Shown here one piece after another: positions 1 through 64,000 of a DNA stretch of 64,000 nucleotides; the stretch's first letter is position 1, and each line of letters opens with the position of its first letter. The stretch spans positions 1-64,000 of the forward strand of contig NZ_BATQ01000142.1 of assembly GCF_000739635.1 (NCBI RefSeq). The letters are read 5' to 3'. The stretch comes from Verrucomicrobium sp. BvORR034. Lineage in GTDB: Bacteria; Verrucomicrobiota; Verrucomicrobiia; Verrucomicrobiales; Verrucomicrobiaceae. The position numbers and the translations under genes are program-made. The notes under the pieces are model-generated. The model was not told the DNA's origin, made no database searches, and saw only the letters and a program-made list of their open reading frames with translations.

Positions 1-17
1 CTCCAACCCGAGACCCC

Positions 18-55
18 ATCTTGTTAATCCTTCAAAAATCTTGTCAATCCTGTCT
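18..55. repeat. 38-bp dispersed repeat, copy 1 (solo)
   Basis: Begins ATCTTGTTAATC and ends CAATCCTGTCT. The same 38-bp design occurs at 13775, 37000 (inverted), 37478 and 50007. It lies 20 bp past the stop codon of the minus-strand lipoprotein gene. Each copy contains two staggered versions of ATCTTGTYAATC about 20 bp apart. Solo copy: no GxxExxY gene is next to it in the window. Confidence 0.85.
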
Positions 56-75
56 ACAAACGCGCTCCATCCGAT

Positions 76-300
76 CTAAAATTCCGCAATCTTCGTGCTG
101 ACCTGTCCCTTATTGGACTCCAGATCATGCAACGGCGAAGAAAGGTCGGACGACAGTCGCGTTGGGGTGCCATATTTCCTCGCCTCCTCCCGTTGCGCCG
201 CTTCCGGCTGCCCGGAGGAGGTGGGATCACTGGAGGCGCAGCTTGAGAGCAGGCTTGTGGCAAAAATAACCAGTGCGGAGCTGACCAGTGTCGTTTTCAT
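76..300 (-). CDS. small lipoprotein (74 aa), paralog of the next gene
   Basis: A hydrophobic N-terminus ends in a lipobox (LLSSC, Cys at about residue 21), so the product is predicted to be processed by signal peptidase II and anchored in a membrane. The mature part is about 54 residues, polar, with no recognised domain. It shares with the gene at 383-607 the same length, the CASSD start of the mature protein, a middle Y-x-TPT segment, a following DxxSPLxxxESN motif and a final Phe. The two genes are therefore a tandem duplication. Function unknown. No clear Shine-Dalgarno site. Confidence 0.75.
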   Translation of the reverse strand: MKTTLVSSALVIFATSLLSSCASSDPTSSGQPEAAQREEARKYGTPTRLSSDLSSPLHDLESNKGQVSTKIAEF

Positions 301-382
301 GAGTGAATTGTTTGACCAGTCTAGCCGGACGGTGTCACAAACACGAGTCCAAACCGGCGGACACCGGCCTGGCCACTAGATG

Positions 383-607
383 CTAGAAGCTTGCCAGCGC
401 GACACTGGCGGCGCTGCCATTGGACTCTACGTGATAAAGCGGTGAGGTGGGGTCCTCCGATACTGGCGTCGGGGTGGCGTAGATCTTCCGCTCGGCCCGG
501 TCAATCGCCATCGGCTGCCCCGGCGTGCTGTTTCTGGCCACATCTGAGGAAGCGCAGCTGGGGAGGATCAATGCGGCTGCCAGGGCGGAGAAAAGGTACG
601 TTTTCAT
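383..607 (-). CDS. small lipoprotein (74 aa), paralog of the gene at 76-300
   Basis: The open frame runs further upstream, but the start at 607 (MKTYLFSALAA) gives a normal lipoprotein signal ending in LPSC and the same 74-residue length as its neighbour; an ATG two codons earlier is also possible. The mature part carries the shared YATPTPVSEDPTSPLYHVESN-type block. No domain recognised. Likely a small envelope lipoprotein duplicated in place from, or into, the gene at 76-300. Confidence 0.7.
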   Translation of the reverse strand: MKTYLFSALAAALILPSCASSDVARNSTPGQPMAIDRAERKIYATPTPVSEDPTSPLYHVESNGSAASVALASF

Positions 608-1198
608 GTGGTTCATCTGGATTTGGTTTGGGAGTGAAAGGGGTCTTTGCCTCACAACCCGACGCAAAAACGCCGGGATATCCCTCCCTTGCGCATAACG
701 CAGGCCACCCGCCTCACGCATCCTGCATCACACTCTAAATCAACTACTTATGCAAAGACACTTCCCCCTACACCGGCCATCGCCGTGGGCAACCTGCATG
801 GCAACTCGCAAGACACCTTGCAAGTTGCGAGTCGAACATGGACCCGCTTCACCACTGAGCCGACTGAAGGGGGTACTCAAACAATGCTTTCGCGGTTGCT
901 CGTTTTCAGATGGTTCGACAGGTTGGTGGGAGTACCGTCCCGCATGCGGGACCAATGCCATCAGGGGAAAGGATAGTCTTGTTATTTTGCGTTGGTGAGC
1001 CCCGGAGTCGCAGGAATGCCACTTCAGAAGGGCTGAAGGCCCGGCCTCATCTAGCCTGCCCACGATGAGTGGCGACTTGTTTCCCTGATAGCATTGGACT
1101 TCAGTCGGCAGAGTTTGACGATCAACCACCCAACACCTCCACACATACCTCGAACCACCGGTAGGATGCCGGTGGCACTCACAGGCAGGACGCCCGTG
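608..1198. other. non-coding stretch with palindromes
   Basis: No convincing gene in 591 bp. It holds a perfect 16-bp palindrome GTCCCGCATGCGGGAC at 937-952 (its core recurs at 26744-26755), a GGGC-TGAAG-GCCC hairpin at 1030-1042, and two TCC-loop hairpins at 1155-1199 (7-bp stem CCACCGG/CCGGTGG, then GGC/GCC around AGGAC). The hairpins read in the minus-strand sense belong to the family at 9358 and 32885. The stretch looks like a site of accumulated repeats downstream of the hydrolase gene. Confidence 0.6.
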
Positions 1199-3292
1199 TC
1201 ACCTCCCCAACGCCCCCAGGACAAACTCCACCTCACCGGGTTTCGCCTCATCCAGGACCTTCAAACTCACCGGAGCACAGAGAGTGAGCAGCGCCGGAAC
1301 ATCTCCGTATTTCACCGCACCGGGTATGAAATTCACGTCCCACACGTCTTTGAGCTGCCCGAAGCGGAAACCTCCCGTGGCAATCACCCCCTGGGCCACT
1401 ACTGGCTTCGCCTGGGCCACGGCTGCCGCAGCCACATGCCCGCCCCCCTCCAAGCCTGCCACCAGGATCTGGTCGGGGTGATACTTGTCATGGTCGCGGA
1501 TCATCGCGATCACCGATAGAGCATCCCGCACCCGCTCGGCGAAGAGGCTGGGATTGTACCCATAGTGATAGCCCGCATACCCTTCATAAGTCTGCAGCTT
1601 CCGTTTCCCATACACGTTGGGGTTGCGGGAAGCTCCCGCCAGGTACGGCACCGGGCACGCCACGGCATAGCCCTCTGCCACCAGCTTGCGTCCTGCCTCG
1701 GTCAGATCCCCCCTCGCACTCACCAGAGATTCCGGCCCTTTCCCGCTCAGCCACAGGAGCGCCTTGTTGTTCCAGGTTTTGGGATAGAGGAAAGTGACGT
1801 CAATGTGATCCGTGTCCTTGTAGTGGACCTGACCGCGGATCAGGAAATGATCTCCCCGCTCCTCCTTGGTTCCCACATCAAAGGAGGTTTCCCCCTTGCC
1901 GGGCAGGGTGCGCCCCAGCAGGATGCGCCAGGCCTCGCCCACCACCTCGTCAGTTTTCGTGCGTTCCTCTTCCGTTTTGGCCGCCAGCAGAGGGGTCAGC
2001 GTCTTCGTCGTTTGCTCCTTGAACCAGTTGCCCACCGCCACCTCATGGGGCTGGCCCACCTGGTCGCCGGTGGGTGCAGGATGCTGGGCATCCCACACGC
2101 TGAGCTCCGCTTTGCTGGAGAGGACGTAGTCCCGCTCCAGCACCGGCTCCGCGAGGCCCAGCTTGAAGTGTTTGTTGAAGAAGTTGTACATGGCGGTGCG
2201 CGCCACGTGATTGTAGTTGTGCGGGAAGTGCGTGGCGAACAGAGCGCTCACATTTCCCGGGCTGCCCGTCATCTGGTAGAGTCCTTTCAGATCCGGGAAT
2301 CCCTTGGTCTCCAGCTCCTTCGTCCAGTCATTGGCCGCCGTCAGGCCCAGCGGGCGAGGAGCGGTGAGGGCCGCGATGTCGATGTTCCCCTGGTTGATGC
2401 GCAAATGGTTCGAGTTCTCACACGTGCAGCCGCCCTGCATGGCAGTGGAGACCATCACACACGGGAAGGCTGCGGTGATACGCGGATCAATGCCCGCCAG
2501 CACCATCGTCTGCGTACCGCCACCGCTCGCCCCCGTGCACCCCACCCGGGTGGGATCCGCCCCTGGAACGGAAAGCAGAAAATCCAGCGCCCGCACGCCG
2601 TTCCAGATCTGGAGCGGGAAATAACCGTACAGATTCTGCTCTGCATCCACACTCACAAACCCCTCCTCCTGGGGTCCATGCCGGTGCTCGGGAAACTGAA
2701 CGCTGTCCGCATACCCGAGCATGTCGTAAAAGAACACCGCACAGCCCATGCGCGCCAGTTGCACACAACGGGCCTGCAGGGGTGAGCGGGCCCCGTTTTC
2801 CCAACGCTCCGCCCCCGTCGCCAGTTCCTTGGCCACCGTCGCATCATTGGCACGCATGAACCGTCCGTCGGGCCAGTGTCCATGCGGACAAAGCACCACC
2901 GGCATCCGGGCTGGCGGACTCTTGGGCAGGTACAAGTTTCCAGTCACAAAATGACCGGGAACAGACATAAAGTAAACCTTGTCCACCGTGTAATCTTCCC
3001 GTTCAATGCGCCCGTGAATGACGGCATTGAGCGGTGGACGTTCCGGCATGGGCCATAGCCCGGACGCCAGCCGCACCCGGTGCTCGACTTCCGTCCGACG
3101 TTTCGCCCAGGCAGCCGCATCCTTGACTGGCGTGAAAGGAAAGTAACTGGTATTTAAATCACGCAGCGCGCGGGGCGGCACGGGCTCCTGCGCCGGTCCT
3201 TGCAAACACCAACCAGAGAGCATGATTCCCAGGATCAACAGGCCCTTGCCCGCCTGACAAATTGTTGGCTTAAAAAGCGTACCATTTTTCAT
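1199..3292 (-). CDS. secreted two-domain alpha/beta hydrolase (acetyl-xylan-esterase-like)
   Basis: 697 residues. An N-terminal signal sequence (hydrophobic residues about 14-34) predicts export. The first half (about 100-390) is an alpha/beta hydrolase of the dienelactone-hydrolase/acetyl xylan esterase type: oxyanion-loop region CPHGHW, then GASGGG near residue 255 as the nucleophile elbow. The second half (about 420-690) has a similar layout, but where the elbow should be it reads GLEGGG, so the nucleophile Ser is replaced by Glu. This suggests one active and one degenerate hydrolase domain. Such proteins are common in Verrucomicrobiota and Planctomycetota and are thought to act on acylated polysaccharides; the substrate cannot be told here. 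It is divergent from the Gfo/Idh/MocA gene with a 63-bp gap. Confidence 0.8.
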   Translation of the reverse strand: MKNGTLFKPTICQAGKGLLILGIMLSGWCLQGPAQEPVPPRALRDLNTSYFPFTPVKDAAAWAKRRTEVEHRVRLASGLWPMPERPPLNAVIHGRIEREDYTVDKVYFMSVPGHFVTGNLYLPKSPPARMPVVLCPHGHWPDGRFMRANDATVAKELATGAERWENGARSPLQARCVQLARMGCAVFFYDMLGYADSVQFPEHRHGPQEEGFVSVDAEQNLYGYFPLQIWNGVRALDFLLSVPGADPTRVGCTGASGGGTQTMVLAGIDPRITAAFPCVMVSTAMQGGCTCENSNHLRINQGNIDIAALTAPRPLGLTAANDWTKELETKGFPDLKGLYQMTGSPGNVSALFATHFPHNYNHVARTAMYNFFNKHFKLGLAEPVLERDYVLSSKAELSVWDAQHPAPTGDQVGQPHEVAVGNWFKEQTTKTLTPLLAAKTEEERTKTDEVVGEAWRILLGRTLPGKGETSFDVGTKEERGDHFLIRGQVHYKDTDHIDVTFLYPKTWNNKALLWLSGKGPESLVSARGDLTEAGRKLVAEGYAVACPVPYLAGASRNPNVYGKRKLQTYEGYAGYHYGYNPSLFAERVRDALSVIAMIRDHDKYHPDQILVAGLEGGGHVAAAAVAQAKPVVAQGVIATGGFRFGQLKDVWDVNFIPGAVKYGDVPALLTLCAPVSLKVLDEAKPGEVEFVLGALGR

Positions 3293-3355
3293 AAGGCAGA
3301 CATGAGTTTGATGTCACACAGAACAGACTCACAAGGCCCTTTCTAACGCAACAAC

Positions 3356-4390
3356 ATGAAGAAATACAACGTCGGAATCATCGGATATGGCTGGGCGGCA
3401 GGCGCTCACATCGCTGCGATCAACGCCACCCCGCACGCGCAGGTCACCGCCATCTTCTCCTCCCGCAAGCTCGACAATGCGGAGGTTAGCGCCCGTCACG
3501 GCTGCCCGGTGAAGACCTACACGGACTTCGACGAGTTCCTCGCCTCCAACATCCAGGTCGTGGACATCTGCTCCATGCCTGCCCAGCACCGCGACCAGGC
3601 CGTGGCCGCCGCCAGCGCCGGGAAGCACCTCATCATCGAGAAGCCTCTGGGCATGTCCATCCAGGAGTGCCGCGACATCATCGCCGCCGCGGAGGCCAAC
3701 AATGTGCTCGGCTGCGTCTGTTTCGAGTGCCGTTTCTCCGGCCAGTTCCAGTCCACCAAGGCCATCCTCGATCAGGGGCTGCTGGGTGAGCTGCACTATG
3801 GCGAGGTGGACTACTACCACGGCATTGGGCCCTGGTACGGCCAGTTCCGCTGGAACATCGGCAAGGAAAACGGCGGTAGCGCCCTCCTCACCGCTGGCTG
3901 CCACGCCCTGGACGCCCTGCTCATGGTCATGGGCAGCGAGGTGGAAAGCGTGACCAGCCTCTCCACCAAGTCCAAGAGCGACATCTTCGCCCCCTACGAG
4001 TACAACACCACCAGCGTCACCCTCGTCCATTTCAAGGACGGCAAAGTGGGCAAATGCTCCGCCGTGGTGGACTGCCTGCAGCCCTACTACTTCCACACCC
4101 ACCTGTGCGGCAGTGAAGGCAGCCTGCTGGACAACCGCTTCCACTCCATGAAGCTGCACACCAACAAGGCCGGCTGGAGCAACCTGAACATGAAGATGCT
4201 CGACAGCGGCGACGTGAGCGATCACCCCTACCAGACGCAGTTCGAGACCTTCTTCGCCTCCCTGGAGAAGGGCGAAGCCATGCCCCTCACCAGCCTGCGG
4301 GAGTCCCTCAAGAGCTTCGAAGTCCTCTTCGCTGCCGACAAGTCCGCCTCGGAAGGCGGTCGTCCCGTAAAAATCAGCGAGCTGGCCTAA
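3356..4390 (+). CDS. Gfo/Idh/MocA family oxidoreductase
   Basis: 344 residues, the normal size for the family. An N-terminal Rossmann fold is visible (VGIIGYGWAAGAH, residues 6-18), followed by the family's EKPLGMS motif near residue 97, whose Lys is the usual catalytic or substrate-contacting residue, and the C-terminal alpha/beta substrate domain. No signal peptide, so cytoplasmic, unlike the Tat-exported relative at 48587. Expected to be an NAD(P)-dependent sugar or sugar-acid dehydrogenase; substrate unknown. It heads a same-strand run with two lipoproteins, a PIG-L deacetylase and a NagB-like isomerase, which fits carbohydrate or amino-sugar metabolism. The start at 3356 directly precedes MKKYNVG. 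Confidence 0.9.
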   Translation: MKKYNVGIIGYGWAAGAHIAAINATPHAQVTAIFSSRKLDNAEVSARHGCPVKTYTDFDEFLASNIQVVDICSMPAQHRDQAVAAASAGKHLIIEKPLGMSIQECRDIIAAAEANNVLGCVCFECRFSGQFQSTKAILDQGLLGELHYGEVDYYHGIGPWYGQFRWNIGKENGGSALLTAGCHALDALLMVMGSEVESVTSLSTKSKSDIFAPYEYNTTSVTLVHFKDGKVGKCSAVVDCLQPYYFHTHLCGSEGSLLDNRFHSMKLHTNKAGWSNLNMKMLDSGDVSDHPYQTQFETFFASLEKGEAMPLTSLRESLKSFEVLFAADKSASEGGRPVKISELA

Positions 4391-4420
4391 GCCCCGCTCT
4401 CTTCCCGCTTCGTTCCTGCA

Positions 4421-4864
4421 ATGATCCGACTGCCACAGTCCACGCTGCCCTTCATCAAGGCGCTGGCTGTGGCAGTTTTTGCGGGGACCTTGGTGTCCTG
4501 CGCGTCCAAGCCTCAGCCGGCAGCAACGCCTTCCATCTCGCAGACAAGGGAGGCGCTGAAGCGCATCCGCCCAGGAATCTCTCGCAAGGAGCTCTATGCG
4601 ACACTGCCTCCTTCGAGCCCCCCGCTCACTCTGATACCCCCCAACAGCTTTCGGGGTCCATTTCTTGCAAAGGTTCTGGAACACCACCCACTGCAGGACG
4701 GGTATTTCGTCGAGGTGCAATACCAGCGCTCTCAGCCAGCCCCTGATCTCCACATTGATCTACTGATAGTCGGCAAGAGACCCGAAGATGGCGGGTGGGT
4801 ACTCTCTCTCGAAAACCCACAGGACGCCGTCGTTCGCATTTCAGATCTGCAACGGAGGTCATAG
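4421..4864 (+). CDS. lipoprotein of unknown function, first of a tandem pair
   Basis: 147 residues with a lipobox (GTLVSC, Cys about residue 27) after a hydrophobic stretch. The mature part has the segment REALKRIRPGISRKELYATL, which resembles the ECIKPGMYRRQLYAVLPP segment of the next gene. That pattern is reminiscent of SmpA/OmlA-type small lipoproteins ('G-x-s-r-x-x-v'), but the match is too weak to assign. A 33-bp stretch coding the signal peptide (4452-4484) is identical to 4955-4987 in the next gene, showing a recent duplication or gene conversion. Confidence 0.75.
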   Translation: MIRLPQSTLPFIKALAVAVFAGTLVSCASKPQPAATPSISQTREALKRIRPGISRKELYATLPPSSPPLTLIPPNSFRGPFLAKVLEHHPLQDGYFVEVQYQRSQPAPDLHIDLLIVGKRPEDGGWVLSLENPQDAVVRISDLQRRS

Positions 4865-4899
4865 CTACTTATCTCTTCCCTTTTCCCTCTCTCCCCTCA

Positions 4900-5454
4900 A
4901 TGCCTCCAACCTTCACCGATCTGTCCCAGGCGACACACTCCCGTCCAACGCCCCTCATCAAGGCGCTGGCTGTGGCAGTTTTTGCGGTGACCATGGTATC
5001 CTGCCGGTCCACTCAAGAGACGGATCGCCAGAAAGGCTACGACGAGCTGGCAGAGTGCATCAAGCCCGGCATGTACCGCCGGCAGCTCTACGCCGTGCTG
5101 CCTCCCATGGAGAAGCCAGTGGCCACTCCCGTTCGGGTCGCAGTTGATTCAATCGGGACCCACCCGCTCGAGAAAGAAAAACATCGACTGGATCCAGAGC
5201 ACCTCCTGGAAGTGACTTACTACGCCAAGAACCCGCTGGGCAGAACTTCATCGCCACCCAAGCGTTCCAGCAAGGTTCGCATCCCAGATACCATCGACGG
5301 ATTTCTCGAAGACGCCTTCATCCCTCCTGGCAAACCGGGCCCATCAAAAGAAAGCCCCGACGACGTGATCGCCTGGATCTCGCCAGTGCAGTTCAAACGG
5401 CGCCCCTTGCCCCCAGACCCTATCTCCAAGCGGCCGCCTTCGCTCCCACACTGA
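4900..5454 (+). CDS. lipoprotein of unknown function, second of a tandem pair
   Basis: The open frame starts at 4795, but the start at 4900 (MPPTFTDLSQ) avoids overlap with the upstream gene and places the signal peptide correctly (VTMVSC lipobox); 184 residues result. Paralog of 4421-4864 by the shared signal-peptide DNA and the KPGMYRRQLYAVLPP-type motif, but with a longer Pro-rich C-terminus. No Shine-Dalgarno site: the start is preceded by a pyrimidine-only leader CCCTTTTCCCTCTCTC (4878-4893), repeated before the next two genes. Confidence 0.75.
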   Translation: MPPTFTDLSQATHSRPTPLIKALAVAVFAVTMVSCRSTQETDRQKGYDELAECIKPGMYRRQLYAVLPPMEKPVATPVRVAVDSIGTHPLEKEKHRLDPEHLLEVTYYAKNPLGRTSSPPKRSSKVRIPDTIDGFLEDAFIPPGKPGPSKESPDDVIAWISPVQFKRRPLPPDPISKRPPSLPH

Positions 5455-5495
5455 AACTCCATATCCCTTCGCCCTCTTCCCTTTTCCCTCTCCCA

Positions 5496-6287
5496 ATGCC
5501 TTCCGTCCTCGCCATTTTCGCCCATCCTGATGACATCGAATTCGTCGCCGCCGGCACCCTGCTCCAGCTCAAGGCCCGGGGGTGGGACCTGCACTACGTG
5601 AACCTCTGCAACGGCCATGGCGGCTCCGTACAGATGGACGGCCCCACCACGGCCCGCAAACGGCTCGAGGAGGCCCAGGAGGCCGCCCGAATCCTCGGAT
5701 CTTCGTTCTACCCACCCATCAGCGACGACCTGGTTCTTACCTACAACCCGGAGGCACTCAAAAAAGTCGCCGCCATCGTGCGCGAAGCCCAGCCCCGGAT
5801 CGTGCTCACCCATGCGCCTAGCGACTACATGGAGGACCACATGGCCGCCTCCCGCCTGGCCGTGACCGCAGCCTTCACCCACGGCATCCCCAACTTCATC
5901 ACCGATCCCCCGCGCGACGCCTATTTCCATGACGTCACCGTGTACCATGCCATGCCCCACGGCCTGCGGGATCCGCTGCGCAAACGCATTCACGCGGGAG
6001 CCTATGTGAACACGGCCCCGGTTCATGAAATCAAGCGCAATGCCCTCGCCGCGCACGTGAGCCAGAAGCACTGGCTCGACGTGAGCCAGGGCATGGACTC
6101 CTACCTCATCTCCATGGACGAGGCCGCGCAAAAGGTCGGCACGCTCTCCGGCAAATTCACCCACGCCGAAGGCTGGCGTCGCCACCTCCACCTCGGCTTC
6201 AGCGCCGGCGATACCGACCCCCTCAAAGAAGCGCTCGGCGGCGACTGCCTCATCAACGAAGCCTACGAACGCTGGCTCGAGGAGTAG
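5496..6287 (+). CDS. PIG-L/LmbE family deacetylase
   Basis: 263 residues. The family's zinc motif AHPDD is at about residues 9-13, and the later HAPSDYMEDHMAA supplies the downstream metal-binding His. Members remove N-acetyl groups from GlcNAc-containing molecules such as GlcNAc-malate (BshB), GlcNAc-inositol (MshB) or GPI precursors. No signal peptide. It is followed 200 bp later by a NagB-like gene, so a role in amino-sugar catabolism (deacetylation, then deamination/isomerisation) is a reasonable inference. Bacillithiol synthesis is an alternative, but no BshA or BshC is in the window. Confidence 0.88.
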   Translation: MPSVLAIFAHPDDIEFVAAGTLLQLKARGWDLHYVNLCNGHGGSVQMDGPTTARKRLEEAQEAARILGSSFYPPISDDLVLTYNPEALKKVAAIVREAQPRIVLTHAPSDYMEDHMAASRLAVTAAFTHGIPNFITDPPRDAYFHDVTVYHAMPHGLRDPLRKRIHAGAYVNTAPVHEIKRNALAAHVSQKHWLDVSQGMDSYLISMDEAAQKVGTLSGKFTHAEGWRRHLHLGFSAGDTDPLKEALGGDCLINEAYERWLEE

Positions 6288-6488
6288 CCGACCGCTCCGC
6301 TGTCGAAGCTTCAAAATTCAAACTCCAAACTTCACTCTCCCCAGGACCGCCTCAAGACTCCCGAACTCTCTCCCCCTCAACTAGGGCGAAGCCCGCCTAA
6401 ACCAGCGCAGCGCCTCAACGTGCCGCGTGCGGCACAGCTAAACCTCTCGCCCTTATCCCTTTTCCCTCACCCCTTTTCCCTCTCTCTC

Positions 6489-7427
6489 ATGCCTCGCAAA
6501 CTCAGCCACATCGCCCCCGACTGGTGGGACTACACCACCCTGGACAGCAGCCTCATCAACGATGCCGCCAAGCTCTCGGAGAAGGACCTGCGTCAGCTCT
6601 CCCGCCCCGGGTTCAAGGTCGTGATGTATGACACTCTCGAGGATTTTTATCTGGCTGAGGCGCTGGAGTACATCGCCGCCTGGCGGCAGTCCACCGCCGA
6701 CAATCCTGTGGGCGTTTGCGGTCCCATCGGGCCTACCGAGCAACTCCCGCTCGTCGCCCGCCTTGTCAATGAACTGGGCCTTAGCCTGAAGACTTCCCAC
6801 TTTTGGGGCATGGATGAGTGGTACGATGTGGAGACCAAGAAAGAGGTGCCCATCACCCACCCCCTCTCCTTTGAAAAGGCTGACCGTGAGCTGCTTTTCA
6901 ACCGCATCCAGAAAAAGCTGGCCATGCCAGATGCCAACCTCCATTTCCCCAAGGGCGATGTGAAAGAGTTTGTGCAGAGCTGGAACGCTGGCGTGCGCTG
7001 CGCCGTCATGCAGGGCGGTCAGGGCGACATCAAGCACTGGGCCTTCAACGACCCCCTCAAGCGTACGGGCAAGTACAAGAACGAGCCCCCTACTCCCGAG
7101 GAATACCGGAAGCTCGGCACCCGCATTGTGGAACTGCATCCCATCACCCTGGCGCAGAACGCCCGCACCAGCGGCGGCGGCAATATCACCATGGTGCCCA
7201 AGACCGCCATTACCGTGGGGCCCAAAGAAACTTGGCTCGCAGAGAAGGTCAGCATCTGGCAGGCGGGCACGCATGACAACCCACTGGGACAGCGTCTCAC
7301 CGCTCTCATGATCTCCAAGGGCCTGGCCGACTCCGCCGTGCCCATGTCCCTGCTTGCGGACCACCCCAACGTCCAGTTCAACTACTTCCGCGGCGGCCTG
7401 GGATCCTGCTCGGTGGAAATGCACTAG
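6489..7427 (+). CDS. glucosamine-6-phosphate deaminase/isomerase-like protein
   Basis: 312 residues from the ATG at 6489; the frame is open from 6420, but that part would code the pyrimidine-rich leader. Sequence features of the NagB/6-phosphogluconolactonase fold are a conserved MDEWY (compare the DEY of NagB), THPLSF near it, and [14 protein letters not shown], which aligns with the catalytic-loop GxGxDGHIAFNEP of NagB but lacks its exact DGH order. Activity as a true GlcN-6-P deaminase is therefore uncertain. It follows the PIG-L deacetylase on the same strand, consistent with an amino-sugar route. The leader has a GTGCCGC/GCGGCAC hairpin (6420-6435) and two pyrimidine tracts. Confidence 0.8.
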
Positions 7428-7560
7428 AAAAACACCCGTCCCCGGGGCGATTCCCGCTCCGGGGCACATCTCCGTTTGCAAAAGGTGTAAAAAAGTGGGA
7501 TGACATCGGATTAGGGGTACTTCTATCTAGTGCCCCCCTGTTCTTCCCCATCTATCGCTC

Positions 7561-9228
7561 GTGAGCCAATCGACCAAGACCAAACCCTCCCTGCTTCAAC
7601 GAATCACGTCAGGGCTGAAACGCCTCACGGGCCTGGGCAAGAAGAAAACCGCTGACGACAGCGCGAAACATCACGAAAAGCACCCGGAGAAGCTGCACGC
7701 CGCGAAGGCCGCCACCCGCAGGGATGCCGCCGAACATCGCCCCAAAGTGGAGCGTGAACGTGACCGCGATGGCAACCGTGGACGTGAACGCGACCGCCAG
7801 CGCGAAGGTGGTGGAGCCGGAGCCGGCAGACCGCCCCGCACTGGGGAACGCGACCGTGAGCGCCCCCGTTCTGGCCGCGACCAGGATCGCCGCCCAGCCC
7901 GTGGAGGTCGCGAACGCGATCGTGACCGGTCTCCACGCGAGGAACGCGAAGCTGGCGACCGCCGCCACGCCCCAGCCGTCGCCGCCGAGCCCCCGCCGCC
8001 CGCACCGCCCGTTCCTGAAGGTCCTTATCCAGAAGCTTTTGAAATCTTGGGGCTCTCCCCCGCTGTTCTCGCCGGGGTGCGCGATATGGGCTACGAAACG
8101 CCCACTGAAATTCAAGCCCGCACCGCCCCCGTAGTTCTCGCCGGTAAAGATGTCATCGGCGCCTCCCAGACTGGTACTGGCAAAACTGCCGCCTTTGGTC
8201 TGCCCACTCTCTCCCGCCTCGGCGCTCCTGGCAAACTTCGCTGCCTGATCCTGGAGCCCACCCGCGAACTCGCCGCCCAGGTGGTGGAAGCGTTCGACAA
8301 GTTCAACCGGCACACCGGCCTCCGCACCCTTCTCGTGCACGGCGGCGTAGGTTACGGCAAGCAGCGCGAAGGCCTGCAGCGCGGCGTGGACGTCGTAGTG
8401 GCTACTCCCGGTCGCCTCCTTGATTTCATGAGCGATGGCACGGTGAACCTCGCCGATATCGAAGTGCTCATTCTGGATGAAGTGGACCGCATGCTCGACA
8501 TGGGATTCCTTCCTGATGTGCGCCGGATCGTGAGTGAGACCCCTAAATCACGGCAGACGCTGTTCTTCTCCGCCACCATGCCCCCCCAGATCAAGGGCCT
8601 GGCCGACTGGGCCCTGCGTGAGCCTGAGAGCATCGAAGTGGGCCTGCGTTTCTCCCCTGCGGAAACGGTCAGCCACTACATGTATCCCGTCGCGAGCGAT
8701 CAACGTGAGGAATTGCTGCTGGCCCTGCTCCAGAGCACCGAATTCCACAGCGTGATGATCTTCACCCGCATGAAAGTGCATGCCGACCGTCTCTTTGCCG
8801 CCATCCAGCAGACTGGCAAATACAAGGTGGCCGTGATGCACTCCGACATCAATCAGCGCGATCGTGAGAAGGCCCTGCAGGGTTTCCGCGACGGCGCCTT
8901 CGACATCATTGTCGCCACCGACCTTGCCGCCCGTGGCCTCGACGTGAGCGGCGTGACCCATGTGATCAACTACATGGTGCCCGAGAATCCGGAAGACTAT
9001 GTGCACCGCATCGGCCGTACCGGTCGTGCGCAAAAAGAGGGCGATGCCTTTACCCTCTTTGCCGCAGATGAGATCTCCTACGTCCACTCCATCGAGCGCC
9101 TCATTGATCAAAAGATCGAGCGCCGGAAGCTCGACGGCTTCAAGTACAAGTTCACCACGGTTTTGGACAACGAAGACAAAGCCAAGGCCATCATGACCGG
9201 CCGGAAGACAGGCAAGCGGCGGCGGTAA
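7561..9228 (+). CDS. DEAD-box-type RNA helicase with Arg/Asp-rich N-terminus
   Basis: 555 residues, GTG start. Residues about 1-155 are low complexity and highly charged, with many RERDR-like units, a likely RNA-binding disordered head. The helicase core follows: Q motif (GYETPTEIQ), motif I ASQTGTGKT about 199, PTRELAAQ, TPGRLLD, motif II as DEVD near 305 instead of DEAD, SAT, then the second RecA domain with ATDLAARGLDV and HRIGRTGR near 482. A short basic tail ends in KRRR. Members remodel RNA duplexes in ribosome assembly or mRNA decay; RhlE-type is the closest guess. An intrinsic terminator follows at 9308. Confidence 0.92.
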   Translation: MSQSTKTKPSLLQRITSGLKRLTGLGKKKTADDSAKHHEKHPEKLHAAKAATRRDAAEHRPKVERERDRDGNRGRERDRQREGGGAGAGRPPRTGERDRERPRSGRDQDRRPARGGRERDRDRSPREEREAGDRRHAPAVAAEPPPPAPPVPEGPYPEAFEILGLSPAVLAGVRDMGYETPTEIQARTAPVVLAGKDVIGASQTGTGKTAAFGLPTLSRLGAPGKLRCLILEPTRELAAQVVEAFDKFNRHTGLRTLLVHGGVGYGKQREGLQRGVDVVVATPGRLLDFMSDGTVNLADIEVLILDEVDRMLDMGFLPDVRRIVSETPKSRQTLFFSATMPPQIKGLADWALREPESIEVGLRFSPAETVSHYMYPVASDQREELLLALLQSTEFHSVMIFTRMKVHADRLFAAIQQTGKYKVAVMHSDINQRDREKALQGFRDGAFDIIVATDLAARGLDVSGVTHVINYMVPENPEDYVHRIGRTGRAQKEGDAFTLFAADEISYVHSIERLIDQKIERRKLDGFKYKFTTVLDNEDKAKAIMTGRKTGKRRR

Positions 9229-9275
9229 GCGCTGGGTGGATTGGAGATGGGTGCGCTTCGTTGATATTGCGTGCC

Positions 9276-9305
9276 AGTGGGCAGTGCGTCAGTAGTCAGT
9301 GCGTC
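9276..9305. repeat. short octamer-type repeat after the helicase gene
   Basis: AGTGCGTC occurs at 9283-9290 and 9298-9305, with the related AGTGGGC and AGTAGTC between. The reverse complement GACGCACT is a circular permutation of the unit CTGACGCA repeated nine times at 41869. Located about 50 bp past the helicase stop codon. Confidence 0.5.
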
Positions 9306-9307
9306 AA

Positions 9308-9343
9308 GGCGTTGGACCGTGAATCGTCCAACGCCCTTTTTTT
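9308..9343 (+). terminator. intrinsic terminator after the helicase gene
   Basis: A 10-bp stem GGCGTTGGAC (9308-9317) / GTCCAACGCC (9326-9335) with an 8-nt loop is followed by C and seven T (9337-9343). Confidence 0.85.
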
Positions 9344-9357
9344 GCCTTACGCGTGAC

Positions 9358-9435
9358 ACCGGCTTCCAGCCGGTTCAGTCTGCGCTGGTATGATAGGTTT
9401 CCGAACCTGTCGGTATTGCAGGAATTTCATCCTGC
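9358..9435. repeat. three consecutive TCC-loop hairpins (REP-like)
   Basis: ACCGGC-TTCCA-GCCGGT (9358-9374), AGGTT-TCCG-AACCT (9395-9408) and GCAGGA-ATTTCA-TCCTGC (9418-9435) lie in series between a terminator and the next gene. The first two share the GG..TTCC..CC design of the hairpins at 1155-1199 (minus sense) and 32885-32925. Confidence 0.6.
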
Positions 9436-9497
9436 TTCGATCGCGGTCTGAGCAATTTGCACTACGCCCTGTCGAAACCATCCTCGCTCTGACACGC

Positions 9498-9905
9498 ATG
9501 CACCACTCTCGCCATCAACTGCTGACCGCATTCTGTCTCTTTCTCTTTATGGCGATGGCAGGCGCCACTGCGCTCCACGCCAAGCGCGCCGCTCCCCCTC
9601 AGGTCCTGCCGGTCACTCTTAACGGCGTCCAGTTCACGGTTCGCAATCAGCCCGACACCATGGGCGTCGTGACAGCGACGGACATCCGCACCGGAAAGAA
9701 GCTCTGGGAAAAGAAACTGTACACAGTCATCCTGATTCCAGGGCTCGAGAAGGACGTCCAGTGGGTGTTCATCACCAAGATGGAAATCCACCCGCTATCG
9801 GGAAGCAAATCCGATCAATCCACCACCCTGCGCGTCACCAATGAACACGGCGAGATCTTCCATCTGGATCCAGCGACCGGCCAATCGAGGAAGATCAAGA
9901 TCTGA
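9498..9905 (+). CDS. secreted protein of unknown function
   Basis: The start at 9498 (MHHSRHQLLTAF) gives a 135-residue protein with a clear signal peptide ending near ALHAKRA; the upstream extension to 9390 runs through the hairpin repeats and is unlikely. The mature part is beta-rich and includes GVVTATDIRTGKKLWEKKLY and FHLDPATGQSRKI, segments that resemble single PQQ/WD-like beta-propeller blades (a 'd-x-x-T-G-k-x-l-W' pattern). One or two blades cannot make a propeller, so this is only a resemblance. Function unknown. Confidence 0.65.
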   Translation: MHHSRHQLLTAFCLFLFMAMAGATALHAKRAAPPQVLPVTLNGVQFTVRNQPDTMGVVTATDIRTGKKLWEKKLYTVILIPGLEKDVQWVFITKMEIHPLSGSKSDQSTTLRVTNEHGEIFHLDPATGQSRKIKI

Positions 9906-10045
9906 GTCAGGCAGAGAGCTATGTTGGGCGGCCTCAACGCCGAAGGCTGAAAGCGCCTTCTTCCACCCCTCGCAATCTCCACTTGATCCCGCGAAGCGCA
10001 TGCGAGTCAGGTTAAGGGGTTACCGTTGTTGCGCGCGAGCGGTCT

Positions 10046-10340
10046 GACGCCAAAGGCGTCAAACAGAGTAGCCCAGGGTCAGGCGAGGAACGAGCCGCCA
10101 CCCTGGGTACATGGGCAAGTGGACCAGAACTCCGAAGTGAGTTCAACAAACCGTGACAGCATCCCTGAGGTTGCCACCGCATGCAGGACGATCGCATCCA
10201 GGTGATCTGGACGGTTTGTTGAACTCCCTTGGAGTTCCCGCGCCCCCTCTATACCTGGGGTGGCGACCACTTCGCGGTCTGATCCCGCGACTGCGGGACT
10301 GTTATGTATCACGCCGTTGGCGTGGGATTTCCGCCAGAAA
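10046..10340. repeat. modular hairpin element, copy A, in a 700-bp gene-free stretch
   Basis: The 9906-10562 stretch has no convincing gene. It contains GACGCC-AAA-GGCGTC (10046-10060), CCCAGGGT/ACCCTGGG (10072-10079/10100-10107) with a loop containing GGCGAG, GAACTC/GAGTTC (10127-10144), and a perfect 16-bp inverted repeat, GAGTTCAACAAACCGT at 10139-10154 against 10211-10226, overlapping GAACTCC-CTT-GGAGTTC (10221-10237). Further hairpins near 10283 (CCCGC/GCGGG) and 10312 (ACGCC/GGCGT) follow. The central CCCA..TGGG stem matches copies B, C and D (41585, 46447, 13596). Confidence 0.65.
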
Positions 10341-10562
10341 ACACGGAATTACCGTCACGCTCGGGATTTACATCCCCCCAAACCTGACACGCGCACAGAA
10401 CTCCCTAACGCAACGATCCTCGCCGCAGTCCCAAAGAGGCTGCTCATCCAGGTGTTGGATGTTTGCAGAGTCCTGTTCATACCGCGGCCCCACGAAGTCG
10501 TAGGCATGCACCCGGTGAGCTCATCGCGCTCTCTTCCGCTTCTTGGGCAGTTCATTTCTTTC

Positions 10563-10595
10563 TTTACAATTTACACTAACACTGTCACTGTAAAT
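10563..10595 (+). promoter_or_regulatory. candidate MerR-type promoter/operator
   Basis: A TTTACA -35-like box (10563-10568) and a TGTAAA -10-like box (10589-10594) are separated by 20 bp, longer than the usual 17 and typical of MerR-activated promoters. A dyad ATTTACA (10569-10575)/TGTAAAT (10589-10595) lies in and over the spacer. The MerR-family start codon is at 10609, so the transcript would have almost no leader. Autoregulation is inferred. Confidence 0.4.
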
Positions 10596-10608
10596 CCGTA
10601 CTCAGAAA

Positions 10609-11082
10609 ATGGCCTACAGCTTGGACAGTCTTGCGGACGCGGTGAATGCCTGGTGCACCCAGCACCGGATTACCCCTGCCAATGGCCAGGCGGCCACTGA
10701 GTTGTCTGTCCGAACGCTGCGCTACTACCGCACGGTGAATCTTCTCGATGCTCCAGCGTCGGGCGGCGGGGCGGGCTACGGGGAGCGACATTTCCTGCAG
10801 GCTTGTGCCGTGCGGGTGCTGCAGGCGGAAGGCCTTCCACTCAACCGCATTCAATCGCTCCTCTTCGGTCGAAGCGATGGTGAACTGCAATCTGTCATCG
10901 ACGCGGCGGCCAAGGGCACTGTCGAGCTTCCTTCTCCGAATCAAGCACCGTTGCCCGCGCAACCTGAATGCTGGCAAACCTGGCCGCTGGGATCCGACTT
11001 CCTGCTCATCTCACGCAAGCCCGGAGTTCACCTCAGTCCGGAGCAGACCGCTGCCATCCTGGACATCCTCGCACGAGGATAG
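10609..11082 (+). CDS. MerR-family transcriptional regulator
   Basis: 157 residues. The N-terminal winged helix carries the MerR hallmark SVRTLRYYRTVNLL (about residues 32-45) after an unusually long lead-in of about 30 residues, then GYGERHFLQACAVRVLQAEG and LPLNRIQSLLFG. There is no long dimerisation helix with a cysteine sensor; the C-terminal 50 residues look like a small separate domain with a hydrophobic core (LGSDFLLISRKPGVHLSPEQ). It lies 108 bp upstream of the VIT/vWA gene on the same strand, so it probably controls that gene and itself. Confidence 0.85.
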   Translation: MAYSLDSLADAVNAWCTQHRITPANGQAATELSVRTLRYYRTVNLLDAPASGGGAGYGERHFLQACAVRVLQAEGLPLNRIQSLLFGRSDGELQSVIDAAAKGTVELPSPNQAPLPAQPECWQTWPLGSDFLLISRKPGVHLSPEQTAAILDILARG

Positions 11083-11190
11083 TCCTCCAACCAATCCATC
11101 AGGCCAGCCCCACGCTGAACCTCTTCACCACACGGAAAGTTTCCTAAAACTTTCCACCTCCGCTTTCATCCGTTCCAACCCCACCCCGCC

Positions 11191-13536
11191 ATGACCTCTC
11201 CACTCTTCGGCCTCATTGCGCAGCTCGCTCAAACCCGCATTCACCTCCCGCTCATCCATATCGAGACACGTTTTCGCATCTCCGGGGAGGTGGTCTCTGT
11301 GCAGATGGATCAAGTGTTTGAACAAACCTCCCGCGAACCGTTGGATGTCACCTACACCTTCCCCCTGCCCGCCAGTGCGGCAGTGCATCGCTGCGAGATG
11401 ATCATCAACGACCGCGTGGTTCGCGCCGTGGTCATGGAGGAAAACGAAGCCCGCGAGACTGCAGCCACCAAAAAAGCGGAGGGACATCGCACCGCCTTGG
11501 TCGAGGTGACTCGCGACAACCTCTTCACCCTGCAACTGGGCAACGTCAGCCCGGGAGATCGCATCGTCATCCGCTTCGCCTACGTGGAGTGGCTCGACCG
11601 CCTGGGCCCCCAGCTGAGTCTGCGCATCCCCTTCAGCCCCGGGATCCGCTACATTCCCGGCCAGCCGCTGCTGCGCAGTAACAGAGGCCAGGGCAGCGTG
11701 GACGACACGGATCAAGTTCCCGACGCTTCAAAGATCTCACCACCGCGCATCCGGGGCAACCACCCCGACGCAGCCACGATGTATCTGCACGGGGAATTTG
11801 ATGCCGATGAGGTGAATGTGCGCACCCTGACATCCCCCTCCCATCACGCCGTCTTCCGCAGCCTTCATGGACGTCTTGAGGCAGAACTGTCCGGCGAGGA
11901 GCAGATCCCCGACCGCGACTTTGTCGTACGATGGGAGGAAACTACCACTGGCAGCTCGGCCATGGGCCGTGCCTGGACGGGCGGGCCCCGCTCCGGAACC
12001 GACCACGAACGGGACAACTCGGTTTATGCGCTCCTGCAACTGCGGGCTCCACAGATCGAAGCACTGGCCGTCCAAGAAGACCTTGCTCAGGACTTCTGGT
12101 TCCTGGTGGATCGCTCTGGCAGCATGCAGGGGGACAAGTGGCAGAAGTGTGCCGAAGCTCTCCACACCTTCGTGAAAGAGCTGGGCGCCAACGACCGCAT
12201 CTGGATTACCTGTTTTGAGACGGGATTCCGCGACTTCGCCGAGCGTCCCCTGCGACGCGACGAACTGCTGGCCGACAAAGGCTTTCAAGCCATCGCCAAA
12301 TTGGGTACAGGCGGCGGCACTGAACTGCTACCTGCACTCAAACACGTGCTGGCGAAACGCGCCACCCATGCGGACGCCTCCCGCCCTTCTCGCATCATCC
12401 TCATCACCGACGGCCAAGTCGGCAACGAGCCGGAGAACCTGCATCGTATGCAGCAGCCAGACGCTGCACCCCTGTCAGTCCATTGCTTTGGCATCGATGA
12501 TGCCGTGAACGATGCTTTCCTGAAGGCTCTCGCCCGTCAATCTGGGGGACGCTGTACGTTGATGACGCCCAAGGACGACATTCCGGCAGCCGTGAAGCGG
12601 CTCGCCCTCACCCTGCGACGTCCCGTGCTCACCAAAATTCACCTGGAGCAGGCGGAGGCCGGGATGGAGGAAGGAGATCTGCCCGAGAAAATCACTGACC
12701 TATACGCCAGCGAGGTCACGCTGCTGGCTGTGAGGTGCCGCTCTACTGCGAGCCACATCACCCTGCACGCCCTCCAGCCGGGAGGCATCCCCTGGAGCCA
12801 GACGTTCTCATTGAACCTCGAACCCGGCAATGCTCTGCCTCGTCTGATCTGGACTCAACGCCGATGTCAGGATCTCCTGGCCTCCCATCGCAAACCAGCC
12901 GCCATCCAACTGGCCATCTCCCACAACCTCGTCTGCGAAGGCACCTCCTTCATCGCCTGGGATGAGCAAGAGAAGGTCTCTGTAGCCACGCGTGAAGTGT
13001 ATCAACCGTCTGTGGCGGTTGGCGGGGCTATGTTTGATTCACTTCCGATGGCTGCGGCAGCAGCGCTGTCACCAGCAGCTTTCGGAATCAAGAAGCGCTC
13101 TTCCCTCGGAAAGGTGGCACTTCGATCACCCCACACCGCGTACGACGGATTGGATTTGGCTCCGGCAGCATCATTTCCAGAGGTTGCGCGGTCAACCGAT
13201 CGCAAACAGCAATTGCTTGCAAATGTCGGTGGACGTTTTGGATACTTCCATCGGCTGGCCCGTCGCCGCCGCAAGCCCTGGATGACACCTCTTCGTGATC
13301 TGCTTGTTTCCCACAACCTGGAAACGGAAGTGGCCAACGCCCTTGTGATGATCCTCTTCATCTGGGCAGACTTGGCGGACGATGCCGCTGACCGACATTC
13401 CCAGATGGAAGAATTGCTCCGTCAGGTGCAGTCCATGTCTGCACCACAAGACTATCTGGACTCCTACATTGAGATGATCCTTCCCCAAGATAAGACGCAG
13501 CTCTTCCATGACCTTATGAACCTGAAGGCGGCATAA
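11191..13536 (+). CDS. VIT and vWA domain protein
   Basis: 781 residues. Residues about 1-130 form a VIT (vault/inter-alpha-trypsin) domain: PLTYTFPLPASAAVHRC-like text, then VVMEENEARE and LFTLQLGNVSPGDRIVIRF. A von Willebrand A domain starts at about 305 with the MIDAS motif DRSGSM; the conserved TGGGTEL and ITDGQVGNE follow. The C-terminal 250 residues are poorly conserved and include an Arg-rich patch near 690. No signal peptide or sortase signal, so it is probably cytoplasmic. VIT/vWA proteins are thought to be metal-dependent protein-protein scaffolds. The MerR gene just upstream suggests regulated expression; its cellular partner is unknown. Confidence 0.9.
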   Translation: MTSPLFGLIAQLAQTRIHLPLIHIETRFRISGEVVSVQMDQVFEQTSREPLDVTYTFPLPASAAVHRCEMIINDRVVRAVVMEENEARETAATKKAEGHRTALVEVTRDNLFTLQLGNVSPGDRIVIRFAYVEWLDRLGPQLSLRIPFSPGIRYIPGQPLLRSNRGQGSVDDTDQVPDASKISPPRIRGNHPDAATMYLHGEFDADEVNVRTLTSPSHHAVFRSLHGRLEAELSGEEQIPDRDFVVRWEETTTGSSAMGRAWTGGPRSGTDHERDNSVYALLQLRAPQIEALAVQEDLAQDFWFLVDRSGSMQGDKWQKCAEALHTFVKELGANDRIWITCFETGFRDFAERPLRRDELLADKGFQAIAKLGTGGGTELLPALKHVLAKRATHADASRPSRIILITDGQVGNEPENLHRMQQPDAAPLSVHCFGIDDAVNDAFLKALARQSGGRCTLMTPKDDIPAAVKRLALTLRRPVLTKIHLEQAEAGMEEGDLPEKITDLYASEVTLLAVRCRSTASHITLHALQPGGIPWSQTFSLNLEPGNALPRLIWTQRRCQDLLASHRKPAAIQLAISHNLVCEGTSFIAWDEQEKVSVATREVYQPSVAVGGAMFDSLPMAAAAALSPAAFGIKKRSSLGKVALRSPHTAYDGLDLAPAASFPEVARSTDRKQQLLANVGGRFGYFHRLARRRRKPWMTPLRDLLVSHNLETEVANALVMILFIWADLADDAADRHSQMEELLRQVQSMSAPQDYLDSYIEMILPQDKTQLFHDLMNLKAA

Positions 13537-13558
13537 CCGAAGGAGACGCTCCGATCCA

Positions 13559-13660
13559 CCGTCCCTCCGGGACGGAAACCTTTCTCATCATTTGACCGGT
13601 GGTTCCCGGCCTGATGACAGGCCTCCACCACCGGCTACGCTCCACCGTCCCTCCGGGACG
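13559..13660. repeat. modular hairpin element, copy D
   Basis: Three units in order: CCGTCCC-TCC-GGGACGG (13559-13575), a long stem CCGGTGGT (13596-13603)/ACCACCGG (13627-13634) enclosing an inner stem GGCCTG-ATGA-CAGGCC (13608-13623), and CGTCCC-TCC-GGGACG (13646-13660). The flanking hairpins are the same sequence. The architecture (short hairpin, long stem, 11-nt spacer, short hairpin) matches copies B and C although the stem sequences differ. Confidence 0.7.
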
Positions 13661-13774
13661 AAAAGCAAAAGCACCGAGCCCCAGCAAAAGGGCAATCGCA
13701 GCACAGTTGCTCCAAGCCTGGTATTTTCCAAGAACCTATCGCCCTCATCCAGCCCGACTCATCCTCAATTCCCC

Positions 13775-13812
13775 ATCTTGTTAATCTTCTAAAAATCTTG
13801 TCAATCCTGTCT
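13775..13812. repeat. 38-bp dispersed repeat, copy 2 (solo)
   Basis: Same 38-bp element as at 18-55 (it differs in the variable middle, CTTCTAAAA). It starts 21 bp beyond the stop codon of the minus-strand DUF1501 gene, in the same orientation relative to that gene as copies 1 and 5. Confidence 0.85.
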
Positions 13813-13833
13813 CAAAAGCCCCCGCCCTGACAG

Positions 13834-15309
13834 TCAACCCAGCACGCCCTTCACCACCCTCGCTTCTTCCACGCCGGTCAGCCTCTGATCCAGCCCCTGG
13901 AACTTGAAGCTGAACTTGGAGTGATCCACCCCCATCTGGTGCAGAATGGTGGCGTTGAGGTCATTGATGTGCACAGGGTCCTTCAGGATGTTGTAGCTGA
14001 AGTCATCCGTCTCCCCATAGGTCGTCCCGGCCTTCACGCCGCCACCGGCCATCCACATGCAGAAGTTCCGCGGATGGTGGTCTCGACCGTAGTTGTCCTT
14101 GGTGAGGGTGCCTTGCGAATAGACCGTCCGTCCAAACTCCCCGCCCCACACGACGAGCGTATCGTTCAGCAACCCACGCTGCTTCAAGTCCTTGATCAAT
14201 CCAGCACAAGCCTGGTCCACATCCAGGCACTGTTCCTTGATATTCTTGGGCAGCCCACTGTGCTGATCCCAGCCACGATGCAGAATCTGCACCACTCGGG
14301 TGCCACGCTCCACCAGACGACGGGCCAGGAGGGCGCTGGAGGCAAAGGAACCCATGCGTTGCACGTCCGGGCCGTAGAGATCCAGCGTGGCTTTGCTCTC
14401 CGTGCTCAGGTCTGTGAGTTCCGGCACGCTCGTCTGCATGCGGAACGCCATCTCGTATTGTGAGATGCGGGTCTGAATCTCCGGATCACCGAAACGCTCG
14501 AAGCTCTGTTGATTCAGCTTGTTCAGCGCATTGAGCATGGTGCGCCGGTCGCCCCCCTCCACGCCGGGCGGGTTCTTGATGTACAACACGGGATCTCCCT
14601 GGCCCCGTAGTGCCACGCCGTTGTGACTCGTGGGAAGAAAGCCGCTGGACCACATGCGGGTGAACAGGGCCTGGGCATTGCCGGTGGACGGGAAGGTGGG
14701 CGTGAAGACGACGAACGCCGGCAGGTTGTTGCTCTCACTGCCCAGGCCATAGCTGAGCCACGAACCCAGGCTGGGCTTGCCCGGCACCTCGCTGCCCGTC
14801 ATGACAAAGGTGCAGGCAGGATCATGGTTGATCGCGGAGGTGTGGACCGTCCGGATCATGGTCAGGTCATCCACCACCGTCTGCATGTGCGGCACCAGGT
14901 CACTCATCCACGTGCCGCTCTGACCACACTGGTTGAACTGGAAGATGCTCGGCGCCACCGGCAGCCGCGACTGGCCGCTGGTCATGCCCGTGATGCGCTG
15001 TCCGTTGCGCACGCTGTCCGGAAGATCTTTGTCAAAATACTCCCGCAGGCCCGGCTTGTAGTCGAACAGGTCGATCTGCGACGGCGCCCCGTTCATGTGC
15101 AGGTAGATCAGCCGCTTGGCCTTGGGCGCAAAGTGCGGAAACCCTGGCTGCGCTGGGTGCACCTGCGCCGCAGTTCCACCGCCAGTCGCCCCCAGCATCA
15201 AGCGGTCTCCCAGCAGGTAGCTCAGGCCCAACGCCCCCAGACGCAGGCCGGTGCCTTGAAAGAAACGACGCCGGGTGGTCTGCTCGTGATAGTCAACAAA
15301 CGGGTTCAT
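13834..15309 (-). CDS. DUF1501 domain-containing secreted protein
   Basis: 491 residues. The N-terminus has a twin-arginine-type signal ([23 protein letters not shown]), so Tat export is predicted. The body matches the DUF1501 family, whose fold is related to sulfatases/alkaline phosphatases: [24 protein letters not shown], later WDQHSGL, and GEFGRT with GRDHHP near the C-terminus. It lies 18 bp after the PSD1 cytochrome gene on the same strand, the classic Planctomycetota/Verrucomicrobiota pairing, so they are co-transcribed. The pair is widely suspected to act in degradation of complex or sulfated polysaccharides; no biochemical role can be read here. Confidence 0.92.
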
Positions 15310-15327
15310 GGAGTCAATCTATGGGCG

Positions 15328-18300
15328 TCAGTTCCGGGTCACGGTCTCATCCAGGTTCAGCAGGAGATTCGCCACCATGGTATAGGCAGCCAGCTCGCCA
15401 GGGTCCAGGGCGGGGTCCGGCTTCGATTCGCCAGCGTTGACCACCAGTTTCGCCGCGTCCGGGCTGGAGCGATACCGCTCCAGGTGCAGATTGAGTGCAT
15501 CCTGCACCACCTTCATCTCGTCGTCGGTGGGGAGCCGGGAAGTGGCCACCTTCCAGCCCCAGGCGAGGCGTTCCCAACCGGCGAGGCCGCCTTCCTTGAT
15601 CATCCGCTGGCCGAAGTGGCGCGCGGCCTCAAAGTGCTGCACATCATTCATGAGTTGCAGTGCTTGCAGAGGCGTATTGCTCCGCTCCCGCCGGGTGCAG
15701 CTCTGTTCGCGGTTCGGCGCATCGAACGTGGTCATGCTGGGAGGAGGCGCGGTGCGCTTCAGAAAAGTGTAGAGCGTGCGGCGGTAGAGTGCGCTGCCTG
15801 TATCCTGCTTGTAATTGCGGGTGTTGCTGCCGCCAAAGCCCACCGGCTCCCAGATGTTCTCCGGTTGATAGGGCTTTACCCCCTTGCCACCCATCGTGGG
15901 ATCGAGGAGCCCACTGACATACAGAGCGTTGTCACGAAGCTGCTCCGCGTCCAGACGGAAGCGCGGCCCCCGAGCCAGCAGGCGGTTCTCAGGATCCCGG
16001 GCCAGCAACTCTGGCGTCACGCGGCTGCTCTGGCGATAGGTCTGGGAGGTTACCAGCAGGCGGACAAAAGCCTTCGTGTCCCAACCACTTTCGCGATAGG
16101 TGACGGCCAGCCAGTCCAGCAGTTCAGGGTGGCTGGGCGGTTCGCCTTGGGAACCGAAGTCCGCGCTCGTCTTCACCAGACCGGTGCCAAAGAACTGCTG
16201 CCAGAGCCGGTTCGCAGCCACCCTCGCCGTGAGTGGGTGCTCGGGGCGCATCAGCCAGCGGGCAAGATCAAGGCGGTTGTACTCCGACACCGCATTGCCC
16301 ACTTCCTTCTTCAAAGGCAGAGGCGGTAAAATGGCTGGCGTGCCGCGCTGCACCTTTTCACCGGGCTGATCGTACTGACCGCGTTTCATCACAAAGCTGT
16401 CCCGCGGGGTAGGCATGTCCTTCATCATCAGCGTGGCCGGAATGGCCTCGTCCAATTGCTTCCGGGCCTGCTCCATGGGGGCGCGTTCCGCCTGGAGTTC
16501 CGCCACCAGAGCCCGCCCCGCCCGACTCACCTTCTCCAGCCAGTAGGCGTGCAGCCGCTGTTTCTGCGCCTCTGTGCGCTCCTCTGCCTTCTTGGTCCGC
16601 AGAATGTCGCGAACGTCATCTGGAGCCTCAGGATGGCGCTTGCCCTGCCATTTCGTCAGCCAGGCGGACTCGGACTCTTCCTCTGCCGTCACTGGGTCCA
16701 CCCTGCTCTTCACGCCTGCCTTGTCCCAGTACACGGTGCCGCCTTGTTGTGTGAAGGCCAGCCCCGTCACCTTCGTCCCCGCCTTGAGTTTGAGCGCCTC
16801 CATGGGCACTTCCAGGCGCACCCATTCGCCCGCTTTCGGCAGCGGCCCCATGCTCTTGCGCTGCTCTGTATTCACCTCTCCAAACGGAATCGCATCAATG
16901 TCACCCCATACGGCCCGGTGCGACCAGCCATCCACGTGCAGCTGCAACATCACCGCCTTCGGCAGGTCGCCGGGTTCGAGGTACACGTGAACAAAGACCC
17001 GCCCGCCTGCAGGGACGACAAACGGCTCCTTCAAGCCGGAAAAGAAATCCTGCGCCAGACCGGTGTCCTTCCGCATGAGGACTCTCTTGCCACTGAAGAT
17101 CTTGCCCGCAGCATCAGCAATCCACTGGAGGGGGTGCTGCCCTGCATGCTGGGCCGTGACGCCAGCAGGGAAATCATCCTCCACCCATACGGTCTCCGAT
17201 TCCTGAACCGGGGGACGGGGATGAACGGTGGCAGGATCCGTGTACGGCATCTGCGCCAGCATCGACGTCGTGCGTGCGCTCAAGGAGGCGAGCTTCTCAT
17301 CGTACTCCTTCAACTGGCGGGCTTGCTCCGCACTGCTCAGCTTCAGCACCGGCGGGGTGAGCAGGATATTGCCATCCATCGCAGGGTCCGCAGCGCTGTT
17401 GAAGAAGGCATAGAGGGAATAGAACTCCTTCTGCGAAATAGGATCGAACTTGTGATCGTGGCAGACGGCACAGCCAGCTGTCAGCCCCATCCACACTTCC
17501 ACAGCGGTGGAGGCTCGGTCCACCGCATAGCGGAAGACGAACTCCTCGTTGATGCTGCCCCCCTCACTGGTGGTGACGTTGCACCGATTGAACCCGGAGG
17601 CGATCTCCTGGTCCCTCGTCGCCTGGGGAACCAGATCTCCACCGAGTTGCCATTCCGTGAACTGGTCAAAGGGCAGGTTCTCATTGAAGGCGCGCACCAC
17701 CCAGTCCCGATAGGGCCACATGGATCTCTCGTTGTCCAGATGCAGCCCATGGGTATCCGCATAGCGGGCCAGATCCAGCCAGTAACGCGCCATCTGCTCG
17801 CCATAGGCAGAGCCGTTCAGGAGGCGGTCCACCACTCGTTCATAGGCCTGCGGCGAAGTATCTCGCAAGTAGGCGTCCACTTCTGACGGAGTCGGCGGCA
17901 GACCGGTGAGATCAAAAGTCACGCGGCGGATCAGCGTTGCACGATCCGTCTCTGGAGACGGCTTGATGCCCTCAGATTCGAGTCGGGATCTGACGAACGC
18001 ATCCACTGCGCCTCCTGGTCCGGAACTCTCTGCCTGCAACAAACCAGGCACCCGGGGCAAACTGGGCGCGATAAACGACCAGTGGATCTCATACTCGCCA
18101 CCTTCCTCAATCCAACGGCGGATCAATTCCCGCTGCTCCGGCTTGAGAGTCTTGTGGGATTCCGGCGGCGGCATCAACTCATCTGCATCGGTCGTGATGA
18201 TGCGTTGCCACGCCTCACTGGATGCCAGATCGCCCGGCTTCACCGCCACTTGACCCTCATCATTGGGCAGCCGGGCCCCTTCCACCACATCCAGCCGCAG

Positions 18301-18480
18301 TCCAGCCTTCCTGTGCTTGGCATCAAAGCCGTGGCACGCGAAGCAGTTGTCGGAAAGGATGGGCCGGATATCCCGGTTGAAGCTGATGCGCCGGACAGGG
18401 GCATCACCTGCTGCGGGTAAGGCAGTGGAGGATGCCACCAATAGGACGGACACCAGAGCAGGCAGCTGAATAGCCATCAT
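15328..18480 (-). CDS. PSD1 / DUF1549 / DUF1553 planctomycete-type cytochrome c protein
   Basis: About 1,050 residues. The ATG at 18480 (MMAIQLPALVSVLLVASS) gives a normal signal peptide; a TTG start at 18516 is possible. Right after the signal comes a haem motif CFACH in the PSCyt1 context (FNRDIRPILSDN before it, GFDAKHRKAGLRLD after it). The DUF1549 region (LPPTPSEVDAYL, later DLARYADTHG and a CAVCHDHKFDPI motif, a second CxxCH) follows, and the C-terminal part is DUF1553 (ARVAANRLWQQFFGTGLV, SNTPLQALQLMND). The middle region (about 430-640) looks like a carbohydrate-binding-type beta domain. Predicted periplasmic; paired with DUF1501. The repeated CxxCH suggests electron transfer. Confidence 0.92.
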   Translation of the reverse strand: MMAIQLPALVSVLLVASSTALPAAGDAPVRRISFNRDIRPILSDNCFACHGFDAKHRKAGLRLDVVEGARLPNDEGQVAVKPGDLASSEAWQRIITTDADELMPPPESHKTLKPEQRELIRRWIEEGGEYEIHWSFIAPSLPRVPGLLQAESSGPGGAVDAFVRSRLESEGIKPSPETDRATLIRRVTFDLTGLPPTPSEVDAYLRDTSPQAYERVVDRLLNGSAYGEQMARYWLDLARYADTHGLHLDNERSMWPYRDWVVRAFNENLPFDQFTEWQLGGDLVPQATRDQEIASGFNRCNVTTSEGGSINEEFVFRYAVDRASTAVEVWMGLTAGCAVCHDHKFDPISQKEFYSLYAFFNSAADPAMDGNILLTPPVLKLSSAEQARQLKEYDEKLASLSARTTSMLAQMPYTDPATVHPRPPVQESETVWVEDDFPAGVTAQHAGQHPLQWIADAAGKIFSGKRVLMRKDTGLAQDFFSGLKEPFVVPAGGRVFVHVYLEPGDLPKAVMLQLHVDGWSHRAVWGDIDAIPFGEVNTEQRKSMGPLPKAGEWVRLEVPMEALKLKAGTKVTGLAFTQQGGTVYWDKAGVKSRVDPVTAEEESESAWLTKWQGKRHPEAPDDVRDILRTKKAEERTEAQKQRLHAYWLEKVSRAGRALVAELQAERAPMEQARKQLDEAIPATLMMKDMPTPRDSFVMKRGQYDQPGEKVQRGTPAILPPLPLKKEVGNAVSEYNRLDLARWLMRPEHPLTARVAANRLWQQFFGTGLVKTSADFGSQGEPPSHPELLDWLAVTYRESGWDTKAFVRLLVTSQTYRQSSRVTPELLARDPENRLLARGPRFRLDAEQLRDNALYVSGLLDPTMGGKGVKPYQPENIWEPVGFGGSNTRNYKQDTGSALYRRTLYTFLKRTAPPPSMTTFDAPNREQSCTRRERSNTPLQALQLMNDVQHFEAARHFGQRMIKEGGLAGWERLAWGWKVATSRLPTDDEMKVVQDALNLHLERYRSSPDAAKLVVNAGESKPDPALDPGELAAYTMVANLLLNLDETVTRN

Positions 18481-18657
18481 GGGAAGAACGCGGAAATCGC
18501 TTGAATGAGGAGGCAAAAGTACGTCGCAACTGGAGCATTCTTGCCTCCTGCATTTGTTACAACCTCACGCCGTCCATTCCGAAAGTGGCTGCGTATTAAG
18601 GCATGTTCGCCTCTCCCACCCCTCATGAAACTCAAGAAAATCTCATTTAGGCATAAA

Positions 18658-18734
18658 AAAGCGATCCCGCTGGGTTGACTCTAGGAAAAAAAACCCCCAA
18701 AACCTAGAGGACAATGATCCAACGGGATCGCTTT
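18658..18734. repeat. nested palindromic element between two divergent genes
   Basis: Outer 12-bp perfect inverted repeat AAAGCGATCCCG (18658-18669) / CGGGATCGCTTT (18723-18734); inner 7-bp inverted repeat CTCTAGG (18679-18685) / CCTAGAG (18703-18709) around a purine/C-run loop. The outer stem continues past one mismatch (TGG/CCA). It could be a bidirectional structure, a regulatory RNA or a mini mobile element. Each outer arm is followed by a short T run on one strand, so weak bidirectional terminator activity is also possible. Confidence 0.6.
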
Positions 18735-18813
18735 GTGCAAAAATACCTAGTTACCCTCTCTGTGCAAAGAAAAATCTCTAAAACGCAGCCCCTAAACCAA
18801 AGATTTTCCGTCG

Positions 18814-19578
18814 ATGACCCCTCATTGTAACCACTCCGTACTTACATGTGCTGCCCTTTTGTTGGCGATCGCGAATTTTTTATCTCCCGGACGAGCATAT
18901 TCTCAAATTCCCAACTCTGCCCGGCAGGTCATCGTGGCCGTGGCCCCCAGCTGGGAAAGCGCGACAGCCACGCTCCAGTGCTGGGAACGCCCTTCCGCAG
19001 AGAGTCCTTGGCGCCCCGTCTTCAAAAATGCGTGGCCGGTCAATTTGGGTCGGCACGGACTGGCATGGGGGCGTGGAGTATTCCAGCCTAGTAATCCGGA
19101 AATTTCCTGGAAGGTGGAAAAGGATGGCAAAGCTCCTGCTGGAGTCTTTGAGCTGGGGCGCCTCCATGGAGCCGCAGCCACCCCACCGAAGGGAGCCTCC
19201 TGGCCCTACCTGCAAGTGGGCCCATGGGACGCATGGGTGGATGACCCTCGCCTCCCCCACTACAATCAACACGTGCGGGTAGATCCCCAGAATGTGCCCC
19301 CGTGGTTTGAGAGCCAGCGCATGCGCTTGGGCGACGACGCCTACAAGTGGCTCCTGGAAATCCGCCACAACACCAATCCCGCCTCACCGGGATACGGCAG
19401 CGCCATCTTCTTCCATGTCCGCCGCGGCCCCACGAGGCCCAGCGCCGGTTGCACGACGATGGCCCTGGAGAATTTGGAATCGATGATCCGCTGGATCAAG
19501 ACGGACAAGTACCCCTACTACGTGCTCCTGCCCCAGAGCGAGTACCAGAAGATGCGCACGGCGTGGAAGTTGCCGTAA
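18814..19578 (+). CDS. L,D-transpeptidase (YkuD) family protein
   Basis: 254 residues with a signal peptide (hydrophobic about 8-27, ending near GRAYS). The catalytic region carries the L,D-transpeptidase signature: His in AIFFHVRRG (about residue 201) and Ser-x-Gly-Cys in PSAGCTTM (Cys about 212). Family members make 3-3 peptidoglycan cross-links or attach proteins to the cell wall in the periplasm. There is no LysM or peptidoglycan-binding domain. The product ends soon after the catalytic motif, with LLPQSEYQKM. The nested palindrome at 18658 lies upstream. Confidence 0.82.
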   Translation: MTPHCNHSVLTCAALLLAIANFLSPGRAYSQIPNSARQVIVAVAPSWESATATLQCWERPSAESPWRPVFKNAWPVNLGRHGLAWGRGVFQPSNPEISWKVEKDGKAPAGVFELGRLHGAAATPPKGASWPYLQVGPWDAWVDDPRLPHYNQHVRVDPQNVPPWFESQRMRLGDDAYKWLLEIRHNTNPASPGYGSAIFFHVRRGPTRPSAGCTTMALENLESMIRWIKTDKYPYYVLLPQSEYQKMRTAWKLP

Positions 19579-19585
19579 TGAAAAC

Positions 19586-19651
19586 GGTTAGAAGTTAAGC
19601 GTTATGAGTTATGGGAGACTCTCCGATCTCCCACCCCCTTAACTGCTAACC
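19586..19651. repeat. nested inverted repeat upstream of the CPXCG gene
   Basis: Outer arms GGTTAGAAGTTAAG (19586-19599) and CTTAACTGCTAACC (19638-19651) pair with one mismatch; inner arms GGGAGA (19613-19618) and TCTCCC (19627-19632) pair perfectly. The structure ends 9 bp before the start codon at 19661, so it would sequester the region ahead of translation of the small gene. Confidence 0.6.
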
Positions 19652-19660
19652 CTGTTCCCC

Positions 19661-19837
19661 ATGCCCTCCGTCATCTGTCCCACTTGCTTTGAGGAGTTCG
19701 AGGTCCCGGCCCCGCACTTCTCGGAGGTGCCGTGCACTATGGACTATGACTGTGAAGTCTGCTGCCGCCCCATGAGCATCTCCTTTTGGGAGGAAGACGA
19801 GGAAATTTTGGCCGAGGCCTATGGTCTGGGCGATTGA
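19661..19837 (+). CDS. CPXCG-motif cysteine-rich small protein (58 aa)
   Basis: A short gene that 60-residue cut-offs miss. Starts MPSVICPTCFEEF and ends in an acidic tail (WEEDEEILAEAYGLGD). It has the Cys pairs CPTC (residues 6-9) and CEVC (31-34), plus Cys25 and Cys35, as in the Cys-rich CPXCG family of about 60-residue proteins, which are expected to bind one zinc ion. Function unknown; possibly a small regulator. It lies 82 bp after the L,D-transpeptidase stop, with the inverted repeat at 19586 in between. Confidence 0.8.
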   Translation: MPSVICPTCFEEFEVPAPHFSEVPCTMDYDCEVCCRPMSISFWEEDEEILAEAYGLGD

Positions 19838-19889
19838 GCGGGAAAAGTGGATCCAGCGCAGAATCCCAGGCCGTGGGTCTTCTGGACGT

Positions 19890-20498
19890 CTAGTCTTGTG
19901 CTTCAGTCAGCGCCGCTTCCACCTCCCGCAAACGCTGCTTGAACCGCTCCGTCGTTGGAGTCGGTTTCAGCTTTGACTCCTCCAGTTCCAGTTCAAAAAC
20001 ATACTGGCCGCCGTGCAGGGTCACCCGCGCACCGAGCGCGCGAAACCAATCCAGCACGGTATAGTTGTCCGGTAACACGACGCCGAAGAATTCGGCAATG
20101 CCAACTTCACGGGCTCGGACCCAGAGAAGGGCGAGGAGCAAACTGCCCACCCCACGATGCTGCACTTCATCTGCGACCGTGAAGGAAATCTCAGCCCGCC
20201 AAGGCTCGTTTTCCAGCCGCCAGAAGGAGCCGCCTCCCTGGCCCGGCTCATCCGGCAGGGCGGGATCCAACACCGCCCAAGTCTCGTGAAGGCCTGGTTC
20301 GGGATTGAGAAATCGCGTCAGCAGCGAGTCGGGCAGCTCGCGGTGCTGGGTCCAGAACCGATAGTAATGGGAATCCAGCGACAGCCGCCGGAAGGCCTCC
20401 TGCACCGCCGCCCGGTCCGCTGGGGTGAACATCCGCAACAGCACAGGCGTGCCATCGCGGAGGTTCAAAAGCAGACGAGGGGCAGGCGGAGGCGTCAC
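19890..20498 (-). CDS. GNAT family N-acetyltransferase
   Basis: 202 residues. The acetyl-CoA binding motif A is seen as VADEVQHRGVGSLLL (about residues 108-122; the R/Q-x-x-G-x-G/A pattern is HRGVGS). The N-terminal LRDGTPVLLRMFTPADRAAV and FRRLSLDSHYYRF resemble the acetyltransferase domain fused to acyl-CoA ligases (Pat/AcuA-like), which acetylate acyl-CoA synthetases; here the domain stands alone. The C-terminal 35 residues are a charged helix. Substrate unknown. Convergent with the CPXCG gene. Confidence 0.85.
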   Translation of the reverse strand: MTPPPAPRLLLNLRDGTPVLLRMFTPADRAAVQEAFRRLSLDSHYYRFWTQHRELPDSLLTRFLNPEPGLHETWAVLDPALPDEPGQGGGSFWRLENEPWRAEISFTVADEVQHRGVGSLLLALLWVRAREVGIAEFFGVVLPDNYTVLDWFRALGARVTLHGGQYVFELELEESKLKPTPTTERFKQRLREVEAALTEAQD

Positions 20499-20590
20499 AA
20501 AAGGAGATGAAGTTTCAGACCGCGATCAAGATTTAAATCCAAGTCCGGATGCTGATCCATCCCACCCCTACACGAGACCGGGCCTCAAGA

Positions 20591-21670
20591 CTAGATCTTG
20601 ATCTTGAACTCGTCGTCAGGTCCCACGCTCTCGACGAATGCCACGAGCACGTCAATGACCTGCTGCACGTCCTTGAGATTGGCCATCTCCACCACGGAAT
20701 GCATGTAGCGTAGCGGCAGGGAGATCAGACCGCTGGGGATGCCGTTGCCCACAGTGAAGATGCTGTCGGTGTCCGTGCCGCTGTAGCGGGAGGAAGACTC
20801 GTGCTGGATTTCCACCTTGGCTTTCTCCGCCGAGTCCATCAGACGCTGCACCACCATGGGGTGATTGCATGTGCCGTGGGTGATGCTGGGGCCGCCGCCC
20901 AGGGTCACATCGCCGTGCTTGGTCTTGTCGATGCCCGGCGTGTCCGTGGCGTGCGTGACATCCAGAACCACCGCCACGTCCGGCATGAGCCGGTTGGCGA
21001 TCATCTTGGCTCCGTTACCCCCAATCTCCTCCTGGATGGCGTTCACCGCCACCACGGTGGCCCCGGGGCGCTTTTTCTTCGCGCTCAGGCGCTTCATGAC
21101 CTGCGCGATAATGAAGCCACCGATGCGATTGTCCAGCGCCCGGCCCAGGATGAGTTCCTTGCCCATAAACTCCGCACCGTAGGAATACACCGCCGGGTGC
21201 CCCACACGGATGCCAGCCTCAGCGACTTCCTTTGGGTTCGAGGCACCAATATCCACATACAGCTCGTGCACCTGGGGGGCCTTTTCGTTCTCGCGTTCAC
21301 GAATGTGAATGGCCGTGTTGCCAATGATGCCGCGCACCACGCCCTTGTCCCCCAGAATGTCCAGACGACGCCCACGGGCCGTGGCCGCGTCGGATCCGCC
21401 CACCCGGTCGAGGTAGAGGAAGCCGTCCTTGGTAATCATCTTCACCATGAAACCGATCTCATCGGCATGGGACTCCAGCATGATCTGCTTGGGCTTTTTC
21501 GCGCTGCCTTCCAGCGTGGCCCAGGCGGTGCCGTAGGCATCACTCTCTACGCGATCGGAAAACTTGCGCACATACTCAGCCCACTTGCGCTGGCCGCGCC
21601 ACTCGAATCCGGTCGGGCTGGGGGTGTTGAGATAATCGAGGAGGAATTCTTTGGCAGAGGCTTCAAGCAT
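20591..21670 (-). CDS. M42 family metallopeptidase (glutamyl aminopeptidase/endoglucanase-like)
   Basis: 359 residues, standard for M42. Metal- and catalytic-site motifs are in order: LESHADEIGFMV (His ligand, about residue 67), RALDNRIGG (bridging Asp), QEEIGGNGA (catalytic Glu and ligand Glu), VLDVTHATDTPG (Asp ligand) and a C-terminal MHSVVEM (His ligand). These form a two-metal co-catalytic centre in a cytoplasmic dodecameric aminopeptidase. The older name 'endoglucanase' for the family comes from early misassignment. The monocistronic position between the GNAT and phosphodiester glycosidase genes suggests no special pathway. Confidence 0.93.
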   Translation of the reverse strand: MLEASAKEFLLDYLNTPSPTGFEWRGQRKWAEYVRKFSDRVESDAYGTAWATLEGSAKKPKQIMLESHADEIGFMVKMITKDGFLYLDRVGGSDAATARGRRLDILGDKGVVRGIIGNTAIHIRERENEKAPQVHELYVDIGASNPKEVAEAGIRVGHPAVYSYGAEFMGKELILGRALDNRIGGFIIAQVMKRLSAKKKRPGATVVAVNAIQEEIGGNGAKMIANRLMPDVAVVLDVTHATDTPGIDKTKHGDVTLGGGPSITHGTCNHPMVVQRLMDSAEKAKVEIQHESSSRYSGTDTDSIFTVGNGIPSGLISLPLRYMHSVVEMANLKDVQQVIDVLVAFVESVGPDDEFKIKI

Positions 21671-21836
21671 GGGACTGAGAACGGTGAAAGGAGGGTTGGA
21701 GAAGTTCTACGGGATCGTGGTCGAACCCAGATGGAAAGGATGCAATTAAAACCAGATCTGGACAGTGGGCACAAGTACGGGGATCAATCAAGCACGACTG
21801 CTTCGCAGACCGCGCGCCAGGAATCCTCATATCACG

Positions 21837-22649
21837 CTACGATGACCGCCGAGGACCAGACGTGCGGGGCATGACGACGAGGAAGTTCCGCACCCTGGAA
21901 AACTCTCGCTCACTGTGCTCCTGGCCATCCTCCGTCCGCCACCAGAGTCCTGTGGAACTGCCGCCGTCAAAATTCAGGGCGCGCTTCACGGCGATTTCGG
22001 GGATGACCGCACGGGTGGCGAGCAGGTCGGAGAGCTCACGCAACGTGACGCTTTTGCAGGTGCCAATCGCCCAGCTCCCTGCCTGGTCGGTCAGGATGAA
22101 GGTGCGAACTCGGCGCTTGGTCGCCTCCAGCCCTGCCACCGGCTGCCCCGCGTCAACGAGACGAGGCCCCGCCTGAAAGAGTTGGGTCGTGCCTTTTAGG
22201 TCGGAGTACTCGTCCTTCCACATCAAGGTGGGTCTGCCATTTCTCACCACAAAGACTCCCCCTAACAAAGAACTGCGCTGGAATGCTCCCGCCCTGGCCC
22301 CGTTGCTTATCTCAAGGCCCAAGGGTTGGAACTCCGGGGTGAAGTATCCACCGTTGCATCCCGCCACGGCGCCCAGCTCTTTCATCTTCGTGGCCAAAGA
22401 CACCGCTCCGGCACGGTCCGGCTGGCTTATCACGCGCAGATCATATTTGCCTGAGGTGAAAAGGATCAGGTTCAAATCTGCCTCGGTGGGGCCGGCCAGC
22501 TGCTTCTTGACCTGTACCGCACCGCCGGACAGTCTTTCGGCCGCGGATTGAAAGCGCACTGTCCACTGCGCTGGCAGCGTCTCCACCATCGCGCTCATCA
22601 GTAGCAAAAACGGTGCGAGACGAGAAGTGAGCCGGAAGGAGAAAACCAT
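21837..22649 (-). CDS. phosphodiester glycosidase (NAGPA) family protein, copy 1
   Basis: The ATG at 22649 (MVFSFRLTSRLAPFLLL) provides a signal peptide; a TTG start at 22682 is the longer alternative. The body has the NAGPA-domain hallmark AGCNGGYFTPEF and a C-terminal NFDGGSSTGLWW block, with the conserved Asp-Gly-Gly. The domain cleaves phosphodiester-linked sugars (the uncovering enzyme in animals) and in bacteria occurs in exported proteins acting on cell-wall polymers. Paralog of the gene at 22702, which it follows by 52 bp; both lie downstream of rdgB on the same strand. Confidence 0.85.
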   Translation of the reverse strand: MVFSFRLTSRLAPFLLLMSAMVETLPAQWTVRFQSAAERLSGGAVQVKKQLAGPTEADLNLILFTSGKYDLRVISQPDRAGAVSLATKMKELGAVAGCNGGYFTPEFQPLGLEISNGARAGAFQRSSLLGGVFVVRNGRPTLMWKDEYSDLKGTTQLFQAGPRLVDAGQPVAGLEATKRRVRTFILTDQAGSWAIGTCKSVTLRELSDLLATRAVIPEIAVKRALNFDGGSSTGLWWRTEDGQEHSEREFSRVRNFLVVMPRTSGPRRSS

Positions 22650-22701
22650 GCGCCACAGAACGATTCCGCCCCGGAAACTCAAGAAGTTCTTGGGACCCGA
22701 T

Positions 22702-23493
22702 CTATTTCTGAAGGGGGCGAATCACCACACAGTTTTTCACGAACCACATTTCCTTTTCGTGGACCACTACCTTTCCCATTTCATCTTTGCCCCATAGCCC
22801 CGAGGACGGGCCGCCATCGAGATTCAGCGCTCGGTTCACCTTAAAACCCACCAGGCCAGGTCCCTGATTGGCCAGTAGTGCGGCCAGCTCTCTCAACCCA
22901 ATCCTCGAAGTCACCCCCATGGCCCACAGCGAGCCCCCATCGTGTGCGATGAAAGTTCTGCGAACGCGAACATCCTCTCCAGCACCGGTAAATCGACGCA
23001 CGCCATCGACCAGCACTGGACTGCATTGCACAAAGGACTCCGCTTCGAAGATCCGCATCGAGAGAATCTCTTTCTCCGTCCAGATCTGGGCTTTTCCTGA
23101 CCGCACTCCGACTCCGCCACCCCACTCTCCGAACTGCTGGTACTCGCCCGTGGCCCGCCCTTGCACCACCTGCAGACCCGCAGGAGCAAATGTGGCTGGA
23201 TCAAAGTACCCGCCATTGCAGCCGGCGATCACGTTCTCCTCCGTCATCCAGCGATGCATGGGCAGTGCCGTCTCCTTGGTCCCCCTCGCCAACACCTCCA
23301 CTTTCACCTTTGAGGAGTCGAAGGTTACTACCTGCAACCAACCGTCCAGTGGATTACTGAGGTCCTTTCGGCTCCACGCCACTTCGTGGCCCAAGGAAAC
23401 AACCTCCCTCTGCGACTGGGCGCTGCTGTCTCCAGGCAGGCCCGAAACCAGCAGCAGGATCATTGCAAGTCGCCGAGTCATGCCGCTGGCCAT
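22702..23493 (-). CDS. phosphodiester glycosidase (NAGPA) family protein, copy 2
   Basis: An ATG at 23493 (MASGMTRRLAMILLLVSG) gives a signal peptide. A TTG at 23511 is also in frame and would start right after the rdgB stop (23513), as in translational coupling. It carries IAGCNGGYFDPATF and NLDGGPSSGLWG, matching its neighbour at 21837. The two differ in length and over much of the middle, so the duplication is not recent. Predicted periplasmic or surface enzyme acting on a phosphodiester-linked sugar; substrate unknown. Confidence 0.83.
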   Translation of the reverse strand: MASGMTRRLAMILLLVSGLPGDSSAQSQREVVSLGHEVAWSRKDLSNPLDGWLQVVTFDSSKVKVEVLARGTKETALPMHRWMTEENVIAGCNGGYFDPATFAPAGLQVVQGRATGEYQQFGEWGGGVGVRSGKAQIWTEKEILSMRIFEAESFVQCSPVLVDGVRRFTGAGEDVRVRRTFIAHDGGSLWAMGVTSRIGLRELAALLANQGPGLVGFKVNRALNLDGGPSSGLWGKDEMGKVVVHEKEMWFVKNCVVIRPLQK

Positions 23494-23512
23494 CTCGTAA
23501 AAGATCTTCAAA

Positions 23513-24118
23513 TCAAGCCCGCTCCGCCAGCCACGCCACCACCTTGCCCAAGGCGCGGGATCGATGGCTAAGTTGATTCTTCACCTCCGGCGGCAGCACA
23601 CCGAAGCTGTTCTCATAGCCTTCGGGGACGAACAGCGGGTCATAGCCAAAACCTCCCTCTCCATCCTCCGCCAGCAAGAGTCGCCCTTCCACCGCGCCAT
23701 CAAACACACCCAGCACACGTCCATTCTGAGCCAGCACCATGCAGCAGCGGAAACGGCCGTTGAAAAGGGGCGTTTCCGTCTGCTTGGCCAGTTCGGAAAG
23801 TTGCTCCTTCAACAGCTTGCGATTGTCTGCATCCGTTGCGTTGACTCCAGCGTATCGAGCCGAGATAACGCCCGGCGCACCATCCAAGACATCGACCTCA
23901 AGGCCTGAGTCATCTGAGAGCACCAGCGCATCGGGCAGAGCCATGCTGGCGGCGAGTGCCTTGATGGTGGCATTGGCCTCGAAAGTCTCGCCCGTTTCCT
24001 CAGGCTGGGGCAGATGTGGGTGCGCGGTCAGGTCCGAAACGTCATAAGCGTCTCCAAGCATGCTGCGAATCTCGCCCGTTTTGTGCGGGTTACCGGTAGC
24101 GACGAAAAGTGATTTCAC
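23513..24118 (-). CDS. rdgB: RdgB/HAM1 non-canonical purine NTP pyrophosphatase
   Basis: 201 residues, GTG start. It shows the N-terminal FVATGNPHKTGEI substrate loop, SDDSGLEVD with the catalytic acidic residues, GAPGVISARYAG, and a C-terminal FGYDPLFVPEGY and SHRSRAL. It hydrolyses dITP, dXTP and ITP to monophosphates, keeping damaged purines out of DNA and RNA. It is first in a short minus-strand run with two phosphodiester glycosidases. A functional link to those is not evident; co-transcription is inferred from the tight spacing. Confidence 0.95.
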   Translation of the reverse strand: MKSLFVATGNPHKTGEIRSMLGDAYDVSDLTAHPHLPQPEETGETFEANATIKALAASMALPDALVLSDDSGLEVDVLDGAPGVISARYAGVNATDADNRKLLKEQLSELAKQTETPLFNGRFRCCMVLAQNGRVLGVFDGAVEGRLLLAEDGEGGFGYDPLFVPEGYENSFGVLPPEVKNQLSHRSRALGKVVAWLAERA

Positions 24119-24363
24119 GCCTCCTTTTTAACATCACTTCCGGACCAAATACAGGCCAAATCCTGCAGCATCCTCCGGCCCCCAGGAAAAACTCACAACG
24201 CGTTGAGCAAGAGCGAACAAACACATGTCCTGTGCAACAGGATTGTGACTTGATCTGATACAGAAATGCTTGTAGAGACACGTGCAATGGAAAAACTCCC
24301 CAATTTTTCGATCACAAAAGAATCATTTTCACTAAGGTCCCCTCTCTATGCTTCATTTATGGC

Positions 24364-24978
24364 ATGGCCGGTGCTCTGAGCATGACAGTCCGAACCCCTT
24401 TGCTCATGACACGAAACCGGTCCCCCCATCCCACCCCATCGCGTGAAGCTGTTGCAGTCGAACGCCTTTTGTGCGCCGCCCGCAGCCCCCGTCGCCACAG
24501 GGAACGCCTGAACGTCCTCCGGCTGGCCCTTATGGGCGAGCGCAGTCTTACCCGGCTGGCCGAAGCTGGCACCATGTCCCGCGCAAGCGTGGCGGGCTGC
24601 CTGGCCGCATGGCGCAATGGCGGCTTTGCCAAGCTGCTGGACAGCACCGCAGTCTCCCGGCTACCTCAACACGTGGTGCTGGCTTTCCGAGAAGGCATCG
24701 AGCGCCATCAATGGCAAAACGTCACTGAAACCCGCAAATGGCTGCAGGAGCAGTTTGATGTCTCCATTCCGCTGCGCGCTCTGCGCTATTGGATGATCGT
24801 GGAGACAGCCGGCGCCAACTTCGTCGCCCCCGCAGCCATGGACAACGACCTCAATGCCGATGCCCCTACGCGACGCATCGTCCTCCCGGGTCAGCGCACC
24901 CTCACCACACCGCTGCCTGTCAGCCGTCGTGACCGTCTTGCAGCGACACTTCCCGTGACGATGCGGGCCCTGCTTTAG
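24364..24978 (+). CDS. orphan IS630-type helix-turn-helix protein
   Basis: 204 residues with two HTH regions and no DDE catalytic domain. Residues about 50-90 (LRLALMGERSLTRLAEAGTM, then SRASVAGCLAAWRNGG) form a homeodomain-like HTH of the type found at the N-terminus of IS630 transposases. Residues about 115-140 (NVTETRKWLQEQFDVSIPLRALRYWM) match the winged helix that follows it in those transposases. The C-terminal 60 residues are unique. It is intact, AT-rich upstream and closed by its own terminator, so it looks like a stand-alone DNA-binding protein rather than a recent IS fragment. Starts at 24382 or 24406 are also possible. Confidence 0.65.
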   Translation: MAGALSMTVRTPLLMTRNRSPHPTPSREAVAVERLLCAARSPRRHRERLNVLRLALMGERSLTRLAEAGTMSRASVAGCLAAWRNGGFAKLLDSTAVSRLPQHVVLAFREGIERHQWQNVTETRKWLQEQFDVSIPLRALRYWMIVETAGANFVAPAAMDNDLNADAPTRRIVLPGQRTLTTPLPVSRRDRLAATLPVTMRALL

Positions 24979-25013
24979 GCCTCGCGCAGCATTGCAAATC
25001 TAGAACGCCCCCC

Positions 25014-25047
25014 ATCCCGCATCCTTCACAAGGTGCGGGATTTTTTA
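25014..25047 (+). terminator. intrinsic terminator after the orphan HTH gene
   Basis: ATCCCGCA (25014-25021) pairs with TGCGGGAT (25034-25041) around a 12-nt loop; T41-T46 and following A/T residues form the tract. Confidence 0.8.
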
Positions 25048-25157
25048 TTTCATCGAACTGCTGCACCCGGCCTTGGGAGTCAGGTGCCGTCTCCTTCTCT
25101 CACCCCGCTCCTTGACTTGGACTCCCGCCCCTTCAGGATGAAAACACACGCATCCTC

Positions 25158-26492
25158 ATGGGCATTCACAATTTCATTGCATCAGCAGCTTCCACCTCCG
25201 CTGCGACGACACTTCCATCTCCGTGGATGGTTTTCCCTTTTGTGGTGCTGCTGCTCTGCATCGCGCTCATGCCCTTGTTCGCAGCCCGGTTCTGGGAACA
25301 CCACTACGCCAAAGTCGTCATCAGCCTTGGCCTGGTGACCACGGCCTACTACGTCTTTGGTCTCCAGCACGGCAGCGCCATGCTCCATTCGATGATGGAG
25401 TACCTCAGCTTCATGGCCCTCATCGGCTCCCTGTTTGTGATCTCCGGTGGCATCAACATCCGGGTGAAGGGCGAGGCTACGCCATGGGTCAACACCCTCT
25501 TCCTCCTGGTGGGAGGGGTGGTGGCCAATCTGGTGGGCACCACGGGAGCCTCCATGCTGCTAATCCGCCCCTGGATCCGGATGAACAAATACCGCATCAC
25601 GCAGCTTCACGTGGTGTTCTTTATTTTCATCGTCTCGAACGTGGGCGGTGCCCTCACCCCCATCGGCGATCCCCCGCTCTTCCTCGGCTTCCTCCGCGGG
25701 GTTCCTTTCTGGTGGGTGATTCAGCATGTCTGGCCTGCGTGGTTGCTGACCTTGGGTCTGCTACTGGCGCTGTTTTACATCCTGGATCGGCGGAACTATG
25801 GCCGGGCCCCCAAGGGCATCGCCACGGCAAACACTTCCCAGGAAACCTGGCAGTTTCGGGGCCTGCACAACGCCTTCTTCCTGCTGGTGGTGCTGGCGGC
25901 AGTGTTCTTTCCGCAAACCTGGAAGGTGGGCACGGACCATTTCTCGCTGAGCATCGGCTCCATCGTGATGATTGCCGCCGCCACAGCGTCCTATTTCACC
26001 ACATCCCGTCCAGTTCATGAGGCCAATGACTTCAGCTTTGGTCCAGTGAAAGAGGTAGGGTTCCTGTTCATCGGCATTTTCCTGACCATGGTGCCAGCGC
26101 TGGAGTTGCTCGGCTCAGGTCAGGGCATCCATCTCACCACTCCGCTGCAATACTATTTCACCAGCGGGTCGCTCTCGGCCTTTCTGGACAACGCCCCCAC
26201 CTACCTGACTTTCCTCGCTGCGGCCATGGGAAATGCCGGGCTGGATGTCGGGTCCGCTGACCACGTTCGAATGTTCCTCGCCTCTCACGCGCCATTTGTC
26301 GTCGCCGTGTCTCTCGGCTCAGTGTTCTTTGGTGCTGGCAGCTATATCGGCAATGGCCCCAACTTCATGGTGAAAGCGATTGCAGAAAAGGCCGGGGTGC
26401 ATACCCCCGGATTTCTGGGTTATCTGTTCCGCTTCTCACTGCCCATGCTCGTGCCAGTCCTGGCGGTGGTCGGGTGGTTGACGCTGAGATAG
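25158..26492 (+). CDS. sodium:proton antiporter-like membrane carrier (NhaD/CitMHS-type)
   Basis: 444 residues with about 11-12 predicted membrane helices. The conserved segments of ion-transporter superfamily carriers are visible: LVGTTGASMLLIRPWI and NVGGALTPIGDPPLFLGFLRG, both containing the Gly/Thr/Asn-rich re-entrant loops, and in the second half LDNAPTYLTFLAA and GAGSYIGNGPNFMVKAIAE. It probably exchanges Na+ for H+, though an organic-anion or arsenite role cannot be excluded from sequence. Monocistronic, downstream of a terminator. The start MGIHNFIASA is preceded by no clear Shine-Dalgarno site. Confidence 0.85.
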   Translation: MGIHNFIASAASTSAATTLPSPWMVFPFVVLLLCIALMPLFAARFWEHHYAKVVISLGLVTTAYYVFGLQHGSAMLHSMMEYLSFMALIGSLFVISGGINIRVKGEATPWVNTLFLLVGGVVANLVGTTGASMLLIRPWIRMNKYRITQLHVVFFIFIVSNVGGALTPIGDPPLFLGFLRGVPFWWVIQHVWPAWLLTLGLLLALFYILDRRNYGRAPKGIATANTSQETWQFRGLHNAFFLLVVLAAVFFPQTWKVGTDHFSLSIGSIVMIAAATASYFTTSRPVHEANDFSFGPVKEVGFLFIGIFLTMVPALELLGSGQGIHLTTPLQYYFTSGSLSAFLDNAPTYLTFLAAAMGNAGLDVGSADHVRMFLASHAPFVVAVSLGSVFFGAGSYIGNGPNFMVKAIAEKAGVHTPGFLGYLFRFSLPMLVPVLAVVGWLTLR

Positions 26493-27075
26493 GCAACCGG
26501 AAATCATGGGCAAGGCTTTTGGCCGACAGGCACAAACCCCTCATCCTTGAAGAACACCCTTCATTCAATCCATGATCAACTCGCCATCTGACCCTTGGTT
26601 GATCAGCCGGTAGAATCTCGAAGTAAGTTTGGTCAAACCAACGGCAAATTGAAGCGAGCGAGGTCTCGAATACTCCGCGCGCTTCAGCTTCCACCGAGTG
26701 AAGTCGCCCCCCCTTCGTTCCTTAGGCGAGGTTGGAGTTCCGCCCCGCATGCGGGACGGTCAGTACGCACCACGACTGCCCCATCGCCATCCTCCAGCAC
26801 CTCCAAATCTCGCGAAGCGTCTTGGAGTACGGTGGCTCGACTCCGTTCTCTAACCGTGATCACAGACGAATTGCGGCAATGGCAGCGTGAGCGGAGGAGA
26901 AGGCGGACGCAGCAGATGCAAGCGACGCTCCAGGACTCTGGCGTGCAGTCCGGTAATTCCAGCCATCATCAGAATCCAGGGAGAACTTGCGCCCCCCAAA
27001 CGCAAACTGGGACGACTTCACGTCGTCCCAGCAGTCAAAGTCTTTGGTCTTCTGTCTTCCAGTCTTTCGTCTTCC
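26493..27075. other. gene-free stretch with palindromes and degenerate repeats
   Basis: No credible gene: the frames here have no domain and run through repeats. Seen are CCCGCATGCGGG (26744-26755, as at 939-950), an eroded block near 26820-26860 (TTGGAGTACGGTGGCTCGAC), and a strong hairpin CTGGGACGAC-TTCAC-GTCGTCCCAG (27007-27031). The hairpin lies 45 bp past the stop of the minus-strand proton-channel operon and may end it, although no T run follows. Confidence 0.6.
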
Positions 27076-28221
27076 TTAGTCCGCCGTCATCTTCGGTGCA
27101 GCGATCTTCACCGTTCCAGGAGGCGGAGGCGGTTGCGGCTTGGGCGGGGTGAAGTTCACCTCGAACTCGGCCACATTCTTCTGGTAGAAGGGATTGCCGT
27201 AAAGCTCCCACACCACTGGCACGCCTTCGGTGTCAGCATAGTCACGAGCAGCAAGGAAGGCTTCCACCGAATCCTTGAACACATAGAACCACATCACGGT
27301 GTTGGGCTCGCTCTTAAATTTACGGACCGCACGCTGATACGTGGAAGCGGGATTCTTGAACTGCTCAATGCCTTCTCCCCCTTGCGGATTGGGGGTCAAA
27401 CGCATGGGCATGCGCGGCGCATTGGGAGCTTCCACCACCTCCATCTTCAGGTCGCGCACCGGGAGGCGCAGATTCACAAAGTGCTGCGCGATCTTTTTCT
27501 GGTCGAAGACAGTCTTCATCTTCGGCACATCCTTGCCGCGCACTTTCTCCATGACCGGATTGCCAAACGTGTCTTTCACCGGCACTTCACCAAAGACGAG
27601 ACTCTTCTGATTCTTCTCGATTTCCTGGACGACATACTTCATGAACTCGATGTCGTTCAAATAGTACACCTTGCCGCCAGTGACGATGAAGCGTTGCACT
27701 GTGGCATTTTCAGGAATCTCACGTGGATTAGGCAGCTTCACCACTGTCGCGGGTGGCGGCACGTACCGGGGCGTGGAATCAATCGCTTTCTTGAGCTTGT
27801 CCAGTTCGGCCAAGAGCTTGTCCACATCTTCCTTGCTGGTGTCGCGGACTTTCTTACGCTCCTCAAGTTGCTTACGAAGCTCATCCAAGTCCATGTGCTT
27901 GGGCGAATTCTTATCCATGGAAAGATCCATGGTCTTGAGCTCTTCAGTGGCCTTTTTAAGAGCCTGCTGAGTCTCCTTCATCTCTTCCTCGAGCTTCTTG
28001 GGATCTTCCTTGGGGGTATCCTTGACCACCACCTTCTTCAGCTCTTCCAGCTGTTCTTTGGTGACGGGCGGCAGATCGGAGAGCACCTTGCGCACGGCTT
28101 GGGCAAGGCTGATGCCGATCATCACCAGCACGATGATCAACACGCCCACCACGTTGGTCATGGTGTCCATGAGGGCGACGAAGGGCAATTCTTCGTCATG
28201 AGCTTCTCTGCGTTTGGCCAT
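27076..28221 (-). CDS. ExbD/MotB-like membrane stator protein with coiled coil (third gene of operon)
   Basis: 381 residues. A single N-terminal membrane helix (about 17-40) is preceded by ELPFVALMD, with Asp19 at the membrane entrance in the position of the proton-carrying Asp of ExbD/TolR/MotB. Residues about 50-160 are a charged coiled coil, then a Pro-rich linker and a mixed alpha/beta C-terminal region (VQRFIVTGGKVYYLND, then FVNLRLPVRDLKMEV) ending in a Pro-rich tail. It lacks a TonB-like or OmpA peptidoglycan-binding motif. Paralog in layout of 28257-29252, 35 bp upstream. Predicted to pair with the ExbB-like channel at 29318. Confidence 0.75.
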   Translation of the reverse strand: MAKRREAHDEELPFVALMDTMTNVVGVLIIVLVMIGISLAQAVRKVLSDLPPVTKEQLEELKKVVVKDTPKEDPKKLEEEMKETQQALKKATEELKTMDLSMDKNSPKHMDLDELRKQLEERKKVRDTSKEDVDKLLAELDKLKKAIDSTPRYVPPPATVVKLPNPREIPENATVQRFIVTGGKVYYLNDIEFMKYVVQEIEKNQKSLVFGEVPVKDTFGNPVMEKVRGKDVPKMKTVFDQKKIAQHFVNLRLPVRDLKMEVVEAPNAPRMPMRLTPNPQGGEGIEQFKNPASTYQRAVRKFKSEPNTVMWFYVFKDSVEAFLAARDYADTEGVPVVWELYGNPFYQKNVAEFEVNFTPPKPQPPPPPGTVKIAAPKMTAD

Positions 28222-28256
28222 GGCAGTAAGGGGCTGAGGCTTCGATCAGACGGGGC

Positions 28257-29252
28257 TTAAGGCTTGGGGGGCTGGGCTCCTGCGGCAGGAGCGGGAGCCG
28301 GTGCGGGTGCGGGTGCAGCAGCAGGCGCGGCGGCAGCTGCTGGCTTTGGTGCTGCAGCAGGAGCAGCACCAGCGGCGGGCATGAGCTTCGCCTCAGGTGG
28401 CGGAGGCAGGGTACCGAGGAAATCCTTGAACATTTGAAGGTCCACATCTCCACGCCCCGGCAGCAGCAGCTTGCCGATCTGGGTGACTTGATAGTTGTAG
28501 GTGGTCTGGGCCCAACCTGCGGCGTTGTTGAAAGCACCCGTGCCATCATCCCGCATGAGGAAGATGATCTTGGAGTTGGGCACATTCTTCACTTCCTTGA
28601 GGAAGTGGTTGTAGGCCGCGTCGGCTACGATCACTTCTGCCGCGGCACTGACCTGAGTGCGAGTCTTGGCATCCCAATAGATGATGATACGTCCACCGCC
28701 CGCCTCTACAAAGAAGACCTTGGTCCCCTTCGCCAGGCCGGAACCACCCGGCTGCACCATCACCGGCGGGGGTTTCTTGTCCGGCGGAATTTGGAGCTTC
28801 TTCAGCTCTTCCATGAGCGCGGCGATTTCCTTTTTCATCTCCGCCTGCGTCTTGGTAAGGCCTTCGATTTCGAGGAGCAGGTTGTCCAGTTCCTTCATCA
28901 GGTTCTGGCTCAGCTCCTCGTTCATCTTCTGAATGTCCGCTCCGGTGCTCAGCAGCTTGCGCAGCTTGGCTGAGCGTTCTTCTTTTTCCTGGAGCTCTTT
29001 CTTGAGCTTCTCCAGGGCGGCGAGTTTTTCCTTAATCAGCGTCTCTGTGCTGACGTCTTCCTTCTGCTTCTTCTGAAGCTCCACGAACTCCTTGGACATC
29101 GCCAGTTCTTCTGGCGTGCGTCCGTTGGTCTGCTGGGACTGGGCCACGCACAGCACCACAATGATGAGGATCAGCACCCCAATCAGGGAACACAGAATGT
29201 CCAGGAAGGGAATTAGGAGAAGCTCCTCAGTCTTGTGGCGGCGGCGGCTCAT
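28257..29252 (-). CDS. ExbD/MotB-like membrane stator protein with Pro-Ala tail (second gene of operon)
   Basis: 331 residues. The N-terminus TEELLLIPFLD places Asp18 at the start of the only membrane helix (about 18-40), the ExbD/MotB pattern. A long coiled coil follows (about 55-150), then an alpha/beta domain (KGTKVFFVEAGGGRIIIYWD, later NSKIIFLMRDDGTGAF) and a C-terminal tail made almost only of Ala and Pro that could span the cell wall. The layout resembles 27076-28221 but the sequences differ strongly, so the channel may use a hetero-pair. It lies 65 bp downstream of the ExbB-like gene. Confidence 0.75.
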   Translation of the reverse strand: MSRRRHKTEELLLIPFLDILCSLIGVLILIIVVLCVAQSQQTNGRTPEELAMSKEFVELQKKQKEDVSTETLIKEKLAALEKLKKELQEKEERSAKLRKLLSTGADIQKMNEELSQNLMKELDNLLLEIEGLTKTQAEMKKEIAALMEELKKLQIPPDKKPPPVMVQPGGSGLAKGTKVFFVEAGGGRIIIYWDAKTRTQVSAAAEVIVADAAYNHFLKEVKNVPNSKIIFLMRDDGTGAFNNAAGWAQTTYNYQVTQIGKLLLPGRGDVDLQMFKDFLGTLPPPPEAKLMPAAGAAPAAAPKPAAAAAPAAAPAPAPAPAPAAGAQPPKP

Positions 29253-29317
29253 GGATCAGCGGTCAGCGGCTCAGAATTGCAGGGGTGAAAGAGTCAGCAC
29301 AGGCACAGGGGAAGAAA

Positions 29318-30736
29318 TCAGTCGCGGCCGAACCAGCCCTTTTTCTTCACCTGCTGAACGAGAATTTGCTTTTCACCCAGCTCTTTGAGCACGGTGTTCA
29401 AGCCACGCACACCCGTCTCAAGCGCACCCATGTACTGGGTGACAACTTTGAGGGAATCTTTGAGGGACTCCTGCATCTCCGTGCGCATCTGGGTGGTGTT
29501 GTTGATGAATTCCTTGGTGACCACCTGCTGGAAGGCGTCAGAGCGTTTGTCCAGATTGCTGGCGTATTCGTTCATCCGCTTCGACAGCTCATTGAGGTCC
29601 ACAAGGAACTCCTTCTGAGCACCGGCCAGGCCGCGCATAACGGAGTCGGCAATTGCCGCCACATCGCCACCACCCGCGCCAGCACCATCGTTCAGGCGGG
29701 GCAGGAGCACTTCGTTGCAGAAGGCGTCGATCTCGTTGAGCATCTCGTCCTCGTTCTTGGCGAGCGCGTTCATGGGGAAGTTCAGGAACACGGCAAGCAC
29801 AAGGCCCAGCAGCGTCGCATCGAACGCCGTACCCAGACCGCTTGTCACCGCGCTGATGGATCCCACGATCGCGCTGACGTCATCCATGTTGGCAAAGCTC
29901 ATGCCACCGATGGCGTGAGAGAGACCGATAACCGTACCGATGAAACCCATGAGCGGAATGGCCCAAAGGAACGCCTTCAGCATGATGTAGCTGCCGCCGA
30001 TACGGGCACCGTCGATGCTCGACTGGCTGGACATCATGGAGCCGACATCCGGGGTGTTCTGACGAACTTCGAAGAGTTCCAGCGCCTTGCGAATGCGGTT
30101 CACCATCAGGCTGTCACGCAGACGGACAGGCATGTTGTAGAGGTGGTCGATGAAACTGCCGACGTTCTGGCCGTTGATTTCGCGGCCCAGTTCTGCTGGA
30201 AGCACATCCAGGAACAACGCTTCACGCTGGTGCTTCAACTTGCCGAGCTTGAGATAGAGAATCGCAGCCGCCCAGAAGAAGAACATCGTGTTGATGAAGC
30301 TGATCAGGAAGTGCTTGAAGAACACGTTCGCGATCGTCTCCATCGAGGAGTATTCCGCCACAGCCTTGGCTGCTGGTGCCTGGAAGGGGTACACGATGCC
30401 GAACCAGGCAATGGTCAACACAACGCCGATGGCAAAGCTCAGATACCCGTTGGGGTTCGTGGGATCGCTTTCCTTCCACCCAAGGCGCTCGGGTCTCTGA
30501 ACGAAGCTGTCCAAGCCCCCACCCACAGGCGGAGGGGGAGCGGCGTCAGGCAACGGTGCAGAGCTGCTGTAAGAAGGGGCGGCACCAGGAGAGGGCGCGT
30601 CTGCGGCAGGCGGCGTACCACCAATGTTTTCAGGAATCTGCAGCTTTGTATTGCAGCCGGGGCAGCGGACCACTTTGCCAGCCCATTCCGGCTCGGCCTT
30701 CAGACTCATGTCACATGATGGGCACTTGAACTTCAC
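29318..30736 (-). CDS. zinc-ribbon MotA/TolQ/ExbB proton-channel protein (first gene of operon)
   Basis: 472 residues, GTG start chosen because an ideal AGGAGGT Shine-Dalgarno (minus strand, 30742-30748) precedes it. Residues 1-30 form a zinc ribbon (Cys5, 8, 25, 28), then a Pro/Ala-rich linker to about 90. Helices lie near 98-118, 140-160, 255-278 and 290-315, and the third is the MotA/ExbB signature MGFIGTVIGLSHAIGG. The C-terminal 130 residues are a long helical cytoplasmic tail. Proton-driven motors of this family power outer-membrane transport, tolerance or motility; here the partners are two coiled-coil ExbD-like proteins. No TonB, OmpA or defence genes (such as Zorya zorC/zorD) are nearby. 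Confidence 0.85.
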   Translation of the reverse strand: MKFKCPSCDMSLKAEPEWAGKVVRCPGCNTKLQIPENIGGTPPAADAPSPGAAPSYSSSAPLPDAAPPPPVGGGLDSFVQRPERLGWKESDPTNPNGYLSFAIGVVLTIAWFGIVYPFQAPAAKAVAEYSSMETIANVFFKHFLISFINTMFFFWAAAILYLKLGKLKHQREALFLDVLPAELGREINGQNVGSFIDHLYNMPVRLRDSLMVNRIRKALELFEVRQNTPDVGSMMSSQSSIDGARIGGSYIMLKAFLWAIPLMGFIGTVIGLSHAIGGMSFANMDDVSAIVGSISAVTSGLGTAFDATLLGLVLAVFLNFPMNALAKNEDEMLNEIDAFCNEVLLPRLNDGAGAGGGDVAAIADSVMRGLAGAQKEFLVDLNELSKRMNEYASNLDKRSDAFQQVVTKEFINNTTQMRTEMQESLKDSLKVVTQYMGALETGVRGLNTVLKELGEKQILVQQVKKKGWFGRD

Positions 30737-30741
30737 GTTGG

Positions 30742-30802
30742 GGACCTCCTGGGATGAACAGTTAATTTCGAATGATACATTTATGACAGGTGCAGTGACA
30801 CG
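30742..30802 (-). promoter_or_regulatory. Shine-Dalgarno and possible promoter of the proton-channel operon
   Basis: Reading the minus strand, AGGAGGT (30742-30748) lies 5 nt ahead of the GTG at 30736, one of the few strong ribosome sites in the window. Upstream, TATCAT (30772-30777) is a -10-like box with GTGTCA (30797-30802) 19 bp further up; the promoter is weakly supported. The rest of 30803-31127 (325 bp) holds no gene; a CCAGAAC/GTTCTGG inverted repeat near 30857-30880 is the only structure seen. Confidence 0.45.
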
Positions 30803-31127
30803 TGCGTGACACCCACCAGCCGAACCTTAGCGCACCGTTTGTACCCTGTACATACCTCCCAGAACACGCATAAAAAGGCGTTCTGGCGGGGTACTAAATC
30901 TACCGGGCTTGGGGCTAAAGTCGTGCATGGAGAAAAACTCAGAGCTCCAAGGGCGGAGCGCGCGGGAGCTTGAAACAAGCAAGCACATCTTGCAAGCGCT
31001 TGATCCCATTAAATCACGAAAGCACCGATAGTAGTTTCCCGCGCATCAGAGCAGAAAACAGTCACACTGGCACCCAGAGTGATCACTCCCTGCCCATGTG
31101 ATTTGTGAAATCATGGTTCCTACGGTT

Positions 31128-32147
31128 TCAATCTACTTCTGGACGCGGATCCCGACCAAGCAATTCCCGTAGCGCGAGCTTGGGGGACTTATTTTGGTAA
31201 AGCACGGCATACACCTCATCCAGCAGCGGGGTGCGAACCTCCGCTGCGCGAGCAGCATGCCAGAGACTCTCAGTGTTCGGCACGCCCTCCGCCACCATGC
31301 GGGTGCTGGCGACGATCTCGGCCAGGGGCATGCCCTGCCCAAGCAACTTGCCGACCCGGTGGTTGCGACTGTGCTCTGAATAGCATGTCGCCACGAGATC
31401 CCCTACCCCGCTGAGTCCGTAAAAGGTCTCCACCTGCCCCCCTGAGGCCACGCCGAGACGCACCATCTCAGCCAGCCCACGTGTCACCAGCGCCGCAATG
31501 GCGTTATCACCCAGATTCAACCCCAGGGCGATGCCAGCCGCGATCGCGTACGCATTTTTCAAGGCACCCGCCCACTCCACGCCCGAGACATCCTCGCTGG
31601 TATAGCAGCGAAACCACGGTAGCGTGAAGCAGCTCTGGAGCGCCACCCCAGAGGCAGCATCAGCACAGGCCACCACGGCGGCCGAGGGCATCTTTCGGGA
31701 GACCTCCTCCGCATGATTTGGCCCGGAAAGCGCTGCGAGATGGTGCTGAGGAAAGTACTCCTCCAGGAGCTGTGACATGCGCCGCCCCGTGGCAAGCTCG
31801 ATCCCCTTCGTACAGGAGACCAGCACCTCATTGCCTGAGAGCACCTCAGCATCCCTCAGCGCCCCTGCGACAGTGCGCATGGCCTTGGACGGGGTGACAA
31901 ACAGCACAAGATCTGCCGGCTGCAGCCGATTGAGGTCGTGCGTGGCCTCCATCTCACCTTCGATGACCCGGCCGGGCAGATACCTTTCATTGCACCGGGT
32001 GGTGGCGATCTCCTGCATGAGAGATTCATCCCGCCCCCAGAACTGCACCCGCAGGCCACGTTGGGCCAGCATCGCCGCCAGGGCCGTGCCCCAGCTGCCC
32101 GCACCCATGACAATCGCACGTTCCATCTTCGCCGTTTCTGCACCCAT
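31128..32147 (-). CDS. gpsA: NAD(P)H-dependent glycerol-3-phosphate dehydrogenase
   Basis: 339 residues. The N-terminal nucleotide loop is MGAGSWGTALAAMLAQRG, followed by SCTKGIE, the SGPNHAEEVS active-site segment and the catalytic Lys in GALKNAYAIAAGI; the C-terminal half has NAIAALVTRGLAEM and LSGVGDLVATCYS. It makes sn-glycerol-3-phosphate from dihydroxyacetone phosphate for phospholipids. Start at 32147 or 32126. Directly downstream of plsY (2-bp gap), so the pair makes and acylates the same precursor. Confidence 0.95.
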   Translation of the reverse strand: MGAETAKMERAIVMGAGSWGTALAAMLAQRGLRVQFWGRDESLMQEIATTRCNERYLPGRVIEGEMEATHDLNRLQPADLVLFVTPSKAMRTVAGALRDAEVLSGNEVLVSCTKGIELATGRRMSQLLEEYFPQHHLAALSGPNHAEEVSRKMPSAAVVACADAASGVALQSCFTLPWFRCYTSEDVSGVEWAGALKNAYAIAAGIALGLNLGDNAIAALVTRGLAEMVRLGVASGGQVETFYGLSGVGDLVATCYSEHSRNHRVGKLLGQGMPLAEIVASTRMVAEGVPNTESLWHAARAAEVRTPLLDEVYAVLYQNKSPKLALRELLGRDPRPEVD

Positions 32148-32149
32148 GA

Positions 32150-32824
32150 CTACTGCTTTACGCCCCCTTTTTTGTCCTTGGACTTGCGATTGAACCGGCT
32201 CTCAGTCCCGGACATCATCCGCTTGATATTGGAACGGTGCCGCACCACCACGAGGATGCCCATCACCAACCCGAGGGCGAGCAGGATGTAGGCACCCACA
32301 TTGAGCCCGCCTCCAATGAGCATGATGACATACATGGAGATCGGCAGGCTGATGGCCGCCCCGATCGAGGCCAACGCCACATAGCGAGTGGTGAAGAAAA
32401 GAACGAGCCACACCACAAACGCCACCAGCAGCGCCCACGGGGCGAGCCCCAGAAACGCCCCTGCGGAGGTGGCCACGCCCTTGCCGCCCTTGAAGCCCAG
32501 CCAGAAGGTGAAACTGTGCCCGATGACCGAGGCCGCCGCACACAACACCGCCACCGTGGTGACCATGGTGCTGGAGGCCCCGAGGCTGCTCAACCAGGCT
32601 TGGGCGAAAAGTGTGGGCAACAAGCCTTTCAACATATCGAGGACGAAAACGGGGATGCCAGTCTTTTTGCCCAACACACGGATGACATTGGTCGCGCCAA
32701 TATTACCGCTCCCATGCTTGCGGATATCCACACCCTTCATCAACCCCGCCCAATAGCCAAACGGCAGCGAACCGCTCAAGTAAGCCAGAGCGATGGCAAT
32801 GATGGCGGCAACCCAGATGTTCAT
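32150..32824 (-). CDS. plsY: glycerol-3-phosphate acyltransferase PlsY
   Basis: 224 residues with about five membrane helices. PlsY signatures seen are SGSLPFGYWAGL (about residue 17), HGSGNIGATNVIRVLGKK, and GHSFTFWLGFKGGKGVATSAG, the family's Gly-rich phosphate and acyl-phosphate sites. It uses acyl-phosphate to acylate glycerol-3-phosphate at position 1 in the inner membrane, the first step of phospholipid synthesis. It is followed by gpsA, which supplies the acceptor, in an evident two-gene operon. Confidence 0.95.
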   Translation of the reverse strand: MNIWVAAIIAIALAYLSGSLPFGYWAGLMKGVDIRKHGSGNIGATNVIRVLGKKTGIPVFVLDMLKGLLPTLFAQAWLSSLGASSTMVTTVAVLCAAASVIGHSFTFWLGFKGGKGVATSAGAFLGLAPWALLVAFVVWLVLFFTTRYVALASIGAAISLPISMYVIMLIGGGLNVGAYILLALGLVMGILVVVRHRSNIKRMMSGTESRFNRKSKDKKGGVKQ

Positions 32825-33190
32825 GGCGTCTCTATCGCAGCGAGACCGCAGGCAGCAAGCTCAAAAAAGACTGAGTGGTGACGCAGGCTTCCAGCCTCTG
32901 GGTGGTACCGGCGTCCCGCCGGTACAGTTCAGTGCGGTGCTGTCGGCCGTAGTTCGACTGTCCCCGCCATCCAGTACGCCGAAGGGACGTGCGAACTGAG
33001 TCCATCGCGGTGACTGGGAAGAAGGGATCGCAGTCGTCCATCGCTCCGCTCACATGCGGGGCTGGAACCCCCGCCTCCTTTTGGTTTCCGGGCCGGCATT
33101 CAGTAAAAGGTGAGCGAGACATTCCTGTCCAGTTCAGTCACGCCACCTTTGGACATCAGGCCTTCACGTCTTCTGTCTCAGGCGAAGCCG
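32825..33190. repeat. gene-free stretch with TCC-loop hairpins
   Basis: Hairpins AGGC-TTCCA-GCCT (32885-32897), a perfect GTACCGGC-GTCCC-GCCGGTAC (32905-32925) and GCGGGG/CCCCGC (33056-33061/33069-33074, whose loop in the minus sense is GTTCCAG). They belong to the same family as those at 9358 and 1155. No gene seen. Confidence 0.6.
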
Positions 33191-34882
33191 TCACGCCGCC
33201 ACCATGTCGCCCTTCGAGGCACTCTTGCCTTGATGCAGCACACGATGCACCACCGCGGCCACATCGGGCGCGAGGTAGGGCTTGGGTAGAATGTCATCGA
33301 AGCCCTGGCAGATGTAGCTGTCGCGAGCCTCCTCCACCATACCACCACTAGAGGCAATGACACGGGCCGCGGGATCGAGAGCTTTGATGGCCTTCATGGA
33401 TTCCTCGCCATTGAGGCCGCCTTTCAGCGTCAGATCCATGATCACGGTGTCCACCTGCTCGCCTTCCAGAAGGAGGCTCCGGTAGGTGGACACAGCTTGT
33501 TCGCCGCTCTCTGCTTCGTAAACCTTGTAGCCGCACTGCCTGAGCACAGCCAGAATCACCTGGCGCAGGCGGTCTTCATCATCCACCACGAGCACGGTTC
33601 CCACGCCAGACTGCAGACCGCGTGAGGCGGGCTTGGCAGGCGCGGAGACAGCCTGCTTGGCGCGCGGCTGGGTCGCCGGGAGCCAGAAAGTGATCTCCGT
33701 GCCGACATTCTTCATGGAGGAAGCCACGATGTGGCCCGCATGCTCCAGAATGATGCGCCGGCAGGTGGTGAGGCCGATGCCATTGCCATCAGGCTTGGTG
33801 GTGAAGGATTCCTGGAATACGCGACGGGCCACGTCAGGATCCATGCCGCAACCGCGATCGCGAACCAGAAGCTCGACATACGGTCCGGGCTGCAGCTGGT
33901 GGTGACCCTGAGGCACCACCACGTTGCGGGCCAGCACATCCATATAGCCATGGTTGTTCATGGCCTGGATCGCATTGATGATCAGGTTCTGCAGGACTTG
34001 GGTGATCTTCGCGCCATCCACCACCGACCACCAAAGGTCCTTGGGCAGATGCATGTGCAGGGTCACCCCGCTGCCACTCTGGGCGACGCGAGCGGTCTCG
34101 CGAATCAGATCGGCCATGTCCACCGGCTCGCGTGAGGCGGGGATGTCCTTGGCCATCTTCATAGTCTGCTGAATGAATGCACGGGCCTGCTGCGAGGCTG
34201 CCAACGCCTCATCCACGTGATGCCCCACCGCCGGGACACCACCCGGGGAAAGCCGGGCCGCCTCGGAGAGGTTGGTCATCATGATGCCCAGCAGGTTGTT
34301 CAGATCGTGAAACACCCCAAGGGAAAGCGTCGCCAGGTTGTCATTGCGCAGGCGACGGCTGTCGTCCACCTCCACTACTCCTGGCCCACCAGCAGGACTC
34401 GCCGCCGGGGCCGCGAGTGCTGGCGCCACCGTGAGCGTGTAGTTATAGACACTGCCGTGCTCGTCCTGCACCGCGCGGATGCGCCAGGCGCACCGCTGCG
34501 TGCCGCCACCATAGAGCGTCTTCAGACTGCCTTCCCACTGGGAGGCACCCCCCTGCTTCACCGCTCCACGCAGAGTTTGCATGAGATCGTCGGCCTCAGT
34601 CTGAGAGGCTACGAGCTGCGTGACAAAGCGCTCCCGCAGCCCGCTCTCGGGCTCGGCGCCCACCATGGCAGCCATACGGGTGTTGTGGAGCAGAATACGG
34701 GGTCCCAGACGGTGAGAGAGGTTAGCCTCCACAATCATGATGCCCTCGCTCGCTTGATCGAGCGCGGTACGCAAAAAGGAGTTGGCCAGATGGGCCGTCT
34801 TCAGCGGATCTGCGCCCGTGTCGGGAGCTGCGCAGACGCGCGAGCGGGGAGTTTCGACGGCGAGGGCGGACATGTCGGCCAT
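33191..34882 (-). CDS. hybrid sensor histidine kinase/response regulator
   Basis: 563 residues without membrane segments, so a cytosolic sensor. An N-terminal PAS-like region (about 35-165) is followed by a His-kinase dimerisation helix with GVFHDLNNLLGIM (phospho-His about 195), then the ATPase domain: LIINAIQAM (N box), RDRGCGMD (G1) and GNGIGLTTCRRI (G2). A C-terminal receiver domain (about 430-555) has VVDDED, the phospho-Asp in VIMDL, and the conserved Lys in PKPYL. The HDLNN H-box and the terminal receiver are typical of orphan hybrid kinases; the output partner is not adjacent. Divergent from rpmI. Confidence 0.92.
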   Translation of the reverse strand: MADMSALAVETPRSRVCAAPDTGADPLKTAHLANSFLRTALDQASEGIMIVEANLSHRLGPRILLHNTRMAAMVGAEPESGLRERFVTQLVASQTEADDLMQTLRGAVKQGGASQWEGSLKTLYGGGTQRCAWRIRAVQDEHGSVYNYTLTVAPALAAPAASPAGGPGVVEVDDSRRLRNDNLATLSLGVFHDLNNLLGIMMTNLSEAARLSPGGVPAVGHHVDEALAASQQARAFIQQTMKMAKDIPASREPVDMADLIRETARVAQSGSGVTLHMHLPKDLWWSVVDGAKITQVLQNLIINAIQAMNNHGYMDVLARNVVVPQGHHQLQPGPYVELLVRDRGCGMDPDVARRVFQESFTTKPDGNGIGLTTCRRIILEHAGHIVASSMKNVGTEITFWLPATQPRAKQAVSAPAKPASRGLQSGVGTVLVVDDEDRLRQVILAVLRQCGYKVYEAESGEQAVSTYRSLLLEGEQVDTVIMDLTLKGGLNGEESMKAIKALDPAARVIASSGGMVEEARDSYICQGFDDILPKPYLAPDVAAVVHRVLHQGKSASKGDMVAA

Positions 34883-35017
34883 AATAGTTAACAGTCCTTA
34901 GCTTTTAGCATGTTACGAGCTTTACAGCAAAGCCATTTTTTCAGTCTCACCCATATTATAGTAAATGGGACGCAGGGGTTATTGAAGTGCGCGATTTTTA
35001 TGGAAACAGTCTCCATT

Positions 35018-35068
35018 CCCGCCAAACCAGCGGAAAGGATCTTGGCGGGCAAGGTAGAATTCCCTTGC
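35018..35068 (+). promoter_or_regulatory. hairpins in the rpmI leader
   Basis: CCCGCCAA (35018-35025)/TTGGCGGG (35042-35049) and GCAAGG (35049-35054)/CCTTGC (35063-35068) stack in the 220-bp gap ahead of rpmI, downstream of a TATTAT -10-like box (34956-34961). In other bacteria L20 represses its own operon by binding such leader structures; that role is only inferred here. A third hairpin GGCTGC-TATT-GCAGCC (35337-35352) lies in the rpmI-rplT gap. Confidence 0.4.
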
Positions 35069-35102
35069 GTCGCCCCTCTTTTCCCGTATTCTCGCGACCC
35101 CT

Positions 35103-35312
35103 ATGTCCAAAAACGCAGGCATCGCCAAAACGCGGAAAGCAGTTTCCAAGCGGTTCAAAATCACCGGAACGGGCAAAGTGCTCCGTCGCCGGCAGGGCAA
35201 GCGTCACTTGCTCCAGAACAAGAGCCGCAAACGGAAACGCTCCCTCGGTAAGACCGTCCTCGTGGACCACACGGACGTCGCAGCAGTCAAGGCCAACATG
35301 CCTTGGTCCTGA
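35103..35312 (+). CDS. rpmI: 50S ribosomal protein L35
   Basis: 69 residues, highly basic, a typical L35: SKNAGIAKTRKAVSKRF, then TGTGKVLRRRQGKRHLLQNK and the short C-terminal helix. It binds 23S rRNA in the large subunit. In most bacteria infC lies just upstream in the order infC-rpmI-rplT; here a divergent kinase is upstream and no infC is in the window. Followed 140 bp later by rplT. Confidence 0.97.
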   Translation: MSKNAGIAKTRKAVSKRFKITGTGKVLRRRQGKRHLLQNKSRKRKRSLGKTVLVDHTDVAAVKANMPWS

Positions 35313-35452
35313 TGCTCGCTCCTGAGTGACCATGAAGGCTGCTATTGCAGCCACGACGACCCGGCCTGGTTTCGCTTCTTTTAGCGGGACCTTCGATCAA
35401 GTGAGGCCACCGTCGAGTTCCAAACCAACAGCTTGATCCAGGAAAGAAGAAA

Positions 35453-35824
35453 ATGCCAAGAGCCACCAACGCACCCGCCAGTCGCGCCCGCCGCAAGCGT
35501 ACCCTTCAGAAAGCCAAGGGTTTCCGCGGCTTCCGTTCGAAATTGTTCCGTTACGCCAAGGACGCCGTCCGCAAGGCGATGACCTACGCCTATCGCGACC
35601 GCAAGGTTCGCAAGCGTGAGTTCCGCAAGCTTTGGATCCAGCGTATCAACGCCGCCACTCGCGCACAGGGTCTGAGCTACAGCCGATTTACCGAGGGCTT
35701 GAAGGCCGCGGGCATCGAGCTTGACCGCAAGGTCCTCTCCGATATCGCCATCAAGGACGCCGCTGCTTTCAACGCCATCATCCAGCAAGCCAAAACAGCC
35801 CTGGAGAAGAAGGCTGCTGCTTAA
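35453..35824 (+). CDS. rplT: 50S ribosomal protein L20
   Basis: 123 residues. The N-terminal extension is very basic ([20 protein letters not shown]), followed by the core motif [20 protein letters not shown]. It is an early assembly protein of the large subunit and in several bacteria a translational repressor of its own operon. The 140-bp rpmI-rplT gap is longer than usual and contains a stem-loop. A strong terminator follows at 35901, before pheS. Confidence 0.97.
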
Positions 35825-35900
35825 GCATCCGGAGCCAACCCCGTAAGGTGTGCCGGTTTCGCGACGAAAAGCACACTTTACCCCTCCAAAAAATTCAACG

Positions 35901-35938
35901 AAAGCCGGGGCAGCTTTGCTCCGGCTTTTTTGTTTTTT
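35901..35938 (+). terminator. intrinsic terminator of rpmI-rplT
   Basis: AAAGCCGGGGCA (35901-35912) pairs with TGCTCCGGCTTT (35917-35928, one G-T pair) around a 4-nt loop and runs into TTT-G-TTTTTT. Confidence 0.88.
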
Positions 35939-35984
35939 AACCGGTCCGCCCTGACCCGATTTTCCCGCACTCCTCCCCTTTCCC

Positions 35985-37001
35985 ATGCTCTCAGAACTCG
36001 ACACCATCCAGCTCGAAGGTCTCACCCTGCTGGCCTCCGTGGGCGATGAAACCGCCCTCGAAGCCTTGCGAGTGAACTTCTTGGGCAAAAAAGGCCGCCT
36101 CACCGCAGTCGCCTCCCAGATGCGGGACGTTCCTCCCGACCAGAAAGCCGCTGTCGGCGCCAAACTCAACGAGGTCCGCACCGCCCTGACTGCCGGCATC
36201 GAGGAAAGACTCCTCTCCCTTCAGGCAGAGAAAGACGCTGCCTCCGTTCAGGGCATCGATATCACCCTGCCTGGCCGTCCCTCCCCCGGTGCCACGCTCC
36301 ACCCACTCTCCCGCATCCGCGACCGCGCCATCCAGACGCTCCGCCGGATGGGTTTTGCCGTGGCGGACGGTCCAGAAATCGAAACAGAGTGGCACTGCTT
36401 CGACGCGCTCAACACCCCCGCCGACCACCCGGCCCGCAATGAGAAGGACACCTTCTATCTTCCGGACGGCCGTCTGCTGCGCACGCACACCTCCTCCGTC
36501 CAGATCCGCACCATGGAGGTGGTGAAGGCCCTTCCTGTGCGCATCATCGCTCCCGGCGCCGCCTACCGCCGCGATGAGATCGATGCCACCCATCTGAGCG
36601 TCTTCAATCAGCTCGAAGGCCTGTACGTGGACAAGAATGTCAGCCTCGCGGACCTCAAAGGCACTCTGGAAGTCTTCTTCCAGGAGATCTTTGGCCCCCA
36701 GACCCAGGTCCGTTTCCGCCCCCACTTCTTCCCCTTCACCGAGCCCAGCTTTGAGATCGACATCAAGCTCGAGGTGAAAGGCCAGGAGGCCCGCTGGATC
36801 GAGATCGCTGGCTGCGGCATGGTAGACCCTGCCGTCTTCCAGGCCGTATCCCAGATGCGCGGCGACAACCTCTTCAACCCCGAGGAAGTCACCGGCTTTG
36901 CCTTCGGCATGGGCCTCGACCGCCTCGCGATGATCCTGCACGGCATCACCGACATTCGCCACCTCATTGAGAACGACGTCCGTTTCTTGTCTCAGTTCTA
37001 G
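35985..37001 (+). CDS. pheS: phenylalanine-tRNA ligase alpha subunit
   Basis: 338 residues. It has the N-terminal helical coiled coil, then class II motifs: HPLSRIRDRAIQTLRRMGFAV (motif 1 area), HTSSVQIRTME, RFRPHFFPFTEPSFEID (motif 2 area) and GFAFGMGLDRLAMI (motif 3). It charges tRNA-Phe as an alpha2-beta2 tetramer with PheT. The stop codon TAG at 36999-37001 overlaps the first base pairs of a 38-bp repeat: a 516-bp cassette separates it from pheT, where normally only a few bases do. Confidence 0.97.
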   Translation: MLSELDTIQLEGLTLLASVGDETALEALRVNFLGKKGRLTAVASQMRDVPPDQKAAVGAKLNEVRTALTAGIEERLLSLQAEKDAASVQGIDITLPGRPSPGATLHPLSRIRDRAIQTLRRMGFAVADGPEIETEWHCFDALNTPADHPARNEKDTFYLPDGRLLRTHTSSVQIRTMEVVKALPVRIIAPGAAYRRDEIDATHLSVFNQLEGLYVDKNVSLADLKGTLEVFFQEIFGPQTQVRFRPHFFPFTEPSFEIDIKLEVKGQEARWIEIAGCGMVDPAVFQAVSQMRGDNLFNPEEVTGFAFGMGLDRLAMILHGITDIRHLIENDVRFLSQF

Positions 37002-37037
37002 ACAGGATTAACAAGATTTCGGAGAGATTTACAAGAT
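37000..37037 (+). repeat. 38-bp dispersed repeat, copy 3 (left end of the GxxExxY cassette)
   Basis: Reverse complement of the design at 18-55: it reads ATCTTGTAAATC on the minus strand and ends TCCTGTCT. It is the only copy in this orientation in the window and makes an imperfect inverted pair with copy 4. Confidence 0.85.
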
Positions 37038-37461
37038 GAGAACGGCTGAGGACGAGCTCACGCACAAGATCATTGGCTGCGCCATGAAGGTGCACAACGC
37101 CCTCGGTCCTGGTTTCCTCGAATCCGTCTACCATCGATGCATGGAAATTGAGCTCGCCGCTCAAAACATCATCTTTGAGTCCGAAAGGAAGCTCAATGTG
37201 TTCTACGAAGGCAAGATCGTCGGACACTTCATCGCTGACCTGTACATCTCCCCGAAACTAATTGTTGAACTCAAGGCGATCGAATCGATCACGCCCTCTC
37301 ATGAGGTGCAGCTCGTGAACTACCTCGCCGCCACCGGCATCGACAACGGATTGCTTCTCAACTTTGGCAGCCAAAGCCTCCAGCCCAAACGCAAGTTTCG
37401 CCTTAGCAAACCCAAACCAGCTTCCTTCGACGGTCATCCTTCGCTGACAGCCTCCGAATGA
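37036..37461 (+). CDS. GxxExxY protein (PD-(D/E)XK nuclease-like)
   Basis: 141 residues. The family motif GFLESVY (G-x-x-E-x-x-Y) is in a segment GPGFLESVYHR near residues 24-34, and the nuclease-like core is ADLYISPKLIVELKAI, which has the D...ExK arrangement of PD-(D/E)XK enzymes, followed by the conserved QLVNYLAATG. Typical members are 120-140 residues, so this one is complete. The activity of the family is not established. The C-terminal 25 residues look unrelated. The gene is placed between pheS and pheT within inverted repeats. Confidence 0.9.
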   Translation: MRTAEDELTHKIIGCAMKVHNALGPGFLESVYHRCMEIELAAQNIIFESERKLNVFYEGKIVGHFIADLYISPKLIVELKAIESITPSHEVQLVNYLAATGIDNGLLLNFGSQSLQPKRKFRLSKPKPASFDGHPSLTASE

Positions 37462-37477
37462 CGCCCTCCCGACCGTC

Positions 37478-37515
37478 ATCTTGTTAATCTTTTTAAAATC
37501 CTGTTAATCCTGTCT
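37478..37515 (+). repeat. 38-bp dispersed repeat, copy 4 (right end of the GxxExxY cassette)
   Basis: Same orientation on the plus strand as copies 1, 2 and 5 but with CCTGTTAATC in the second half and TTTTTAAA in the middle. It ends one base before the pheT ATG, so the pheT leader consists of the repeat. Confidence 0.85.
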
Positions 37516-39915
37516 ATGAAAGTCTCCCTCTCCTGGCTTAAAACGCACCTCGACCTCTCCGACAACACCGTCGACAGCATGCGTGATCTCCTCACGTTTG
37601 CGGGCATTGAGGTGGAGGACATTGAGGTTCGGGGTGTTGACTCCGACAAGATCGTGGTCGCGCAGGTTCTTGAGTCCGTCCAGCATCCAAATGCGGACCG
37701 CCTAAGCGTGTGCCAGGTGGATGACGGCAGCGGCACGCCGCGCCAGATCGTCTGTGGCGCGAAGAACTACAAGGTGGGCGACAAGATCCCGCTGGCACTG
37801 CCGGGAGCCATTCTCCCCGGCGGACTGGAGATCAAGGCGGGCAAGCTCCGCGATGTGGTCTCCAATGGCATGATGTGCAGCGGTCGCGAGCTGGGCATTG
37901 GCGATGATCACGCCGGCCTTATGATCCTGGATCCCTCTTTGAAGGTGGGCACACCGTTCACGGAAGTGGTGCCCCCAGATGTGGTGTTCGATCTGGAAAT
38001 CACCCCCAACCGTCCAGATCTGCTGAGCCACACCGGTCTGGCCCGCGAACTGGCCGCCCTGACCAAGAAAGGTCTCGAACCCAAGTCGCCTGTTCCGCAA
38101 GCAACGGTGAAGGAGGCGACACCCGATCAGGTGCGTCTGGATACGACCGAGCGATGCCCTCTCTACAGCGCTCGCATCATCAAGGGCGTGAAGGTGGGCC
38201 CGAGCCCTGAGTGGCTCCAGCGCCGTCTTCAGAGCGTAGGCCTGCGCCCCATCAACAACGTGGTGGACATCACGAACTTCGTCCTGCTCGAGGTGGGCCA
38301 GCCGCTGCACGCGTTCGATCTCGACAAGTTGAACGGCGGAATCATCGTCCGCCAGGCGGTGGATGGTGAGAAGATCGTGGCGCTCGATGCGGCCAACTAT
38401 GAGCTCACCACCGACGACCTCGTCATCGCGGATACCAGTGCCCCGGTGGCCATCGCCGGAGTGATGGGTGGCGAAGCCTCCAGCGTCACGGAAACAACCA
38501 CCGACCTCCTGCTGGAGTCCGCCTACTTCACCCCCAGCTTCATTCGACGTACTGCCCGGCGTCTGGGCATCAGCTCCGACTCCAGCTACCGCTTTGAGCG
38601 CGGCGTGGATCCGCAAGGCGCTCTGGCCGGCTCAGACCTGGCGGTGAAGATCATCCTCGAGATCGCCGGCGGCACCGCCGAGGCCGAAGTGCTAGTGGCG
38701 GGCACCGCCCCCCAGCTCACCCAGGATGTCACCTTCGACGAAACCCGGGCTCGCAATCTCATCGGCATCCCCGATCTGAGTCGCGAGGAGATGCACGGCG
38801 TGCTCGCCGGCCTGGGGCTGGCGAAGAAGAGCAAAACAGAGACCACCTCCCTCTGGCACATCCCTTCCTACCGCGGGGACCTCCAGCGCTCCGTGGACTT
38901 GGTCGAGGAAGTCGCTCGCGTGATCGGTCTGGACCGTGTGCCCAGCCGCACCGCCGCCGCCTTCTCTCCGAGCCTTGCCCCCGACCGCACCTATGACTTC
39001 ACCATGACCCTGCGCCAGGCCTTGGTGAACCGGGACGTCTTTGAGGCCCAGACCCTGCGCCTCATCTCCGGATCCCAGCTCACCGACGTCCTCGGGCCTG
39101 CCCTGACGCCGGACAAAGCCGTGGGAGTGAAGAACCCGCTCAGCGAAGATCACACCACGCTGCGCCCCAGCCTGGTCCCCGGACTGATCGCCACCGCAGC
39201 TCTCAATATCCGGCAGGGACTCCAGCGCCTGCGTTTCTTCGAGATCGGCCGCGTCTTCTTGAAGAATCCCAACGGCAGCACTCGTGAGGAAGAACGCCTC
39301 GCCCTGCTCCTGAGCGGCCCTTCTCTGCCGCCCAGTTGGCACGCCAAAGAAAGCCCCGCTCTGGAATTCACAGACCTCCGCGGCCTTCTGGAAGCGCTGC
39401 CGGGTCTGGCTGGTCAGGGTCTAGAGTTGGTGCCCAAGCCCCTCCCCGGCTGGCTCCTGAGCGCCGAGGTGAAACGGGGGAGCAAGACACTGGGCTGGGT
39501 GGCCCAGCTCCATCCTTCCCGCGCCCGCGAGCTGGACGCCCGCAGCCCCGTCTTCGTGGCGGAGCTCGCCATCAGCGCCCTCCAACAGGGCGCCCAAGGC
39601 GTGGCCAAGTTCACTGATCTGCCCCGCTTCCCCAGCGTGACACGCGATGTCGCCCTCGAGGTGCCAGCCGATCTGGCGACCGCCAAAGTGGCCGCGTTTT
39701 TCAGCACTCTCAAGGAACCCTTGTTCGCAGGAGCCTCGCTCTTCGACGTGTTCACAGACACCACGGGACAAAAGCTCGCCAGTGACAAAAAGTCCGTGGC
39801 GTGGTGCTTGACGTACCGTGCGTCTGACCGCACCTTGGCGACGAAAGAAGTGGATGAAGCTCACGCTCGTGTGCTGAAAACACTGGTTGGCACGCTCCCC
39901 GCTACCATCCGGTAA
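37516..39915 (+). CDS. pheT: phenylalanine-tRNA ligase beta subunit
   Basis: 799 residues. The N-terminal EMAP-type tRNA-binding domain is present (VVAQVLESVQHPNADRL and RQIVCGAKNYKVGDKIPLALPGA). The B3/B4 editing region (NNVVDITNFVLLEVGQPLHAFD), B5, the inactive class II core and a C-terminal anticodon-binding FDX-ACB domain (LPRFPSVTRDVALEVPADLA) follow in order. It forms the Phe-tRNA ligase tetramer with PheS. Its ATG follows the 38-bp repeat directly, with no Shine-Dalgarno site. It is followed by the proposed 6S RNA. Confidence 0.97.
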   Translation: MKVSLSWLKTHLDLSDNTVDSMRDLLTFAGIEVEDIEVRGVDSDKIVVAQVLESVQHPNADRLSVCQVDDGSGTPRQIVCGAKNYKVGDKIPLALPGAILPGGLEIKAGKLRDVVSNGMMCSGRELGIGDDHAGLMILDPSLKVGTPFTEVVPPDVVFDLEITPNRPDLLSHTGLARELAALTKKGLEPKSPVPQATVKEATPDQVRLDTTERCPLYSARIIKGVKVGPSPEWLQRRLQSVGLRPINNVVDITNFVLLEVGQPLHAFDLDKLNGGIIVRQAVDGEKIVALDAANYELTTDDLVIADTSAPVAIAGVMGGEASSVTETTTDLLLESAYFTPSFIRRTARRLGISSDSSYRFERGVDPQGALAGSDLAVKIILEIAGGTAEAEVLVAGTAPQLTQDVTFDETRARNLIGIPDLSREEMHGVLAGLGLAKKSKTETTSLWHIPSYRGDLQRSVDLVEEVARVIGLDRVPSRTAAAFSPSLAPDRTYDFTMTLRQALVNRDVFEAQTLRLISGSQLTDVLGPALTPDKAVGVKNPLSEDHTTLRPSLVPGLIATAALNIRQGLQRLRFFEIGRVFLKNPNGSTREEERLALLLSGPSLPPSWHAKESPALEFTDLRGLLEALPGLAGQGLELVPKPLPGWLLSAEVKRGSKTLGWVAQLHPSRARELDARSPVFVAELAISALQQGAQGVAKFTDLPRFPSVTRDVALEVPADLATAKVAAFFSTLKEPLFAGASLFDVFTDTTGQKLASDKKSVAWCLTYRASDRTLATKEVDEAHARVLKTLVGTLPATIR

Positions 39916-39946
39916 ACAGCCCTTCTTGGAGCTTTTCTTTCGATCT

Positions 39947-39974
39947 TTGACATCAACTTTTCCGGAAACGGAAT
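39947..39974 (+). promoter_or_regulatory. possible promoter of the 6S RNA
   Basis: A perfect TTGACA (39947-39952) is followed after 16 bp by CGGAAT (39969-39974), a weak -10 box. The expected start near 39981 coincides with the closing stem of the 6S-like fold. Confidence 0.35.
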
Positions 39975-39980
39975 CCCCTC

Positions 39981-40160
39981 TCCTGCGGTGTTCGTTGTTG
40001 CAGACGCATATGGCCCGAACCGATAATTGATAGCACCGGAGACTGCGCTTTGGGTGCCGCTGCCACGCCTTCACTGGACGGCAAACGCACTTTATGCGGG
40101 TCTCCACCCTGTCGCTTTCCTTGGGAACGGCAGCCAGCTTCTGAAACGACACAAGTGGGA
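39981..40160 (+). ncRNA. ssrS: 6S RNA candidate
   Basis: The pheT downstream gap encodes a 6S-like fold. The 5' strand GTGT (39988-39991) and CGTT (39993-39996) pairs with AACG (40145-40148) and ACAC (40149-40152), with TCC (39981-39983) against GGA (40158-40160), forming the closing stem. A large central bubble then opens. GGAGAC (40038-40043) pairs with GTCTCC (40100-40105) as the base of the apical stem. The 5' bubble text CCGATAATTGATAGCACC closely resembles the E. coli 6S segment around its product-RNA start site (CCGATATTTCATACCAC), and the 3' bubble has the small TTCC-TTGG-GAA stem expected there. 6S RNA binds and restrains sigma-70 RNA polymerase in stationary phase. A terminator follows at once. 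Confidence 0.65.
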
Positions 40161-40164
40161 CTCT

Positions 40165-40213
40165 AAACCGCTCTGCTGTTGAGCTTTGCTCCGGCGGAGC
40201 GGTTTTATTTTTT
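40165..40213 (+). terminator. intrinsic terminator after the 6S RNA candidate
   Basis: AAACCGCTC (40165-40173) pairs with GAGCGGTTT (40197-40205); the loop has further G-C pairing. TTTTATTTTTT follows. Confidence 0.85.
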
Positions 40214-40310
40214 CGGGATGGTTGCTCCATTCACCAACACAACGAAACACCCGTCCGCGGCGCGGGCTTGACGGGTTTCGTCGGAGTTCTTACTCTATCT
40301 AAGATGCCTC

Positions 40311-40826
40311 ATGTCCCCAGAGCTCGCCAGGAATCTCATCTATGCGATTGGTTGGCTGCTTCTGGCGACCATCGCAATTCTGCCGCCCTTGCTCTACTGG
40401 AAGTACGGCGTTGGAAAACCGAAGTACCTTCAACGCATCGGTGAGTATCTGGCTCTCAGGGGCCTGACTTTGACTGCGGGAAAACGCTGTCAGCGTGTTC
40501 ACATGCCCTTGGACGGTGCCCTCTATGCCATCCGTTACTGCGATGCAGCAGGGCAGGAATATGAGGCTGTCGCGGCCGTGACGCCTATCGCTGGTGTGTT
40601 CATCGGTGAACAGAAGCTCCTCAACTCTAAAGAAGCAGCAACCCCGGTTCAGGCACCTCAAGAACACTGGGACTCCATCTACACGCCTACCAGCGCGATC
40701 AATCTACCCTCAGAATCGGATCTTCAACATCTCTTCAGGCTTCAGGAGGAGAATCGCCTCTTGAAACACCATCTGGCAGAGTTGCAGAGCAGCGAAGAAT
40801 CTCGACGCCAATCCACAACGGCATGA
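40311..40826 (+). CDS. single-helix membrane protein with coiled coil, first of a pair
   Basis: 171 residues. A membrane helix (about 8-30, NLIYAIGWLLLATIAILPPLL) is followed by a short domain with YAIRYCDAAGQEYEAVAAV and a C-terminal coiled coil (about 140-165). The next gene has the same three parts, with YKIRYRDQTGRIHEALAQ at the matching place, so they are paralogs. Its stop overlaps the next start by 4 bp (ATGA), which implies translational coupling and equal production. No family recognised. Confidence 0.7.
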   Translation: MSPELARNLIYAIGWLLLATIAILPPLLYWKYGVGKPKYLQRIGEYLALRGLTLTAGKRCQRVHMPLDGALYAIRYCDAAGQEYEAVAAVTPIAGVFIGEQKLLNSKEAATPVQAPQEHWDSIYTPTSAINLPSESDLQHLFRLQEENRLLKHHLAELQSSEESRRQSTTA

Positions 40827-41245
40827 CAGTTGACGTTCTCCATGTGTTGTTTCCTGCATGCTGTTTGTTCATGGCAGCCCTGGCGGTCCTCTGCTACAGC
40901 GAATTGAGTCGAAGAAGCCGCCGCTTGATCGATCGCCATGTGACGGCGTTGGGGCACACCCTCCTTTCATGCAGTTCCGAAGCCTTCCTTAACGGAAGGA
41001 GCCCTTATCGCACTTACAAGATCAGATATCGAGACCAGACCGGCCGGATTCATGAAGCACTTGCGCAGACTGGCCCCCATCGCCATGTCATGATCCGCCA
41101 TGAGAGGGTTGTGCAACCAGGCTCCGGCCCACCGCCTCTGCCCATTCACGAACAGATCCGAATACTGGAAAGTGAAAACGAAGCTCTGCGGCAGGAGATC
41201 AACCGTCTATCGGTCGGCTCAGATTCACGTACTTCGCCCTCCTGA
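40823..41245 (+). CDS. single-helix membrane protein with coiled coil, second of a pair
   Basis: 140 residues. A short membrane helix (about 4-26, VLHVLFPACCLFMAALAVLC) is followed by the small domain shared with its neighbour (YKIRYRDQTGRIHEAL aligns with YAIRYCDAAGQEYEAV) and a helix-forming C-terminus (HEQIRILESENEALRQEINR). Starts by ATGA overlap with the gene at 40311. A membrane-anchored heterodimer through the coiled coils is a reasonable guess; function unknown. Confidence 0.7.
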   Translation: MTVDVLHVLFPACCLFMAALAVLCYSELSRRSRRLIDRHVTALGHTLLSCSSEAFLNGRSPYRTYKIRYRDQTGRIHEALAQTGPHRHVMIRHERVVQPGSGPPPLPIHEQIRILESENEALRQEINRLSVGSDSRTSPS

Positions 41246-41584
41246 AGCACTCGCTCAAATTCAAGACTCGTCTGTAAAAGCTGTCCAGAGCTCTAGCCCG
41301 GCCTTGATGAGGGCCGGACTTCGTCAAGCATGCCTCAGATCTTCTTCGTGGAGCTCCAGCGTCTGTCGAATCTTGGTGGCGTGACGCGAAGGCGAAGCTT
41401 GCAGACACTGCGACAAGTGCCTGCCAGCGCACGCATCTTGTGTGCTGTTTCCGGCGTCTTGCCGGGAACTTCAGTCAGCGGGTGGCTCCGCGACGTGTAA
41501 CCAGCGACATGGAGGCGCTGAAGACGGTGAGGGGGAAAGCGGATGCTGTCGGCCTTCCCACCTGAGACCCCTCTTCGGAAGGTA

Positions 41585-41650
41585 CCCAAGGTTGACTCGC
41601 TTAGCGCTCGTCCAACCTTGGGCTGTGCTACAAAATCCCCTTCAGGGATT
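41585..41650. repeat. modular hairpin element, copy B, in a gene-free stretch
   Basis: CCCAAGGTTG (41585-41594)/CAACCTTGGG (41613-41622) is a 10-bp stem whose loop carries ACTCGC and GCTCGTC; a 13-nt spacer then leads to AATCCC-CTTCA-GGGATT (41634-41650). The same loop words occur in copy C (46447). No gene is visible in 41246-41868. Confidence 0.7.
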
Positions 41651-41868
41651 AACTGCGGACTGAGCCGGAGCCGGTTCCTTGGTCGCCACCCCAAAAACGC
41701 GCGCGGTTGGTCCGTTCTCCTCATGTCGGCAACTACAGGACGCTGGATGGTTGGCAGTCAAACATCAGTGGGCGGATATTTGGGGCGTGAGCCCGCCACG
41801 AAGGCACAGCAGAAGTGATTCCTGGAAGACCAGCATTAAATACACATAAACTTACCTCGAACCCAAAA

Positions 41869-41988
41869 CTGACGCACTGACGCACTGACGCACTGACGCA
41901 CTGACGCACTGACGCACTGACGCACTGACGCACTGACGCACTGGTTTACCGAACTACTGAATCACCGATTCACCGACCTACCGCTTCC
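41869..41988. repeat. 8-bp tandem repeat array (9 perfect + 6 degenerate units) over the RDD gene's 3' end
   Basis: CTGACGCA is repeated nine times without change (41869-41940). The 8-bp period continues in degenerate form: CTGGTTTA, CCGAACTA, CTGAATCA, CCGATTCA, CCGACCTA, CCGCTTCC, with consensus CYGANNYA. The stop codon of the minus-strand RDD gene (41978-41980) lies inside the last units, so the array runs from the coding end outward. The same degenerate units occur at 54571-54626. The unit length is not a multiple of three. Confidence 0.9.
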
Positions 41989-42502
41989 CCTCTTCCTCTG
42001 CATGCCCGTGAGGGTGCAGGTGACTGACCGTTTCTTTCAAACCAGCAAAATCGATGGGGTGCGAAGGAGCGTGATAGGGCTCCGCTTTCGCGTGCAGACG
42101 AAGCACATAGGTCCGGGCGATCTGATCACCCCAGCGCTGTTGACCATCGATGGCCAGGAGGATGAACTCCACTACCGGAGCCAGAGGGATGAGCGTGATC
42201 CCGGTACGAATGGCGCACTGCATGTAGGAGCAAGGATGGCGGGTCTCCGCATCCACCACCCGCAGTCCCAGCAGGCGTTTGCCCAAGGCGGCCCCGCCGA
42301 AGACCGCGTCGCCCAGCAGACGATAGGTGAGCAGGGCGACCAGGGCGACCAGGTAAAGAAAAATGGCAAAATTTCCCGTCGCCCCTACCAGAGCCGGCAA
42401 CATCCAAATCCCCATCATCACCCCCAGGTCAATGAGATGCGCCACCACCCGTTGGGCAACAGACGCGGTTTCCAGTTCAGTCGGTTTGATGATCTCAGTC
42501 AT
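41978..42502 (-). CDS. RDD family membrane protein, copy 1
   Basis: 174 residues with about three to four membrane helices. RDD features are the Arg in helix 1's flank (VAQRVVAHLIDLGVMMG) and the later GAALGKRLLGLRVVDAETRHP segment, which is the family's conserved core. RDD proteins are small membrane proteins, some linked to Na+ or other ion transport, most uncharacterised. A His-rich C-terminus (HLHPHGHAEEE) could bind metal. Paralog of 42665-43141, 162 bp upstream on the same strand. Its stop codon lies within an 8-bp repeat array. Confidence 0.8.
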   Translation of the reverse strand: MTEIIKPTELETASVAQRVVAHLIDLGVMMGIWMLPALVGATGNFAIFLYLVALVALLTYRLLGDAVFGGAALGKRLLGLRVVDAETRHPCSYMQCAIRTGITLIPLAPVVEFILLAIDGQQRWGDQIARTYVLRLHAKAEPYHAPSHPIDFAGLKETVSHLHPHGHAEEEGKR

Positions 42503-42664
42503 GGGGAAAATCGCAGGTGGCAGTGTGTGGCTATCTGATCACGGGCAGCGGCCTCACACACGATAGCCCCTCCCCACTGACTTTTTTCATCGCCGATTCT
42601 CTACAGGTTGGCGGCACGTTGCAGCAATTTTGTTGCCAACATCTCAAAACCACCCTCGCCGCCC

Positions 42665-43141
42665 TCAGGCCTTCTGCTTCGCCCGCGCTCTCGATTTCCG
42701 CACGGTCGGCGGCGGTGGAATGCCCTGCAGCACCTCTGTTCGAGCGAGAAAATCCCCCAGTCGTCGACGCTTGTTCACCAAAAGCAGAAAGACGTCCGCC
42801 AGTCCGATGAAAGGGATGAAGATCGGCAACGCCCTTATGACAGACTGCCCCACCCCGCAGGGATGCCCCGTTGAGCTGGCTACCACCCGAATACCCATGC
42901 GCCGCTTTCCGACCCCCTGGCCTTGCAAGAATCCATCCACCAGCAGCCGGTAGGCGAGCGCCGCCAAAGCCCCCAGAATTCGAAAGGCTCCAGCGAGATG
43001 GCTGCTCACGTTTTCCACCGTTGCCGCAAGAATCACGAACACGAGCATGAGCGCCACCATGATGCATCCATCAATGAAATGCGCTGCCAGCCGCTGATAA
43101 AGCGTGGCACTCTGGGCATCCGGCAAAGCTCGTGTTCGCAT
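42665..43141 (-). CDS. RDD family membrane protein, copy 2
   Basis: The ATG at 43141 (MRTRALPDAQS) gives 158 residues; a start at 43186 would add 15 residues without support. RDD features: LYQRLAAHFIDGCIMVAL in the first helix flank and GQGVGKRRMGIRVVASSTGHPC later, which parallels the ALGKRLLGLRVVDAETRHPC of its neighbour. Basic C-terminus (KSRARAKQKA). About four membrane helices. Function unknown; tandem paralog, so probably a joint complex or a recent duplication. Confidence 0.8.
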   Translation of the reverse strand: MRTRALPDAQSATLYQRLAAHFIDGCIMVALMLVFVILAATVENVSSHLAGAFRILGALAALAYRLLVDGFLQGQGVGKRRMGIRVVASSTGHPCGVGQSVIRALPIFIPFIGLADVFLLLVNKRRRLGDFLARTEVLQGIPPPPTVRKSRARAKQKA

Positions 43142-43266
43142 AGGGGCTCTACCGTCCCACCTGCGGCGGAGGGATTCCACCCCCAAGTGACAAAGGTTTC
43201 GCGAGGAAGGAGTTGATTTTTTCCGTCCATGCGCGTTGCTAGCCGCGCCGGAGGGTCCGGCAATGC

Positions 43267-44652
43267 ATGTCAGTACTCCTAGTGCCCCGTTGGCAGCGCA
43301 CCGTGTTGCGTTGGTTTTTAGAGCGACAGCTCCGAAAAGGAGTGCGTTCTCTTCCCTGTCCCCAGTGCCAGGGAAACCTTCCCTTCCCCCATCGGTTGAG
43401 CGATGAAATCCTGTGGGAGACGGTCATTACGTGCCCGGCATGCGGCCATGCGTGCTCTGTTCTGGAAGTCGCCTCCTACCGCCACAAGAGAGTCAAAGAA
43501 GCGTTTGCCGGGGAACACGCGGAAGAGAGTCCCCCTGCCACCTCGCACATCCATCGCGAGCACAACGGAACAACCCACACTTGGACGCTGCCCGCGCCCA
43601 AGAGTTGGAACGCACTGCTGAAGTTCGGCACCCTCTGGATGGCATTCAGCGTCTTCATCGCGTTTACCATTTTCTCTTCTGAAAAGTCCGCCACTCAGGG
43701 GTACTTGCCGCCCCTGATCGTGGCGGGGTTTGTCCTGGTCGGCGTCGGACTGCTCATCGCTGGCCTGCTTCAGAGCTTCACAAGCCACGTCTTGTCGCTG
43801 GATGCTTCGGGACTCGTCCACGAGCGAAACGTTTTCGGATCCATCAAACGCCGGTTTCTTCCCCGTGACCACATCGTCAGCGTGGAGTTGGAGCGCCTGT
43901 ACTCCCAGAACCGTCGTCCAGTTTATGTGATCGAAATCAAGGGGCATTCAGGGAAGATTCGGTTCGGCAGCGGGCTCCCTCCCAACGAAAAATCATGGCT
44001 CTGTGGTGATTTGCGCCGCGCCCTCTTGGTGACCCGGCAGGACACCGCCTCGCTGGATGTTGCGGACACGGGCAGCCCCAAGTCAGTACCGGCGCCCCGC
44101 ATCTTCATAGAGACACCCGGGCAGGGATGCGTCGTTCACGTGGCCCCGGGGAAGTTGGGCAAGGGGATCATGATCTTAGGCAGCGTGATTTTCGCCTTCG
44201 CGACCTTCTTGCTGATCATGGCACGGGGCCTGTGGTTGCCACTCTCGGGAGCCTGGCCCCTGCCATGGGTTCTGATTTGGAACGGCCTCTTCATCCTATG
44301 GTGTCTCAGCGTGATCCTCTTCGTGGGGTTAGGGCTGGGCACCATTCTCACGGGTTATCGCATGCTGCGCACCCACTTCAAGATCACCGCCACGCCCCAA
44401 GCGCTACAGGTGCTGGAGAGCCATGGGAACTGGCAACATGAAACACTCGTCCCCGCCTCAGACGTGAGGGACATCCGCACCAGCATCTATTTCACCATGG
44501 CTTCCGGTTCAGGCCCGCATAGAGCCACCAAGGTGAACCACTGCGCCCTCATCGTCCTACAAGATCGCGTGATCAGCTTTGGCGGTGAGTGCAGTCTGCC
44601 TGAACTCCAATCCACTACGACCGCGCTCAAGCAAGCGCTGGGACATGAGTGA
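43267..44652 (+). CDS. zinc-ribbon integral membrane protein, copy 1
   Basis: 461 residues. A cytoplasmic N-terminal zinc ribbon (CPQC at 31-34, CPAC at 56-59) is followed by two membrane helices (about 120-140 and 150-170), a beta-rich soluble domain (SGLVHERNVFGSIKRR), two more helices (about 300-320 and 335-365), and a final PH-like beta domain ending in ISFGGECSLPELQ. The copy at 44802 has the same layout and start (MSV..PRWQR.LLRWFL-like). No named family is evident. A membrane receptor or scaffold role is a guess. Confidence 0.75.
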   Translation: MSVLLVPRWQRTVLRWFLERQLRKGVRSLPCPQCQGNLPFPHRLSDEILWETVITCPACGHACSVLEVASYRHKRVKEAFAGEHAEESPPATSHIHREHNGTTHTWTLPAPKSWNALLKFGTLWMAFSVFIAFTIFSSEKSATQGYLPPLIVAGFVLVGVGLLIAGLLQSFTSHVLSLDASGLVHERNVFGSIKRRFLPRDHIVSVELERLYSQNRRPVYVIEIKGHSGKIRFGSGLPPNEKSWLCGDLRRALLVTRQDTASLDVADTGSPKSVPAPRIFIETPGQGCVVHVAPGKLGKGIMILGSVIFAFATFLLIMARGLWLPLSGAWPLPWVLIWNGLFILWCLSVILFVGLGLGTILTGYRMLRTHFKITATPQALQVLESHGNWQHETLVPASDVRDIRTSIYFTMASGSGPHRATKVNHCALIVLQDRVISFGGECSLPELQSTTTALKQALGHE

Positions 44653-44801
44653 CCTTCCCCTGACCGATCCCTGCGAGCCCTCCCCGGGCCAAAGCCGATC
44701 TGCCAGCAGATTCAATCCATCCCCCATGGTCTCCCAGCGAACCTGCTGGATCCATCCCATGAGGATCATCATTTCAGTAACAAGCCATTCATCTGACTCC
44801 T

Positions 44802-46208
44802 ATGTCAGTCCAAACTCTGCCCCGTTGGCAGCGCGCTCTGTTGCGCTGGTTCCTCGACCGCAAAATCCGGAAAAACAACCGCCCTCTTCCCTGTCCCCAA
44901 TGCCAGGGACACGTACCTCTCCCACACCGGCTGAACGACGCCATGTGGGATATGCTGGTGACCTGTCCCCATTGTGGGCACGCGGCCTCATTGATGGACT
45001 TCGCTGCGGATCACAACAAGACTCCGGAAGAAAAACTCGCTGCGGGACGGATCGCCACCACTCCACCCGTCGCCACCCGCATCACGGTCGAAGACACGGG
45101 CTCCTCCCGCACCTGGATCCTTCCTGCCAAAGGCGGGTGGAATCCGCTGCTTGGGTTTGGCACCATCTGGTTTCTGTTTTCTTCTGTCTTCTTTGCCATC
45201 TTCTTGTTCGGCAATGTATCAGGCATCGGGAACATTCCGGCCTTCCTGCTCATCAGCGCGTTTCTCCTCATTGGGGTCGGCCTGATCTATGGCGGACTTG
45301 GGCAAAGCTTCTCTCATCACGTCCTAAATGTGGATGCGGTGGAGCTTGTCCATGAGCGGCGCATGTTTGGCAACGTCAAGCGCAAGGCTTTGCCACGCGA
45401 GGACATCTCCAGCGTAGAGCTCGTGGTGTTCTACTCGGAAAACTACAAACCCGTGCATGGGATTGAGATCAAAGCCGGGCGACGGAAGATCCGGTTCGGC
45501 AGCGGGCTCACCCCTGAAGAGAAAGCCTGGCTCTGCGAGGAGTTGCGCCACGCTGTCAGCCTGCGCCACACCGCTGCCCGTTCAGCGACCCATTCCGCTG
45601 AATCATTGCGGGACACTTCATCGGTCTTGGGAACTTCGTCGAACCCTCGCGTTGAAGTGAACCACCGCGGTCACGGCTGCGTAGTCCGCATCGCCCCCGG
45701 GAACCATGGGAAACATGTTCTGGTCATGGGCTGTATCTTCGTGGCGGTCGCCACCTTCATGATCGTCATGGGCTCCCGGATGTGGCTGCCGCCTTCAGAA
45801 GGCGCGCCCTTGCCCTTCATGCTGCTGTGGAACGGCTTTTGCCTCTTCTGGTGCGGCGGCGTATCCATCTTTGGGCTCATGGGCCTTGCGGTCATGATCG
45901 CCGGCTGGCGCATGAATCGCACCAGCTTCCAGATCACCGCCACGCCCGATGCGCTGCAGATCCTGGAGTCCTGTGGTCTTAGTCAGCATGAAACCCTCGT
46001 GCCCGCCTCCGAGGTGCAAGACATTCGCACCGGGTTGTTTCAAACGATTCAATCCACCTCCGGCAACGAGAGTTCCACTGAGACTCAGCACCGCGGCATC
46101 ATTGTCTTGAGCGACCGGGTGGTGGGCTTTGGCGGTGGATGTAGTCTCCACGAACTCAATAGAGCGGTCACAGCGTTGCATACGACCTTGCGCAGGACGG
46201 CACCTTAA
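44802..46208 (+). CDS. zinc-ribbon integral membrane protein, copy 2
   Basis: 468 residues, a clear paralog of 43267: CPQC at 31-34, CPHC at 55-58, the same four helices, the same soluble domain (VELVHERRMFGNVKRKALPRED) and the same end (VVGFGGGCSLHELNRAVTAL). Conserved across the pair are the zinc ribbon, the F/G-rich helix pair and the RKIRFGSGL motif (about 225). They diverge in loops, so the duplication is old. The 149-bp gap upstream has no clear terminator, so co-transcription is possible. Confidence 0.75.
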   Translation: MSVQTLPRWQRALLRWFLDRKIRKNNRPLPCPQCQGHVPLPHRLNDAMWDMLVTCPHCGHAASLMDFAADHNKTPEEKLAAGRIATTPPVATRITVEDTGSSRTWILPAKGGWNPLLGFGTIWFLFSSVFFAIFLFGNVSGIGNIPAFLLISAFLLIGVGLIYGGLGQSFSHHVLNVDAVELVHERRMFGNVKRKALPREDISSVELVVFYSENYKPVHGIEIKAGRRKIRFGSGLTPEEKAWLCEELRHAVSLRHTAARSATHSAESLRDTSSVLGTSSNPRVEVNHRGHGCVVRIAPGNHGKHVLVMGCIFVAVATFMIVMGSRMWLPPSEGAPLPFMLLWNGFCLFWCGGVSIFGLMGLAVMIAGWRMNRTSFQITATPDALQILESCGLSQHETLVPASEVQDIRTGLFQTIQSTSGNESSTETQHRGIIVLSDRVVGFGGGCSLHELNRAVTALHTTLRRTAP

Positions 46209-46350
46209 CGGCCTGCCAGCATCAGTCCGAAGTTGATCACTCATTGGAACGTAACGGTGTTAGACAGGGGATGGGTTGTTTGATGCTGCCCCCCCCTCGC
46301 GGCCATGGAGCCCCTTGGGTACGCGGTCGCACTTCCACAATTCAACCATC

Positions 46351-46794
46351 GCAGACGGGGAAGTTAGTGCCCGCCAAGGAACCTTGGATGCGAGATGAGG
46401 TCAGACCGCCGAAACTCCTTCGGAGTAAACAACTTCAACGCGTGCACCCAACGTAGACTCGCTGGAAGCTCGTCAACGTTGGGCTTGTAGCCGCATCCGC
46501 TTCGCGGAAAGGCCTCGGCTGAGGCCGCCAGGGAACCGACCTGCACACGGGTGTTTGGGGGGAGCGCAGGCGGCTCGCCTGCCACAAGGGCGGCCCCGCC
46601 CGCGTAGCACATCGTTATCCGATGGAGGCCCTCTTTTTGTTCCAGCCACCTCAACTGCCCGGCGGGCCGCCGGGCTGAAGCAGGCGAGCCGCCTGCTCTC
46701 CCCTTCGCGAATCCGTTGCTAAGGGGGAATGGTAATGGTCTGACTGCCGTTCACACCGCGAGGTTCCTTGGCAGGCACTAGCTGAAGCGTCTGC
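46351..46794. mobile_element. MITE-like element with 34-bp imperfect terminal inverted repeats
   Basis: The left end GCAGACG-N7-TAGTGCCCGCC, then AAGGAACCT (46351-46384), pairs with the right end (46761-46794) at 26 of 27 fixed positions: GCAGACG is perfect, the 7-nt centre differs, and the 20-bp inner part has one mismatch. GTCAGACC lies about 16 bp further inside both ends. No transposase is inside; the interior carries copy C of the modular hairpin element and two hairpins at about 46565-46697, GCAGGCG-GCT-CGCCTGC and its reverse complement. The gene-free stretch 46209-47023 is otherwise empty. Confidence 0.6.
46414..46526. repeat. modular hairpin element, copy C
   Basis: In order: ACTCC-TTC-GGAGT (46414-46426), CCCAACGT (46447-46454)/ACGTTGGG (46476-46483) with loop words ACTCGC and GCTCGTC, TCCGC-TTC-GCGGA (46496-46508), and GGCCTC-GGCT-GAGGCC (46511-46526). 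The spacing and the loop words match copy B. Confidence 0.7.
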
Positions 46795-46950
46795 AAGCTT
46801 CGTCCTTGCCCTCACATCTCCAAGTTTCGACGCACGCTGGACACTCCACGTTCAGGACACGCAAACAAGCCCCCAAAAATCCACTGTTCTAATTTCGATC
46901 GAAGTCAACACACAAAGCCCTGTCGCACACCTTGCTGAATATCCTGCAGC

Positions 46951-46998
46951 AAAACGAAAAGCCTCCCGCCCGGCCCTTTCGGAACCAAGCGGGAGGCT
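46951..46998 (-). terminator. intrinsic terminator of guaB
   Basis: On the minus strand the stem AGCCTCCCGC (46989-46998) / GCGGGAGGCT (46960-46969) is followed by TTTTCGTTTTG; it starts 26 bp past the guaB stop codon. Confidence 0.85.
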
Positions 46999-47023
46999 CT
47001 GTCTTGCAGTCTCTGGTCTCCCA

Positions 47024-48481
47024 TCAACCCACTTCGTAGTTCACGGGCTCTTCCGTGATGACGATGTCGTGAGGATGGCTTTCCTTGAGACCACCGGCGG
47101 TGATGCGGACGAAGCGGGCTTTGTCTCGCAGTTCTTGAAGTTTGTCAGCACCTACGTAACCCATGCCGGAGCGGAGACCGCCCATGAGCTGGAAGACGAC
47201 ATCGGCAAGCGGCCCCTTGTAGGGTACTCGGGCCTCGACACCTTCTGGGACGAGTTTGCCGGAGGAGTTCTGGCCATAACGGTCGCCAGCGCCTTTACGC
47301 ATGGCCTTGAGGGAGCCCATCCCACGGTATTCCTTGAAGGTCCGGCCCTGCCACTTGACCATGGCCCCGGGGCTTTCCGCAGTACCGGCCAGAAGTGACC
47401 CCAGCATCACCAGATCGGCACCTGCGGCGATCGCCTTGACGACATCGCCGGAGAAGCGGATGCCGCCATCCGAGATGACGGTCACACCACGCGGGCGGCA
47501 GATTTCGGCCACTTCCTGCACCGCGCTGAATTGAGGCATCCCTACACCGGAAATGATGCGTGTGGTACAGATGGACCCTGGGCCCACGCCCACTTTGATG
47601 GCAGACGCACCAGCATCGCAAAGGTCTTTGGCCCCGTCTTTGGTGACCACGTTGCCAGCGACAACTGGGGTGCCGTCGCCCAGTGCCTCACGCAGTCGCG
47701 AAATCACGTTCATGACGCGCGAAGTATGTCCCGTGGCGGCATCGATGAAGATGGCATCTGCACCTGCAGCCTGCATGGCGAGGGCACGATCCACGCAGTC
47801 TTCGCTCACGCCTACCGCGGCACCGGCCCGGAGACGGCCCTGGCCGTCCTTGGCAGCGCTGGTGAACATCTGGCGCTTCTCGATATCCTGCTTGGTGATC
47901 AGACCCGCCAGATGCCCGGCGGCGTCCACGAGAGGCAGCTTCTCAATGCGGTTGATATAAAGAATCTTGAGCGCCTCTTCCCAGTTCGTATCGGGCTCAC
48001 CCACCGCCAGCTTTTCGCGCGGCGTCATCATCTTATGCGCCGGGGTGGACTCGTCTTCGAGGTACCACATGTCACGGCTGGTCACCATGCCCATAAGAAC
48101 GTTCTTTTCATCCACGACGGGGAAGCCACTCACGCCCTTCTCACGCATGAGGCGGGCGAGTTCGGCCAGGGTGGTGTCAGGGCGGACGGTAAGGGGCTTC
48201 TGAATCACGGTGTTCTCCGACCGCTTCACGCGGGCCACCTGCTCAGCCTGGTAGTCGATGGTGCAGGCCCGGTGGATGACTCCCATGCCGCCTTCACGAG
48301 CCAGTGCGATGGCCAGTTCGCTTTCCGTGACAGTGTCCATGGCGGAGGACAGCACGGGAATGTTCAGAGGCAGCGCCTTGGTCAGCTGCGTACCCAGAAA
48401 AACTTCACCAGGAAGCACTTCGCTTCTGCCAGGCAGCAGAAGCACGTCATCGAAAGAGAGAGACAATGAGATTTCGCCCAT
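47024..48481 (-). CDS. guaB: inosine-5'-monophosphate dehydrogenase
   Basis: 485 residues. An N-terminal [16 protein letters not shown], a CBS domain pair (about 90-205), the NAD/IMP site [12 protein letters not shown] with catalytic Cys, [10 protein letters not shown], and the mobile-flap region around GDRYGQ identify it. It oxidises IMP to XMP, the committed step of GMP synthesis. Monocistronic, with a terminator at 46951. Upstream on the minus strand a TTGACA box is seen near 48510, but no good -10. Confidence 0.97.
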
Positions 48482-48586
48482 AGGCGATGAAATTCATTTT
48501 GGCGGCCCTGTCAAACGCGAGTTTTGAGAAGGTGCACAAGATCGTCTCTCTGAGTCGATAATTTCTGGAATGAATGCGGACACTCC

Positions 48587-49774
48587 TTACAGCCCCGCAA
48601 GAGGATTCCCGCGGTAGGCCAGGGGCAGGGCCACTCTGGCTCCACCCAGCCGATGGGACTCAAACACCCCAGCCACGACTTCCACGGTAGTGCGCCCTTC
48701 TTCGCCATTGCAGAGCGGCTCCCGATTCTCCCGGATGGCAGAGATAAGGTCTGTTGCCGCCGTAAGGTGCCCACCTACATTTTTACCCAGATTCGCAATT
48801 GGCTCCGGCTGGCCAATGCCACCGGTGGTGATGGGCTGCCACACGCGAGGCTCCTTCACGGGACGGAAAGGATTCCCCGGCAGGAAGTGCGCAAGAGGTT
48901 CCACATCAATGCGGAAATCGACGATGCCCTTGGTGCCAATGATCTGCAGTCCAAAGGCCGCCTCCTTCACCCCCGCGTTCTGGATGGAGTCAAAATAGAC
49001 CGGCATGCCGCGCTCCAACTGGTAACGGGCATGCACTTCGTTCCCAGCCAGCAGGCCAATGCCCTCCGCCCCTTCCGCCACGTCGGCCTTGGTGACCGGC
49101 TTGCCGTTCTGCAATACAACGGCGGAACACTCCAACGGTTTGCCCCCGAAGTAACAGGCCAGATTCATCACATGAGTGCCCAGCACCCAGAGGTCCAGTC
49201 CGCCCCCACGCTGGTCTTCCTTGCCACGACCGCGCATCTCCAGCACCTGACCTACCGTGCCGTCGTCGATGAGCTTTTGCACCACCGGCAGCACAGGGTG
49301 AAAGCGGTTGCGATGAGCGATCGAAATCTTCACGTTCTTCGCCTTCGCCGCTGCCAGCACCTCATCCGCCTCAGCCAGCGTGCGGACGAAGGGCTTTTCA
49401 ATGTAGATGCCCCGAGCCCCGGATTGGATGGCCGCGATCAACATGTCGCGATGCTGGTCAAGGTGACGCGGCCCAATGGCCACGATGTCTGGCTTCACCG
49501 TCGCCAGCATCTTCGCGTATTCGGCAAATCCCTGCTCGCCTTTCAGCTTGAGCTTCGTCACCGCGCCCGCCAGCCCCTTTTCGTCCGCATCCGCCACGCC
49601 TACAATTTCGGTCTCCGGCACTTGCAGCCACATCGTATCCAGCCCATGCCCGTAGGCACCGCGACCGGAGTGCCCGATTACCGCCACCTTCAGTTTGCCC
49701 TCCTGGGCACCATGAAGAGAAGGCAGGGATGCAGCAGCGGCGGAGGTGGTGGCGAGGAAGTGTCGGCGCGTCAT
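48587..49774 (-). CDS. Tat-exported Gfo/Idh/MocA family oxidoreductase
   Basis: The start at 49774 (MTRRHFLATTSAAAASL) gives a twin-arginine signal (TRRHF) and 395 residues. The Rossmann motif is VAVIGHSGRGAYG, then EKPFVRTL with the family's conserved Lys (about 130), and the substrate domain with GTHVMNLACYFGG. Tat export of an NAD-type oxidoreductase is typical of Verrucomicrobiota and Planctomycetota, and is thought to allow folding with tightly held cofactor before export. Substrate unknown; it differs from the cytoplasmic relative at 3356. Confidence 0.9.
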   Translation of the reverse strand: MTRRHFLATTSAAAASLPSLHGAQEGKLKVAVIGHSGRGAYGHGLDTMWLQVPETEIVGVADADEKGLAGAVTKLKLKGEQGFAEYAKMLATVKPDIVAIGPRHLDQHRDMLIAAIQSGARGIYIEKPFVRTLAEADEVLAAAKAKNVKISIAHRNRFHPVLPVVQKLIDDGTVGQVLEMRGRGKEDQRGGGLDLWVLGTHVMNLACYFGGKPLECSAVVLQNGKPVTKADVAEGAEGIGLLAGNEVHARYQLERGMPVYFDSIQNAGVKEAAFGLQIIGTKGIVDFRIDVEPLAHFLPGNPFRPVKEPRVWQPITTGGIGQPEPIANLGKNVGGHLTAATDLISAIRENREPLCNGEEGRTTVEVVAGVFESHRLGGARVALPLAYRGNPLAGL

Positions 49775-50006
49775 GGTGTGAGGGAGGTTGCGAACAACCA
49801 CCATACGAAAGAGTCCGCCAAATATTCCAACGTCATGCCGCCAAGTCGCGCAGATACCAGTCCCTGCAAGACCTCATCATCAGGTGCAGCAATATCGCTT
49901 CGACCTGGGGAGAGGGCACCGTTTCAAGTTTTCAGTTTTCAGTTTTTAGCAAAACAGCTGCTCATGTCTGTCGTCCATTCGCCCCAAAGAATCCCATCCA
50001 GGTCCC

Positions 50007-50044
50007 ATCTTGTTAATCCTTCAGAAATCTTGTCAATCCTGTCT
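50007..50044. repeat. 38-bp dispersed repeat, copy 5 (solo)
   Basis: Differs from copy 1 by a single base in 38 (G for A at position 18). Lies 24 bp past the stop codon of the minus-strand SDR gene. Upstream (49922-49950) a short AT-rich TTTTCAG repeat is seen. Confidence 0.85.
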
Positions 50045-50068
50045 GAAAAAACGCCCTCTCACCCCTGA

Positions 50069-50758
50069 CTACCAAGCCATCTCCCGCCGGTCTGCGACAA
50101 ACTTTCCCGTCAGGCTCTGGGGCGACTCCACCGCCAGCCAGACAATACTGTCTGCACCTTCCACTGCCGACTTCGTCGCGCCAGCTCCGCCCATGTCCGT
50201 TCTGCACCAGCCGGGAGATACGGCGTTCACCGCCATTTGCGGGCGAGCCACCGCGAGCTGGGTGGTCACGCCATTGAGGGCCGTCTTGGAGACACTGTAG
50301 GCCGGGGCCCAGCTGCCAGGGTCGCTGAGTTGCCCGGCACCACTGGAAACGTTGACGATTCGTGGAGCCGCACTCTTCTCCAGCAGGGGCAGGAAGGCCT
50401 GGATGACCCGCCACACTCCCAGTACGTTTGTTTCCAGAGTGTGCCTTAGGACTTCCACTGGCACGCCCGCGATGTCATCCGCCCGGTCCAGCAGAATGGC
50501 GGCGTTGTTGATCAGCACGTCCAGTCGGCCGGAACGTTGCTCCACTTCCGCTGCCGCAGCCTGCACCGAACCTTCGTGGGTGACGTCCAGGGTCACGGCA
50601 TGCGCCTGCGGTCCCAAGGATTCCGCCACCTCCGCTGCTTGCCCGGCGTTGCGCGCTGCGACCCACACTTCCAGACCCTTTTCCACCAGCAGCCGGGCCA
50701 CCTCTCGGCCGATCCCTTTTCCAGCTCCAGTGACCAGGGCAACTGCAGGCGTCTTCAT
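50069..50758 (-). CDS. short-chain dehydrogenase/reductase (SDR)
   Basis: The start at 50758 (MKTPAVALVTGAGKGIG) puts the cofactor loop TGAGKGIG at residues 10-17; the longer frame to 50923 is a non-coding extension. 229 residues. NNAAI, VNVSSGAG, and the active-site Tyr-x-x-x-Lys in PAYSVSKTAL (about 152-156) are all present. SPGWCRTDMGG follows. The sequence resembles the carbonyl-reductase (CBR1-like) branch, NADPH-dependent. Substrate unknown. Divergent from the pyruvate carboxylase gene, sharing a 171-bp gap. Confidence 0.92.
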   Translation of the reverse strand: MKTPAVALVTGAGKGIGREVARLLVEKGLEVWVAARNAGQAAEVAESLGPQAHAVTLDVTHEGSVQAAAAEVEQRSGRLDVLINNAAILLDRADDIAGVPVEVLRHTLETNVLGVWRVIQAFLPLLEKSAAPRIVNVSSGAGQLSDPGSWAPAYSVSKTALNGVTTQLAVARPQMAVNAVSPGWCRTDMGGAGATKSAVEGADSIVWLAVESPQSLTGKFVADRREMAW

Positions 50759-50929
50759 CCCGCCATTCAAGCGTGCCAAGACGCAAATGCCAATCGCCAA
50801 CTTGTGCCGATCCTGCTCAAAATAGCGCCGGTTACTGACGTTTCCCATGATCCGTTTGCAAACCCCGGTATCCAATCCGACAATCGCGAGCTTCCCATTT
50901 GGACTCCCATCCTCCTTCCTCAACGAACC

Positions 50930-53900
50930 ATGCCCAAGACTGCCAAGACCAAGACTGCCGCACCCGTCGCCGAGTCCGCCGCCCCAGCGATCCGGCCGAT
51001 CAAAAAGCTGATGGTGGCCAACCGGTCAGAAATCGCGATCCGCGTGATGCGGGCAGCCACGGAACTGGGCATCCGTACGGTGGCGATCTACGCCAATGAG
51101 GACCGCTTCTGCCCCCACCGCTTCAAGGCTGACGAGGCCTACCAGCTCAACACCGAGAAAGGACCGCTCGGAGCCTATCTCGACATCGAAGGCATCGTCG
51201 CCCTGGCCAAGGAAAAAGGCGTGGACGCCATCCACCCAGGCTACGGCTTTCTCTCCGAGAACCCTGACTTCGCCGCCGCCTGTGCCCGCGAAGGCATCAT
51301 CTTCATCGGACCCGATCCCAAGGTGCTGAACATGATGGGTGACAAGACCGCCGCCCGCAACGTGGCGGACAAGCTCAAGGTCCCCACCCTGCAGGGCACC
51401 CACGATCCGATCGACAACCGCAAGGAAGCCCTCAGCGCTGCCAAGAAAATCGGCTTCCCCCTCATCATCAAGGCCGCTTTCGGCGGTGGTGGTCGCGGCA
51501 TGCGCGTCGTGCAGAAGGCTGAAGAACTGGAGCGCCTGCTCGACGAAGCCCAGACCGAGGCCAAGCGCGCCTTTGGCAATGGAGCCGTCTTCTTGGAGAA
51601 GTTCGTGGGTCGCGCCAAGCACATCGAAGTGCAGATCCTCGCAGACAAGCACGGCAACGTGCTGCACCTGCATGAGCGCGACTGCTCTGTGCAACGTCGC
51701 CACCAGAAGGTCATTGAGCAGGCCCCCAGCTACGGCATTGACCAGAACATCATCGACGGCCTCTGCGCCTCCGCGGTGAACATTGCCAGAGAAGTGAACT
51801 ACTCCCACGCCGGCACGGTCGAGTACCTCGTGGATGTGGATACCGGCGACTGGTTTTTCATCGAGATGAACCCCCGCATCCAGGTGGAGCACACCGTGAC
51901 GGAGGAGGTCACCGGCATCGACATCGTGCGCTGTCAGATCCTCATCGCGCAGGGGCACAAGCTTCATGAGGAACCTCTTGGCCTGCCCGCACAGGATCAG
52001 GTGGAAAAGAGCGGCTACGCCATTCAGTGCCGCATCACCACCGAGGATCCGGAAAACAACTTCACGCCCGACTTTGGCAAGATCCTCACCTACCGCAGCG
52101 CGGGTGGTTTCGGCGTGCGTCTGGACGGTGCCTTGGGCACGAACAACGCCGTCATCACCCCCTACTACGACTCCATGCTGGTGAAGGTCACCACCTTCGG
52201 CCGCACCTACCAGCAGAGCCTCAGCCGGATGGACCGCGCCCTGCGTGAGTTCCGCATCCGCGGGGTGAAGACGAACATCCCCTTCCTGGAGAACGTCATC
52301 TCCAACCCCATCTTCTCGGAAGGCAAGGCCACGACCCGTTTCATCGACACCAACCCGCAGCTGTTCCAGTTTGAGAAGCGCAAAGACCGCGCCACCAAGC
52401 TCCTGAGCTACCTCGCGGATGTCACGGTAAACGGCAACCCCAATGCCAAAGGCTACAAGCCCGCCAAGGCCTTCGTCTCTGCCCCCAAAGTGGCCTACGA
52501 CCACCTCACCGCTCCGCAGGAGGGCACCAAGCAGCTCCTGACCAAGCTCGGGCCGGAGAAATTCGCCGAGTGGGTGGGCAAACAGAAGCGCCTGCTCCTC
52601 ACGGATACCACGATGCGCGATGCGCACCAGTCTCTTCTGGCCACGCGCGTTCGCAGCTACGACATGCTGGCCATTGCCGACGCCGTGGCACGCCGGGCAC
52701 CCCAGCTCTTTTCCATGGAAATGTGGGGCGGCGCCACGTTCGATACCGCCATGCGCTTCCTGCGCGAGTGCCCCTGGGAACGCCTCCGCGATCTGCGTGA
52801 GCGCATCCCGAACATCTGCTTCCAGATGCTCTTCCGCGGCAGCAATGCGGTTGGCTACACGAACTATCCCGACAACGTGGTGCGTGGCTTCATCAAGCAT
52901 GCGGCGCAGAACGGGATGGACATCTTCCGCATCTTCGACAGCCTCAACTACCTGCCGAACCTCACTGAGGCCATGCAGGCTGTCCGTGAAGAAACGCAGT
53001 CCATCTGCGAAGGCACCATCTGCTACACCGGCAACATCCTTGATCCCAAGCGCGACAAGTACTCCCTGCAGTACTACGTGAAGCTGGCCAAGGAGCTGGA
53101 GAAGATGGGAGCCCACATGCTCTGCATCAAGGACATGGCCGGCCTCTGTCGCCCCATGGCTGCGAAGAAGCTCGTCAAGGCGCTCAAGGAAGAGATCGGC
53201 ATCCCCATCCACTTCCACACGCATGACACCAGCGGCCTGAACGCCAGCAGCATTCTCATGGCCGCCGAGGCGGGCGTGGACGTTTGCGATGCCGCTCTTT
53301 CCAGCCTCTCCGGCTGCACCAGCCAGCCCAACCTCAACAGCATCGTCGCCGCTCTCCAGCACACGCCACGCGACACCGGGCTGGATTCTGACGCGCTTCA
53401 GGAGTTCAGCGACTACTGGGCCGCGGTTCGAGCCTTCTACAAGCCCTTTGACACTGCCGAGCCCTACGGCACCGCTGAGGTGTATCTCCATGAGATGCCT
53501 GGCGGCCAGTACACCAACCTCAAGGAACAGGCGGAGAGCATGGGCATTGGCCATCGCTGGCCGGAGATCGCCCGCATGTATGCGGAGGTGAACGACCTCT
53601 TTGGCGACATTGTCAAGGTCACCCCTTCCAGCAAGGTGGTGGGAGACATGTGCATGTTCATGGTGACCCGCGGCGTGAAGTCCGGCGAGGCCCGCAAATA
53701 CCTGCACGAACTGCCCGCCGGCACCAGCTTCCCGGAGAGCGTCATCGACATGCTCCAGGGCGGCCTCGGCCAGCCCATGGGCGGTTGGCCCGCAGACGTG
53801 CAGAAGATCATCCTCGGCAAGCGCAAGCCCTTCACTAACCGCCCCGGCGAACGCGCCGAGAAGGTGGACCTGGCCAAGACACGTGCGGGGCTCGCAACCA

Positions 53901-54460
53901 GCTTGGGAGTCGCCGCCGACGCCGTCACCGACGACGATCTGTACAGCCACCTCATGTACCCACAGGTCTTCTCAGACTTCGTGAAATTCCGCGACTCCTA
54001 CAGCGATGTCAGCGTCCTGCCCACCTCGGCATACTTCTACGGGCTGAAGGACAAGGAGGAGATCACCATCAACCTCGAGGCGGGCAAGACCCTCTTCGCC
54101 CGGCTGCTCAATATCACCGAGCCAGACCAGGCAGGGCAGCGCACGGCCATCTTTGAACTCAACGGCTACCCCCGCCACGTTCAGATCCGGGACAAATCGG
54201 TGGCGAAGGAAGTGAAGACCAACCTCAAGGCAGATCCCGCCGACTCATTGCAGGTAGGTGCCCCCATGCCCGGCATGGTGGCCAGCATCGCCGTCAATCC
54301 TGGAGCCAAGGTCAAAGAAGGCGACGCCCTCCTCACGCTCGAAGCCATGAAGATGTTTACCACCGTCACCTCCCCGGTCACCGGTGTGGTGAAGGAAATC
54401 CTCGTGGCCGTGGGCAGCACGGTCGAGAGCAAGGACCTCATGGTGCGACTGGAGAAGTAA
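50930..54460 (+). CDS. pyc: pyruvate carboxylase
   Basis: 1,176 residues from the ATG at 50930, full length for a single-chain enzyme. Domains: biotin carboxylase (about 25-480; VANRSEIAIRV, GGGGRGMRVV about 185, MNPRIQVEHTVTEE about 313), carboxyltransferase (about 553-820; TDTTMRDAHQSL, KDMAGL about 735 with the carboxylated Lys, HFHTHDT metal site about 761), and biotinyl carrier (EAMKMF, Lys about 1140). It makes oxaloacetate from pyruvate and bicarbonate, replenishing the citric acid cycle. A 23-residue Ala-rich lead precedes the first domain. A terminator follows. Confidence 0.97.
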   Translation: MPKTAKTKTAAPVAESAAPAIRPIKKLMVANRSEIAIRVMRAATELGIRTVAIYANEDRFCPHRFKADEAYQLNTEKGPLGAYLDIEGIVALAKEKGVDAIHPGYGFLSENPDFAAACAREGIIFIGPDPKVLNMMGDKTAARNVADKLKVPTLQGTHDPIDNRKEALSAAKKIGFPLIIKAAFGGGGRGMRVVQKAEELERLLDEAQTEAKRAFGNGAVFLEKFVGRAKHIEVQILADKHGNVLHLHERDCSVQRRHQKVIEQAPSYGIDQNIIDGLCASAVNIAREVNYSHAGTVEYLVDVDTGDWFFIEMNPRIQVEHTVTEEVTGIDIVRCQILIAQGHKLHEEPLGLPAQDQVEKSGYAIQCRITTEDPENNFTPDFGKILTYRSAGGFGVRLDGALGTNNAVITPYYDSMLVKVTTFGRTYQQSLSRMDRALREFRIRGVKTNIPFLENVISNPIFSEGKATTRFIDTNPQLFQFEKRKDRATKLLSYLADVTVNGNPNAKGYKPAKAFVSAPKVAYDHLTAPQEGTKQLLTKLGPEKFAEWVGKQKRLLLTDTTMRDAHQSLLATRVRSYDMLAIADAVARRAPQLFSMEMWGGATFDTAMRFLRECPWERLRDLRERIPNICFQMLFRGSNAVGYTNYPDNVVRGFIKHAAQNGMDIFRIFDSLNYLPNLTEAMQAVREETQSICEGTICYTGNILDPKRDKYSLQYYVKLAKELEKMGAHMLCIKDMAGLCRPMAAKKLVKALKEEIGIPIHFHTHDTSGLNASSILMAAEAGVDVCDAALSSLSGCTSQPNLNSIVAALQHTPRDTGLDSDALQEFSDYWAAVRAFYKPFDTAEPYGTAEVYLHEMPGGQYTNLKEQAESMGIGHRWPEIARMYAEVNDLFGDIVKVTPSSKVVGDMCMFMVTRGVKSGEARKYLHELPAGTSFPESVIDMLQGGLGQPMGGWPADVQKIILGKRKPFTNRPGERAEKVDLAKTRAGLATSLGVAADAVTDDDLYSHLMYPQVFSDFVKFRDSYSDVSVLPTSAYFYGLKDKEEITINLEAGKTLFARLLNITEPDQAGQRTAIFELNGYPRHVQIRDKSVAKEVKTNLKADPADSLQVGAPMPGMVASIAVNPGAKVKEGDALLTLEAMKMFTTVTSPVTGVVKEILVAVGSTVESKDLMVRLEK

Positions 54461-54490
54461 GCGTCCCCACTGCTCATCGTCAGTTTAGAG

Positions 54491-54522
54491 AACGGCGGCC
54501 CTCCCTAGGTCGCCGTTTTTTT
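54491..54522 (+). terminator. intrinsic terminator after pyruvate carboxylase
   Basis: AACGGCG (54491-54497) pairs with CGCCGTT (54511-54517); T515-T522 form the tract. Confidence 0.8.
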
Positions 54523-54570
54523 GCGCTCAGCGGCCCCACGAGCCCAATGGTCCACACGTCCACCGGGTTG

Positions 54571-54626
54571 CTGGTTCACCCAATTACTGATTGACCGCTT
54601 TGCTGAATCACCGACTCCCCCGCTCC
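54571..54626. repeat. degenerate 8-bp repeat array over the MFS gene's 3' end
   Basis: Units in 8-bp steps: CTGGTTCA, CCCAATTA, CTGATTGA, CCGCTTTG, CTGAATCA, CCGACTCC, CCCGCTCC. The fifth unit equals one at 41957, and CTGGTTYA and CCGA units are shared. As at 41978, the stop codon of a minus-strand gene (54608-54610) lies within the array. Confidence 0.75.
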
Positions 54627-55792
54627 AACAAATGCACCGCCATCGCTGCCGCCACCAAGGCCACCGCCACGCAGCAGACGCCGGGCCATTGCCAGTGAGC
54701 CCAGGCCGTCGCACCAAGGAAAGAACCCAAGGCTCCCCCGACGAATCGGAACACCATGTAAAAGGTATTGAGCCGACTCCCCGCATCAGGCACAAGAGAC
54801 ATCACTCGCGTCTGAGCGGCCACTTGAATGGCCTGGACTCCCAGGTCCATGAAGATCACTCCCAGCACCAGCATGGGCAGGCTGAGCCACAGGGACATGC
54901 CGACAAATGAAAGGGCGATCAGCAGGAGCGAAACGGTCACTGTAAAGCGGGGACCGCGACGGTCTGAGACCCTGCCTGCCAGAGGTGCAGCCAGTACTCC
55001 GGCCAGGCCGATCACTCCAAAAGCGCCAGCGGCCGACGCGCCCATCCCGAAACGATCCATCAAAAGGAAAGAAAGCGTGGTCCAGAACGCGGTGAAGCAG
55101 CCGAAAGACAGGCCGCTCACTGCAGAGGCAGTCCACAGGGCCGGAAGCCGCCCCCAGAGCTGGAACATTTCTTTCATGAACCTCCCATAGCCCATGTGCG
55201 CCGCCACCGGAGGACGATGGGGCAACCCACGGTACAAGGAAACCAGGATCACGAGCATGACCGCGGCCGCCATGATGTACACCATGCGCCAGCCGATGTG
55301 CTCCCCGACAAAGCCTGAGACGACCCTCGCCAGCAGCACCCCGCACAGCAGACCGGCCATGAGCACTCCAACCGTGCGCCCCCGTTCTTTCGGCGGAGAA
55401 AGCTCCATGCCGAAGGGAATGAGGATCTGCGCGTTCATGGTGGTGATGCCAATGAGCAGGTGCAGCCAGATCAACGTCAGCAACCCTGGCGCGGCTGCCG
55501 TGGCAGCCAGCAGGGCTGTACACAAGCTCATGAGGAGCAAGACCACCTTGCGGCGGTTCAGCAGATCCCCCAATGGCACAAAGAGGAACAGCCCGATGCC
55601 GTAGCCGACCTGCGCCGCGGTCGCCACCAACCCGGCCTTGGAAGGGCTGGCCTGATAGGCGAGCGCAAACTTTCCCAGCAGGGGCTGGTTGTAGAAGATG
55701 TTCGCCGCCGATGCCCCACACGCTGCCGCCATCATCCATAAGGTGGAACGATGCAGCGTGTCAGCAGTGCGGGCGGAAGCGGGTGGGATCAT
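54608..55792 (-). CDS. MFS transporter
   Basis: 394 residues with about 12 predicted membrane helices. Visible MFS features: an N-terminal PLLGKFALAYQ loop, FVPLGDLLNRRKVVLLLMSL as the loop 2-3 motif (G-D-x-x-x-R-R), RVSDRRGPRF in the second-half counterpart, and PPKERGRTVGVLMAG. The whole resembles drug/sugar efflux permeases of the YnfM/AraJ kind. No substrate can be named. Its 3' end overlaps the octamer repeat array at 54571. Confidence 0.88.
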   Translation of the reverse strand: MIPPASARTADTLHRSTLWMMAAACGASAANIFYNQPLLGKFALAYQASPSKAGLVATAAQVGYGIGLFLFVPLGDLLNRRKVVLLLMSLCTALLAATAAAPGLLTLIWLHLLIGITTMNAQILIPFGMELSPPKERGRTVGVLMAGLLCGVLLARVVSGFVGEHIGWRMVYIMAAAVMLVILVSLYRGLPHRPPVAAHMGYGRFMKEMFQLWGRLPALWTASAVSGLSFGCFTAFWTTLSFLLMDRFGMGASAAGAFGVIGLAGVLAAPLAGRVSDRRGPRFTVTVSLLLIALSFVGMSLWLSLPMLVLGVIFMDLGVQAIQVAAQTRVMSLVPDAGSRLNTFYMVFRFVGGALGSFLGATAWAHWQWPGVCCVAVALVAAAMAVHLLERGSR

Positions 55793-55904
55793 GGGCGCAC
55801 GCGAGTTCCGTGCGCCCTCTTCTTACACCACTTCTGCGGTGGGCAAGGAGAATTTCCGAGGCTGCACATGCAGGTCTCCATACTCGCCCTCCCTACCCCC
55901 AAGG

Positions 55905-56966
55905 CTACGCCGCGGCGTTTTCCTTGAGCGAAGCCATGTCGATGACGAATCGATACTTCACATCGCTCTTCAGCAGCCGGTCATAGGCTTCATTCACCTG
56001 CTGGATCTTGATCAGTTCGATCTCTGACGTGATGTTGTGAGTGCCGCAGAAATCCAGCATCTCCTGAGTTTCGGCAATGCCGCCAATCAGGGACCCGGCC
56101 AGTTGACGACGCTTGAACAGCAGGCTGAAGGAAGACACCGGCAATGGGTGCTCCGGGGCGCCCACCAACGTCAGAGTGCCGTCTCGCTTGAGCAGGTTCA
56201 GGTAGGCATTCAGATCATGTTGGGCGGACACCGCATCCAGGATAAAGTCAAAGCTCAGGGCGTGCTTGTTCATCGCGTCCTCATCCTTGGAGATGATGAC
56301 CTCATCTGCGCCGAGCTTCAGAGCATCCTCCACCTTGTTCGGAGAGGTGGTGAAGAGGACGGTGTGGGCACCAAAGGCATGGGCGAATTTCAGTCCCATG
56401 TGGCCCAACCCGCCCAAGCCCACGATGCCGACTTTTTGCCCTTTCTTCACCTTCCAGTGGCGCAACGGGGAGTACGTGGTGATGCCAGCACAGAGCAGTG
56501 GAGCCACCGCGGCGAGGTCCAAGTTCGTGGGCACCTTCAGCACAAAAGCTTCATCCACCACGATGCTGTCCGAGTAGCCACCAAAGGTCTGGGTGCCTGA
56601 GTGTTTGTCAGGACCATTGTAAGTGAACACGGGGGCGTGATCGCAATACTGCTCCTCCCCTGCCTTGCAGTTTTCACACTCGCGACAGGAGTCCACCATG
56701 CAGCCCACGGCGGCGAGATCCCCTTCTTTGAACTTCGTCACACTGTTGCCCACCGCGGTCACCCGCCCCACGATCTCATGACCCGGCACGCAGGGGTAGA
56801 TTGTGTTCTGCCATTCATTGCGGGCCTGATGAAGATCAGAGTGGCACACTCCACAAAACAGAATCTCCATCTGAACGTCATGAGGCTGGGGATCCCTGCG
56901 CTCGAAAGAATAGTAGTTCAGCGGGCTATCGGCACTTGGGGCGGCGTAACCACGGGCAGCTTTCAT
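55905..56966 (-). CDS. zinc-dependent NAD(P) alcohol dehydrogenase (CAD/YahK-like)
   Basis: The start at 56966 (MKAARGYAAPSADSP) gives 353 residues; the longer frame reaching 57149 overlaps the DUF5069 gene and is rejected. Catalytic-zinc Cys and His in CGVCHSDLH and GHEIVG, structural zinc Cys set in CRECENCKAGEEQYC, and the dinucleotide loop GLGGLGHMGLKFA. The sequence resembles broad-specificity aldehyde reductases such as YahK. It lies with DUF5069 and the old-yellow-enzyme gene, all on the same strand; the three may form a redox or detoxification group. Confidence 0.92.
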   Translation of the reverse strand: MKAARGYAAPSADSPLNYYSFERRDPQPHDVQMEILFCGVCHSDLHQARNEWQNTIYPCVPGHEIVGRVTAVGNSVTKFKEGDLAAVGCMVDSCRECENCKAGEEQYCDHAPVFTYNGPDKHSGTQTFGGYSDSIVVDEAFVLKVPTNLDLAAVAPLLCAGITTYSPLRHWKVKKGQKVGIVGLGGLGHMGLKFAHAFGAHTVLFTTSPNKVEDALKLGADEVIISKDEDAMNKHALSFDFILDAVSAQHDLNAYLNLLKRDGTLTLVGAPEHPLPVSSFSLLFKRRQLAGSLIGGIAETQEMLDFCGTHNITSEIELIKIQQVNEAYDRLLKSDVKYRFVIDMASLKENAAA

Positions 56967-57099
56967 GAGAGGTGAGATCGAGGGGTGGAGAAGGGATTGG
57001 TGGAGTTGGTCGAACAAAGACAAAAAAGCAGGCAGTGCTGCTATTGGCCAGACAAAGTTCCGGGCTCCATGCTGCGGCATGAAGCCCGGAGCAGGCAGG

Positions 57100-57555
57100 T
57101 CAACGCTTGCCGCCGTAACTGACGAAGTCGTCTGCATCCAGCAGGTCAAACCAGGTGAGAATGTCTTCCCGGGTCTCGCTTATCGATGACTGGAGCTTCG
57201 TGAAATAACCTTTCGTCTCTACATCGGACGGAGCGCGCTGCTCCTGATAGCTGGTCCAGTGGGCAATCTCCCAGTCCTGGGGTTTGGTCGTGCTGTTTTC
57301 CACAATCCAGTTCAGCACCTCTTCATCGCCCGCACCAGCCGCGAGTTGCTCTTTCAGTTTCTCGGCATCAATGCCAGCGAAGGCCAGAAATCGCTGATCC
57401 AGCGGACAGGCATAGTGATAGTCGCCACTTTTGCCGATAAGGGAGGCGCGTCCTTTATCTAGCATGCGGGGCAGGATGACATAACCACCGAGGCGGACGC
57501 GGGGGCTGCGGGGTGGGCGCTGGGTGAGGTCAGGTGCGTGAGTGAGATTGCTCAT
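57100..57555 (-). CDS. DUF5069 family protein
   Basis: 151 residues. The N-terminus has the family's PPRSPRVRLGGYVILPRMLDKGRA pattern, then DYHYACPLDQRFLAFAGID and a mid segment with DEEVLNWIVENS. DUF5069 proteins are common in Verrucomicrobiota and Planctomycetota; function unknown. A strong hairpin lies downstream: on the minus strand CCGGGCTTCATGC/GCATGGAGCCCGG around CGCA (57063-57092, one mismatch per arm), probably closing the transcript, though T runs are weak. Confidence 0.85.
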   Translation of the reverse strand: MSNLTHAPDLTQRPPRSPRVRLGGYVILPRMLDKGRASLIGKSGDYHYACPLDQRFLAFAGIDAEKLKEQLAAGAGDEEVLNWIVENSTTKPQDWEIAHWTSYQEQRAPSDVETKGYFTKLQSSISETREDILTWFDLLDADDFVSYGGKR

Positions 57556-57620
57556 GTGAGGTGGTCGGAAGGCCGGATTGGGGCTGCGTTGCTTATTGGT
57601 TTACTTGGGAAATCGGTTTT

Positions 57621-57644
57621 CGGGCGGCAGGTTGCTGCCGCCCG
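57621..57644. repeat. perfect 10-bp stem-loop between DUF5069 and the alkene reductase gene
   Basis: CGGGCGGCAG-GTTG-CTGCCGCCCG (57621-57644). On the minus strand it follows the alkene reductase stop (57672), with no T tract after it; on the plus strand TTTT precedes it. A hairpin-type transcript end or RNA stability element is possible. Confidence 0.7.
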
Positions 57645-57671
57645 ATGTGAATTCACGATAACGAGATCCGG

Positions 57672-58742
57672 TCAGGCCAGGACCGAGACGGCTTCCAGCG
57701 TGGGATAGTCCGTGTACCCTTTGGGCCCCTTGCCGTAGAAAGTGGAAGGATCCGGCGCGTTCAGCGGGGCATCCTGCCGAAATCGTTCGACCAGATCCGG
57801 GTTTGCAATGAAAGGCACGCCGAAGGCCACGGCATCCGCCTCGCCTGCGGCCAGCACCTGGTCCCCCGTCTCCCTGGTGAATCGTTCGTTGGCAATGTAC
57901 ACCCCGCCGAATGTGCGCTTCAGCGCAGGCCCAATGCGCTTGTCTCCCAGCGATTCGCGGGCGCAGATAAAGGCGATTTTCCTTCTGCCCAACTCCTTGG
58001 CCACGTAGGCGAAGGTGGAAAGCGGATGGCTGTCGCCCATGTCATGCGCGTCCCCACGCGGAGCCAAATGCATGCCCACACGATCCGCCCCCCAGACGGA
58101 GATCACGGCATCCGTCACCTCCAACATGAGGCGAGCCCGATTCTCCAGGCTGCCGCCGTACTCGTCGGTACGATGGTTGGTCTTGTCCTGAAGGAACTGA
58201 TCCAGAAGGTAACCGTTGGCTCCGTGGATCTCCACGCCGTCAAACCCGGCCGCTTTGGCGTTTTCGGCCCCCTTCCGATAGGCCTCGATGATGCCAGGGA
58301 TTTCATCGAGCTCCAGAGCACGCGGAGTGACGAAGGCTTTCTCAGGGCGGATCAGGCTGACATGGCCAGCGGGCTGGATGGCACTGGGGGCCACTGGCAG
58401 TTCCCCGTCCAGATACACGGGGTCCGAGACACGGCCCACGTGCCAGAGCTGCAGGATGATGCGCCCGCCCTTGGCATGGACGGCATCCGTCACACCCTTC
58501 CAGCCTTCTACTTGAGCGTCCGACCAGATGCCCGGCGTGTCAGGATAACCCACGCCCATGGGGGTGACGGAGGTAGCCTCTGAGATGATGAGTCCCGCGT
58601 CAGCCCGCTGCGCGTAATACTCCTGCATCATCGCGTTGGGCACGCGCCCTTCGCTGGAGCGGCACCGCGTGAGCGGGGCCATGATGATGCGGTTGGGCAG
58701 CGTCCAGGCGCCGACTTGAAGTGGATCTTGAAGGGAAGGCAT
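57672..58742 (-). CDS. alkene reductase (old yellow enzyme family)
   Basis: The start at 58742 (MPSLQDPLQVGAWTLPNRI) gives 356 residues. The FMN-binding barrel carries APLTRCRS, the catalytic VEIHGANGYLLDQFLQD (His/Asn pair for substrate), NHRTDEYGGSLENRARL, and a C-terminal GVPFIANPDL. It reduces activated C=C bonds in an NAD(P)H- and FMN-dependent way, often for detoxification of enones or nitro compounds. Divergently arranged with an ArsR-type regulator at 58864 across a 121-bp gap with dyads, so it is probably its target. Confidence 0.95.
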   Translation of the reverse strand: MPSLQDPLQVGAWTLPNRIIMAPLTRCRSSEGRVPNAMMQEYYAQRADAGLIISEATSVTPMGVGYPDTPGIWSDAQVEGWKGVTDAVHAKGGRIILQLWHVGRVSDPVYLDGELPVAPSAIQPAGHVSLIRPEKAFVTPRALELDEIPGIIEAYRKGAENAKAAGFDGVEIHGANGYLLDQFLQDKTNHRTDEYGGSLENRARLMLEVTDAVISVWGADRVGMHLAPRGDAHDMGDSHPLSTFAYVAKELGRRKIAFICARESLGDKRIGPALKRTFGGVYIANERFTRETGDQVLAAGEADAVAFGVPFIANPDLVERFRQDAPLNAPDPSTFYGKGPKGYTDYPTLEAVSVLA

Positions 58743-58763
58743 ATGGTGATGAATTCCCTGCAA

Positions 58764-58829
58764 GTTCGAACTTCGTCGAACCACGGACGCATCCTTTTGC
58801 GTGAAAAAACTTCCATCCATTGTCGAACC
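58764..58829. promoter_or_regulatory. candidate operator between the alkene reductase and ArsR genes
   Basis: An inverted repeat GTTCGA (58764-58769)/TCGAAC (58776-58781) with a 6-bp spacer lies just upstream of the alkene reductase start; a further TGTCGAAC half-site follows at 58821-58828. Paired TCGAAC words spaced this way suggest binding by the divergent ArsR protein, which would control both directions. Confidence 0.4.
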
Positions 58830-58863
58830 CCGCCCTCAGTGGTAAATCAAAGGCCCCAAAGAC

Positions 58864-59184
58864 ATGAAGACCTACCACCATCCTCCCATGGAAGACGTCA
58901 CCCTGCCTGCCGTGATGCAGGCGCTGGCGGACCCGTGCCGGGTGGCGATTGTGCGGGAACTTCTCACCCGCGACGTGTCTCTGGCCTGTCATGAGGTGCC
59001 GCTGGAAATCTCCAAAGCCACCCGGTCCCACCACTTCGACGTGCTTCGTCAGGCGGGCATCATTCACACGCAGTCAGAGGGAACCAAGTGCATGACCTCA
59101 CTCCGCAAGAAGGAGTTGGACCAACGTTTTCCCGGGCTACTGAAATTGGTTGAGACTGAGCCTCATCAGTGCAGCAAATCATAG
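58864..59184 (+). CDS. ArsR-family transcriptional regulator
   Basis: 106 residues. The winged helix reads LADPCRVAIVRELL, then ISKATRSHHFDVLRQAGII (recognition helix RSHHFDVLRQAG, the ArsR signature), with a wing after it. No metal-site CxC of the metal-sensing branch is seen; a few Cys (residues 25, 50, 87, 103) are scattered, so a redox sensor is a possibility only. Divergent from the alkene reductase gene, its likely target. Confidence 0.88.
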   Translation: MKTYHHPPMEDVTLPAVMQALADPCRVAIVRELLTRDVSLACHEVPLEISKATRSHHFDVLRQAGIIHTQSEGTKCMTSLRKKELDQRFPGLLKLVETEPHQCSKS

Positions 59185-59309
59185 CGGCCTGCTGCACTAA
59201 AAAATGCCGGGACGAAAACTATCGGTGCGGGCAGATCCTGCACCAAAAACCGTATTGCCAGAGTCTGACCAATTCGTCAGTATGACAACAAATCATACTT
59301 TTTTGGTCG

Positions 59310-60671
59310 ATGAAAACATTGGGGCCTGCTGCATTCCTGCCTGACAACGATGTCACAGGAATCCCGACGGCTGAAGCCCTGACGTTCCTCGACCGACTCG
59401 TCGCCACCGGCGAAGATCGCACCAGCTACGCCTCCCCCTATGGGAGGGTATTTTTCTTCAATCACCCAGATGACGTGCGATCCGTCCTGCAGGATCGCAA
59501 CTTCATCCGCCCACCCCTGATGAAGTCCCTGCTGGGAGACGGGCTGCTCACCAGTGAGGGGGCTCTGTGGAAGACGCAGCGGCGTCTGCTGCAGCCCGCC
59601 TTCCATATGCCTTGCGTTCACGCCCTCCTTCCGGGCATACATGCTGCACTGGCAGACTTCATCCCCAGATGGGAGCTGGCCTCCCGTACCGGCGAGCGGG
59701 TGGAGATAGCAGCGGCAATGCGACGCCTGACTCTGGACATCATCTTGCGGTGCCTTTTTGGCATCCGCATGGGCAATGAGCTGGAGACCATGGGGGCGGC
59801 TCTGACGGTGGTGATCCATGATCTGGGCCTGCTCACAGGCACCCTCCTGCTCCAACCTCACCAAGTCAGCCCCCGGCGCAACACGGAGTTTCAAGAAGCA
59901 CTCGCCACGGTAAACGACCTCATCCACGGCATCATCAGCCATCATCGGGCTCTGCCGCCCGGCACGGGAGGGGGCGTTAACATCTTAAACCTGCTGGACC
60001 AGGCCCGCTCCGCCTCAGGCGAACCGCTCCCTGAGAAACTCATCCGCGATGAGGTCGCCAGCATGATCATCGGCGGTCACGAAACCCTCGCCAATGTCCT
60101 CTCCTGGACCTGGGAAACGCTGGCCCTGCGCCCGGATCTTGTCGCAAGCCTGCATGCCGAGGTGGATGCCCACACCCGACACCCGCTCTCCCAGGCTGAC
60201 CTGCCCCACCTTCCGCTGACGATGGGCCTCTTCAAAGAAGCCCTGCGCCTGTTTCCCCCAGTGTGGTTCATGGTGCGCAGTCCCCTGGAGCCATGCAAAC
60301 TCGGCGGAGTGGATCTGCCTGCCGGTGCGCAGGTAATGATCAGCCCCTACACGCTGCATCGTCATCGGGAATTTTGGCCCCATCCGGATGTTTTTGACCC
60401 GGCTCGCTACACCCCGGAGGCTGAGGCCGCGCGGCACAAGGGAGCATGGATTCCCTTTGCCGCTGGTCGCCACCTCTGCCTGGGCCTTCCGCTGGCCATG
60501 ATGGAGGGTCCCCTGATCCTCGCCACACTGGCGCGCCGTTTTGTGGTCGAGCCGCTCGCCGAGGGCCAGCCTCCTTTGGCCGCGTCCCCGCTGGTCACGC
60601 TACGGCAGCGCAATGGCCTGCCTGCTCGTGTTATTTCCCGCACTCCCCCTTCCCCCAAGCTCCCTGACTGA
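59310..60671 (+). CDS. cytochrome P450
   Basis: 453 residues, soluble. The oxygen-activating I-helix has IIGGHETLANVLSW (compare the usual A-G-x-x-T), the K helix ExxR is in FKEALRLF, and the haem-binding loop is FAAGRHLCLGLPLA with Cys ligand (matches F-x-x-G-x-x-x-C-x-G). It probably hydroxylates a fatty-acid-like or peptide intermediate. It ends 3 bp before a GTG-started fatty acyl-AMP ligase gene and is co-directional with the NRPS gene, so it is most likely the first gene of that cluster in this window. Confidence 0.95.
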   Translation: MKTLGPAAFLPDNDVTGIPTAEALTFLDRLVATGEDRTSYASPYGRVFFFNHPDDVRSVLQDRNFIRPPLMKSLLGDGLLTSEGALWKTQRRLLQPAFHMPCVHALLPGIHAALADFIPRWELASRTGERVEIAAAMRRLTLDIILRCLFGIRMGNELETMGAALTVVIHDLGLLTGTLLLQPHQVSPRRNTEFQEALATVNDLIHGIISHHRALPPGTGGGVNILNLLDQARSASGEPLPEKLIRDEVASMIIGGHETLANVLSWTWETLALRPDLVASLHAEVDAHTRHPLSQADLPHLPLTMGLFKEALRLFPPVWFMVRSPLEPCKLGGVDLPAGAQVMISPYTLHRHREFWPHPDVFDPARYTPEAEAARHKGAWIPFAAGRHLCLGLPLAMMEGPLILATLARRFVVEPLAEGQPPLAASPLVTLRQRNGLPARVISRTPPSPKLPD

Positions 60672-60674
60672 CCC

Positions 60675-62393
60675 GTGCCATTCCCCGATCCTGTGTCATC
60701 CCCGCCTGCTCGTTCCTGGATGGAACTCCTCCGTCAGCATGCAGACCGCGTCCCCGACAAGATAGCGGTCACCCTGCTGGCCAACGGGGAGACGGAGAGC
60801 GGGCACCTCACCTACCGCGAACTGGATCTGCGCGCCCGGGCCATCGCCGGGCATCTGCAGTCCGCTGGCCTGGGGGGCAGGTGCGTGCTCCTGCTGCATC
60901 CTTCGGGCCTGGAATTTGTCACCGCCTTCTTCGGTTGTCTTTACGCGGGGGTCATCGCCGTGCCGGTCTTCCCTCCAAGGTTCAACCGCAACATGCAGCG
61001 GCTGGACCATATCATCGCAGACACCTCGCCGGGGCTGGTGCTGACCACCACCAGTATGATGAGCCGACGCGAGACCGCCCCGGCCCTTTCGGAAATACCC
61101 TGGGTGGCCACGGAACTCATCCCAGAAGCCTCAGCAGACTCATGGGCCGCCCCTGCATTGGAGCGCAGCAACATCGCTTTTCTCCAATACACATCCGGCT
61201 CCACCTCCGCGCCCAAGGGTGTGATGGTCACCCATGGCAACCTCCTGGCCAATCATGCCATGATGCAGGCGGCCTATGATCAGGATGAGAACAGCACCAT
61301 CGTGTGCTGGATGCCTCTCTTTCATGACATGGGGTTGATCACTGCACTGTTGCAAGGGCTCTATCTAGGGTCCCGGGTGGTGATCATGCCGCCGGAGACG
61401 TTTATCATGAAGCCAGCCCGCTGGCTCCAGGCGATGTCTCGATACCGCGCCCATTCCACTGGCGCTCCAAATTTTGCCTACGACCTCTGTGTGAGAAAAG
61501 TCACGCCTGAGCAATGTCAGGATCTGGACCTCAGCGCCTGGCGTCTGGCCATGAATGCCGCCGAGCCGGTGGTGGCGGAGACCCTGCAGCAGTTCACCAC
61601 CAAGTTTGCCCCGTACGGCTTCCGCCAGGAGACTCTCAATCCCGGCTACGGCCTGGCAGAGGCCACGGCGTTTGTCACCTCCGGTGCCTGCGCCGCCTTG
61701 CCGGTGCTCCACCTGACGCCCCCCTCCACCACACCCGACAGCACCACGACGCGCCCCAAGGTCGCCTGCGGCCCACCGTGGGAGGGTGGGCAGGTGCTCA
61801 TAGTCGATCCCGATTCGCTCGAACCCTGCCCGCCCGGAGTGGTTGGGGAGATCTGGCTGACCGGCCCCCATGTCGCCGCCGGTTATTGGAACCAACCTGA
61901 GGCGACCACCCGCACCTTCCACGCCTTTACCGCGGGCGGCACGCACGGGCCCCATCTTCGCACGGGTGATCTGGGCTATATGTATCAAGGCGAACTGTGC
62001 GTCTCCGGCCGGCTCAAAGACATCGTCATTGTCTGCGGACAGAATCATGATCCGGCCGACATCGAACTGACCGTGGAGGCCAGCCACCCGCGCATCCGAC
62101 CCCACGCCACAGCAGCCTTTGGCATCTATGATGGGGACACTGAGAAGTTGGTGGTGCTGGCGGAACTGGGGCGTCCTGCACGAGGCGAAACGGCCGACGG
62201 CGATGCGGCCACCCTGCACACCGAGATCCTCAGAAATGCCCGCCGAGATGTGAGCGAGCAACACGGCATCACCCTGCATGAGCTCGTGCTGCTGCCGCCC
62301 TCTTCCCTGCCAAAGACTACCAGCGGCAAGATCCAGCGGCATGCCGCGCGCCGACTCTACCTCGACCGTCAGCTCCCTCCTCTCTCCCGATGA
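60675..62393 (+). CDS. fatty acyl-AMP ligase (FAAL-type adenylation enzyme)
   Basis: 572 residues, GTG start. Adenylation motifs: YTSGSTSAPKGVMVTH (phosphate loop), GYGLAEAT, GEIWLTGPHVAAGYW, LRTGDLGYMYQGELCVSGRLKD, and PKTTSGKIQR with the C-terminal Lys. The shape (long N-terminal domain, no CoA-specific C-terminal features seen) and the following carrier protein fit FAAL proteins that load fatty acids as acyl-AMP on an acyl carrier, rather than making acyl-CoA. Overlaps the next gene by 4 bp (ATGA). It supplies the lipid starter for the NRPS at 62390. Confidence 0.9.
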   Translation: MPFPDPVSSPPARSWMELLRQHADRVPDKIAVTLLANGETESGHLTYRELDLRARAIAGHLQSAGLGGRCVLLLHPSGLEFVTAFFGCLYAGVIAVPVFPPRFNRNMQRLDHIIADTSPGLVLTTTSMMSRRETAPALSEIPWVATELIPEASADSWAAPALERSNIAFLQYTSGSTSAPKGVMVTHGNLLANHAMMQAAYDQDENSTIVCWMPLFHDMGLITALLQGLYLGSRVVIMPPETFIMKPARWLQAMSRYRAHSTGAPNFAYDLCVRKVTPEQCQDLDLSAWRLAMNAAEPVVAETLQQFTTKFAPYGFRQETLNPGYGLAEATAFVTSGACAALPVLHLTPPSTTPDSTTTRPKVACGPPWEGGQVLIVDPDSLEPCPPGVVGEIWLTGPHVAAGYWNQPEATTRTFHAFTAGGTHGPHLRTGDLGYMYQGELCVSGRLKDIVIVCGQNHDPADIELTVEASHPRIRPHATAAFGIYDGDTEKLVVLAELGRPARGETADGDAATLHTEILRNARRDVSEQHGITLHELVLLPPSSLPKTTSGKIQRHAARRLYLDRQLPPLSR

Positions 62394-64000
62394 CACCCGA
62401 AGCTCTCACCGCCTGGCTGGTTGAAAAAACCGCCTCCCTTCTCCAACTTCCCGTTCACTACGTCGACCCCGCCCAACCCTTTGCCAGCCAGGGATTGGAC
62501 TCCATGGGGATGCTGGAACTGACGGGCGACCTCGCCGCCCACCTTGGCCGTGAGTTGCCCCCTTCGCTGATTTGGGAGCACCCCACCATCGTCGCCCTTG
62601 CCAGCCACCTCACCCAGACTTCTTCGGAGATGGATGAGCTCCCCATTGTGCCGGTGTCCAGAGATATCCCGATCCCCCAAACCTTCGCTCAGGAACGCAT
62701 GTGGCGGGAGTACCAGGTCAACGGTCATGATCGACGTCAGATAGTGTGGCGGCTCCTCCGGCTGACTGGGGATGAACTGGATCTTCCTGTGCTGAAGGAA
62801 AGCGTGACCAGGCTCATGTTGCGCCATGAAGCCCTGCGCACCACCTTCACCGAAGCTGGTGGCATGCCCGTGCAGCAAATCCACCCTTCGCCGCTCGGCG
62901 AGCTTGAGATCATCGACCTCACCGGACAAGAGGGCGCAGAACAGAGCGCGAGGGTTCACATCGAGGAGGCCGTAAAGCAGCCCATCGACCTCTCCGTGGG
63001 CCCACTCGCGCGCTTTCACCTCTTTGTATTGGGCAAAGGAAACTACCTCTTCTGCCTTCTCATTCACCACATTATTTGTGACGGAGAATCCAACCGGATT
63101 CTCATCGAGGACCTCGGCCAGATCTACCAGGCCGCCCTGGCGGGTGCGATCGCCGGGATTTCCGAGCCGGCGCCATTAACGGTCCAGACGGCCGACTTTG
63201 CCACCTGGCAGCGTCAATGGCTTAAAGAGGATGGCAGTGCCTATACAAGACACGTGACCTGGTGGAACGAACTTCTGGGCAGCACACCGCCCTCCTACGC
63301 CTGCGCGGGACTCCGGTGGGAGCAGGCACCGACCACCCTGGATCCCGAGCAGTGTCGCGTCGGACGTCTGATCTCGCTGAAGACACTTCAGAAACTGGAA
63401 GCCCTATCCGTGCAGGAAGGTAGCACCGTCGCCAATGTGGTTTACACCGCTATGGTGCTGGCCTTGAGCCGACATGGCACAGACGCCCGGGCTCTCCTGG
63501 GCAGCTACGTCACCGACCGCCGGCGTCCTGCCCTGCGCCGGCTGCCAGGCCTCTATGTGAACCTGATAGTGATGCCCATGCCGCAGGTTCCGGCCGGAGA
63601 TTTTCTGGAGGCCTTGCACACCGTCACTGAGGCGCTGCACCAGATCGCCCTACACCAGGATTTGCCCTTTGAAGAGCTGGCCAAAGCCCGTGCCAAGGCC
63701 AGCCTCTACGCCCCCCACCCTCTCATGATCTTCAACTACCGCCGACAGGCAGAATTGCCCGAGTTCTTGGTCCCTGGAGTGACGATCAGTGGATGGAAGA
63801 CGGCTACCAAACGTAAGAGGACCGCCATCCCCTGGGGCATGAACATCGCCGGAGTGGAAAATGATGCCGGCATTGACCTGCACGCCATCTATGACGTTGG
63901 CCTCTACGATCCCGCGAAGGTGGACGCCATGCTGGAAGACCTGGCCTCCATTCTCTTCACTGTCGCGGCGTCATTCACTGGGGCACGTACTGATCCAGCT
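62390..64000 (+). CDS. NRPS: carrier domain plus condensation domain (3' end beyond window)
   Basis: Open from the ATG at 62390 (inside the FAAL stop region) to the window end, 537 codons with no stop. Residues about 1-80 are an acyl/peptidyl carrier with the phosphopantetheine Ser in QGLDSMGML. Residues about 98 to the window end are an NRPS condensation domain, with a QERMW start and the catalytic motif HHIICDG (about 222-228), then LRRLPGLYVNL. A carrier-first protein fed by FAAL implies that the first condensation joins a fatty acyl group to an amino acid. The rest (probably an adenylation domain) lies outside. Confidence 0.9.
   Translation, partial: MTPEALTAWLVEKTASLLQLPVHYVDPAQPFASQGLDSMGMLELTGDLAAHLGRELPPSLIWEHPTIVALASHLTQTSSEMDELPIVPVSRDIPIPQTFAQERMWREYQVNGHDRRQIVWRLLRLTGDELDLPVLKESVTRLMLRHEALRTTFTEAGGMPVQQIHPSPLGELEIIDLTGQEGAEQSARVHIEEAVKQPIDLSVGPLARFHLFVLGKGNYLFCLLIHHIICDGESNRILIEDLGQIYQAALAGAIAGISEPAPLTVQTADFATWQRQWLKEDGSAYTRHVTWWNELLGSTPPSYACAGLRWEQAPTTLDPEQCRVGRLISLKTLQKLEALSVQEGSTVANVVYTAMVLALSRHGTDARALLGSYVTDRRRPALRRLPGLYVNLIVMPMPQVPAGDFLEALHTVTEALHQIALHQDLPFEELAKARAKASLYAPHPLMIFNYRRQAELPEFLVPGVTISGWKTATKRKRTAIPWGMNIAGVENDAGIDLHAIYDVGLYDPAKVDAMLEDLASILFTVAASFTGARTDPA

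Follow-up and report, generated by a model that had tools for sequence, protein, structure and literature searches.

A conserved ExbB-type operon of Verrucomicrobia with two coiled-coil TolR/ExbD-like subunits as a candidate hetero-axle motor

What kind of machine is encoded by a gene for an ExbB-type channel protein with a zinc ribbon that stands beside genes for two different ExbD-like subunits? The question is raised by a locus in a 64,000-nucleotide stretch of Verrucomicrobium sp. BvORR034 DNA (contig NZ_BATQ01000142.1; hereafter the window), where the sequence reveals exbB (472 aa), D1 (331 aa) and D2 (381 aa) as three adjacent, co-directional minus-strand ORFs with gaps of 65 and 35 bp, the same three-gene operon as had been proposed in an initial annotation.

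The channel protein and its locus

29318..30736, minus strand: exbB-like channel gene, 472 aa, with a GTG start preceded within a few bases by AGGAGG (PF01618, match within its own genome, hydropathy, sequence)
30626..30736, minus strand: N-terminal zinc ribbon, C5-x2-C8-x16-C25-x2-C28, predicted to be cytoplasmic
29933..29935, minus strand: pore Thr268 (GFIGTV), 81/81, aligned with the GLLGTV Thr of the other ExbB proteins of the same genome
29813..29815, minus strand: pore Thr308 (AFDATLLGL), 81/81, aligned with the ATAFGL Thr of the TonB-linked ExbB
29321..29719, minus strand: C-terminal tail of ExbB, predicted to be cytoplasmic, with a helical hydrophobic repeat (period 3.62, residues 365-455)
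27006..27032, minus strand: terminator-like hairpin of 11 pairs, directly 3' of D2

The channel protein belongs to the MotA_ExbB family (PF01618, E 1.7e-11, 44.4 bits against a curated cut-off of 22.9) and possesses both pore threonines of ExbB/TolQ, T268 and T308. Hydropathy predicts four membrane segments (residues 97-115, 144-162, 255-273 and 300-318), compared to three in TolQR/ExbBD, and it is from this number, as in MotA, that we infer a cytoplasmic position for the zinc ribbon. Its cysteines (Cys5/8/25/28), already recognised in the initial annotation, are present in 77/77 homologues reaching that region, and among the other PVC classes sampled the ribbon was seen only in the divergent locus L155. 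A literature search for zinc ribbons on ExbB/TolQ found no description, and the term does not occur in PMC12204202. The further suggestion that the ribbon controls the motor was not borne out: what speaks for it is the conservation itself, and a similar arrangement of N-terminal ribbon, linker and membrane helix is found on unrelated proteins of the phylum.

Profile searches placed the operon among gpsA, plsY and a CitMHS_2 transporter and gave no match to ExbD (PF02472), TonB_C or OmpA/Pal on the 70-kb contig, in agreement with the earlier statement that no TonB, Tol or Pal gene lies nearby. The TonB partner expected of a Ton system was not found in the locus, and the sole TonB_C match of the genome adjoins another exbBD, on contig C44. 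Nor was a Pal/OmpA lipoprotein found there, the PF00691 matches of the genome being confined to C54 and C23. No vWA transducer or TPR gene adjoins the operon and no ZorC/D or ZorE effector gene is present in it, its neighbours being housekeeping genes.

The three genes form a conserved unit of Verrucomicrobia, present in the genus Verrucomicrobium, kept across the bacterial family and beyond, and not patchy within the family. The order exbB-D1-D2 is retained at 71/80 loci, which is more than chance; of the remaining nine, eight are truncated by contig ends and the ninth (G265/L086) has its D2 at another place in the genome. D1 adjoins exbB in 75 loci and D2 adjoins D1 in 71/80, and, contig-end cases aside, D1 and D2 always co-occur in a genome. 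This confirms the operon conservation about which the initial annotation had asked, and its companion question, that of partner genes across relatives, received a negative answer, as every flanking family is limited to 13 or fewer of the 66 loci that have at least 2 kb upstream. The synteny groups that reach thirteen loci are found on the upstream side of the operon; they cover a minority of loci, appear housekeeping-like by eye, and were rejected as conserved partners. A scan of IMG/VR with the channel protein as query returned no relative.

Two subunits with coiled-coil spacers

28257..29252, minus strand: D1, ExbD/TolR-like axle subunit, 331 aa (AF2 mean pLDDT 84)
28794..29114, minus strand: D1 predicted single helix, residues 47-153, ~16 nm if straight, coiled-coil-like (AF2)
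28458..28754, minus strand: D1 predicted TolR/ExbD-type periplasmic domain, residues 167-265 (fold matches to the AF2 model)
28260..28403, minus strand: D1 Pro/Ala-rich C-terminal tail, of low model confidence and variable length among homologues
27076..28221, minus strand: D2, second ExbD/TolR-like axle subunit, 381 aa
27775..28059, minus strand: D2 predicted coiled-coil-like helices, residues 55-149, with two low-confidence breaks (AF2 mean pLDDT 78)
27196..27759, minus strand: D2 predicted TolR/ExbD-type periplasmic domain with an inserted segment (fold matches to the AF2 model)

D1 and D2, whose N-terminal halves are homologous to each other, have the same layout, in which a single Asp-bearing membrane helix is followed by a long coiled-coil-like helix and then by a C-terminal domain. 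The coiled coils named in the initial annotation are seen in both proteins as a hydrophobic repeat of ~3.5 residues in the middle helix (best period 3.48 in D1 and 3.44 in D2), the power of which was reached by 0.4% (D1) and 1.4% (D2) of shuffles. Across 72 loci the spacers measure 163 +/- 1.5 residues in D1 and 145.5 +/- 1.1 in D2, and are thus near-fixed despite identities to the window proteins that fall to 33% (D1) and 26% (D2). The two lengths correlate weakly (Spearman 0.21, p 0.08), and this correlation was set aside as a sign of D1-D2 pairing.

The initial annotation held that the usual periplasmic domain had been replaced, a view that the AF2 models contradict, TolR/ExbD folds ranking first or near the top among the PDB matches of both. 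For D1 they occupy ranks 1, 3 and 5 of the fold list, viz. TolR 5by4 (Z 7.5, rmsd 3.5 over 88), ExbD 8vgd (Z 6.2, rmsd 2.2 over 69) and ExbD 8pek (Z 6.0, rmsd 3.3 over 87), and for D2 the top three are TolR 5by4 (Z 7.8), ExbD 8pek (Z 6.3) and TolR 2jwk (Z 6.0). With middling Z scores of 6.0-7.8, the models point to a resemblance to the TolR/ExbD periplasmic fold, and it was by fold alone that TolR/ExbD surfaced: when alignments of D1 and of D2 were used for profile searches of the PDB, every match was a coiled coil, neither PF02472 nor OmpA matched either protein at E up to 1, and Foldseek alone gave no E below 0.001 for either model. Matches from Pfam, NCBIfam and PADLOC were rejected, being to coiled coils only or under curated cut-offs. 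Many relatives have a larger insert in the D2 periplasmic domain, giving a D2 of ~515-530 aa. On these models the coiled coil would be an added spacer, with the TolR/ExbD domain moved outward on it and not lost, and a D1 helix of this length would suffice for the far reach into the periplasm that had been envisaged. A long periplasmic shaft on a dimeric axle within a ring is also a feature of GldLM (type IX secretion/gliding), in which the GldM shaft extends 18 nm (PMC9389320); unlike the proposed D1-D2 pair, GldM is a homodimer and its shaft a row of folded domains.

Membrane aspartates and the composition of the axle

29199..29201, minus strand: D1 Asp18 codon, putative ion-binding carboxylate
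28165..28167, minus strand: D2 Asp19 codon, putative ion-binding carboxylate
28177..28179, minus strand: D2 Val15 codon, Asp at this site in every homologous operon with D1 Ser18

Conservation of D18 and D19 had been set as one test of the initial reading. Both are present in the window and D2 Asp19 is invariant (72/72 homologues), and here the expectation held; for D1 it did not, the residue being Asp in 55/76 homologues and Ser in 21/76. The change in D1 has a counterpart in D2, where a second Asp appears one helical turn earlier in 20/20 D1-Ser operons versus 0/52 D1-Asp operons (52 D/V/D, 20 S/D/D, 0 exceptions), as would be expected if both helices share one pore. This co-change maps to one event on the ExbB tree and is thus suggestive, not statistical. 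In the root lineages of this clade an acid-less D1 accompanies a D2 with two Asp one helical turn apart, and in the lineage of the window the second acid has apparently moved back to D1. A general rule whereby loss of the D1 acid entails gain of an acid at -4 of D2 failed in other PVC classes: in class C2 the D1 residue is Asn and position -4 of D2 is not acidic, and class B combines Asp in D1 with a D2 in which position -4 is mostly Glu or Asp. Some distant PVC motors likewise lack the acid in D1.

Considering these features together, we think that the three genes probably encode a single ion motor of 5:2 type, in which D1 and D2 pair as a heterodimeric axle and which exerts its force on the wall or envelope. 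This supports the earlier proposal of an ExbB-type complex that is driven by ions and has two unlike subunits resembling axle proteins. On whether this is a natural hetero-axle (5:1:1) family in which the essential carboxylate occupies its usual site in only one of the axle subunits, our judgement is evenly balanced. The gene trio, the pore residues, the ribbon cysteines, the helix lengths, the resemblance in fold and the Asp pattern are shown here; the 5:1:1 stoichiometry, ion flow, force direction, partners and output that we infer would be as follows. Five copies of the channel protein would form the outer ring, and the axle would most likely be one D1 and one D2, paired via their membrane helices and coiled coils. 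Ions crossing the ring would ride the axle carboxylates (D18 of D1, D19 of D2) against Thr268 and Thr308, and their passage would drive a relative rotation of ring and axle. As a stiff spacer of ~15 nm, the coiled coil may carry both TolR/ExbD-type domains deep into the periplasm, to take hold of peptidoglycan or of a partner in the outer membrane, and the cytoplasmic zinc ribbon and long C-terminal tail may couple the rotating ring to a factor in the cytoplasm whose gene lies elsewhere.

TolQR/ExbBD has in common with this unit the PF01618 channel, the two pore Thr, the axle helix with Asp and the TolR/ExbD-type periplasmic domain, but the window unit differs in having two different axle subunits, a coiled-coil spacer of ~100 residues and the zinc ribbon, in its lack of TolA, TonB and Pal at the locus, and in D1 and D2 having no PF02472 match. 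Paired TolR-like genes for one channel protein are already known. For the AglRQS gliding motor of Myxococcus, a single TolQ-like gene and two unlike TolR-like genes stand side by side (PMC3169522, PMC9389320), the same set of subunits as in the window; AglQ (162 aa) and AglS (194 aa), however, both match PF02472, whereas D1 and D2 have long coiled coils, and a zinc ribbon is not described for AglRQS. For that motor the choice between heterodimer and homodimers (AglRQ / AglRS) is described as open in the review PMC9389320, and, given that both window subunits retain their Asp, D1 and D2 might similarly be separate homodimers that compete for one channel ring, i.e. two motors. We regard this as unlikely: 21/76 D1 proteins have no carboxylate, so that a D1 homodimer could not carry ions and a motor built on it could not work, and D1 and D2 are always found together, contig ends aside.

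The PVC vWA force-transducer systems (PMC12204202) also combine one TolQ-like with two TolR-like proteins, to which they add a vWA transducer, and the window unit could be a version of this layout with the vWA partner encoded elsewhere. Class B loci partly match this layout, with a channel, two D proteins and a membrane-anchored vWA protein (VWA_3 E 2.3e-9, L154), but the class of the window operon, class A, is a separate clade on the channel-protein tree and has the zinc ribbon, its loci have no conserved adjoining vWA or TPR gene or other recurrent flanking family, and two genomes each hold both classes (G187 with L011 and L186, G199 with L013 and L165), all of which make such a derivation distinctly unlikely. 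We give least credence to a divergent anti-phage motor of the Zorya type that would signal to an effector through its cytoplasmic tail, a reading that seems very improbable even though the ZorA models are the best PADLOC matches of the channel protein (E 2.6e-10) and a MotA/ExbB ring with a long cytoplasmic tail is common to both. That match mainly reflects the common MotA/ExbB pore, ZorB has an OmpA-type domain where D1 and D2 have TolR-like ones, no defence or effector gene adjoins the window unit, no flanking family is conserved, and the unit is not patchy within the bacterial family but extends throughout and beyond it. No published description was found of this zinc-ribbon, vWA-less clade or of the acid-less axle subunit.

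Implications for 5:2 motors

Models of 5:2 motors assume two equivalent ion sites on a homodimeric axle, which lead to ten steps per turn, and according to the review PMC9389320 an entirely new model would be required if a motor used five ions per turn; the same review leaves open the formation of an AglQ/AglS heterodimer. Natural axles with one site missing offer a ready test of both the step number and the heterodimer question. If the hetero-axle reading is true, such motors would break the two-fold equivalence under the ten-steps-per-turn model, and the loss of the acid from one axle subunit in some relatives would be relevant to the turning mechanism of every motor in this class. With this family, a coiled-coil TolR axle of near-fixed length joins the known periplasmic force carriers.

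The exbB–D1–D2 operon and its zinc-ribbon channel protein

The channel protein gene exbB and the genes for two ExbD/TolR-like putative axle subunits, D1 and D2, are arranged in the window as follows.

Features of the three-gene unit
30736-29318, minus strand, ORF, exbB
29252-28257, minus strand, ORF, D1
28221-27076, minus strand, ORF, D2
27032-27006, terminator-like hairpin of 11 pairs, just past D2

They are best read as a single transcription unit, since the intergenic gaps are 65 bp (exbB/D1) and 35 bp (D1/D2), an AGGAGG lies a few bases upstream of the GTG start of exbB and the hairpin follows D2. Upstream lie gpsA and plsY, and downstream, on the opposite strand, a CitMHS_2 transporter gene. 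In a collection with one genome per species, D1 adjoins exbB in 75 of 80 loci and D2 does so as well in 71, so that the operon of the initial annotation is borne out. Eight of the nine loci without an adjacent D2 run into a contig edge; the remaining one (L086, genome G265) has its D2 on a different contig, beside a transposase-like ORF and with the Asp kept. This displaced gene (L217, L218) could alternatively reflect an assembly fault in a MAG. Among the 66 loci with 2 kb or more of upstream sequence, no other flanking gene family is present in more than 13, and the unit is therefore self-contained, any partners being encoded elsewhere. Full-length D2 relatives were found in 10 of 288 sampled genomes of the phylum, all from one class, and in none of the genus-g5 genomes listed in that sample.

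The channel protein matches the MotA_ExbB Pfam profile and has four hydrophobic segments by hydropathy, which by analogy with MotA would place both termini in the cytoplasm. Its pore threonines, T268 and T308, are kept in all 81 channel homologues and align with those of the TonB-linked ExbB of the same genome; the nearest relative, from Verrucomicrobium sp. BvORR106, is 96% identical over 452 columns. The zinc ribbon initially reported holds up, its four cysteines being present in 77/77 homologues that reach that far. As unrelated proteins of the phylum begin with a similar ribbon followed by a linker and membrane helix, it looks like a borrowed module.

The window's contig (C59) belongs to an 8.6 Mb genome, which also carries an ExbB gene followed by three ExbD genes, two nearly alike at their start (contig C145, L193:6562-8278), and a further ExbB gene accompanied by a pair of ExbD genes (C18, L192:7068-7974). 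Elsewhere in the window, a VIT and vWA protein (11191-13536) lies at least 13-14 kb from the operon and is not a conserved neighbour; two adjoining, similar ORFs of 461 and 468 aa (43267-46208), both starting MSV..PRWQR..LRWFL and carrying a CPQCQG motif, had no match in a Pfam search; and a cytochrome P450 and an AMP-binding enzyme stand in a row with another long ORF at 59310-64000, continuing past the window end, possibly a biosynthetic cluster.

Putative axle subunits and their ion sites

At its N-terminus each of D1 and D2 has a basic stretch and a single Asp-bearing membrane helix. AlphaFold2 predicts a D1 helix at residues 47-153 and D2 helices spanning residues 55 to 149, both with a hydrophobic repeat near 3.5. 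In D1 the ion site and the C-terminal domain are 163 +/- 1.5 residues apart, in D2 145.5 +/- 1.1 (over 72 loci), and this constant length suggests a rigid spacer; overall identity to the window proteins falls to about 33% (D1) and 26% (D2). The TolR/ExbD domains 5by4, 8vgd and 8pek rank 1, 3 and 5 among fold matches to the D1 model, and 5by4, 8pek and 2jwk rank 1 to 3 for D2, at middling Z scores of 6.0 to 7.8 and with Foldseek alone weak. A TolR/ExbD periplasmic fold is nonetheless credible for both, because these two families head the list for each protein and the membrane helix and gene order are already TolR-like. The usual periplasmic domain, initially thought replaced, thus appears from these models to have been kept and carried outward; that of D2 contains an insert, larger in many relatives.

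Both window proteins keep the membrane Asp, as had been noted; among homologues it is invariant in D2 (72/72), and in D1 the site is Asp in 55 of 76 and Ser in 21. Where both genes are readable, D1-Asp accompanies Val at D2 position 15, four residues before the ion site (52 loci), and D1-Ser accompanies Asp15 (20 loci), without exception. On the channel tree the switch is a single change; being one event, it suggests, rather than proves, that the two helices share one pore. The simplest reading is an ancestral D1-Ser/D2-DxxxD axle that became D1-Asp/D2-VxxxD, since in a wider tree Ser operons straddle the clade's deepest split and Asp operons, including the window's, form one nested group.

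Related motor classes and a proposed arrangement

The wider family was surveyed through the neighbourhoods of distant channel matches across the phylum, revealing several classes that combine a single channel protein with a pair of TolR-like genes. In class B, D1 has Asp and the residue four before the D2 site is usually Glu or Asp; the class matches in part the PVC vWA system (PMC12204202); L154, the one locus checked against Pfam for this, encodes a membrane-anchored vWA protein (VWA_3, E 2.3e-9). The L154 set (3160-10983) comprises a ~1000-aa protein without Pfam match, one of ~300-450 aa, the ring protein, a pair of TolR-like proteins and the Gly-rich vWA protein, and L151-L163, L169, L173 and L174 resemble it. 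In class B locus L170, D2 reads SLDLLLGPMCN, with Gly at the ion site but an Asp retained four residues earlier, the opposite of what the other cases show.

Class C axle proteins are short and have no coiled coil; the D1 site is Ser, Cys, Ala or Asn, D2 has either a single Asp (C2) or, in C1, a pair spaced four residues apart, and its start is detectably related to that of the window D2 (E 3e-6 to 9e-4). The acid-less D1 is thus, on this sequence comparison, not an oddity confined to one clade. The wider tree, some of whose branches are long, requires at least four acid/neutral changes. Class C loci (L166-L168, L171, L172, L176, L178, L196-L204) have ring proteins of ~500 aa; in some of them a protein of ~650-685 aa comes next, which in L178 is SGL/NHL-like. 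Class D loci (L177, L180, L182, L206, L212) combine a ring protein with two long TolR-like proteins, both reading SF[LM]D, some with a ~350-490-aa protein in between (no Pfam match in L177, the one tested).

AglRQS and the PVC vWA systems (PMC12204202) already provide examples of two TolR-like subunits per ring, and whether AglQ and AglS form hetero- or homodimers is stated as unknown (PMC9389320). Searches of open-access papers turned up no account of a ring protein with a zinc ribbon, of TolR-like axles built on a coiled coil or of an axle subunit lacking the carboxylate. The most economical model is a ring of five channel proteins around a D1–D2 pair, because an acid-less D1 homodimer would be unable to transport ions and because D1 and D2 occur together; ion flow and rotation, like the stoichiometry and the output, would follow by analogy with the motor class. 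With 107 helical residues the D1 shaft is an estimated ~16 nm long, similar to the 18 nm reported for GldM (PMC9389320), and such a length would put the TolR-like domains at or past the peptidoglycan.

Follow-up and report, generated by a model that had tools for sequence, protein, structure and literature searches.

PD-(D/E)XK homing endonucleases exist, I-Ssp6803I among them, and the motif E...D...ExK...QxxxY is the signature of RecB/Cas4/lambda-exonuclease-type nucleases. RAYTs are relatives of the HUH/Y1 transposases, and a REP is a palindrome tagged with GTAG or CGTC (PMC3733652). In Coxiella, the 23S rRNA intervening sequence (IVS) is a selfish element of 428 nt. It has an S23 ORF and complementary ends that contain heptamer repeats, and it is excised by RNase III (PMC4990558). 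Cyanobacteria and Beggiatoaceae have heptamer repeats (STRR, TAACTGA), which are short-period intergenic repeats in direct arrays (PMC4679880).

A unit of ~0.5 kb, consisting of one small gene and two inverted arms, is located between pheS and pheT in a 64,000-nt stretch of DNA from Verrucomicrobium sp. BvORR034, called the window here. The host genome (G000) is an 8.58-Mb draft; the closest among the named records matched was Verrucomicrobium sp. BvORR106. The plus strand carries pheS (35985..37001), a GxxExxY / PDDEXK_3 nuclease-like gene for a protein of 141 aa (37036..37461; PF13366, TIGR04256) and pheT (37516..39915). The left arm (36999..37039, plus strand) is a quasi-periodic run of AGGATT-type units of ~9 bp (ACAGGATTAACAAGATT...GATTAACAAGATG), and the right arm (37476..37516, minus strand) is its inverted copy; the arms are 41 nt each, 85% complementary and 436 nt apart. 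The TAG stop codon of pheS is the start of the left arm and is supplied by its outer end, TAGACAGG. The ATG of the GxxExxY gene is inside the inner end of the same arm. The outer end of the right arm is the complement of TAGACAGG, and its last base is the A of the pheT ATG (37516). The preliminary description, a GxxExxY gene between inverted repeats that reach from the pheS stop to the pheT start, was confirmed, as was its statement that the flanking essential genes are left whole, both ORFs being intact. One detail was corrected: the ends are inverted as described, but each is an arm of ~9-bp units and not a single 38-bp block.

The window protein matches PF13366 (E 1.5e-40, 138.7 bits against a cut-off of 22) and TIGR04256 GxxExxY (E 2.3e-41, 140.8 bits against a cut-off of 35). 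An alignment of 37 relatives shows no variation at residues E29, D68, E78, K80, H89, Q92 and Y96; E29, D68, E78-x-K80 and Q92-x3-Y96 are intact in the window protein. A profile search with the protein matched no PDB sequence. For the AlphaFold2 model (pLDDT 90) the best solved-structure match in Foldseek was SSO0001 (E 1.4e-4), which we take to be a Sulfolobus Cas4; LHK-Exo and lambda exonuclease came next, and the TM was a modest ~0.5. On the basis of the conserved residues and the modelled fold, the protein is predicted to be a Cas4/RecB-type PD-(D/E)XK nuclease. Like Cas4, RecB and lambda exonuclease it has the E...D...ExK...QxxxY core, together with the fold match to SSO0001; unlike them, GxxExxY proteins stand alone, are 120-140 aa long and are not in a CRISPR locus here, and the window protein has no cysteine cluster. 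GxxExxY and PF13366 received passing mentions only in the open-access literature searched; no description of GxxExxY function was found in the open-access papers searched, and arm-like sequences searched there as text gave no match.

Among described systems REP/REPIN with RAYT (TnpA-REP) is functionally the closest. It too combines a single-copy nuclease gene with inverted short repeats next to it, and it too has dispersed intergenic copies without the gene, both paired and solo (PMC3116915, PMC8266576). The unit does not belong to it, because both nuclease fold and repeat form differ: the protein is of the PD-(D/E)XK and not the HUH/Y1 type, with PDDEXK_3 as the only Pfam match, and the arms are non-palindromic periodic AGGATT-type runs without a GTAG or CGTC tag. 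RAYT-like genes in GC-rich inverted repeats of their own were observed in genome G067 (L243:12406-12948, L266:1938-2473) and represent a separate system of similar layout. With the 23S rRNA IVS the unit shares its size (~0.4-0.5 kb), a single small ORF, ends that are complementary and contain short tandem units, and toleration in essential transcripts (PMC4990558); it differs in lying at a protein-gene junction and in having a GxxExxY nuclease ORF of another fold, not rRNA and S23. It resembles a homing endonuclease gene in encoding a nuclease and in its lateral recurrence at a single allelic site, but it is free-standing, with no intron or intein, has inverted periodic arms, miniatures and solo copies, and its cleavage activity is putative. 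The heptamer repeats resemble the arms in short period and intergenic location, but in the available part of that source there is no report of them forming inverted arms on either side of a nuclease or S23 gene (PMC4679880). There was no Rfam match in 35800-38500. The unit lacks the transposase domain of an insertion sequence or DDE transposon, its sole gene being PDDEXK_3.

The layout is general. A flanking inverted repeat was scored as significant when it beat all 100 shuffles. Such repeats were found at 120 of 172 distinct GxxExxY loci (76/95 in the host family; 44/77 elsewhere, at loci chosen by similarity to the window protein, in groups including Bacteroidota, Planctomycetota, Spirochaetes and Thiotrichales), against 1/95 control ORFs, and the proposed link of GxxExxY genes in general with inverted repeats was upheld. 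No significant arms were found at 52/172 loci; because start codons were set by rule, some arms may have been missed or shifted and a few loci wrongly bounded, and some of the relatives' genomes are metagenome assemblies. Left and right flanks combined from different loci were significant in 17/172 cases, a rate to be expected because some unrelated loci have a common arm type. The arm period is 8-10 with a peak at 9 (95/160 arms), while shuffled arms are flat, and the arm types are AGGATT, CGGAA, CAGAG, CTAAT and GAAGG. On the protein tree, arm type needs 15 changes (shuffled mean 53, minimum 48), or 9 against 18.9 for shuffled data (minimum 14) when each genomic site of the family is represented by a single locus. 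Arm type follows the protein phylogeny, and therefore protein and arms change together. Each unit is one Cas4/RecB-type nuclease gene with two inverted arms of 8-10 bp quasi-periodic repeats, and the same arm types are also seen in palindromes that have no gene and in solo arms. Genes of the S23 family have significant flanking inverted repeats at 39/45 loci, with an arm period of 7-8. The S23/TIGR02436 loci of the host family (L191-L239) are four-helix-bundle genes outside rRNA, with inverted arms at shared gene junctions, where arms and protein were seen to be swapped between sister species.

For comparison of the junction, PheS was located in 28 genomes. A GxxExxY gene lies between pheS and pheT in 9 sampled genomes of the family and at 7 further family loci (16 altogether); in other family members the spacer is 19-86 nt and has no unit. 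Empty sites, for which the preliminary description had proposed a comparison of relatives, were found alongside filled ones and a gene-less one. The last, in G004 (L076), is a 115-nt spacer with a gene-less inverted repeat of CTAAT type, so the slot takes a different arm class too. No target-site duplication was definable in the filled and empty junction pairs compared.

The 16 junction units come out as a single clade in a tree of 170 GxxExxY proteins (1 change, against a mean of 15.6 and a minimum of 12 in shuffles), and this clade was not inherited with its hosts. PheS of the window is 99% identical to that of its closest relative, G067; their units are only 52% identical and differ in their arms (ACAGGATTAACAAGATT in the window, ACAGAATTAACAGAATT in G067), and the surrounding DNA is ~94% identical up to the unit edges. 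The unit of G065, a more distant relative than G067, is 78% identical to the window's and has the same arm type. The genus clade has a support of 98/98 in the PheS tree. In the unit tree, the AU test rejected sisterhood of G000 and G067 (p-AU 4.9e-6) and also a tree that held the three genus members together (p-AU 2.6e-4). The G067 unit groups with that of G011, a member of another genus, both having AGAATT-type arms; among the pheS-pheT loci with arms of this type are L064 and L294. The idea of a unit peculiar to the window's genome was not borne out: the pheS-pheT junction is an old slot in the family and has been re-occupied recurrently.

Nearly all GxxExxY and S23 genes of G000, G065 and G067 lie between inverted short-period arms at junctions common to the three species, and each gene within one genome has its own arm type. 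At the same site the flanking DNA is 85-97% identical, and the unit proteins are 50-62% identical in some pairs and 100% in others; the identical ones come from G065 and G067, at two sites of GxxExxY genes and one of an S23 gene. These two genomes are ~100% identical over ~690 bp of the unit at gxD, with flanks at 93%. Between G000 and G067 the S23 unit at gspF has sharp edges, with identities of 57-68% inside and 95-99% outside. One junction holds a full GxxExxY unit in G000 and only the right arm in G067 and G065. Another has a GxxExxY unit in G067 and a gene-less palindrome of different arm type in G000 and G065. A third has a nested palindrome (see below) in G067 and G065 and a AATTAGGAAT-type palindrome in G000. 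Units are located at fixed gene-gene junctions, where a unit is either exchanged for a divergent one or passed from species to species with hardly any change. The compact, selfish-looking unit of the preliminary description is supported, as are same-site replacement and the filled, empty and gene-less states of junctions, and lateral transfer to the same allelic site, which characterizes homing elements, is indicated indirectly by these comparisons. Unit movement was seen directly at no junction compared, and same-site replacement could come about by ordinary recombination among standing alleles.

The reading that we favour, and regard as somewhat better than evenly probable, is that the unit is mobile in a homing-like way, that its nuclease, of Cas4/RecB fold, acts on the unit's own arms, and that it belongs to a minimal, widespread class. 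The nuclease would recognise the arm units and cut an arm-bearing or a unit-free junction, and repair from unit-bearing DNA would then install the unit. Miniatures and solo arms would derive from such units by mobilisation in trans or by decay. The unit lies directly behind a stop codon and its arms supply stop and start codons, which leaves both neighbours intact, and pairing of the arms in the mRNA probably makes the insert harmless. A point against the favoured reading is that the fold matches are exonucleases of the family, with a TM of only ~0.5.

The predicted RNA of the unit has an MFE of -172.6 kcal/mol (z -5.6), with strong pairing of the arms, so that complementary ends forming a stem are found here as in an IVS. 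Such pairing may explain how two essential genes that are transcribed together can tolerate an insert between them, in the manner of the Coxiella IVS. If this were the whole matter, the unit would be an mRNA counterpart of the 23S rRNA IVS: the arms would pair in the pheST transcript, RNase III would excise the insert, the protein would be secondary, and RNA processing would matter instead of DNA cutting. The nearly complete pairing of the arms in the predicted transcript speaks for this, together with the Coxiella precedent of an S23 ORF, complementary ends and RNase III cutting (PMC4990558) and with the S23 genes found in the same architecture (39/45 loci). We consider it unlikely, since it requires neither an arm type that tracks nuclease phylogeny nor an invariant active site, yet both were found, and solo arms are unable to form a hairpin alone.

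The DNA-level, homing-like reading must also account for the solo arms. Three solo copies had been reported elsewhere in the window, and all are real, with matches to a 17-bp core motif on the minus strand: 17..55 (matches at 17/37), on the 3' side of a minus-strand gene, 13774..13812 (13774/13794) and 50006..50044 (50006/50026). The core has 9 matches in the window against 0.02 expected, and 118 in the 8.58-Mb host genome against 0 for the reversed-pattern control; the repeat counts rest on pattern searches and a 0.8-Mb sample of G067. With only 3 GxxExxY genes in the host genome, and with gene-less palindromes and solo arms at hand, the claim that the repeats also occur without the gene holds. 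Gene-less palindromes of ~110 bp with AGAATT arms, often enclosed by CAGAG-type arms that extend them to ~190 bp, form a dispersed family in G000, G065 and G067. The solos at 13774-13812 and 50006-50044 have orthologous copies in G065 and G067, and the solo at 17-55 has an orthologous solo in G065 and a fragment in G067. Because all three have same-place counterparts in both sister species they are old and vertically inherited, and a recent spread of these solos was rejected. The earlier mobile-unit reading is largely, though not wholly, supported: same-site replacement and gene-less repeats agree with it, recent spread of the solos and a genome-peculiar unit were not borne out, and mobilisation in trans by the nuclease is putative.

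The window's solo arms are recognisable and in place in the sister species though the adjoining intergenic DNA has diverged; their persistence may possibly reflect selection or conversion. When 59 copies of the window's arm type or the close AGAATT variant were read in context, a co-oriented upstream gene ended within 40 nt of the arm's outer end in 26, and a convergent gene end was that close to the inner end in only 2. The arms may have a cellular role, because most copies of the window's type are solo and at gene 3' ends. In another explanation the arms are host elements, such as 3'-end or terminator-like repeats, and GxxExxY genes would merely recombine into junctions that hold them. This is improbable to about the same degree as the RNA-processing explanation: the excess of motif matches over genes, the position relative to stop codons and the conservation of solos amid diverged DNA fit it, but from one protein clade to another, across phyla, the arm sequence changes too, and within a single genome every gene is flanked by an arm type of its own. 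Vertical inheritance in which unit and arms evolved very fast and the two arms underwent conversion with each other, but nothing moved, is strongly disfavoured and very improbable, for although most sites are common to relatives and site clusters are mostly single clades, it conflicts with the trees (p-AU 5e-6), with one species pair being 50% identical at one site and 100% at two others, with a near-identical tract limited to one unit, and with the presence of empty and filled junctions.

Units of this kind appear to be very small mobile DNAs that have gone largely undescribed; the open-access papers searched gave no account of them, and because the literature search covered such papers only, the novelty is provisional. 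More tentatively, with the balance tipping slightly against it, GxxExxY and S23 genes could mark the two branches with genes in one broad class of mobile DNA, itself undescribed, that has inverted short-period arms, each family reading its own rhythm (~9 bp for GxxExxY, 7-8 bp for S23) and homing into fixed junctions, with dependent miniatures and solos. If so, its debris would make up a large part of the periodic repeats that lie unexplained between genes in Verrucomicrobiota, Bacteroidota and other phyla. The cognate repeats give GxxExxY, a common, multi-copy bacterial family, a testable substrate, and they connect two puzzles: the selfish intervening sequences of 23S rRNA, and the intergenic repeats with a short period that environmental bacteria carry. 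With a nuclease of ~130 residues, a target repeat readable from its own flanks and more than 100 natural pairs, specificity would be directly testable.

A nested palindrome of ~190 bp without a gene, with CAGAG-type arms outside and AGAATT-type arms inside, was also observed in dozens of copies in G000, G065 and G067; examples are L266:10050-10250, L253:19760-19970, L339, L344 and L347-L350.
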